In this document: in pieces, positions 1 through 29,058 of the stretch
Layout: the number at the start of each line of letters is the position of its first letter
Position numbering within the stretch: the first letter of the stretch is position 1
IMG/VR virus record: IMGVR_UViG_3300042882_000265
Coordinates: 1-29,058 of that record
DNA from: a virus
DNA length: 29,058 nt
Strand: one strand, 5' to 3'
Made by a program: the position numbers and the translations under genes
Notes under the pieces: model-generated
What the model saw: the letters and a program-made list of their open reading frames with translations, nothing else
What the model was told of the DNA's origin: nothing
Databases searched by the model: none

Positions 1-127
1 GATGACGATATAACAACAATGGTTAATATTTGGCTGCAACAATTTGAGATATAATGGCAATAACTTTAATAGCGAGACCGCAAGATATAACACCCGCTTA
101 CAACCCTGTTAAATGGATTGTAGATTC
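1..127. repeat. 127-bp direct terminal repeat, left copy
   Basis: Bases 1-127 are identical to 28932-29058, read base by base. The copy holds the last 54 bases of the small gene that starts at 28749, and the first 74 bases of the tail gene that starts at 54, sharing one base. An exact overlap of 127 equals a common de Bruijn assembly k-mer, so I infer a circular contig cut at an arbitrary place rather than a biological terminal repeat. Confidence 0.95.
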
Positions 128-1553
128 AAGTATAAAAAACTATGATGGCTTTCGCTACGTGTTTAAAATCAAAGATTCACTTGACAATATCATAGCTGAA
201 TATAGACTTTTACCAATATACGGAACTGGCTACGGTGAACAGGATTTATCTAAGCTATTAAGCAACTATGTTTCATTTGACTTAAACACGAATGCAACTA
301 CTTATTACAATGCCGAAAATTCAGTTTTTAATTATAAAATCGAATTAGGCGAGGAATATACAACGCGAGTAGATTATACTTCGACTCTAGTAGATAGTTC
401 GGGTAATGTACGAATAAACGTAACAAATAGCTTTGTCGCAGGTGATAGAATAAACATTAAGCAAAACGACAGCGGAACAGCGAACCCATATTTAGAAGGT
501 TTATTTACCGTGTTAAGCGCAACGTCTACGTATTTAGTAGTTGATTCTTTGTGGTCACTTGTAACCGATGCTTCAATTGACGGAGTTATAACATACGCTG
601 ATAACAGAAAGACGTATGATTTTGGCGTTGAATATTCAAAAGGCGTAATTAATGCAGCGTTACGTTGGTTAGATTTTCCTGTTTGGGATTATACAGATTT
701 CAGTCTAACAGCAAATGATAAAAGATGGCTCACAAATCAACCAACAACTTTTTATAGTACACTAGGTCAGGATATGTATTTAAATGCGTTAAATCCAACA
801 GGAACGCCTGACTACGTTATTTTCAAAAACTCGAATGGAGAATATTTTTATAAATCAATTTCGGGAACAGATACTATAAACCAAATTGCAGTCGGTGCTA
901 ATAACTATGGGGTGTTGATTCCAATAGGCGCAGCTACTTTGCCAATGATTAAAACCGATACCACATATTACGATATTTATTATTCAAACGCAAACACAGG
1001 AACACCTACCGAGCGTTCATTAACTTATCGTATTAACTTAGATACTCGCGTTCAAATTTCCGAATATCATTGTTTATTTTTGGACCGCATGGGTTCGTTT
1101 AGTTCTTTTGCTTTTCAGCTTAAAAACTACGAAAGAGGAGAAGTTACACGCGATGAATATAACAAAGACGTTACAGGGTTTATAAATACTACACCAACGC
1201 CTGACCAATGGAGTTATAATACAATTGAAGACGGGTTTAAATCGTTTAATATTAACGTTAAGAAAACTATTGACTTAAACACTAACTGGATGAGTGAATC
1301 AATGGGGCGTTATTTCGAAGAATTAGTAACTTCGCCACAGGTTTATCTTAAACTTGCATCGTACACAAACACGGAAAACTGGCTTTACCCTGAAGATGAA
1401 AGCGGATGCCCTTTAAGAATACCCGAAAGTACGGAATATCAACCCGTAATAGTTACAAATACGAACTACGAAATATTCCAACAACGAAACAAGAACTTAA
1501 TTAAACATTCAATAAGTGTAAGGTTATCAAATCAGGACGTAATCAATGGTTAG
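54..1553 (+). CDS. Tail tip / baseplate structural protein
   Basis: A 499-residue protein, rich in Thr, Asn and Tyr and with beta-strand character, no signal peptide and no membrane segment. I recognise no catalytic motif. The start ATG overlaps the stop of the preceding small gene as TAATG, and its own stop overlaps the next start by 8 bases. With the 926-residue protein it directly precedes the tape measure, so by position it should belong to the tail tip (distal tail or baseplate parts). The type of protein fits siphovirus-like phages of Bacteroidota, but the exact role is inferred from context only. The first 74 bases are repeated at the right end of the window. Confidence 0.7.
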   Translation: MAITLIARPQDITPAYNPVKWIVDSSIKNYDGFRYVFKIKDSLDNIIAEYRLLPIYGTGYGEQDLSKLLSNYVSFDLNTNATTYYNAENSVFNYKIELGEEYTTRVDYTSTLVDSSGNVRINVTNSFVAGDRINIKQNDSGTANPYLEGLFTVLSATSTYLVVDSLWSLVTDASIDGVITYADNRKTYDFGVEYSKGVINAALRWLDFPVWDYTDFSLTANDKRWLTNQPTTFYSTLGQDMYLNALNPTGTPDYVIFKNSNGEYFYKSISGTDTINQIAVGANNYGVLIPIGAATLPMIKTDTTYYDIYYSNANTGTPTERSLTYRINLDTRVQISEYHCLFLDRMGSFSSFAFQLKNYERGEVTRDEYNKDVTGFINTTPTPDQWSYNTIEDGFKSFNINVKKTIDLNTNWMSESMGRYFEELVTSPQVYLKLASYTNTENWLYPEDESGCPLRIPESTEYQPVIVTNTNYEIFQQRNKNLIKHSISVRLSNQDVING

Positions 1554-4326
1554 AATTCAATTAGATAATGGATATTTAGACGTAAAAGAAGGAACAGCTT
1601 TCCCGCTTAACTTTCAAGTTGGTGATATTCGCGATTTAACGCAGCGTAAAGGAACTTTCTCAAAGACTATAACACTAAGCGGTACAAAGAACAATAACAC
1701 GCTTTTAAACAACTATTACGATGTAAATATAAAGGCTGGAACTTTTGACATTAATAAAATTACAAAGTGTACGATTTTACAAAATGGAATTCCAATCGTA
1801 ACAGATGCTTTACTTCAATTAGTTAACGTTAAAAAAGTTCAATTAACAGATGCGTATGAACAAGGGGTTGAATATGAAGTATTGGTTCGCGATTCACAGG
1901 CAGAATTTTACACTACGATAACGAATAAAGAGTTAACGGATTTAGATTTTAGCGATTGTAACCATGATTTTGATATTACAGCAATAACGGATAGTTGGAG
2001 TCATACGCAAAGTGATAACTATAAATATTTAATGCCGTTTAACGATACTAATATTTACACGGTTAACCATTTCAAACCTGCTATTTACGCAAAAAGTTAT
2101 TTTGATAGGATATTTTCAAATGCTGGTTTTACTTATGACTGGCAAAGTTTAGCATCTTCGCATTTTGATAAGCTATTGATTCCGTATAATGGGGACGTTA
2201 ATAACTTTGATTATACTGATTATAGAGTTACAGCAGAAACAATTTATTTAAGCAGCTATTCACAGCCTATTATTGGTAGAAATTCAAGTTTTTTATTTTC
2301 AGTAGCGACTTGGACTGAAACTTTAGACGTACAAAATTTATTTAATCCAACGACAGGAATATATACAGCACCATTTAATAGTTCATTAAATCAAGGGCAA
2401 ACGTATAATTTTAATTTTACTTATTCGTACGAAATATTATTAGATAATACAAGCGGAGCAAACGCTTATTTAATGCAAAAAAATCTAAATACAAATTTAT
2501 TAGTAAATGGAAAATATAGATATGCATTAATATTTAGAGTAATAAAAAATGGAATTAACGCTGGGGTTTTTACATCTGCTGCGGATACAATAATATTTGA
2601 TGGAGCGGTTAGTAATCCAATTCCAAATGGCACAACAAGTATTTTAAACGCTTCAGGAACAACTACAATTCCATTACCATATAATGTTACATCAAGTGAT
2701 ACTTTGCAAATTCAAGTTGGTTTATTTGTTGCTGAACAAGACCAAGGAACAACGCCAACATGGAAAAATTCAAACGCATCAAGCGGAAGTACAAATGTTC
2801 AAGTAAATCCACAAATTGATTTTAGTGATTTAAAAGTAGAAATTACACCTTCAACAAATATTCAAGTAATTGGTGGCACACAGGTAGTAAATGAATTTAT
2901 ACCACAAAAAATAAAGCAATCCGATTTTGTGAAAGCGATATTTCAAATGTATAATTTATATGCTTATCCTGACATTAACAATCCTTATAATTTAATTCTA
3001 GTTTCACGTGATGAATGGTACGATGCAGGAGCGGAAAAAGACTGGAGTTCAAAACTTGCAAAAAACCAAGAACAGCAACTGATATTTTTACCCGATTTAA
3101 CAAACAAAAAGTTAAAGTTAACGTACAAAGAAGATACTGACTCACCGAATAAAACCTATACACAAGCTACTTCTGAAATTTACGGACAAATTGAATACAC
3201 TTTTCAAAACGAATATGTAAAAGATACGGACGTAAAAGAGATTTTGTTTTCACCAACACCCGTAAATAAGACTTCATTCGATGCTTACTTACCAATGATA
3301 AGCGGAATTGCGCCAAACACGAATATAAGAATACTTTACGATGCTGGTTTACGTTCATGTCAAGCGTTTAACATATATGAACAAGGCACTACAGGTGTAA
3401 CAGGATTAACAAGCTACCCGCAAACAGGACATTTTAACGATGCTATCACTCCGACTTTTGATATTAACTTCGGAGTGTGTGATTATTACTTTTATCAAAC
3501 AAGCGTTTTAACGAATAATAATTTATATAACCTATATTGGCGAAGAACGGTTAATCAAATCAACGTAGGTAGGCTTTTAAGCGCATCATTTTATTTAAAC
3601 GAAGCTGACATTCAAACGTTAAAATTAAACGATAAAATACGAATAGATAATTCATGGTGGAATATTAATAAAATCATGGATTACAACGCGAATGAGGACG
3701 TATTAACTAAGGTTGAACTGATAAGCGTAGATACCGAGATTGATTTAGCAGATTTCAAAACACGAATTGTACGACCTTTTGACCCTAATATTTCGGCTCA
3801 TGGTAATTCAGGCGTATATGTAGATAATACCTTCAACTCAAACGTTAATTTATCAGATGGTAACGTTGTAATATTAGGCAAAGGTAACACGGTTACAAGT
3901 GGCGTTAACGCATTAATCGTAGGTGATAATCAAAACGTAGTTGAAACAGGAATAAACACAACGAATTTACGAGTAACAGAAACCATAAACGGTCAATCAG
4001 TTAGCGAAGTTTTACCAACTTATAAAAAATATATTGCGATTATTAGCCAAACAGGAACAGCAGACCCAACGGTTACCGTTTTGGAAAATACAATAGGTGA
4101 TATTGTTTGGACTCGTTCATTAGTTGGAGTTTATTATGGGACTTTAACAGGTGCATTTACAGCTAATAAAACATCGGTTAATATTTCTGGAGTTTATAAA
4201 GGTTCAGCACAAGGAATAAGAAGAAATGATAACGAGGTTAATGTAATTACAACGGCAACACTAACAATTACAGAAACAGATTCGTTATTAGATGAAACAT
4301 ATATAGAAATAAGAGTTTACCCGTAA
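1546..4326 (+). CDS. Large tail tip / hub protein with inserted beta-sandwich and C-terminal repeat region
   Basis: A 926-residue protein. The N-terminal part (about 1-235) contains conserved-looking text such as GDIRDLTQRKGTFSKTI and probably forms the hub. Residues about 262-400 contain FNPTTGIYTAPF, a pattern typical of C1q/TNF-like jelly-roll domains, and look inserted. Residues about 745-805 carry short Asn/Gly/Val repeats (VVILGKGNTV, ALIVGDNQNV) like YadA-head or beta-roll repeats, followed by a beta-rich end. It overlaps the upstream tail gene by 8 bases and lies 4 bases before the tape measure. Size and position fit a tail-associated hub or central fibre. The domain readings are by eye. 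Confidence 0.7.
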   Translation: MVRIQLDNGYLDVKEGTAFPLNFQVGDIRDLTQRKGTFSKTITLSGTKNNNTLLNNYYDVNIKAGTFDINKITKCTILQNGIPIVTDALLQLVNVKKVQLTDAYEQGVEYEVLVRDSQAEFYTTITNKELTDLDFSDCNHDFDITAITDSWSHTQSDNYKYLMPFNDTNIYTVNHFKPAIYAKSYFDRIFSNAGFTYDWQSLASSHFDKLLIPYNGDVNNFDYTDYRVTAETIYLSSYSQPIIGRNSSFLFSVATWTETLDVQNLFNPTTGIYTAPFNSSLNQGQTYNFNFTYSYEILLDNTSGANAYLMQKNLNTNLLVNGKYRYALIFRVIKNGINAGVFTSAADTIIFDGAVSNPIPNGTTSILNASGTTTIPLPYNVTSSDTLQIQVGLFVAEQDQGTTPTWKNSNASSGSTNVQVNPQIDFSDLKVEITPSTNIQVIGGTQVVNEFIPQKIKQSDFVKAIFQMYNLYAYPDINNPYNLILVSRDEWYDAGAEKDWSSKLAKNQEQQLIFLPDLTNKKLKLTYKEDTDSPNKTYTQATSEIYGQIEYTFQNEYVKDTDVKEILFSPTPVNKTSFDAYLPMISGIAPNTNIRILYDAGLRSCQAFNIYEQGTTGVTGLTSYPQTGHFNDAITPTFDINFGVCDYYFYQTSVLTNNNLYNLYWRRTVNQINVGRLLSASFYLNEADIQTLKLNDKIRIDNSWWNINKIMDYNANEDVLTKVELISVDTEIDLADFKTRIVRPFDPNISAHGNSGVYVDNTFNSNVNLSDGNVVILGKGNTVTSGVNALIVGDNQNVVETGINTTNLRVTETINGQSVSEVLPTYKKYIAIISQTGTADPTVTVLENTIGDIVWTRSLVGVYYGTLTGAFTANKTSVNISGVYKGSAQGIRRNDNEVNVITTATLTITETDSLLDETYIEIRVYP

Positions 4327-4330
4327 CGAT

Positions 4331-6478
4331 ATGAACGAAATAGAAGTACCTATAAAAATAACAGGAATTGGAGCGATTAAAAAAGAACTCCGTGACCTAA
4401 AAGGTGAAATTGCAAATGCAACGGATAGCGAACAAATTAGAAAGTTATCACAACGAGCAGGTGAATTAAAAGACCAATTAGCAGATGCAAACGAGCAGGT
4501 AAATATATTTGCTTCGGGTTCTAAGTTTGAACAAGTCAACAACGGATTAGGTTCAATTAAAGATTCAATAATGAGTCTAGATTTTGCCGAAGCAGGTGAT
4601 AAGGCTAAACTATTAACAGGTGCTTTAAAAAATATAAACCCTGCGGACTTTGCAGAGCAGTTTAAAGGCTTTGGAAAAATTATCGGTTCACTAGGTTCTG
4701 CAGTTGGTGTACTTGCAAAGCAGTTTATTTCATTCGGAGTTTCATTATTGGCTAATCCTATTTTTTTATTAGTTGCTGTAATTACTGCTATCGTTGCAGC
4801 GATACTTATTTTCTTAAATAAAATCGGAGTTCTTAAAAAAGTTATAGATACGTTAATGGCTCCCGTAAAAGCACTTATTCAAGGCTTTAAAGATTTGACT
4901 GACTGGCTAGGTTTAACAAGTTTTGCAGCCGAAGAAAACGCGGCTAAAATGGAAGCAGCCAATGAGCGAGTAATGGAAAGCTCAAAGAAACGTCAAGAAA
5001 CGGTTGTTGGTGGTTTTGAATATGAAATTAAAATGGCTAAAATCTACGGTCAAGATACTTTAGATTTAGAGTTAGGAAAAAGCAAAGCCATAGGAACGGA
5101 AGCAAAAAAGCGTTTAAGTTCAGCAGAAAAAGCCCTAGACGCACAACGCGCACTTGGTGACAAAGCAAACAAAGAAACAATAAAGAAATTAAAGACTCAA
5201 ATTGATGATGAGAAAAAGTTAATCATTGACCAACGTAGAGAACGCAATCTATTAGTTGCACAGGATGCGGTTGATAAACGCGAAGAAGCGAAAAAAGACC
5301 TAGAAGAAGACAAGAAAAACAACGAAGCAAAACGCAAGGCTCGAAACGATGCTAATAAAAAAGCAATAGACGATGCGAAAAAGTTTGCAGCTGACAGATT
5401 AGCAGCACAACGTACTATTAGAGACATTGAAATTTCATTAATAAAAGAAGATTCTGACCGAGAAATCGTTGCAACGCAGGAAAAATACGCTAGGTTAATT
5501 GAAGATACTATCAAGAATGAGAATTTAACAAAAGACGAAAAGATAAAACTTCAACAATTATATCAAAAACAACTAGAAGCAGAATTAGGTAAACAAGAAC
5601 AAGTTGAATTAGATGCGGAAAAGGCTAAACAACAAAAGTTAAACGACCAAATCAAAGCAAACCAAGAAGCGGAACTACAAGCACAGGAGGATTTTTACGA
5701 GCAATATAGATTGCAAGTTATGTCTGCTCAAGAAAAAGAAGTTGATGCGGTTAATGGCAAGTATTTTCAATTAATTGCAAAAGCGGAACAACAAGGATTA
5801 GATACTAAAATCTTAAAAGAGCAACAAGAAAAAGAACTTGCTGACATTAATAAAAAATACGCTGACCAACAAGCAAAAGATTCAGCAGAAGCCGAAAAGA
5901 AAAAACGCGATGCACAACTAGAAACAGCTAATAACGCCTTGCAAATAGCGGAAAGTTCAACAAAGGCTATACAGGCAGTTGGTGATATTGCATTTGCTGC
6001 TAAAATGTCAAAAGTTAAAAAGGGAAGTAAAGAAGAAGAAGAACTTGCTAAAAAACAATTTAAGTTTAACAAGGCTTTACAATTAGCAGGGGCTGTTGTG
6101 GATGCTGGTAAGGCTATCACCGCATCATTGGCTGCTGCACCTTTAGCGGTTGGAGTTGTTCCTAATCCTGTCGGTATTGCTAATTTAGTAGCAACTGCTG
6201 CTGTATCGGCTGCTAATATTGCTAAAATTGCATCTACTCAGTTTAATTCAGGTGGTGGCGGTGGTGGTCAAGCACCTAGTATTCCACAAGCTAGTTCAAC
6301 GTCAACAACTGCAGCAACTCCAAATGTAAGTTTATTCGGTCAAGGTAATGACTTAAATAATGTAAGCGCACCACAGGAAGCGCAAACACAAATAACCGTT
6401 AAAGCTGTAGTAAGTGAAACAGAAATTACAAACACGCAACAAAAGATAGATAAGATAAACCAAAACGCAACACTATGA
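4331..6478 (+). CDS. Tail tape measure protein
   Basis: A 715-residue protein with the usual tape-measure layout. A helical N-terminus is followed by a long hydrophobic stretch (about 136-163, FGVSLLANPIFLL onward). A very long charged Ala/Lys/Glu coiled coil (about 200-560) follows, then a second hydrophobic Ala/Val region (about 580-635) and a Gly/Ser/Thr-rich linker with six glycines in a row. It sets tail length and is expected to pass through the tail tube during DNA ejection. By the usual 1.5 Angstrom per residue rule the tail would be near 100 nm. It follows the tip gene by 4 bases and overlaps the next gene as ATGA. Confidence 0.92.
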   Translation: MNEIEVPIKITGIGAIKKELRDLKGEIANATDSEQIRKLSQRAGELKDQLADANEQVNIFASGSKFEQVNNGLGSIKDSIMSLDFAEAGDKAKLLTGALKNINPADFAEQFKGFGKIIGSLGSAVGVLAKQFISFGVSLLANPIFLLVAVITAIVAAILIFLNKIGVLKKVIDTLMAPVKALIQGFKDLTDWLGLTSFAAEENAAKMEAANERVMESSKKRQETVVGGFEYEIKMAKIYGQDTLDLELGKSKAIGTEAKKRLSSAEKALDAQRALGDKANKETIKKLKTQIDDEKKLIIDQRRERNLLVAQDAVDKREEAKKDLEEDKKNNEAKRKARNDANKKAIDDAKKFAADRLAAQRTIRDIEISLIKEDSDREIVATQEKYARLIEDTIKNENLTKDEKIKLQQLYQKQLEAELGKQEQVELDAEKAKQQKLNDQIKANQEAELQAQEDFYEQYRLQVMSAQEKEVDAVNGKYFQLIAKAEQQGLDTKILKEQQEKELADINKKYADQQAKDSAEAEKKKRDAQLETANNALQIAESSTKAIQAVGDIAFAAKMSKVKKGSKEEEELAKKQFKFNKALQLAGAVVDAGKAITASLAAAPLAVGVVPNPVGIANLVATAAVSAANIAKIASTQFNSGGGGGGQAPSIPQASSTSTTAATPNVSLFGQGNDLNNVSAPQEAQTQITVKAVVSETEITNTQQKIDKINQNATL

Positions 6479-6927
6479 TAAGTTACCAAAGTTTAATTAA
6501 TAAGATTATCAATTTTTACGATAATCACTTACAAGTTAAAAAAGTAGGTTCTGACTTTCGGGAACAATTAGAAAACTTCGCTACAAAAGACGAACGTTAT
6601 CCATTAGTGTACATTTGCCCTGTTGATGCTGCGCCATCTGAATTAGGATTTACTACTGAAATTAATTTAGAAATTTATTGCTTTGACATCATACAAAAAG
6701 ACCGAGCGAATATAAACGTAATTCTAAGCGACTGCCATTTAATTTTAAACGACATTTACAATTGGTTCTTAAATTCAGACGATTACTCTTTTGATATTGT
6801 AGGAGTTCCTAGTATGACACCATTAAACAACGACTTACTAGATTACGCTGCGGGGTGGGTAATGACTTTAACGTGTTCAATCAATAATTATACTGATTGT
6901 CAAGTTCCTGAACAAATCGGAGATTAA
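6475..6927 (+). CDS. Tail terminator / tail completion protein (probable)
   Basis: A 150-residue protein starting in an ATGA overlap with the tape measure gene. It has a compact alpha/beta pattern with no membrane segment: an N-terminal helix, a central strand (YPLVYICPVD), a strand with YCFDII, an amphipathic helix (ILSDCHLILNDIYNWF) and a last strand (GWVMTLTCSINN). That pattern resembles lambda gpU-like tail terminators, which cap the tail tube at the head-proximal end. The gp10-like neck protein next door supports this. The assignment is structural guesswork plus context. The late element for the next gene lies inside its last codons. Confidence 0.6.
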   Translation: MISYQSLINKIINFYDNHLQVKKVGSDFREQLENFATKDERYPLVYICPVDAAPSELGFTTEINLEIYCFDIIQKDRANINVILSDCHLILNDIYNWFLNSDDYSFDIVGVPSMTPLNNDLLDYAAGWVMTLTCSINNYTDCQVPEQIGD

Positions 6928-6939
6928 CATTAATATAGT
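6909..6939 (+). promoter_or_regulatory. Late promoter-like element, copy 1
   Basis: Upstream box TGAACAAAT (6909-6917), 12 bases, then TTAATATAGT (6930-6939), with the ATG of the gp10-like gene two bases later. The same two boxes with the same spacing recur before three other structural genes (8601, 11217, 26737). If TAATAT acts as a -10 box, transcription would begin at about the start codon. A translation signal is the alternative reading, but it would not explain the upstream box. Confidence 0.65.
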
Positions 6940-6941
6940 AT

Positions 6942-7355
6942 ATGCCTGATAAGGAATTTAGATTAAAGTATAAGATAAGAAACAAAGCTGCAAAAGTTTT
7001 AAAGCGTGTAATAAAAGAAGATGCGTTAATAGATACGGGTACTTTATACGAATCAATTAGGATAAACGCTAAATTCACAACCGAAGGTAATTTAAGAATT
7101 GAAATATTAGCAGCGTATTACTTTGGGTTCTTGAATAACGGTACAATATCAATAGAACCTTATCACTTAGTAAAACAATTTAACAAGCGGTTAGAAATGG
7201 AGGGTATAATATCGGAAATGTATGCCCAATATATTGAATGGTTAGGTTCTAAATATCCACTTGTACAAGTTGCGGGTATGCTTAGAAAAAAGCAAAACGT
7301 AATTTATGACTTTAATCCGTTATTTGGTGAGTTCTGGTCTGCTTTGGATTACTAA
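6942..7355 (+). CDS. HK97 gp10-like neck / head-tail joining protein
   Basis: A 137-residue basic protein with the hallmarks of the HK97 gp10 (minor capsid / tail completion) family. DTGTLYESIRI (about 31-41) matches the family's DTG-L-SI motif, and YFGFLNNGT (about 63-71) matches its Y--Y-E-GT motif. These proteins sit between the head connector and the tail terminator. The start is set by the late element ending two bases upstream. The gene converges with the minus-strand block and the two stop regions overlap by 4 bases. Confidence 0.75.
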   Translation: MPDKEFRLKYKIRNKAAKVLKRVIKEDALIDTGTLYESIRINAKFTTEGNLRIEILAAYYFGFLNNGTISIEPYHLVKQFNKRLEMEGIISEMYAQYIEWLGSKYPLVQVAGMLRKKQNVIYDFNPLFGEFWSALDY

Positions 7356-8092
7356 AAATTTAATTCTTTACGCATCCCAAGAAAGTTAAATACTAGAATC
7401 AAAGGCAAATCACAAACAGCGTTAAACTTAGTTAAGTCTTCATTACATAGATTCCAGATTAACTGCTCCCATGCCCATTTCTGACTTTTCTTTTCTTCTT
7501 CAAGTTCCTTTTGTTCTTCGATATCTAGAGGTTCATCTGTTTCAAAATCATCTTCATAACTTTCAGTCATTAAATTCTTGTACTGGTCAATGATTCCTTC
7601 TCTGAATTTTATGTATTCCGGTAGCAACCCAAACACGGAACTAATCGGAAAATCCATAAACCATTCTAAGCGGTCATTTGAATTAAAATTATAAGGTTCT
7701 AACGTCTTGTCATTCCATTCGTTTAGTTTATAACGCCTATAAAGTATTGCAACGATGTTAGGCAGCTTTTTTATATAGTCATCCGAAAAGTAAGTTTCTA
7801 AACTGATAAACTCCCCGAGTGTAATCTTACTAAATGGCTTTAATTGAAAGTCCCCTAGTTGCGTTTCATAGCGTTTAGGGGGTTCATCTCGTATAAACTT
7901 AACTTCGATTAGTAACTCGTCAAGTTCTTCGATTGATATATCGTCTAAATCTTCAGGATAACAATCTAACAAAGTACATAGAACGTCTATTTGATAGTTA
8001 AACATTCCATCTTCTTGCGATAGGTTACGAAGTTCTATAAATGTTTCAATCGTTATTTGATTCCACGCTTTCGGCAGCTTGTTTTTTAGCAT
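7352..8092 (-). CDS. Minus-strand structural-module protein, possible tail assembly chaperone (downstream member)
   Basis: A 246-residue acidic protein, one of only two minus-strand genes. N-terminal text WNQITIETFIELRNL and C-terminal text WAWEQLIWNLCNEDLTKFNAVCDLP, separated by a Glu/Asp-rich stretch, look like tail-assembly-chaperone or tape-measure-binding proteins, but I do not recognise a named family. Its ATG lies 47 bases inside the 3' end of the upstream minus-strand gene, in another frame. The overlap holds an A6 run (8082-8087 on this strand), so a fusion by ribosomal slippage is possible. It would have to be +1 or -2, because the frames do not fit -1. Confidence 0.6.
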   Translation of the reverse strand: MLKNKLPKAWNQITIETFIELRNLSQEDGMFNYQIDVLCTLLDCYPEDLDDISIEELDELLIEVKFIRDEPPKRYETQLGDFQLKPFSKITLGEFISLETYFSDDYIKKLPNIVAILYRRYKLNEWNDKTLEPYNFNSNDRLEWFMDFPISSVFGLLPEYIKFREGIIDQYKNLMTESYEDDFETDEPLDIEEQKELEEEKKSQKWAWEQLIWNLCNEDLTKFNAVCDLPLILVFNFLGMRKELNF

Positions 8093-8588
8093 GGTTTGAG
8101 ATTGTTTCGGTTACAAATGTAAGATAAGGAATAGCAATTTCAGCAGGTTGCAATCTAAACAACTTTGATTTATGCTTTAAATGCGCGTTGTCATAGTGTT
8201 CAATATTGCTTAAATCAGTACGTTTAAACATCAAAGCTAAAATATCACTTACTGAATGCTTGTTTTCTTTAACAATTATCTTTTCAATTAGTTTAGTATC
8301 TTTTACAGATAGTTTCATTTCGGCTTTATAAATATAACCTTCAAGTTCAATTTCTGAAACTGGTTCTTTATTATCTAAATTGTCAGTATTGAACTCTTTT
8401 GTTTTTTCGACAAAGTATTTAAAATCGTCCCATTCATCTTCTTCAACTCCTACGACTTCAAAAACTTTAATTTGCTTTTCGATATTATCAAAATCAGGGT
8501 TGTTATGAATCGCGCTAATTTTTTCAAATTCTTCAACCGTTATTTCATTCATTCTGTTGGCTATGTTTCGCCCGAATACTTCAATCAT
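8046..8588 (-). CDS. Minus-strand protein, possible tail assembly chaperone (upstream member)
   Basis: The frame is open to an ATG at 8633, but I place the start at 8588 (180 residues, MIEVFGRN), because a host-type -7 box TATATTTG lies between the two and that promoter could not make the longer form. It is an acidic helical protein with no membrane segment. By position it could be the short tail assembly chaperone, with the 246-residue gene as its frameshift extension. It could also be an unrelated pair. Being transcribed against the whole head-tail module is unusual and suggests separate timing. Confidence 0.6.
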   Translation of the reverse strand: MIEVFGRNIANRMNEITVEEFEKISAIHNNPDFDNIEKQIKVFEVVGVEEDEWDDFKYFVEKTKEFNTDNLDNKEPVSEIELEGYIYKAEMKLSVKDTKLIEKIIVKENKHSVSDILALMFKRTDLSNIEHYDNAHLKHKSKLFRLQPAEIAIPYLTFVTETISNHAKKQAAESVESNND

Positions 8589-8600
8589 ATCTATAATTTT

Positions 8601-8630
8601 TGAACAAATATAAATAATATTTAATATAGT
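8601..8630 (+). promoter_or_regulatory. Late promoter-like element, copy 2
   Basis: TGAACAAAT (8601-8609), 11 bases, TTAATATAGT (8621-8630), one base, then the ATG at 8632 of the protease-scaffold gene. Both boxes are identical to copy 1, and the spacer is one base shorter. It would drive protease-scaffold and major capsid protein up to the terminator at 10585. Confidence 0.65.
8605..8612 (-). promoter_or_regulatory. Host-type -7 box for the minus-strand pair
   Basis: The minus strand reads TATATTTG, a full match to the Bacteroidota -7 consensus TAnnTTTG, 16 bases before the chosen ATG at 8588. No clear TTG is seen 17-21 bases further upstream, so the promoter would rest on the -7 box alone. 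It physically overlaps the upstream box (8601-8609) of the plus-strand late element, so the two promoters should exclude each other. Confidence 0.5.
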
Positions 8631-8631
8631 C

Positions 8632-9612
8632 ATGTTGAAAGACCTACCTGTCTATAAAATTACAATCGATCCCGAGTATTCTGACGGTCAAGAATTAGGA
8701 ATAGAACAAATTGCTTTTACTTCTAATCCTGCTATCAAAGTTAAAGGTATGGCTTTTAATCAAAGTGAAAGATTGTTATTCGCAGACGATGTAAAATATC
8801 GCGTTACCGCTCCCGCTATGATTCCAATGGAAATTTATAGACGTGACGATGAAACAGGCGAGTATTACGTTCAGTTTACTGCTGAAACAATCGAACAAAT
8901 CCACGCTAAATTTATGCAGGATTTAAAGAATAGGGATGTGTTCAACTTAGAACATGACCAAGAGCAAACCGTACCTGCGTATATTCTTGAATCATGGATT
9001 GTGGATAATCCAAAACTAGATAAATCATTTACTACATTCGGTATTGAAGTGCCAAAAGGAACGTTAATGTTAACCGCCCAAATCACGGATAAAGAATACT
9101 ACAACGAGTTAGTAAGTAAAGACCAAATCGGATTTAGTATTGAGGGTTTTCTAGGTTTGAAAATGAGTAATCAATTAAAATTAAATAATATGAAGTTACC
9201 TGATGGAGAACATCTAATCGAGGGTAAAGTCTACGTTGTAAAAGGCGGAGAAATTATCGAGATTAAAGATGCACCGAAAGAAGAAGTGGCGATGGAAGAT
9301 TCAGTAGTTGAAGAAGAAGTAACAACTGAAACTGAGCCTATCGATGAACAACCTGCACCCGAAGAACTTGAAGAAGTTAAGAAAGAAGAAATGGCTGTTG
9401 ACGTTGCTACGGATGCGGAAGCTGTTTTGGCAATCGTTGCGCCTGTACTTGAAGAACAAGTAAACAACCTACTAAAAATTATTGCTGACTTAAAAACTCA
9501 AATGGAAGAAATGTTAGCCGAAAAAGCCGAAGAAGAAATTGAATTGAAATCTGAGGTTAAAATGTCAATGGCTGAAAAGTTCAGCGCATTAAACAAATTA
9601 AGTAATAACTAA
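8632..9612 (+). CDS. Prohead protease (XkdF/U35-like) fused to a scaffold domain
   Basis: A 326-residue protein. The N-terminal part (about 1-185) is a capsid maturation protease. His108 lies in FNLEHD and Ser169 in GFSIEGFL, matching the His and Ser motifs of the herpesvirus-assemblin/XkdF-like serine protease clan. After a short linker, residues about 220-326 are very acidic (runs of Glu, Val, Pro) and end in a coiled coil, as in phage scaffolds. Protease and scaffold are therefore one polypeptide, upstream of the capsid gene by 15 bases. The late element one base before the ATG sets the start. Confidence 0.85.
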   Translation: MLKDLPVYKITIDPEYSDGQELGIEQIAFTSNPAIKVKGMAFNQSERLLFADDVKYRVTAPAMIPMEIYRRDDETGEYYVQFTAETIEQIHAKFMQDLKNRDVFNLEHDQEQTVPAYILESWIVDNPKLDKSFTTFGIEVPKGTLMLTAQITDKEYYNELVSKDQIGFSIEGFLGLKMSNQLKLNNMKLPDGEHLIEGKVYVVKGGEIIEIKDAPKEEVAMEDSVVEEEVTTETEPIDEQPAPEELEEVKKEEMAVDVATDAEAVLAIVAPVLEEQVNNLLKIIADLKTQMEEMLAEKAEEEIELKSEVKMSMAEKFSALNKLSNN

Positions 9613-9627
9613 AATCAAACAATAAAA

Positions 9628-10560
9628 ATGGAAAGAAAATTAAAATTCGACCTAGAAGTAGAAGCAAACGCTTTGCTTTGTCCAAATCCAAACGAGTTCT
9701 ATTCTCGTGCTTATTTAACAGCAGATACTGCTGACACTTACCGCGCTTTACCGGGTGTAAAGTCAAAGACTAAACTTGGTAACGTAGCTTTCGGTTCAAT
9801 CTTACAAGCATCTACTTGTAACTTTTCAGCACCAACTGACACACTAGATGCAATCGAAATTGATGTTTGTGCATTTTCAGCAATGGCTCAAATCTGTCAG
9901 TTCGACCTAGAGCAGTCTTTTGTTGCTTTGCAAATGACTCAAGGTTCTAACGGTGATTTCTCTGTACCTTCATTCATGAACTACTATTGGGGAGTTATGG
10001 CAAGTCAAATCGAAGAAGATATCGAATTAATTAGATGGCAAGGTGATACAGAAAGCGTAAACCCTTTACTTGCTTTGTGTGATGGTCACTTGAAAAAACT
10101 TTGTGCTGATTCTGCAAATCTAGCTTATACAGGCGGTGGTGCGGTTAATTCATCAAATGTACTAGCAACATTGAATGTAGTTGTTAACAGCCTTCCAGCT
10201 TCAGTTAGATTTAAGAAAACTGATTTAAGAATTCGTGTTTCTTCAAATGTTGCTGCTGCGTATGAACTTGCTGCTGCTTCAGGTAATACTTTAACATATG
10301 TTTCTGCTCCATTGCAAATGACATATTTAGGAATTAAAGTTGTAGTTTGTGAGGGTATGCCAGATAACACAATCGTAGCTTCATTGAAAGACGATTTAAT
10401 CTATGCATTTGATGCAGAAGGAGATGCAAAAGCATTGAAAGCGGTTAACTTGACAGATACAGTTGCTGAGCCTTATATCAGAACTAGAGCAAACGTTAAA
10501 GCAGGATTTTATCACACAAACCCTGAGCAAATTTCTGTTTGGGCTGCTTGTTTTGATTAA
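9628..10560 (+). CDS. Major capsid protein (HK97 fold)
   Basis: A 310-residue protein directly downstream of the protease-scaffold gene and followed by a strong terminator, as expected for the most abundant head protein. C-terminal text YLGIKVVVCEGMPDN followed by a short strand and YAFDAEGDAKAL is typical of the A-domain end of HK97-fold capsid proteins. There is no long N-terminal delta domain, which fits the separate scaffold part on the protease. The A-rich leader (AATAAAA before ATG) is normal for Bacteroidota. Family identity is by motif and context, not by search. Confidence 0.85.
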   Translation: MERKLKFDLEVEANALLCPNPNEFYSRAYLTADTADTYRALPGVKSKTKLGNVAFGSILQASTCNFSAPTDTLDAIEIDVCAFSAMAQICQFDLEQSFVALQMTQGSNGDFSVPSFMNYYWGVMASQIEEDIELIRWQGDTESVNPLLALCDGHLKKLCADSANLAYTGGGAVNSSNVLATLNVVVNSLPASVRFKKTDLRIRVSSNVAAAYELAAASGNTLTYVSAPLQMTYLGIKVVVCEGMPDNTIVASLKDDLIYAFDAEGDAKALKAVNLTDTVAEPYIRTRANVKAGFYHTNPEQISVWAACFD

Positions 10561-10584
10561 TCAATAATTAACTAAAATAGTAAT

Positions 10585-10612
10585 GGGGTGGGGATAACCT
10601 CGCCCCTTTTTT
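10585..10612 (+). terminator. Intrinsic terminator after the capsid gene
   Basis: Stem 10585-10593 (GGGGTGGGG) pairs with 10598-10606 (CCTCGCCCC): nine pairs including two G-T, loop ATAA, followed by six T. It separates capsid from tail tube transcription. A GTG inside the hairpin opens a longer frame for the next gene, which I reject as a start. Confidence 0.9.
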
Positions 10613-10638
10613 GTAAAACATTTAAAAAAATATATAAC

Positions 10639-11169
10639 ATGGCATGTGAAGCACTAGAATCCATTGTAAAGAGTTGTGACAATAACTCTGGAGGGATTTA
10701 TAAGGTTTGGATAAACCAACAAGACAACATAGCATCTTACACGTTAAACCCAACGTTAAGCTGGACTATTGACTCAATTACATTAACTGACCCTGCGGAC
10801 ATTTACACGGAGTTTGAAATCCGTAGAAATACAGGTTCATTTACAGAAGAAGCAGCTATTGATTTAGTAAACGGTTCTTCTTACTATACGCAAACAATTA
10901 CATTATTGTTTCATCGTAGAGACCAGTCTAAATCTCAAGCGATTAAAGTTTTGGGAGCAGGTCAACAATACCTTAATGCAATCGTTTTAGATGCTAACGG
11001 TAAATATTGGTATTTTCCTTTCTTGCAATTAACAGCAGCAGGTGAAGGAAGTGGTACAGCCCGTGCGGACGGTTCTAAATATTCCGTTACTTTAAGTGCT
11101 GAAAATGAGTTTTTATCATATGAGGTTACTGAATCAACGGTAGAATCTGTTATTACGGTAGCACCTTAA
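10639..11169 (+). CDS. Major tail tube protein (probable)
   Basis: A 176-residue protein beginning MACEALES, with a beta-rich pattern (GGIYKVWI, SWTIDSITL, YTQTITLLFHRRDQ, KYWYFPFLQLTAAGEGSG, FLSYEVTE) that fits tail tube proteins of Bacteroidota phages. I start at the ATG at 10639. The frame is open to a GTG at 10588, but that lies in the terminator hairpin. The gene sits alone between two strong intrinsic terminators, as suits a very abundant product. I see no late element in the 26 bases between terminator and ATG, so it may depend on read-through or an unrecognised promoter. Confidence 0.75.
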   Translation: MACEALESIVKSCDNNSGGIYKVWINQQDNIASYTLNPTLSWTIDSITLTDPADIYTEFEIRRNTGSFTEEAAIDLVNGSSYYTQTITLLFHRRDQSKSQAIKVLGAGQQYLNAIVLDANGKYWYFPFLQLTAAGEGSGTARADGSKYSVTLSAENEFLSYEVTESTVESVITVAP

Positions 11170-11191
11170 ACCTACTATTCTCTAGAAAATG

Positions 11192-11217
11192 AGCATCCTT
11201 CGGGGTGCTTTTTTTTT
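11192..11217 (+). terminator. Intrinsic terminator after the tail tube gene
   Basis: AGCATCC (11192-11198), loop TTCG, GGGTGCT (11203-11209), then nine T in all (11209-11217). Seven pairs with one G-T and a stable UUCG tetraloop make a textbook terminator. The upstream box of the next late element begins at the last T. Confidence 0.93.
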
Positions 11218-11247
11218 AAACAAAAAGACGTACTAATTTAATATAGT
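11217..11247 (+). promoter_or_regulatory. Late promoter-like element, copy 3
   Basis: TAAACAAAA (11217-11225), 12 bases, TTAATATAGT (11238-11247), one base, then GTG at 11249. It lies between a terminator and the small structural gene, where a new promoter is needed for the portal, connector and lysis genes. That is independent support for reading the motif as a promoter. Confidence 0.7.
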
Positions 11248-11248
11248 T

Positions 11249-11590
11249 GTGATTTACATTAATAAAGATGAAGTTAACAATATAGTTCTAACACTAAGCG
11301 AGGTTAGTTCTTTGTCTAATCCATTCTATTTATTTGTGTTTCAGAACGAAATGAACCCTGAAAGCGAACCAATTTTATTCAGTTCCCCCGACATTTCAAC
11401 TTATCCCGAAAGATTTAATCAATTCTTACTAGATGAACCTGTAGATGTTCAAATAGTTAAAGGTCAATATTCATATTCAGTTTATGAAGCAATAACTGCG
11501 CCTACTGAAATTGAAGATACAACAGGAATAGTTATCGAAGAAGGTCGAATGGTGGTTTCAGGTGCGATTATAAACTCAATTTACGACTAA
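11249..11590 (+). CDS. Conserved small structural-module protein, function unknown
   Basis: A 113-residue protein with a GTG start, chosen because the late element ends one base before it and the frame begins MIYINKDEVNNIVLTLSE. It has a beta-rich pattern (PFYLFVFQNEM, GQYSYSVYEA, GRMVVSGAI) and is acidic, with no membrane segment. Proteins of this style are common beside portal or tail genes in Bacteroidota phages, but I cannot name a function. It is three bases before the portal gene and is probably co-translated with it. Confidence 0.75.
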   Translation: MIYINKDEVNNIVLTLSEVSSLSNPFYLFVFQNEMNPESEPILFSSPDISTYPERFNQFLLDEPVDVQIVKGQYSYSVYEAITAPTEIEDTTGIVIEEGRMVVSGAIINSIYD

Positions 11591-11593
11591 CTT

Positions 11594-12913
11594 ATGGCAT
11601 GGTATAACATATTCAAACAAAGTGAAAACAAAACTATTGAAGTGGTCGAAGGTTATCAATCTTTCAGTACACCGTTTAGTAAAATTGGTGGTGGAAATTT
11701 ATCATTGCCTTATGTAAATGGACGTTACCAAGTCGCTGGATATATCCCCTTTGGAATCGAAAATTTATACCCAGAAACTTTAAATCAGATGTATTATTCT
11801 AGTCCATTACACGGTGCAATAGTTGATTACAAAACGAATGCTGTTATCGGTGGTGGGTTTAATATCATGATTGATAAGCTAACAAACGAGGAAAAACTTG
11901 ATTTGTACGCATTCGAAAAAAAGATTAAACTTAAAAAGATTGCCCCAATAGTTACAAAACAGCTAATTATTCATAACAGGGTTTATTTTAAATTATGCTT
12001 TTCAGATAAAGGAAAATTAACCAAAATAGAAAACCTTTCACCTGAAAAATTAAGACGTTCACGTGATGGTAAAACGTACTTTATTTGCGAAGACTGGGCA
12101 TCTAGAATAGACGTTTTAGAGATTGTTCCATACCATCCATTAAATAAAGAGTACGAACAGCTGTTTATATACGAGTTACCGTGTATCGGTCAAGACTATT
12201 ACCCACTTCCGCAGTATTCAAGTGCTTTAAACTTTGCGTTTTTGAGTGGTGAATTGAGTTATTTAGCAAAATCTAACATACAAAATGCTGTTTTCCCTTC
12301 ATTCGCGATGATGTTTCCTAAACGTCCACAAAGCGAAGAAGAAAAAAACGTACTACGTAGAACCATTGACAAGCTAAAAGGCGCTGAAAACGCAGGGAAA
12401 GCGGTTGCATTCTTTGCAAATAGTGCTGAACAGATGCCAAAGATTGAAAGTTTACCAACTAACTCAAACGATAAACTCTTTCAAGAAGCATCTAGTTTGA
12501 ATACAGAACAGATTTGTTTTGCTCACACTATCGACCCAATATTAATGGGAGTTAGAACTACTGGCTCACTTGGTAGCGGTTCGGATATTAAACAAGCATA
12601 TGTAATTTTTGAAAAAAACGTAGTTAAACCTTTGAGAGAAAATGTCGAAGATATATTTAATGAGTTGTTACATATTGCAAAAGTTAAAGGTGAGTTAAAA
12701 ATAAACAACTTTCAAATCATTAATGAAACGATCGTTGAAGTTGAAGAAAGCGCATCTAAAACAAGTGACGCGTTAAACTCTTTGAGTCCTTTGGTAGCTA
12801 CAAAAGTTCTTAATTCAATGACTCCAAACGAAATCAGAGCCCTTGCAAGTTTACCACCTATTGAAGGTGGTGATATTGTGCCTAGTACAAACCCTGAAAC
12901 ACCTGTTGTATAA
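11594..12913 (+). CDS. Portal protein
   Basis: A 439-residue protein with portal-like organisation. Residues about 75-95 (SSPLHGAIVDYKTNAVIGGGF) match the early helix of HK97/SPP1-type portals. A central alpha/beta wing region follows, then a long stem-helix region with ILMGVRTTGSLGSGSDI (about 315-331), a common portal text, and a long helix after it. The dodecameric portal forms the DNA gate and the terminase docking site. It ends in TAATG with the connector gene. Here it lies after capsid and tail tube, not before capsid as in most phages. Confidence 0.88.
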   Translation: MAWYNIFKQSENKTIEVVEGYQSFSTPFSKIGGGNLSLPYVNGRYQVAGYIPFGIENLYPETLNQMYYSSPLHGAIVDYKTNAVIGGGFNIMIDKLTNEEKLDLYAFEKKIKLKKIAPIVTKQLIIHNRVYFKLCFSDKGKLTKIENLSPEKLRRSRDGKTYFICEDWASRIDVLEIVPYHPLNKEYEQLFIYELPCIGQDYYPLPQYSSALNFAFLSGELSYLAKSNIQNAVFPSFAMMFPKRPQSEEEKNVLRRTIDKLKGAENAGKAVAFFANSAEQMPKIESLPTNSNDKLFQEASSLNTEQICFAHTIDPILMGVRTTGSLGSGSDIKQAYVIFEKNVVKPLRENVEDIFNELLHIAKVKGELKINNFQIINETIVEVEESASKTSDALNSLSPLVATKVLNSMTPNEIRALASLPPIEGGDIVPSTNPETPVV

Positions 12914-13467
12914 TGCTTTACTTTATAACTGAAAACTACCTAAAAACGAACACGCCAATAACAGCGAATGTTGACGTTACAGATGTAACTCCGTATATTG
13001 CAACACAGGCACAGCTTCGCGTTATGCCAATTTTAGGTACTACGTTTTTTAATTATATGCTTCAAGTCTATAATGATCAAACAGCAACGAATGATGAAGA
13101 AACTTTAATCAAATTCATTCAACCTATTATAGCGTGGCGTTCTGCTGAAGATGCTGTTTTCGGTTTAACCTACCAACTTAAAAACAAAGGTCTTCAAACT
13201 CAAAACGGGGATTTCTCTAGTTCAGTAAGTCAAAGAGAGGTTGCATTTGGAATGGAGCATTACGCACAAAAAGCAGCATTTTTCGAAGAGCGATTGATTA
13301 AGTATCTTATTAAAAATAAATCATTGTACCCTGAATTTATTTCACTAGAAAATAGAGATACAGATTTACGCCCTATGATTGATTGCTTTGGTTGTACAGG
13401 ATGCTGTCATGGCACTTGCAACTATGAACACGGTAACGGATATAACACTCAAATTTTAATACTTTAA
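12913..13467 (+). CDS. Head-tail connector/adaptor protein with Cys-rich tail
   Basis: A 184-residue, mostly helical protein right after the portal. Text such as YIATQAQLRVMPILGTTFFNYML and FIQPIIAWRSAEDAVF fits gp6-like adaptors of Bacteroidota phages that bind below the portal. The C-terminus is odd: Cys158, Cys161, Cys164, Cys165 and Cys169 with His166 lie within a dozen residues, a possible metal site or disulfide cluster not expected in adaptors. It starts within the portal stop (TAATG). Confidence 0.72.
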   Translation: MLYFITENYLKTNTPITANVDVTDVTPYIATQAQLRVMPILGTTFFNYMLQVYNDQTATNDEETLIKFIQPIIAWRSAEDAVFGLTYQLKNKGLQTQNGDFSSSVSQREVAFGMEHYAQKAAFFEERLIKYLIKNKSLYPEFISLENRDTDLRPMIDCFGCTGCCHGTCNYEHGNGYNTQILIL

Positions 13468-13468
13468 C

Positions 13469-13687
13469 ATGAACGAATTTATTACACAAATCAAAAAGAA
13501 CGGAGCAGTAGGAGTTTTGGCTATGTGGCTATGGTACACACATACGGAAGTACAGGAACTTAAACAACGTTTATATGAATGCTATGGCAAACAAGTTTCG
13601 ATGGATTTAACTATAAAAGATAATCCGACTTTCGCTATCAAACCAAAAGACGAACTAAACGAGCGTAAAAAAAGACTTGAAGCATGA
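13469..13687 (+). CDS. Small membrane protein, candidate holin
   Basis: A 72-residue protein with one short hydrophobic segment (about 12-24, GAVGVLAMWLWYT) followed at once by a charged amphipathic helix (EVQELKQRLYECYGKQ) and a basic end. This is the layout of BhlA/UviB-type holin-like proteins. It overlaps the lysin gene as ATGA, which supports a role in lysis. The hydrophobic segment is short for a classical holin, so a spanin-like or other lysis helper is possible. Confidence 0.6.
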   Translation: MNEFITQIKKNGAVGVLAMWLWYTHTEVQELKQRLYECYGKQVSMDLTIKDNPTFAIKPKDELNERKKRLEA

Positions 13688-14202
13688 ATTACGACTGGCT
13701 ATATAATGAAGGCGCACCACGTTTATTAGTACAAGCTATTAAACATATCGGAGTTAAAGAGGTTGAAGGCAAAAAACACAATCCTATAATCATGAATTGG
13801 GCGCGTGAACTATGCCTTGACAAAGTTTATAATTCAGATGAGATTCCTTGGTGTGGTTTATACATAGCGTATATATGCAAAATGGCGGGATTAGACGTAG
13901 TTAATAAACCTTTGTGGGCGTTATCATGGTCAACGTGGGGAAACGAAGCGACAGAGCCTATGTTAGGAGATATTTTAACATTCAAAAGAGATGGCGGTGG
14001 ACACGTAGGAATTTATGTAGGAGAGGACAAAACTCATTATCATGTTTTAGGCGGTAATCAAGGCAACTCTGTAAGCGTTTCACGTATTGCAAAAACACGA
14101 TTATTTAAAGCACGTAGAACAGCGTGGAAAATTGCACAACCTGCAAACGTTCGAAAAGTACATTTAGAACCTAAAGGAGTAATAACAACAAACGAAAAAT
14201 AA
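13684..14202 (+). CDS. Endolysin, NlpC/P60-CHAP-like cysteine peptidase/amidase (TIGR02594-like)
   Basis: A 172-residue protein with a papain-like fold signature. Cys57 lies in IPWCGLYIAYICK, and His107 in GGGHVGIYVGED after the GDILTF strand. A polar residue follows in GGNQGNSVSVS (about 118-128), then FKARR. It matches TIGR02594-type phage lysins that cut peptidoglycan peptide bonds. There is no signal peptide, so export needs a holin, and the preceding gene is the candidate. The last 20 residues form a flexible tail. Confidence in the family is high; the exact bond cut is unknown. Confidence 0.85.
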   Translation: MNYDWLYNEGAPRLLVQAIKHIGVKEVEGKKHNPIIMNWARELCLDKVYNSDEIPWCGLYIAYICKMAGLDVVNKPLWALSWSTWGNEATEPMLGDILTFKRDGGGHVGIYVGEDKTHYHVLGGNQGNSVSVSRIAKTRLFKARRTAWKIAQPANVRKVHLEPKGVITTNEK

Positions 14203-14204
14203 AA

Positions 14205-14429
14205 ATGGCAAAGAAAAAGAAAATTGACGTTGACGTACAAGTAAACGATACGCACATTGAAGTAAAAAGAGATGACAAAGAATCGAAAGTATTATTAGAT
14301 TCCAATAAATTAGACATTGAAGTCACAAAGACGGATGACAGCTTAGAGGTGAAAGTTGAGGCACAAAATCCGTTTTTGGGCTTCGCAGGAAAAATATTAG
14401 GCAGATATATTTCTAAGAAATTAAAATAA
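14205..14429 (+). CDS. Small charged protein, function unknown
   Basis: A 74-residue protein. A Lys-rich start (MAKKKKIDVDVQVN) leads into alternating beta-like segments with many Asp, Glu, Lys and Val, then a short hydrophobic helix (NPFLGFAGKILGRYI) and a basic end. It is not a clear membrane protein, but the C-terminal helix could touch membranes. It is the last gene of the lysis group, two bases after the lysin stop, before the promoter-terminator RNA at 14431. Confidence 0.65.
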   Translation: MAKKKKIDVDVQVNDTHIEVKRDDKESKVLLDSNKLDIEVTKTDDSLEVKVEAQNPFLGFAGKILGRYISKKLK

Positions 14430-14430
14430 T

Positions 14431-14497
14431 TATATTTGTACTGCTTTTTCATAATGGTTTAATTGTTAAGAACCCCTTTTAACCGAGGGGTTTTTTT
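14431..14497 (+). ncRNA. Possible ~55-nt small RNA: host-type -7 box followed by terminator
   Basis: TATATTTG (14431-14438) is a full -7 match just after the last late gene. A transcript starting near 14444 would end at the terminator at 14471-14497 after about 55 nt. It has no start codon with a useful frame. Its 3' end, GGGGTTTTTTTATT, is identical to that of the structured RNA at 16085-16178. No -33 TTG is seen, so this could be a chance -7 box ahead of the late terminator. Confidence 0.35.
14471..14497 (+). terminator. Intrinsic terminator of the late region
   Basis: AACCCC (14471-14476) pairs with GGGGTT (14487-14492), with a ten-base loop and a T7 tract (14491-14497). It closes the lysis group before the early promoter at 14537. 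Confidence 0.88.
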
Positions 14498-14536
14498 ATT
14501 GCCCAAAAAAAAATTAAAAAATATTTGATAAAATAG

Positions 14537-14580
14537 TTGTTATTCTAAAAAGAATATATATCTTTGTTGAAACAATTAAA
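14537..14580 (+). promoter_or_regulatory. Early promoter with inverted-repeat operator, copy 1
   Basis: TTG (14537-14539), 19 bases, TATCTTTG (14559-14566): a full Bacteroidota promoter. Between the boxes lies TATTC-TAAAAA-GAATA (14541-14556), a perfect inverted repeat with a 6-base centre. The leader has AACAATTAAA (14571-14580). The promoter at 19582 has the same parts at the same distances. The repeat is well placed to block RNA polymerase when a dimeric repressor binds. Confidence 0.82.
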
Positions 14581-14589
14581 CAAAACAAC

Positions 14590-14736
14590 ATGAAAAAACA
14601 CTTTACAACGTTACTAGACCAAGTAACACCAGCAAACGATGAGCAGAAAGAGTTTTTAAGCACTATTTTAGGCTTCTGGACGTTCTTATTTGCATTGATT
14701 GGTATATCTTATTCACTTTTAAATTTAATGCCATGA
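14590..14736 (+). CDS. 48-residue single-pass membrane protein
   Basis: The first gene of the operon under the operator promoter. It has a polar N-terminus (MKKHFTTLLDQVTPANDEQK) and one membrane segment (about 27-46, LGFWTFLFALIGISYSLL). It ends in an ATGA overlap with the next gene, which argues that it is real despite its size. Function unknown; a membrane-acting early protein such as an exclusion or host-takeover factor is possible but not shown. Confidence 0.7.
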   Translation: MKKHFTTLLDQVTPANDEQKEFLSTILGFWTFLFALIGISYSLLNLMP

Positions 14737-14915
14737 GAGAGCCTAAAAAAAGCAATCCAACATTATTAGAAATATTAAACTATTGGTTGGAACAAGAAAA
14801 AAAGAATGTAGGTCGAATGAATATAGCGCATTACATGAAAGTTTGCAGCGCAAAAGCCTATAATTTAAGATGGAATGAAGAATCTAAAACTTGGAGTTAT
14901 GAAAACAGCTATTGA
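14733..14915 (+). CDS. 60-residue early protein, function unknown
   Basis: A basic helical protein (MREPKKSNPTLLEILNYWLEQ...) with three Trp and one Cys. It starts in ATGA with the membrane protein and overlaps the next gene by 17 bases if that begins at 14899. I recognise no domain. Compact overlaps suggest translational coupling within the early operon. Confidence 0.6.
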   Translation: MREPKKSNPTLLEILNYWLEQEKKNVGRMNIAHYMKVCSAKAYNLRWNEESKTWSYENSY

Positions 14916-15111
14916 TTGGTTAATAGAACAATTAGAAAATCACAACGGAGTTACAAAGTCAGCTTTTGAAAACGTAATTAAACAAGCTAAACTTTTGGAA
15001 AAGGAACAATTACGCACAATGCACTTGGTTACTTGGATGAATAAAGATTTAGATTTTGAAAAATATTATGAAGAGTATTATGAAAACGAAAGAAGTAACA
15101 CTAACCATTGA
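14899..15111 (+). CDS. 70-residue conserved early protein (MKTAIDWL type)
   Basis: The protein starts MKTAIDWLIEQLENHNG, then a helix with AKLLEKEQL and an acidic Tyr-rich end (DFEKYYEEYYENE). Small proteins starting MKTA-(I/V)-WL-EQL are frequent in Flavobacterium phages and prophages, which supports the ATG at 14899 over the longer frame from 14875. Function unknown. Confidence 0.68.
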   Translation: MKTAIDWLIEQLENHNGVTKSAFENVIKQAKLLEKEQLRTMHLVTWMNKDLDFEKYYEEYYENERSNTNH

Positions 15112-15307
15112 GTACAGCACGTTTGATGACTTGCAAAACATATTAGACCGTGTTTATAAAGAACTTACGCAAGGAAAAGAATATTTTGAGGACGTAATTC
15201 ATACCGATAACGGTAAACGGTTAATTCATTTTATGCAGAAATACAAACAAATGCGTACTTTTAAAGTAGTAAATTCAGATTCAATAATTGTAAAAAGTAA
15301 GATATGA
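15080..15307 (+). CDS. 75-residue early protein, function unknown
   Basis: The protein starts MKTKEVTLTIEYSTF, with an alpha/beta pattern: a strand, helix QNILDRVYKELTQG, and a C-terminal strand TFKVVNSDSIIVKS. The frame is open to 15056, but the ATG at 15080 gives a cleaner start and a shorter overlap (32 bases) with the upstream gene. It ends in ATGA with the next gene. No domain recognised. Confidence 0.6.
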   Translation: MKTKEVTLTIEYSTFDDLQNILDRVYKELTQGKEYFEDVIHTDNGKRLIHFMQKYKQMRTFKVVNSDSIIVKSKI

Positions 15308-15777
15308 AAGCAACTGAATTAAGAATAGGAAATTATATTATTTACCCAAAATATTGGAAGGATAAATCAATAAGAGTTACAGGAATAAGCATAGTAGATA
15401 GACGTGAAGACCATTCAGGAATATATGAAGAATTTTTGTATTTATTAGAAAATGACTTTTTAACTTCTGAAAATTTTGATTCTTATATTGATTATAAACA
15501 AGGAGTTATAAATCCTTTAAATGCTCAACCAATTCAAATAACAAAAGAATGGTTATTGAAATTAGGGTTTGAATATAACGATTATTACAATAATTATAAA
15601 GTTAAAGCAGGAGATTATTTTAATTCTGTTAAATGGGACGATGAAGAAAACGAATGGTGGTATAACAATGATAGTTCAGACGCAGGATGTTATTACGTTT
15701 CTTGTATTAAATACGTTCACGAATTACAAAACCTATATTTTGCTTTAAATAAAAACGAACTAAAACACGAAATATGA
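15304..15777 (+). CDS. 157-residue conserved Bacteroidota phage protein (MKA-ELRIGNY type)
   Basis: N-terminal MKATELRIGNYIIYPK and a later QPIQITKEWLLKLGFEYN, ending KYVHELQNLYFALNKNEL, are the marks of a protein common in Bacteroidota phages and prophages. The function is not known to me. It is acidic and Tyr/Asn-rich with no membrane segment. It overlaps both neighbours as ATGA-type junctions. Confidence 0.75.
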   Translation: MKATELRIGNYIIYPKYWKDKSIRVTGISIVDRREDHSGIYEEFLYLLENDFLTSENFDSYIDYKQGVINPLNAQPIQITKEWLLKLGFEYNDYYNNYKVKAGDYFNSVKWDDEENEWWYNNDSSDAGCYYVSCIKYVHELQNLYFALNKNELKHEI

Positions 15778-15956
15778 CACCTAAAGAATTAGCTATTAGC
15801 TTAACAGAAGATTTCTTCATTGGCTTAGAGATTAAAAACTATAAATTAGCGGTTAAATGCGCTATATACACAGCACACCAACGAATACAAGAAACGTTTG
15901 ACATTGAAAGAATAAAGTATTTAAAACAGGTAGTTAATGAACTTGAAAAGCTATGA
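15774..15956 (+). CDS. 60-residue helical early protein, function unknown
   Basis: MTPKELAISLTEDFFIGLEIKNY... appears fully helical, with a mix of hydrophobic and charged residues and no membrane segment. It overlaps upstream (ATGA) and downstream (ATGA with a 35-residue frame). No domain recognised. Confidence 0.62.
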   Translation: MTPKELAISLTEDFFIGLEIKNYKLAVKCAIYTAHQRIQETFDIERIKYLKQVVNELEKL

Positions 15957-16060
15957 AGTTATACTACCCGCGCCAAAAATACGAATACCGTAGGCTTTTA
16001 CGTTGGAAAAAAAGAGTAAACATTTCTAATAATTTCTATAAAAATTTTGAGTTTGATTAA
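15953..16060 (+). CDS. 35-residue basic micro-protein
   Basis: The frame MKLYYPRQKYEYRRLLRWKK... ends KNFEFD and has ten Arg or Lys in its first 21 residues. It starts in ATGA with the preceding gene, the usual junction here. Its last codons contain the -33 box of the promoter for the structured RNA. It could bind nucleic acid, or simply be a short coupled frame of no use. Confidence 0.45.
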   Translation: MKLYYPRQKYEYRRLLRWKKRVNISNNFYKNFEFD

Positions 16061-16079
16061 ATAATAATTGTTATATTTG
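16052..16079 (+). promoter_or_regulatory. Host-type promoter of the structured RNA leader
   Basis: TTTG (16052-16055), 16 bases, TATATTTG (16072-16079). It lacks the TATTC-N6-GAATA repeat seen in the promoters at 14537 and 19582, so it should escape that control. Predicted RNA start near 16085. Confidence 0.65.
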
Positions 16080-16084
16080 TGCAA

Positions 16085-16178
16085 TGGTTCCCTCTCACAA
16101 TATAGAACTTAAAGGTATTATTGACCCTTTGAATGAATGCGAGGTGAGAGGCGCAGGATTTCAAGGGGTTTTTTTATT
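16085..16178 (+). ncRNA. Structured leader or small RNA with pseudoknot and terminator
   Basis: Stem 1: CCTCTCAC (16091-16098) pairs with GTGAGAGG (16144-16151), eight perfect pairs. Stem 2: ACCCTTTGAA (16124-16133) pairs with TTCAAGGGGT (16160-16169), ten pairs with one G-T. The 5' strand of stem 2 lies inside the loop of stem 1 and its 3' strand lies outside it, so the two form an H-type pseudoknot with loops of 25, 10 and 8 nt. Stem 2 runs straight into T7 and is also an intrinsic terminator. No open frame fills it. It is either an attenuating leader for the genes from 16196 on, or an independent RNA of about 90 nt. I do not recognise the class. Confidence 0.6.
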
Positions 16179-16195
16179 TATTAAAATTTTAAAAA

Positions 16196-16408
16196 ATGAT
16201 TGAAAAAAAAGAAAAATGTGATTTAATTTATAATGGTCACAGCATTCGTGTTAATGAAAATTATGAGCAAATTAAAAATGCTATTAATAGTGGGTCTACG
16301 TTTTTAGAGCTTACACAAGATTCATTTGATTCTGATTATAATTATGCAAGAAAATACTTAGCCAATGTTAATCACATAATTGCTATTATTCCTGTTTTAT
16401 CTTATTAA
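16196..16408 (+). CDS. 70-residue protein behind the RNA leader, function unknown
   Basis: MIEKKEKCDLIYNGHSIRVNENYEQIKNAI... is a small alpha/beta protein with a hydrophobic end (HIIAIIPVLSY). Its ATG lies 20 bases after the T-tract of the structured RNA, with no other promoter visible. Its expression and that of the replication genes behind it would therefore need read-through. No domain recognised. It is too short for a ToxN-type toxin. Confidence 0.62.
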   Translation: MIEKKEKCDLIYNGHSIRVNENYEQIKNAINSGSTFLELTQDSFDSDYNYARKYLANVNHIIAIIPVLSY

Positions 16409-16409
16409 T

Positions 16410-17015
16410 ATGAGAAAGGGGTTTAAATTTTATAGAAGCTATTACGATGTAGCAGAAGAACTAAACGACAAAGATAGGTTAGCTTTTTACGATGCTTTAT
16501 TTAAAAGACAATTTACGGGGGTTGAAGTTGAATTAACGGGCTTAGCAAAGTTTGCTTATATTAGTCAAAAGCATTCAATAGACGCACAAGTTAAAGGTTA
16601 TGAGGATAAAACAAACACCCCTTTAATAGGCCCTACGCAAGGGGGTACGCAAGGGGGTGTTGAAGCCCCTTTGGTACAAGAGAAAGAGAAAGAGAAAGAA
16701 CAACTTGTTAGTGTTCCTTTTCAGGAACGTGTAAATAGTTTTTTGAATTGGTTTAACTTAGAATTTACAAAACACGAAAAACCACAAGCAAAGTTTAGAA
16801 CCTTAAATAATCAAACTGAAAGTAACCTTAAAAAACTTTTAGATAAATATACTACTCAGGAATGGAGTTACGCATTTACAAACATGATTAAAAGTGAATG
16901 GGTAATAGAAAGTAAAAACGCAACACCCGACCATTTTTTAAGACCTGCTAACTTTGAAAAATATTTAAACCAACCTAAACAAGAAGAAGAAACTTTTAAA
17001 GCAGCATGGCAATGA
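16410..17015 (+). CDS. DUF6291-like replication protein, candidate helicase loader or initiator
   Basis: A 201-residue protein. The N-terminal part (GFKFYRSYYDVAEELNDKDRLAFYDALF...) matches the DUF6291 pattern common at the head of Bacteroidota phage replication modules. A low-complexity linker (Gly/Gln, then Glu/Lys) leads to a C-terminal helical part (about 105-201) like phage replisome organiser or helicase-loader ends. The ATG at 16410 is preferred to an in-frame 16380, because the preceding gene ends at 16408. The helicase gene follows at once. Confidence 0.72.
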   Translation: MRKGFKFYRSYYDVAEELNDKDRLAFYDALFKRQFTGVEVELTGLAKFAYISQKHSIDAQVKGYEDKTNTPLIGPTQGGTQGGVEAPLVQEKEKEKEQLVSVPFQERVNSFLNWFNLEFTKHEKPQAKFRTLNNQTESNLKKLLDKYTTQEWSYAFTNMIKSEWVIESKNATPDHFLRPANFEKYLNQPKQEEETFKAAWQ

Positions 17016-18022
17016 ATGGATTTAAGATAACTGAGCAAGGCGATATAGTAGATAAAATTTATAAATATCGCGATAACTACCACAAAAAAGGTAAATATTT
17101 AGGTTGGGAGCAATTTGATAAACATTATTCAATGAGTTTAGGAAATTGTACCGACTGGACAGGTTACCCAATGAGTGGTAAAACACAAGTTTTAATGGAG
17201 CTTTTAGTAAACACTTCAAAGTTTTACGGATGGAAACATTTAGTATATTTTCCTGATGTAGGGAATAACGTTGAAATAGTAGCGGATTTAATTCATAAAA
17301 AGACTGGAAAAAGTTTCAATCCTAATTTAGAAAATGTAATAAACGATACTGAAATTACATACGCTATGGAGTGGGTATTTAGACATTTTAAAATTGTTAC
17401 ACGTTCTGAGGTTAAAGGAAATTTAAGCCCTATTGATTTTTGGGAATGGGCAATCAAAATTAAAGACGATGAAGAGTTACATACAGCATCTATTGATAGT
17501 TGGAAAGATTTAAGTCATAACTACGAAAAACACGGAGGTTATGCTCAATATTTAGAATATGTTTTACCTTTAAGGAATCATTTAGCAGAAGAAAACAATT
17601 TACATTTTCATACTATTATACACCCAAAATTAACTGAAAAAGAAAACGGAAAAAGACCCGCTCCTGGTCCTTACGATTTAAAAGGTGGTAGTGAATGGTT
17701 TAATAGTGGTAAATGTATGATAACGGTTCATAGAGAAGATATATTAAGTAATGAGGCTGTAATTTATTTCAACAAAATTAAACCACGTTCTATTGGAGAA
17801 GTAGGAAGTATTAAATTATATTTTGACAAAGAGCGTTTAACATACTATTATCAGGATGCAGAAAATAATAATTACTCTAAACACTATGCAAGTGAGCAAA
17901 GAAATGTAATTTCAAACAGCTTTCCAACTAAGCAACTACCAAAACAAGAACCCGACATAGTAAACGGAAAAGAAATAATACCATTTAGCGAAAAGATGCG
18001 AATAAAAAACGTACCATTTTAA
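17006..18022 (+). CDS. Replicative DNA helicase, Twinkle/DnaB-like RecA ATPase
   Basis: A 338-residue protein without a primase domain. The Walker A motif GYPMSGKT lies at 53-60. A Walker B-like IDSWKDL has Asp164. HFHTIIHPKL (about 202-211) resembles the HPRK motif of Twinkle and T7 gp4-type helicases, and the later KGGSEWFNSGKCMITVHRE matches their sensor and arginine-finger area. It should unwind DNA at the phage fork. An ATG at 17012 in ATGA overlap with the preceding gene is an equally good start (336 residues). No phage primase or polymerase is seen, so the host must supply these. Confidence 0.8.
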   Translation: MAMNGFKITEQGDIVDKIYKYRDNYHKKGKYLGWEQFDKHYSMSLGNCTDWTGYPMSGKTQVLMELLVNTSKFYGWKHLVYFPDVGNNVEIVADLIHKKTGKSFNPNLENVINDTEITYAMEWVFRHFKIVTRSEVKGNLSPIDFWEWAIKIKDDEELHTASIDSWKDLSHNYEKHGGYAQYLEYVLPLRNHLAEENNLHFHTIIHPKLTEKENGKRPAPGPYDLKGGSEWFNSGKCMITVHREDILSNEAVIYFNKIKPRSIGEVGSIKLYFDKERLTYYYQDAENNNYSKHYASEQRNVISNSFPTKQLPKQEPDIVNGKEIIPFSEKMRIKNVPF

Positions 18023-18070
18023 CTAACATATAAAAACTTTTATTTTACTTTAAACTAATTAAACTAAAAC

Positions 18071-18364
18071 ATGGATGAACTAAACTTAATTTCAGCAAGT
18101 GTTAAGCTGAATAACGTTTTCTTAAAGTTAAAACTATCACTTGAAGAAATACAAGAAAAACACGGAAACAGAAGCGATTTAATTAATTCTATGGAGCGAA
18201 CTATAATAGACTTAATGGAAGTTAAAGCAACTTATTTAACCTTAGAAAAAGAGTTTCGTTCTGCTGTTTCAAGTCAATACAGATTAGAACACCAAAACAT
18301 GGATTTAAAATTTAGAATCAAAGATTTAGAATCGCAATTAAAATTTAAAAACGTTGAGTTATGA
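18071..18364 (+). CDS. 97-residue coiled-coil protein, function unknown
   Basis: Almost entirely helical, with heptad patterns (LKLSLEEIQEK, MERTIIDLMEVKATYLTLEKEF, DLKFRIKDLESQL). The leader AATTAAACTAAAAC resembles early promoter leaders, and TACTTTAA about 20 bases further up is a weak -7 match, so a minor promoter may lie here. It ends in ATGA with the HNH gene. Confidence 0.65.
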   Translation: MDELNLISASVKLNNVFLKLKLSLEEIQEKHGNRSDLINSMERTIIDLMEVKATYLTLEKEFRSAVSSQYRLEHQNMDLKFRIKDLESQLKFKNVEL

Positions 18365-18801
18365 CTAGATTAGAAAGATGCGAGTTATTGATTAAAAGAG
18401 GATATACTTATGATTGTGAAACTGGATTAGTTTATAATCGATTTGGAAGAGTTATTTCAAGAAAAGTAAATGGTTATACTAAAATAGCAATTTTATTGAA
18501 TAATATTCAATTTGATTTATACGCTCACCATTTTGCATGGTATTGGGTTAATAAAGAATGTGTACTTGAATTGGACCACATTAATAGAATAAAAACAGAC
18601 AATAGAATATGTAATTTAAGGTCTGTTAGTAGTCAACAAAACAAATGGAATATGAATGCAAAAGGATGTGATTTTTATAAAAATAAATGGAGAGCAAGAA
18701 TTAAAGCAAATAATAAAGAAATTCATTTAGGTACATTCAATACTGAAGAAGAAGCACACAAAGCATATTTAGCAGCAAAAAAAATATATCACGTAATATG
18801 A
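18361..18801 (+). CDS. HNH endonuclease with C-terminal AP2-like DNA-binding domain
   Basis: A 146-residue protein. HHFAWYWV (56-63), LDHINRIKTDNRICNLR (71-87) and SSQQN carry the HNH residues His57, Asp72-His73 and Asn86. The C-terminal part (about 104-141, KNKWRARIKANNKEIHLGTF...) is an AP2-like module. This pairing is typical of selfish homing endonucleases in phages. It sits between the coiled-coil gene and ninG with ATGA overlaps on both sides, so it fits the operon without breaking a gene. It is more A+T-rich than its neighbours by eye, which suggests recent arrival. Confidence 0.85.
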   Translation: MTRLERCELLIKRGYTYDCETGLVYNRFGRVISRKVNGYTKIAILLNNIQFDLYAHHFAWYWVNKECVLELDHINRIKTDNRICNLRSVSSQQNKWNMNAKGCDFYKNKWRARIKANNKEIHLGTFNTEEEAHKAYLAAKKIYHVI

Positions 18802-19322
18802 GATGCCGCCATTGTAAAACTAAGTTTGAGCCTATACGCTTTAACATGAAGTATTGTTTAGAACCTGACTGCGTACGTGTTTGGGTAGAATCTGAAAAGG
18901 CGAAACAATGGAAAAAGACGAAAGCAAAAGCGAAGTTGGACTTAATGACTTTATCAGATTACCTTAAATTAGCCCAAATAACGTTTAACAAGTACATAAA
19001 CATACGTGATAAAGGTAAACTATGTATAAGTTGTCAAAAACCTATTACAGGGCGTGTAAACGCTTCGCATTTTTGGAATGCAAATAATCATTACAACGTT
19101 CGATTTAATGAAGATAACGTTCATAGCTCCTGCATTACGTGCAACCAGTTTTTGTCTGGTAATCTTTTGGAGTACAGAACGCGATTAATTGAAAAGATAG
19201 GGGAGCAAAGATTTAATATTTTAGAATCAGAAAGTAAGAAAACACGAAAATTTACTATTGAAGAACTAAAAGAAATAATAAAAGAGTATAAATTAAAAAT
19301 CAAACAATATGAAACCAACTAA
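18798..19322 (+). CDS. ninG: NinG/Rap-like recombination protein
   Basis: A 174-residue protein. An N-terminal zinc finger (Cys3, Cys6, Cys20, Cys25) and a basic linker come first. The HNH-like core has CISC (76-79), NASHF (89-92), HYNVRFNEDNVHSSCITCN with Cys112 and Cys115, and LLEYRTRLIEKIG, closely matching lambda NinG (Rap). That is a structure-specific nuclease stimulating Red-dependent recombination and resolving branched DNA. The nearby ERF and YqaJ genes make a full recombination set. It overlaps the next gene by 14 bases. Confidence 0.87.
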   Translation: MRCRHCKTKFEPIRFNMKYCLEPDCVRVWVESEKAKQWKKTKAKAKLDLMTLSDYLKLAQITFNKYINIRDKGKLCISCQKPITGRVNASHFWNANNHYNVRFNEDNVHSSCITCNQFLSGNLLEYRTRLIEKIGEQRFNILESESKKTRKFTIEELKEIIKEYKLKIKQYETN

Positions 19323-19563
19323 AGAAATGGAAAAGAAACTACTAGCATTGTGCGGAGTGTTACCTGTACTCGCTGATTTTATCGAAGATTTAAACATGGA
19401 ACACGTTTTTACAAAAAACATTAAACGAAAAGCTAATTTGTTACTTGAAGAAATCAGAAAGACGGATGATGGAATTTTAAAACATACAACGATCGAAAGC
19501 CAAACACAACAGATAGACATTCAAATTGCATTTAGACAATGGGTTCAAGAAAATTTTAATTAA
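19309..19563 (+). CDS. 84-residue conserved phage protein, function unknown
   Basis: MKPTKEMEKKLLALCGVLPVLADFIEDLN..., a helical acidic protein ending IAFRQWVQENFN. This style recurs in recombination modules of Bacteroidota phages, with no known function that I can state. It overlaps ninG by 14 bases, and it is the last gene before the operator promoter at 19582. Confidence 0.68.
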   Translation: MKPTKEMEKKLLALCGVLPVLADFIEDLNMEHVFTKNIKRKANLLLEEIRKTDDGILKHTTIESQTQQIDIQIAFRQWVQENFN

Positions 19564-19581
19564 AAAAAAGTTAAAAAGGTA

Positions 19582-19624
19582 TTGTTATTCAATAAAGAAT
19601 AGTTATATTTGTCAAACAATTAAA
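19582..19624 (+). promoter_or_regulatory. Early promoter with inverted-repeat operator, copy 2
   Basis: TTG (19582-19584), 19 bases, TATATTTG (19604-19611). The inverted repeat TATTC-AATAAA-GAATA (19586-19601) sits at the same offset as in the promoter at 14537, and AACAATTAAA (19615-19624) begins three bases after the -7 box. It drives the ERF recombination operon. Confidence 0.85.
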
Positions 19625-19633
19625 TTATACGTT

Positions 19634-20167
19634 ATGAAAAAGCTATTAGAAATTCAGGCAGAATTAAAATGCCCAAAGGGAAGCCTTAACAAGTTCGGTA
19701 ATTATAAGTATCGTAGTGCAGAACAGATTTTAGAATCAGTAAAACCATTGCTACATAAACACGAAGCAATATTAACTTTAACTGATGATATTACTCAAGT
19801 AGGAAACAAGCTATTTTTAAACGCAACTGCAACTCTTTATTTTAAAGAAGGTATTGAAATATCAGTAAACGGATTTGCAGAACTTGGAGAACATAAAGGA
19901 ATGTCAAGTGAACAATGTACCGGCACGGCTTCGAGTTACGCTCGTAAATACGCTTTGAATGGTTTGTTTTTAATTGATGAAACGGAAAGCGACCCCGATT
20001 CAAAAGACAACACAAAGACGGAAGCGAAAAAACCTGCAATAGATAACGCACGTTTTGAAAAAGCTATCGAATCAATTAGGAATAGTGAATTTAGCGTAGA
20101 ACAATTACAAGCTAAATTTGAATTAACTGAGTTACAAAGCAAAGCATTGTTGTTAATAAACCAATAG
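19634..20167 (+). CDS. erf: ERF-family single-strand annealing protein
   Basis: A 177-residue protein with the ERF core: FGNYKYRSAEQILESVKPLL (21-40), a DDITQVGNKLFLNATATLYF region, GEHKGMSSEQCTG and SSYARKYALNGLFLIDE (100-116). The C-terminus is a short acidic helical tail. ERF proteins anneal complementary single strands in phage recombination, here probably with the YqaJ-like exonuclease two genes on. The ATG at 19634, ten bases after the conserved leader, is chosen. The frame is open back to 19526, but that part lies upstream of the promoter. Confidence 0.9.
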   Translation: MKKLLEIQAELKCPKGSLNKFGNYKYRSAEQILESVKPLLHKHEAILTLTDDITQVGNKLFLNATATLYFKEGIEISVNGFAELGEHKGMSSEQCTGTASSYARKYALNGLFLIDETESDPDSKDNTKTEAKKPAIDNARFEKAIESIRNSEFSVEQLQAKFELTELQSKALLLINQ

Positions 20168-20169
20168 TT

Positions 20170-20592
20170 ATGAGAAAAATAAATCACAATAAAACGACTG
20201 AATGGATGTTAACACTTAAAGAAATTCAGGAGATATTGGAAAATAATAATTTAACAAAAATCACTACATTAATTAGAAGCAAGTTAAAAGCAAACGAATG
20301 GCACGGGTTTTTAATTAATAATAAAATAATTGTAAAAGAAAATGGTTTTTATAGATGGAATGAAAAAACACCTGTATCATTTAAAATAATAGAAAAATAT
20401 AGGAGAATTCAACACGAAAAAAACAAAACAAAAAAACTAATAGCAAATAAAAAATATAATATGCCTCAATCACCACTACCACCACCGCCAAAAGTTACAA
20501 AAACACGAACGCCAAAAGTTAAAGTTCAAGTTAGTACCAAGCAAAAAAGTGAATTAGGGCTTATTCGTTCATTTTTTAAATGGTTATGGTAA
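20170..20592 (+). CDS. 140-residue basic protein with Pro-rich linker, function unknown
   Basis: The N-terminal helical part (about 1-75) contains LTLKEIQEILENNNL, which could be a small winged-helix or HTH-like fold. Then comes a very basic Lys-rich stretch, a Pro run (LPPPPK), another basic stretch, and an aromatic end (LGLIRSFFKWLW) suited to binding a partner. It lies between ERF and the exonuclease and may link them or bind DNA. This is inference from layout only. Confidence 0.65.
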   Translation: MRKINHNKTTEWMLTLKEIQEILENNNLTKITTLIRSKLKANEWHGFLINNKIIVKENGFYRWNEKTPVSFKIIEKYRRIQHEKNKTKKLIANKKYNMPQSPLPPPPKVTKTRTPKVKVQVSTKQKSELGLIRSFFKWLW

Positions 20593-21263
20593 TGAAAATT
20601 CGAGCTTCACAATTAGGAAAAATTATGACTTCGCCCAAAACCAAAGGGGAAGTTTTATCTAAGACTTGTAAAACTTACATTCAAGAATTAGCAATCGAAC
20701 ATAAATACGGAATCCGTAAAGAGTTCTGGAGTAGATATACCGACAAAGGCAACGAATGCGAAGAAGAAGCTATTGAACTTGTTAACGATGTTTTAGAATT
20801 AGGGTTTATCTTTAAAAATGACGAGAATTTAAACAACGATTGGATTACAGGAACGCCAGACGTAAACACGAATGAAATTTTACTCGATGTGAAGACGTCT
20901 TTTGATGCAACTACTTTTCCATTTTTCGAAGAGGATATTCCAAACAAGGATTACTATTTTCAGCTGCAAGGGTATTTATGGTTAACAGGCAAAACGGAAG
21001 CGTTATTGTGTTACTGCTTAGTCAATACACCTTTTCAGATAGTAGAGGATGAGGTTAGGCGTGAACATTGGAAGCAAAACCTAATAGATGAAAGTTTGGA
21101 TTTAAGAGACTTTGTACAGAAGAAACATAACTTTGACCATATACCAAAAGAAAAGCGCGTAAAAGTCTTTAAAATAGCAAAAGACGAAGAAATAATCGAA
21201 AAGATTAAACAACGAGTTGAAGAATGCAGAGAGTATTACAACAATTTAATAGAAAATTTATGA
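20592..21263 (+). CDS. YqaJ/lambda-exonuclease-like recombination nuclease
   Basis: A 223-residue protein with the PD-(D/E)XK exonuclease pattern. RASQLGKIMT (4-13) is the usual start of YqaJ proteins. Then come DKGNECEEEAI, ITGTPD (Asp90), LLDVKTS (97-103, with Asp99 and Lys101) and YYFQLQGYLWLTG. It should resect DNA ends to feed the ERF annealase. Three in-frame ATGs lie close together (20580, 20586, 20592). I use 20592, which gives a TAATG junction with the preceding stop. Confidence 0.82.
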   Translation: MKIRASQLGKIMTSPKTKGEVLSKTCKTYIQELAIEHKYGIRKEFWSRYTDKGNECEEEAIELVNDVLELGFIFKNDENLNNDWITGTPDVNTNEILLDVKTSFDATTFPFFEEDIPNKDYYFQLQGYLWLTGKTEALLCYCLVNTPFQIVEDEVRREHWKQNLIDESLDLRDFVQKKHNFDHIPKEKRVKVFKIAKDEEIIEKIKQRVEECREYYNNLIENL

Positions 21264-21445
21264 ATCAAGAATTAAAATTAATGGGTTACTATATAAACGT
21301 GACTAGAACAGATCAAGTAGTACAAATCAAAGATTTACAACGTAGTAAGGTTTGGTATGAAGTAATAAGACAGCATGACTCAAACACGATTAAAGAGTTT
21401 TGTTGCACTATTGAAAGATTTAATAACCTGTATATTCCTAGATAA
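21260..21445 (+). CDS. 61-residue protein, function unknown
   Basis: MNQELKLMGYYINVTRTDQ..., a small beta-rich protein with two adjacent Cys (EFCCTIERF). It starts in ATGA with the nuclease gene and ends in TAATG with a 31-residue frame. The longer frame from 21224 would sit inside the nuclease gene and is not needed. Confidence 0.6.
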   Translation: MNQELKLMGYYINVTRTDQVVQIKDLQRSKVWYEVIRQHDSNTIKEFCCTIERFNNLYIPR

Positions 21446-21540
21446 TGAGTAAAACAAGCGTAAAAAGTAAAATCGAAATACTAAAGGCATGGATTGAAAG
21501 TATAAACCCAAAATCAATATATGAAAGACAGCATCGTTGA
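21445..21540 (+). CDS. 31-residue micro-protein
   Basis: MSKTSVKSKIEILKAWIESI..., a basic amphipathic helix. It starts in TAATG with the preceding gene, and the next gene starts 20 bases before its end. The tight junctions are the only evidence. It may act mainly to couple translation. Confidence 0.4.
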   Translation: MSKTSVKSKIEILKAWIESINPKSIYERQHR

Positions 21541-21706
21541 ATCAGTAATTAGTAAGTTTCAGGATCGTTCAAACGTAGGTGTACAGAAATACGGAACAAC
21601 ACTAGACAGAAACGATTTAACACACTTAGAATGGATAAACCACGCCCAAGAGGAAGCTATGGATTTCATTCTATATTTAGAAAAACTAAAACAAATAAAT
21701 AAGTAA
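21521..21706 (+). CDS. 61-residue MazG-like conserved phage protein
   Basis: Text GVQKYGTTLDRNDLTHLEWINHAQEEAMDFILYLEKL is typical of short phage proteins of the all-alpha NTP pyrophosphohydrolase (MazG-like) type. The HAQEEAMD helix resembles their metal-binding E-x-x-D pattern. A role in clearing unusual nucleotides or controlling pools is possible. At 61 residues it is a minimal form and may have lost activity. Confidence 0.6.
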   Translation: MKDSIVESVISKFQDRSNVGVQKYGTTLDRNDLTHLEWINHAQEEAMDFILYLEKLKQINK

Positions 21707-21708
21707 AC

Positions 21709-21939
21709 ATGGAAAAAAGAGACAACAGCGGTGCATTGTTCACAAACGACAAAAGAGAAAAAGAAACGCACCCACACTACCAAGGAAAAGCAACTATTAA
21801 CGGAGTTGACTATTACGTATCTGCATGGGTAAAAGACGGAGCAAAAGGAAAATTTCAAAGTTTAAGTTTTAAACCAGTTCAAGAAACAGCGAAACAACCC
21901 CAAAAGAGCGGATTTGATGACTTTTTAAGTAACCTATGA
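21709..21939 (+). CDS. 76-residue small beta-rich protein, function unknown
   Basis: MEKRDNSGALFTNDKREKETHPHYQGKATING..., then YYVSAWVKDG and FQSLSFKPV, a pattern found in many small phage proteins of unknown function. It ends with an acidic SGFDDFLSNL tail that could bind a partner. It overlaps the HTH gene as ATGA, two bases after the MazG-like gene. Confidence 0.62.
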   Translation: MEKRDNSGALFTNDKREKETHPHYQGKATINGVDYYVSAWVKDGAKGKFQSLSFKPVQETAKQPQKSGFDDFLSNL

Positions 21940-22139
21940 TAGAAAGTAAGATACTAAGCAACGTAAACGATGTAACGCGAAATTTGATTAATAGTTATAT
22001 ACATAAACACGGAATAACATTAAACGCATTTTCAAAGTTAGTAGGAGTAAACCAAGCTATCTTATTTAAATTTGTGAACTACAAAAAAAATGTAAGCACA
22101 AAAACGATTGAAAAGGTAGGTAAATTCTTTAATCAGTAA
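21936..22139 (+). CDS. Cro/CI-like HTH transcription regulator
   Basis: A 67-residue protein with one XRE-type helix-turn-helix: ITLNAFSKLVGVNQAILFKFVN (27-48) followed by KNVSTKTIEKVGKFF. There is no dimer or protease domain beyond it, so it is Cro-sized. It is followed by a strong terminator and then the promoter at 22182. I infer that it may bind the TATTC-N6-GAATA repeats at 14541 and 19586, and perhaps the half site at 22185. An inverted repeat of that size fits a dimer of such a protein. Confidence 0.75.
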   Translation: MIESKILSNVNDVTRNLINSYIHKHGITLNAFSKLVGVNQAILFKFVNYKKNVSTKTIEKVGKFFNQ

Positions 22140-22146
22140 ACAACAG

Positions 22147-22175
22147 AGCAGGACGTAAAAAATCCTGCTTTTTTT
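22147..22175 (+). terminator. Intrinsic terminator after the HTH gene
   Basis: AGCAGGA (22147-22153), nine-base loop, TCCTGCT (22163-22169), then seven T in all (22169-22175). It ends the recombination-regulator operon just before the next promoter. Confidence 0.93.
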
Positions 22176-22181
22176 ATTAAA

Positions 22182-22217
22182 TGTTATTCTTTTTATTATA
22201 TTTGTCAAACAATTAAA
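22182..22217 (+). promoter_or_regulatory. Early/middle promoter with operator half site, copy 3
   Basis: The -7 box TATATTTG is at 22197-22204 and the leader AACAATTAAA at 22208-22217, as in copy 2. Upstream lies GTTATTC (22183-22189), the left half of the operator, but no GAATA. The distance to the -7 box is six bases shorter, and no proper TTG is present at -33. It therefore looks like a family member altered by a short deletion. It heads the operon with the sigma-like gene. Confidence 0.68.
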
Positions 22218-22227
22218 CTTAAAAATT

Positions 22228-22563
22228 ATGAAAGATTTATTTTACAGCTGCGAAGAGTGTGACGGTTGGGGATTCGTAACCATTGATTTAAACGATACTC
22301 ATATCCCTTATGAACAAGACGCTATCGATTATGAGTGTATGTCATGTAGTGGCAAAGGAAAAGTTCTACATGAAGACGAATATCAAATGAAACTAGACGG
22401 AGTTAACGAAATGATTGAGGGAATGGAAACACGGATTGAAGGACTTTCAAGAATAGTAATGAAAGCTAAAAACCCTGACCCATACGTTGAGCGTTTAAAA
22501 ACTTTGTCCTGTGGTTTATACCGATTAAAAAACTATAAAATAAAATTGCTTAATTTAGCATAA
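22228..22563 (+). CDS. Zinc-ribbon protein with two DnaJ-type CxxCxGxG motifs
   Basis: A 111-residue protein. CEECDGWG (Cys8, Cys11) and CMSCSGKG (Cys37, Cys40) make one four-Cys zinc site as in the DnaJ central domain, but there is no J domain. Residues about 45-111 form a helical hairpin-like segment. It is the first gene after the promoter at 22182. Such small zinc proteins often bind nucleic acid or a host protein; the role is unknown. Confidence 0.68.
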   Translation: MKDLFYSCEECDGWGFVTIDLNDTHIPYEQDAIDYECMSCSGKGKVLHEDEYQMKLDGVNEMIEGMETRIEGLSRIVMKAKNPDPYVERLKTLSCGLYRLKNYKIKLLNLA

Positions 22564-22571
22564 AAAAAAGC

Positions 22572-22826
22572 ATGGAGTTAATTTTATTGTTAGCGGTTGC
22601 ATGGTGGTTAGTAAGTTTTGAGCCTTTGCAGTTGTTTATTGACCATATTTTTAGACAATTTCCTATTACAAACCTATCAAACTACATACATTCTAGTTTA
22701 GGTTGTTGGAAGTGTTCTTCATTTTGGACTATTTTAATATTTTCAGGCAGCTTTCAATTTGCTTGTTTGGGCGCATTAACAGCATTTATAATTGATTTAT
22801 GTTTGAACAAGCTGAACTCGAAATAA
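22572..22826 (+). CDS. 84-residue membrane protein with CxxC motif
   Basis: There is a membrane segment at about 2-19 (ELILLLAVAWWLVSF) and another at about 51-78 (FWTILIFSGSFQFACLGALTAFIIDL). Between them lies GCWKCSSFW with Cys45 and Cys48. Its 3' end overlaps the next gene by 28 bases. Small two-segment proteins with a C-x-x-C-x-x-FW motif occur in Bacteroidota phages with no known function. A holin role cannot be excluded, though the gene is far from the lysin. Confidence 0.65.
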   Translation: MELILLLAVAWWLVSFEPLQLFIDHIFRQFPITNLSNYIHSSLGCWKCSSFWTILIFSGSFQFACLGALTAFIIDLCLNKLNSK

Positions 22827-23002
22827 TAAACGAGATTATTAACGCTACAGAGGTAGTAAGATACTCAAAGGTAAGTCTGAATAGACTAAAAAAGATTAAA
22901 GAGCTTAAAACAAAGAAAAAAGACGGTGAGTGTTTTTGTTCAAATGTTCGTAGGCGTGTATGGTTTAAAGATTTTGTAAGTTGGTTTGAAAGCAATTCTT
23001 GA
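22799..23002 (+). CDS. 67-residue protein beside the sigma-like gene, function unknown
   Basis: The helical N-terminus carries many Lys, and the end GECFCSNVRRRVWFKDFVSWFE has a Cys-x-Cys. It overlaps the upstream gene by 28 bases and the downstream gene by 17. Proteins with a CFCS-RR-W end next to a sigma-like gene are common in Flavobacterium phages, in my reading. It may work with the regulator. Confidence 0.62.
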   Translation: MFEQAELEIINEIINATEVVRYSKVSLNRLKKIKELKTKKKDGECFCSNVRRRVWFKDFVSWFESNS

Positions 23003-23519
23003 TAAATACCTGTCGAAGCATTACGAAGATGTACGAAAATACACTAACTACTTTTTGGTGCGTATGAAAAGCCGAATAACTGCGGACGTAGTGATTAATA
23101 ACAGCTATATTTATTTAGTTGGATTGAAAACCGACATAAAGACGGAAGACCAAATGAAAGCATATCTGTTTAATACGATAAAAAAGCAAATAATTTGGAA
23201 TACTAGCCAGTCAAACAAAGATGAGCATATTACAGCCTTTGAAAACACGAACGTACAAGAAGCCGAAGATAACACCGATTTACAGGATAAAATAGAACTA
23301 GAACGTAAATACCAACTACACAAATCATGTATAGAGGTTTATAGAAACAATATTGATGACAAAATTAAATTATTAATATTTGAGGCATATTACGACAAAG
23401 GTTACAGCACAGCCAGAGCAATGGGCAAATATTTTGATTTACCATTTACAACTGCTCACTTTTGGATTAGAGAAATAAAGAATGATTTACTTATAATTAA
23501 GAAACAACATGAGAATTAA
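22986..23519 (+). CDS. Sigma-70-like / late transcription regulator (probable)
   Basis: A 177-residue protein with a TTG start. No nearer ATG fits, and the first ATG in frame would remove the N-terminal helix. The N-terminal half (about 1-85) has a sigma region 2-like pattern (NNSYIYLVGLKTDI, AYLFNTIKKQIIWNTSQ). A helical linker leads to a C-terminal HTH (about 120-168, KLLIFEAYYDKGYSTARAMGKYFDLPFTTAHFWIREIKNDLL) like sigma region 4. It is a good candidate for the factor reading the late elements at 6909, 8601, 11217 and 26737. Similarity is weak by eye. Confidence 0.65.
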   Translation: MKAILDKYLSKHYEDVRKYTNYFLVRMKSRITADVVINNSYIYLVGLKTDIKTEDQMKAYLFNTIKKQIIWNTSQSNKDEHITAFENTNVQEAEDNTDLQDKIELERKYQLHKSCIEVYRNNIDDKIKLLIFEAYYDKGYSTARAMGKYFDLPFTTAHFWIREIKNDLLIIKKQHEN

Positions 23520-23727
23520 AGACGAATATAAAGGCAAAACGATTGTAAAATACAATTCAATCATGGGAGAGCAAAGAATAATAGTTGATAAATTAGACGT
23601 TACCCGCTTTTCCTATTATCAATCAATTGGACTTGGGTATATATTCGAACCGGAACCAATTAATTACACAGGAATAGAACAAGAACCAAAGCCAGAACCT
23701 AGAAAAAGACGGAAGAAAAATGGATAA
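23509..23727 (+). CDS. 72-residue conserved protein, function unknown
   Basis: MRIKDEYKGKTIVKYNSIMGEQ..., a small beta-rich protein with GLGYIFEPEPINYTGIEQ and a basic tail (RKRRKKNG). It overlaps the sigma-like gene by 11 bases. I have seen such proteins next to similar regulators in Bacteroidota phages. No function known. Confidence 0.65.
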   Translation: MRIKDEYKGKTIVKYNSIMGEQRIIVDKLDVTRFSYYQSIGLGYIFEPEPINYTGIEQEPKPEPRKRRKKNG

Positions 23728-23863
23728 AACACAAAAAGTAATAGATTTTATAAATTCAATCTCAGCTAAACATCTAAACAAGAATAGAACTAAGATTGAA
23801 ATACCAATAAGTGAATACTACAACCTATTGCAAGGAGTTAGACAACTAATAAATGAGAAATGA
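23720..23863 (+). CDS. 47-residue small protein, function unknown
   Basis: MDKTQKVIDFINSISAKHLNK... ending YYNLLQGVRQLINEK, a short alpha-beta-alpha layout. It overlaps its upstream neighbour by 8 bases and starts the next gene in ATGA, so the operon junctions support it. Confidence 0.55.
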   Translation: MDKTQKVIDFINSISAKHLNKNRTKIEIPISEYYNLLQGVRQLINEK

Positions 23864-24462
23864 AGTTAGTAAAAATAACGGATGTAAAGCCGAACCCAAA
23901 GAACCCACGCGTAATAAAAGACGGAAAATTCCAAAAGTTAGTTAAGTCTATACAAGAATTTCCTGACATGCTGAATAAACGTCCTCTAATCGTTTTTACA
24001 GATACAGATAATAAATACGTTGTCTTAGGTGGTAATATGCGTTTAAAAGCCTGCAAAGAGATAGGATTAAAAGAAATACCCGTTATTATAGCTGACGAAT
24101 GGACGGAAGAACAAAAAGCTGAGTTTTTAATTAAAGATAACGTAGGTTTTGGAGAATGGGATTGGGATAGTTTAGCGAATGAGTGGAACACGGACGAACT
24201 AACTGATTGGGGTTTGGATATTCCAAATTATAGTTTAGGATTAGATGTTAATGATATGACCGAAGAAGATATTGACATTGAAGAGGAATTTGACCCAATA
24301 GGAGTTTCAAAAGGATTACATCGCATTATATTTATATTTGACAATGAAGACGAAGCGATAAAGTGGTATGGTGAAAATAATATAAAATCAGATTATAAAA
24401 AGTTTGGAGGGTCAGATGTAAGTGTTTGGCACGTTAATTTAAGCACTAAATATGCGAAATAA
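23860..24462 (+). CDS. ParB-like N-terminal domain protein
   Basis: A 200-residue protein. Residues 1-80 are a ParB/Srx-like domain: a start strand LVKITDVKPNPKNPR, helix FQKLVKSIQEF, then RPLIVFTDTDNKYVVLGGNMRLKACKEIGLKEIPVII with GGNMRLKA (57-64) in place of the GxRR box. A second part (about 90-130) is acidic, and a C-terminal domain contains GLHRIIFIFDNEDEAIKWYG. In many phages this domain is fused or adjacent to a DNA methylase; none is here. Next comes a putative DNA glycosyltransferase (11-base overlap). A role in DNA recognition for modification is possible. Confidence 0.8.
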   Translation: MKLVKITDVKPNPKNPRVIKDGKFQKLVKSIQEFPDMLNKRPLIVFTDTDNKYVVLGGNMRLKACKEIGLKEIPVIIADEWTEEQKAEFLIKDNVGFGEWDWDSLANEWNTDELTDWGLDIPNYSLGLDVNDMTEEDIDIEEEFDPIGVSKGLHRIIFIFDNEDEAIKWYGENNIKSDYKKFGGSDVSVWHVNLSTKYAK

Positions 24463-25222
24463 ATTTCCAGTTTATATAATTAGCAAAGGACGTTATGAAG
24501 TGACTTTAACAGCTGACAAATTTGAACAAGCTGGAATTGATTATTTAATAGCAGTTGAACCTCAAGAAAAAGACGAATACATAAAAAAATTAGGAAAACA
24601 TCGTGTTTTAGTTTTACCATTTTCAAATTTAGGATTAGGAAGCTACCCAGCAAGAAATTTTTGTTGGGAACACGCAAAATCAAACGGTTATAAATATCAT
24701 TGGTTATTTGATGATAATATCATGTCATTTTATAAATGGGTAAATGCAAAACGTATTCAAATAACAGATTTAAATTCTGCTTTGATTTATGTTGAAAATC
24801 ACACTATAAAAAATAATATTGATTTATCAGGTTTTGAAGAGTATAATTTTAGCCGAACAATACCAAAAAAACCTTTTAAATTTAATTGTCATGTATATTC
24901 TGCGATGCTAATAAAAAACGAATTGCCATACCGTTGGAGGTTAAAATATAACGAAGATGTTGATTTATGTTTGCAAGTTTTACATAATGGCGGAACAACG
25001 TCACCATGTGTTTATTATACAATAAATAAGGTAAGCACATCAAAAAAAATGAAAGGCGGAAACCAAACAGAACTTTATAAAGGAAACGCAAAAGAAAAAA
25101 AGATTTTGAAAGCAAAAATGTTAGAAGCCGTCTGGCCTCAATATGCAAAGACAGTAATTAGATTTAATAGACCACATCATTTAATTGACTGGAAAGTATT
25201 TAAAAAGAAAACAACGAAATAA
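24452..25222 (+). CDS. TET-associated-type glycosyltransferase (TAGT-like), candidate DNA base glycosyltransferase
   Basis: A 256-residue protein with a GT-A-like fold pattern. PVYIISKGR (6-14) is the first strand and nucleotide-binding turn, then YLIAVEPQE, LVLPFSNLGLGSYPARNFCWEHA (53-75) and HWLFDDNIMSFYKW, where DDN (87-89) takes the place of the DXD metal motif. YNEDVDLCLQVL (about 167-178) follows. This matches the TAGT family described by Aravind's group in phages, often beside TET/JBP oxygenases, where it may glycosylate oxidised bases in DNA. No oxygenase or hydroxymethylase is seen here. It overlaps the ParB-like gene and precedes terminase by 7 bases. Confidence 0.7.
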   Translation: MRNKFPVYIISKGRYEVTLTADKFEQAGIDYLIAVEPQEKDEYIKKLGKHRVLVLPFSNLGLGSYPARNFCWEHAKSNGYKYHWLFDDNIMSFYKWVNAKRIQITDLNSALIYVENHTIKNNIDLSGFEEYNFSRTIPKKPFKFNCHVYSAMLIKNELPYRWRLKYNEDVDLCLQVLHNGGTTSPCVYYTINKVSTSKKMKGGNQTELYKGNAKEKKILKAKMLEAVWPQYAKTVIRFNRPHHLIDWKVFKKKTTK

Positions 25223-25229
25223 CAACGAT

Positions 25230-25607
25230 ATGGCAGGTAAAGGACAAATAGAACCACGTTGGGAAAAAGGAGAAAGCGGAAACCCTAACGGAAGACCGAG
25301 AAAGTATGTTTCAGCACTAAAGGAACATGGATATAAAGCATCTGAAATTAACGATTGTATCCTTGTAATGATTTCAATGTCACTGGATGAACTAAAAGAC
25401 GTTTGGCAAAATCCAAAAGCAACGATACTCGAAAAGACGATTGCAAATGCTTTGCGTAAATCTTTGGAGAAAGGTTCGTTATATTCAATAGAAACTTTAT
25501 TAAGCAGAGCAGTAGGTAAACCAAAGGAATCAATCGACCATACAACAAACGGTGAACCAATGCGAGATATTAAGGTTACGATAATAAATGGAAATACAAG
25601 CGACTAA
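25230..25607 (+). CDS. Terminase small subunit (DUF5681-like)
   Basis: A 125-residue protein. MAGKGQIEPRWEKGESGNPNGRPRK is the DUF5681-type start (KG-SGNP-GRP). A helical middle follows, and then a C-terminal part with GKPKESIDHTTNG. It precedes and overlaps the large subunit by 20 bases, which fits DNA recognition for packaging. The ATG at 25230 is chosen over 25185, which lies inside the preceding gene. Confidence 0.78.
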   Translation: MAGKGQIEPRWEKGESGNPNGRPRKYVSALKEHGYKASEINDCILVMISMSLDELKDVWQNPKATILEKTIANALRKSLEKGSLYSIETLLSRAVGKPKESIDHTTNGEPMRDIKVTIINGNTSD

Positions 25608-26739
25608 TATATTTCAAAAGAACTTTGACGCGCTCCAAAATAAATGGGTGCGTTTTGTCATTAATGAGGGCGGTTCACGTTCAAGTAAGACTTATTCGCT
25701 TTGTCAGTTGCTAATCGTTTACAGCTTACAGAATCCTCAAAAGGTAGTTAGTATAATTAGAAAAACTTTTCCTGCGTTACGAGCAACGGTAATGCGTGAC
25801 TTCTTCGAAATACTTAAAGACCTAGAAATATATTCAAGTGAACGCCATAACAAGTCAGAGCATATCTACACTTTCGATAATGGCTCAATAGTTGAATTTT
25901 TTAGTGTGGATGATGAACAAAAGATACGAGGTCGTAAACGTGACGTGGCATGGTGCAATGAAGCAAATGAGTTATTTTACGATGACTTTACTCAGTTGAA
26001 CATGAGAACCGAGTTTAAGTTAATTTTTGATTACAACCCTTCGGAGTCTTCAAGTTGGCTTTACGAGTTACCAAAAGACGAAAGCACGTTAATTAAATCT
26101 ACTTACAAAGACAATCCGTTTTTACCTGACAGCATTAAAAAGCAAATTGAAGACCTTAAACGAACTGATGAATCATTATATCAGATTTACGCACTAGGTG
26201 AAAAGGCAATCAGTAAAAGTAACATTTACTCTAATTGGACTTTCTTGAATCATAGACCTTCAAAGTTTGTTAATTACGTTTATGGGTTGGACTTCGGTTA
26301 TAACCACCCCACTGCGCTTGTAAGGGTTTACTGGGTAGATAATGATATATTCATTGAAAAGGTAATTTACGAAAGCTATTTAACCACTACAAACCTAATC
26401 GACAAAATGAATCAGTTAGGCGTAGAAAAACACGTTACGATATTAGCTGACTATTCACGCCCCGAAATAATAGCAGAAATGAACAACGCAGGGTTTGACG
26501 TTCAGAATGCGAATAAGGTAGTTAAAAAAGGGATTGATAACATTAAAACCTTTGGAGTATTTTGCGAGGATTCAAAAGAAATAAAAAAGGAATACGATAA
26601 TTATAAATGGAAAAAAGTAGGCGACATAATAACGGATGAACCTGTTAAATTATTTGATGATGCTATGGACGCGATTAGATACGCAGTTACTCATATTAGA
26701 CAAGAATATTACACCGACGATTCTTACTTTGCATTCTAA
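25588..26739 (+). CDS. terL: Terminase large subunit
   Basis: A 383-residue packaging ATPase and nuclease. The P-loop GGSRSSKT lies at 28-35, the variant usual in phage terminases. A Walker B-like VAWCNEANE has the catalytic Glu125. The C-terminal RNase H-like nuclease shows GLDFGYN (Asp235), ILADYSRPE (Asp288) and DDAMDAIRYA (Asp357, Asp358, Asp361). It docks on the portal and drives DNA into the prohead. It is short for the family but all motifs are present. The stop codon is shared with the upstream box of the late element at 26737. The circular assembly cannot tell headful from cohesive-end packaging. Confidence 0.95.
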   Translation: MEIQATNIFQKNFDALQNKWVRFVINEGGSRSSKTYSLCQLLIVYSLQNPQKVVSIIRKTFPALRATVMRDFFEILKDLEIYSSERHNKSEHIYTFDNGSIVEFFSVDDEQKIRGRKRDVAWCNEANELFYDDFTQLNMRTEFKLIFDYNPSESSSWLYELPKDESTLIKSTYKDNPFLPDSIKKQIEDLKRTDESLYQIYALGEKAISKSNIYSNWTFLNHRPSKFVNYVYGLDFGYNHPTALVRVYWVDNDIFIEKVIYESYLTTTNLIDKMNQLGVEKHVTILADYSRPEIIAEMNNAGFDVQNANKVVKKGIDNIKTFGVFCEDSKEIKKEYDNYKWKKVGDIITDEPVKLFDDAMDAIRYAVTHIRQEYYTDDSYFAF

Positions 26740-26768
26740 ACATAAACACGGAAAAAATTAATATTAGT
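26737..26768 (+). promoter_or_regulatory. Late promoter-like element, copy 4 (variant)
   Basis: TAAACATAA (26737-26745, its TAA being the terL stop), 12 bases, then TTAATATTAGT (26758-26768), which has one inserted T compared with the other copies, then the ATG at once. It would drive the fibre genes and, through the join, the tail tip and tape measure genes. Confidence 0.58.
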
Positions 26769-28136
26769 ATGGCTTACAGAGAAAGACAAAAAATTAGTCA
26801 AATGACACCGAAAGGTAGCAATCTCGAAGCTACCGATTTAATAGAGATATCAGAACTTCAATCGGGGACTTATGTAACAAGGTCTATTACAGGTCAAGAA
26901 ATTATTAACGCTGCTTCTGGTGGCGGTTCTGGTGACTTACAAACGGTTACAGATAACGGCAACACAACAACGAATGATTTAATAGTTAGTGTTGATAATC
27001 CAAATGACAAAACAACGGTTTCAGACCAATACGTAAAAACGGAAAACGGAACTACGGGAACATATACAAGTATAACAGCAATAGGAGGTTTGCAGTTAAA
27101 AGTAGGCGATGAAGAAAGTCAACTTAAAAACACGAATGTAACAAACCCCGATGTTGTTTTAGAATTCCCTGACAAAGCAACAGGAAGTTATACAATAGCA
27201 ACAACAAGCGATTTAACGAGTGGTTATATTCCATATACAGGCGCAACTCAAAACGCTGATTTAGGCGAATACGAACTAAAGGCTGGTCAACTTAGTTTAG
27301 ACGTATCACCAACAGGAACTGCTGCGGTAGGAACTACTAGATGGAATGATTCATTAGGAAGTTCTGAAACAACTTTAAAAGGTGGTTCGGTTATACTGAA
27401 GAACGGTGTTGACTTAGTAGCTAGAGTAGTTAATAAAGTTGTACCCAATGCAACGCTTACAAAAGCTAATTATACAGCTGTTAAAGTATCTGGTGCTCAA
27501 GGTCAAAGATTAGCTGTTGATTACGCAAAAGCGGATACAGATTTAAATTCAGCGGACACCATAGGATTAGTAACTGAAACAATCGCAACAAACCAAGAAG
27601 GCTTTATTATAACGGTAGGGCAAATCGAAGAAATAAACACCACAGGTAGCTTACAAGGTGAAACTTGGGCTGATGGTGACGTTCTTTACTTATCACCTAC
27701 AACTGCTGGAGCGTTAACAAATGTTAAACCAACAGGCGCAACAGGTCACATTGTCGTAATTGGTTACGTTGAATATGCACACGCAGTACATGGTAAGATT
27801 TACGTTAAGATAATGAACGGTTGGGAGTTAGATGAACTTCATAACGTTTATATTTCTTCAGTTCAAAAAGGGGATAATTTAGAATATAACGGAACGCTTT
27901 GGGTAAATACAGGTATTAAATTTACTATTGAATTAATGGATGCGTTAAGTGTAGATTTTTACGCTCCGTATGCGTTAAAGATAAATTCAGTTAGTAATGT
28001 ATTAAACGCGCCAACGATTACTATTTTAGACGATGGCTCGGCATATACTCTAGGTAATACAATTACAATCGGAAGTAAAATAACGGTGACGGCAAACACG
28101 GCTTCCGTAGTTAATTTAAACGTAGTTAAAGCATGA
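26769..28136 (+). CDS. Tail fibre-like structural protein
   Basis: A 455-residue protein rich in Thr, Gly, Asn and Ser. The N-terminus MAYRERQKISQMTPKGSNLEATDLIEIS is an attachment segment seen in fibre or structural proteins of Bacteroidota phages. The middle has GYIPYTGATQNADLGEYELKAGQL, a common fibre-shaft text, and the C-terminal half is beta-rich. No enzymatic motif. It is followed in ATGA overlap by the lectin-like protein, so the two may form one receptor-binding assembly. Confidence 0.75.
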   Translation: MAYRERQKISQMTPKGSNLEATDLIEISELQSGTYVTRSITGQEIINAASGGGSGDLQTVTDNGNTTTNDLIVSVDNPNDKTTVSDQYVKTENGTTGTYTSITAIGGLQLKVGDEESQLKNTNVTNPDVVLEFPDKATGSYTIATTSDLTSGYIPYTGATQNADLGEYELKAGQLSLDVSPTGTAAVGTTRWNDSLGSSETTLKGGSVILKNGVDLVARVVNKVVPNATLTKANYTAVKVSGAQGQRLAVDYAKADTDLNSADTIGLVTETIATNQEGFIITVGQIEEINTTGSLQGETWADGDVLYLSPTTAGALTNVKPTGATGHIVVIGYVEYAHAVHGKIYVKIMNGWELDELHNVYISSVQKGDNLEYNGTLWVNTGIKFTIELMDALSVDFYAPYALKINSVSNVLNAPTITILDDGSAYTLGNTITIGSKITVTANTASVVNLNVVKA

Positions 28137-28747
28137 TAAACGATATTTATATAAAAGCAACTGCGGCTAGTGTAAGTAGGTCAACGGCTAAATTAATGAA
28201 GACTAATCAAACGACGTCTTATAGAACAGGAGATGATGGAGATATCGAAGCTGGTAGAAATACTTCATTTTTTGTTTTAGCTGAAAACAACCCTTTTGGG
28301 AATACAGATAGATTTACAGATGAATTAGGGGGCACAACTTACACAAATGATATTGTAATAGATTGGTCAACTTATGACGGCTCAACCGTTTTAGGTTGGC
28401 GTAGAACTTCAAATGGCGTTGATATAAACTGGAATAATGCAATAGACGGAGCATTAGCAGTAAGTATAGGTAGTTATACTACGGGATGGAGGTTACCAAA
28501 TATACAAGAGCTATTTAGTTTAGCAAATTGGGGAGTTGATAACGTGTTAAATTATTCACCTATAAACTTAGGGACATCAACTTTTGCTTATTGGAGTGGT
28601 ACAACAAGAATAGGCTCAACAGCTTCTGCCCATAGAATGTTTAATGCGCAAACAAATGTAATAGCTTCAACAACTAAAATAACAACAGCGGCAACTAGGT
28701 ACATTCCATGCAGAGTATTCACAGTAACAGGAACAACACTAACATAA
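28133..28747 (+). CDS. DUF1566/Lcl-like C-type-lectin-fold protein, candidate receptor-binding protein
   Basis: A 204-residue protein. The C-terminal domain (about 75-196) shows the DUF1566 marks: a Trp-rich GWRRTSNG, GWRLPNIQEL (118-127), SPINL, FAYWSGTT (151-158), HRMFNAQ and RYIPCRVF (189-196). That is a C-type-lectin-like fold used in adhesins such as Legionella Lcl. After the fibre gene, it is likely the tip that touches the host surface. The fold resembles the variable proteins of diversity-generating retroelements, but no reverse transcriptase is present. Confidence 0.8.
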   Translation: MINDIYIKATAASVSRSTAKLMKTNQTTSYRTGDDGDIEAGRNTSFFVLAENNPFGNTDRFTDELGGTTYTNDIVIDWSTYDGSTVLGWRRTSNGVDINWNNAIDGALAVSIGSYTTGWRLPNIQELFSLANWGVDNVLNYSPINLGTSTFAYWSGTTRIGSTASAHRMFNAQTNVIASTTKITTAATRYIPCRVFTVTGTTLT

Positions 28748-28748
28748 T

Positions 28749-28985
28749 ATGGCAACTTATAACTTTCCACAATTCAATGTAGAGATTATCAATCCGACTA
28801 TTGAAATAGACTTAAACACGATTCAAGACCAAGCGATTAATAAATTATTAAGCGTAGATATTTTATTAATAACTGAAACGTCAAAATTTGGAGTTACGGC
28901 TAATAATATGCCTTATGAGTATTCATGGGATGATGACGATATAACAACAATGGTTAATATTTGGCTGCAACAATTTGAGATATAA
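28749..28985 (+). CDS. 78-residue conserved tail-region protein
   Basis: MATYNFPQFNVEIINPTIEI... then LLSVDILLITETSKFGVTANNMPYEYSWDDDDITTMVNIWLQQFEI. Proteins of this type are common in tail modules of Bacteroidota phages. It may be a small structural or assembly factor. It starts one base after the lectin-like gene and ends in TAATG with the next tail gene across the join, and its last 54 bases are repeated at 1-54. Confidence 0.7.
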   Translation: MATYNFPQFNVEIINPTIEIDLNTIQDQAINKLLSVDILLITETSKFGVTANNMPYEYSWDDDDITTMVNIWLQQFEI

Positions 28986-29058
28986 TGGCAATAACTTTAA
29001 TAGCGAGACCGCAAGATATAACACCCGCTTACAACCCTGTTAAATGGATTGTAGATTC
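28932..29058. repeat. 127-bp direct terminal repeat, right copy
   Basis: Identical to 1-127. From 28985 it holds the first 74 bases of the 499-residue tail protein gene that is complete at 54-1553, so that gene must not be counted twice. Joining the ends removes one copy and restores unbroken genes. Confidence 0.95.

Follow-up and report, generated by a model that had tools for sequence, protein, structure and literature searches.

In T4 (gp55) and SPO1 (gp28/gp33-34) a phage sigma redirects the host polymerase to the virion genes via a phage-specific box; the T4 late promoter, TATAAATA, has no -35 box. ECF sigmas are two-domain (sigma-2/sigma-4) proteins without other regions, and their promoters have an AAC core in the -35 box, which precedes the downstream box by about 17 nt. 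The primary sigma of Bacteroidetes (sigma-ABfr / sigma-A) reads promoters of the form TTG-N19-TAnnTTTG. In flavobacteria the sigma-A box occupies -12 to -5, the published ECF motif of F. psychrophilum has a CGT-type box and only about 5.5% of the mRNAs of this species are leaderless (PMC9723704). Leaderless genes were described as being marked by a -10-type box that precedes the start codon by about 10-12 nt (Zheng et al. 2011, PMC3160421). The late promoters of phage AR9, AACA-(6N)-TA/G, are used by a phage multisubunit polymerase and give leaders of at least 26 nt (PMC5312081).

The element described here, AACA-N16-[T/C]AATATAG, resembles the T4 and SPO1 systems in that a phage sigma is proposed to serve the late genes; it differs from them in lineage and promoter, is bipartite and is fused to start codons. 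The proposed reader protein and its putative promoter would share with ECF sigmas a predicted two-domain organization and have the AAC-containing box at about 17 nt, but the protein is phage-encoded and falls below all family cut-offs, and no anti-sigma gene was identified near its gene at 22986. In place of the CGT-type box of the F. psychrophilum ECF promoters the phage has TAATATAG, next to the start codon. The TA start and the final G of this downstream box are shared with the sigma-ABfr / sigma-A promoters, which serve the early genes of the phage, whereas TTTG is absent, AACA stands for TTG, the spacer is 16 rather than 19 and there is no room for a leader. The distance from box to start is that of TA-led leaderless genes (PMC3160421); unlike these, the phage element has a fixed partner box, belongs to one phage lineage and precedes the first genes of late blocks. 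The AACA tetranucleotide recurs in the AR9 late promoters, although there it is placed 6 nt from the TA/G start dinucleotide, with a different polymerase and longer leaders. Late promoters with a dedicated phage sigma are already known; no start-codon-fused bipartite late promoter of this form was found described in the freely accessible literature covered.

The stretch of DNA analysed (the window) is the IMG/VR virus record IMGVR_UViG_3300042882_000265 (29,058 nt), a whole, circularly permuted siphovirus-like genome. It carries a direct terminal repeat of 127 bases (1-127 = 28932-29058), and repeats of 127, 114 or 91 bases were found in several relatives; such terminal direct repeats indicate that the assembled genome is circular or circularly permuted. 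Recognizable gene products include the terminase, portal, protease, capsid and tape-measure proteins. Among GenBank phages no relative was found by the capsid (MCP) or by the sigma-like protein, and no close isolate; the terminase is only ∼33% identical to those of Flavobacterium and Parabacteroides phages. A relative of the capsid is encoded on at least 598 IMG/VR stretches, and the lineage is a large group of uncultured freshwater phages. For the comparison, 20 related records were fetched and oriented, nine representatives of which were used for the 8-mer test. A genome scan for the host returned one MAG match (L149); in this 0.8-Mb bin the phage forms a separate contig, and the match says nothing on the host. 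A 29.6-kb relative (L350/L351, G021 contig C6) is binned into the small 'bacterium' MAG JAIXRY and has CAATATAA variant promoters. The word AAACACGA, among the commonest 8-mers of the window, is strand-biased (14 on the plus and two on the minus strand), as it is in relatives (20:2 in G008).

The original prediction placed four copies of a bipartite element at 6909, 8601, 11217 and 26737, and all four are present in the sequence. In full they read TGAACAAA-N13-TTAATATAGT-AT-ATG (6909), TGAACAAA-N12-TTAATATAGT-C-ATG (8601), TAAACAAA-N13-TTAATATAGT-T-GTG (11217) and TAAACATA-N13-TTAATATTAGT-ATG (26737), so that the gap between the boxes is 12-13 and not 11-12 as had been given; the extra T reported for the last copy is there (TAATATTAG in place of TAATATAG). 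The tight form, AACA-N16-TAATAT(T)AG (N15 in copy 2), is located as follows.

6911-6938, plus strand: P1, AACA at 6911-6914, N16, TAATATAG at 6931-6938; ATG at 6942 (HK97-gp10-like gene)
8603-8629, plus strand: P2, AACA at 8603-8606, N15, TAATATAG at 8622-8629; ATG at 8632 (head maturation protease)
11219-11246, plus strand: P3, AACA at 11219-11222, N16, TAATATAG at 11239-11246; GTG at 11249 (113-aa gene)
26739-26767, plus strand: P4, AACA at 26739-26742, N16, TAATATTAG at 26759-26767 (extra T); ATG at 26769

At all four copies the box is followed by the start codon after 1-3 nt, the distance from the first T of the box to the start codon being 10-11 nt. TTAATATAGT occurs exactly three times in the window (both strands), every time just before a start codon. 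The bipartite form AACA-N15/16-TAATAT(T)AG was seen four times against 0.054 expected, a count reached by none of 1000 shuffles that preserved dinucleotides; requiring a start codon within 1-4 nt downstream lowers the expectation to 0.004. By itself TAATATAG is not enriched in the window (three seen, 2.3 expected), and 8-mer counts from the window alone, or from lineage g3 alone, are too small for de novo discovery.

Of 54,305 8-mers compared in the nine related genomes, TAATATAG was the one most strongly associated with the positions just before gene starts, where 31 of its 51 occurrences lie (0.67 expected); the associated p-value is not to be read literally because the genomes are related. 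The motif is thus concentrated at starts, and the possibility that it might be just as common inside genes did not hold. Two clade B genomes gave ten of 11 occurrences at starts against 0.17 expected. AACA was found at -19 to -22 from the box at 12 of 18 independent start-linked sites and at 4 of 60 other TAATATAG/CAATATAG sites (p = 5e-7), which confirms the second box separately from the first.

Related phages that keep the genes were also found to retain the boxes. An orthologous copy of P1 is present in 12 of 12 clade A genomes, P2 is kept in clades A and B, and P3 is kept in clades A, B and C, where the orthologues start with ATG or GTG at the same place. P4 has plain TAATATAG in G001, G002, G003, G008 and G013 and has drifted to a TAATATTG- or TAATATAAG-type box in six of the 12 clade A genomes (G004-G007, G009 and G016); AACA is imperfect at some sites of clades B and C. 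Behind the terminase, and likewise behind the orthologue of the gene at 6475, clades A and B have the element in the same place but differ in the gene that follows it; the second of these places is that of P1, where clade B has another gene downstream. Proteins orthologous across clades begin at these same start codons. The element is also present at loci fetched via the sigma-like protein (42-56% identical), and 84 distinct AACA-anchored start-linked sites were collected from eight lineages (sigma-like protein 42-100% identical), with a spacer of 16 in 73 and a box-to-start gap of 2 in 75; a control with reversed boxes in the eight lineages gave one site. In C6, the most remote relative examined (capsid 58%, sigma-like protein 45%), CAATATAA replaces TAATATAG at four promoters, namely those behind the sigma-like gene, the terminase and the 6475 orthologue and the one ahead of the protease. 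Such a coordinated change at unlinked sites fits the prediction of a shared reader protein.

A scan of IMG/VR by the DNA pattern alone returned at least 120 matches, and a permuted control returned six in the entire collection. Among the matches listed, 113 of 114 new loci encode homologues of the proteins of this phage and 118 of 121 sites precede an ORF of at least 60 codons or one leaving the contig. A chance repeat was rejected on the shuffles, the 8-mer test at starts and the permuted-pattern control.

The genes and terminator-like hairpins around the four copies are listed below.

6942-7355, plus strand: HK97-gp10-like tail component behind P1 (PF04883, 25.5 bits against a cut-off of 21.4)
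8632-9612, plus strand: head maturation protease-like, first gene behind P2 (phrog_34096)
9628-10560, plus strand: second gene behind P2, without its own copy of the motif; virion structural protein, major capsid-like (phrog_1623)
11191-11210, plus strand: terminator-like hairpin and T run, directly upstream of P3
11249-11590, plus strand: 113-aa gene behind P3, followed by the portal gene at 11594-12913 (portal: phrog_11226/12)
14474-14490, plus strand: terminator-like hairpin closing the P3 gene block
25588-26739: terminase large subunit (phrog_2)
26769-28136, plus strand: 455-aa gene behind P4, no family match, directly after the terminase large subunit

The claim that all four copies precede structural genes holds broadly, the 26769 product behind the terminase being without a family match, and the hairpin at 11191-11210 bears out the terminator that had been noted directly before copy 3. 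The four copies in the window all lie before virion-gene units, and the element is absent from early genes and from the inside of operons; genes within the late blocks, including the capsid gene, are without it. P2 sits between divergent genes, so that read-through from upstream would be antisense across 7352-8589, and P3 follows a terminator; each downstream block therefore needs a promoter of its own. The four copies would divide the late region into 26769-6927 (around the circle), 6942-7355, 8632-11169 and 11249-14429. Two minus-strand genes without a family match (7352-8633) lie within the late region, an arrangement that is the same in all clades and in the distant relative. A strong terminator-like hairpin was found directly 3' of the capsid gene (10585-10606), and for the next gene a start at 10639 is more probable than one at GTG 10588.

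Beyond its presence, position, spacing, conservation, concerted variation and lineage specificity, all of which are directly observed, the element is very probably a phage-specific late promoter that gives near-leaderless mRNAs. The proposal of a late promoter gains support from the logic of the transcription units, from the fixed place of the element despite gene exchange and from the coordinated change of the box. For the complete reading, in which AACA-N16-[T/C]AATATAG would be the late promoter of the lineage, read by a phage ECF-like sigma to yield (nearly) leaderless mRNAs, we estimate a probability of roughly 0.7. The host RNA polymerase, carrying the sigma encoded by gene 22986, would contact AACA as an upstream (-35-like) box and TAATATAG as a downstream (-10-like) box, the latter two to four bases before the start codon of the gene that opens each virion block, and P1-P4 would be active late. 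Both the leaderless start and the dedicated reader are predictions from sequence.

The candidate reader is encoded upstream of the terminase.

22986-23519, plus strand: 177-aa sigma-like protein (remote ECF-like) with a TTG start; proposed to read P1-P4

This protein is encoded in every related record that is long enough, the one without it being an 18.8-kb fragment (G019). In lineages g2, g3 and g4 and in relative C6 a copy of the element is found where this gene ends and the late region starts. The family lies below the cut-off of the curated sigma-70/ECF models (TIGR02937 best, 20 bits against 42.9), no Pfam sigma domain was matched and an hmmsearch of the family against PDB sequences found no sigma factor. 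The weak matches across 27 diverse orthologues are mostly to sigma-70/ECF models, with TIGR02937 matched by 8 of the 27. An AlphaFold model (pTM 0.43) has helices at 2-74 and 99-176 joined by a low-confidence linker (76-96), and its best PDB matches are nearly all sigma factors, with a Foldseek E of 0.06 or worse; given these values the fold match is supportive and no proof. With VIA-align the C-terminal region of sigma-H was matched with Z 8.8 over 72 residues and RpoE was matched by the N-terminal half with Z 6.9 over 74 residues, a range of Z (up to 8.8) that is rated middling by the tool. Taken from these models, the protein is probably a remote ECF-like sigma with two domains, and it may well be the factor that reads the element.

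RinA/ArpU genes lie upstream of terminase, as gene 22986 does, and the protein might instead be a RinA/ArpU-like activator that binds AACA and helps the host sigma-A to use TAATATAG as a variant of TAnnTTTG, with which it has TA and the final G in common. Weak matches to the RinA model TIGR01636 were obtained for four of the 27 orthologues, all of them below the cut-off (16.3 bits against 31.9 in one orthologue). We consider this rather unlikely, since the predicted fold is that of a two-domain sigma, both domains having matches, since the concerted variation affects the -10-like box itself and so points to a factor reading that box, and since with host sigma-A spacing the +1 would fall inside the start codon.

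With ECF-type spacing counted from the AAC core, the +1 would coincide roughly with the first base of the start codon, and the mRNA would begin at the AUG or within a few bases of it. The downstream box has the distance of about 10-12 nt and the tight position seen before TA-led leaderless genes (gap of 2 in 75 of the 84 sites). With the 2-nt gap seen at most sites, a host sigma-A box at -12 to -5 would put the +1 near the third base of the start codon, and a leaderless AUG would require a +1 about 2 nt closer. This misfit is what speaks for a true late promoter with a normal leader, the +1 or the working start codon lying elsewhere, which we regard as improbable because orthologous proteins start at these codons across clades and because the box itself fills the upstream sequence, so that any leader would be very short.

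It is very improbable that the element is a translation-initiation signal of the late mRNAs rather than a promoter. It does adjoin start codons at a near-fixed spacing, but most late genes are without it (capsid 9628, portal 11594 and, in clade A, tape measure 4331), its partner box is 20 nt upstream, partly in the preceding coding region or against a terminator, and its genomic place is unchanged when the downstream gene is exchanged. An A at -3, which promotes translation in Flavobacterium (PMC6847099), is present at 12% of the motif starts against 52% of other starts, which makes a translation signal unlikely. A Shine-Dalgarno or Kozak-like signal was ruled out by the same comparison. Just as implausible is a promoter of a host alternative (ECF) sigma exploited by the phage: Bacteroidetes hosts have several ECF sigmas (seven in F. 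psychrophilum; PMC9723704), but the motif published there has a CGT box, among the matches listed in the DNA-only scan of viral contigs the element is essentially confined to this phage lineage and the phage brings its own sigma-like gene.

The early genes are preceded by host-type signals.

14537-14566, plus strand: host-type early promoter TTG-N19-TATCTTTG, 23 nt to ATG
19582-19611, plus strand: host-type early promoter TTG-N19-TATATTTG, 22 nt from box to next ATG
22197-22204, plus strand: host-type -7 box TATATTTG, ATG at 22228

Host-type promoters with a credible gene in the relatives have 22-29 nt from box to ATG. That the host consensus is a different signal was borne out: at two of its fixed positions TAnnTTTG is not matched by TAATATAG, and P1-P4 contain no TTG-N18..20-TAnnTTTG, the consensus being that of Bacteroidetes, the presumed host phylum. 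A search of the window for generic E. coli-type sigma-70 promoters was uninformative (68 found, with 67.4 expected from shuffles). The early genes would be read from TTG-N19-TAnnTTTG by the host primary sigma, with leaders of about 20 bases. More tentatively, and with somewhat less than even odds, a switch in the mode of translation may be wired into the transcription switch, with the host sigma and leadered mRNAs early and the phage ECF-like sigma and leaderless mRNAs, rare in the host phylum, for the virion blocks. As only about 5.5% of mRNAs are leaderless in F. psychrophilum (PMC9723704), the use of leaderless mRNA for virion genes by a phage would be notable.

For a large, uncultured freshwater phage group there is now a defined consensus of the probable late promoter and a candidate for the protein that reads it, and the DNA pattern alone can serve as a marker with which to find the lineage in metagenomes. 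The pair could serve as an orthogonal sigma/promoter system for Bacteroidetes and would allow a direct test of whether a phage can move its host from leadered to leaderless translation for virion genes.

At 8603-8612 the AACA box of P2 overlaps an opposite-strand host-type -7 box, TATATTTG, that belongs to the divergent gene on the minus strand. Clades A and B both preserve this overlap, and P2 and the divergent host-type promoter could therefore exclude each other.
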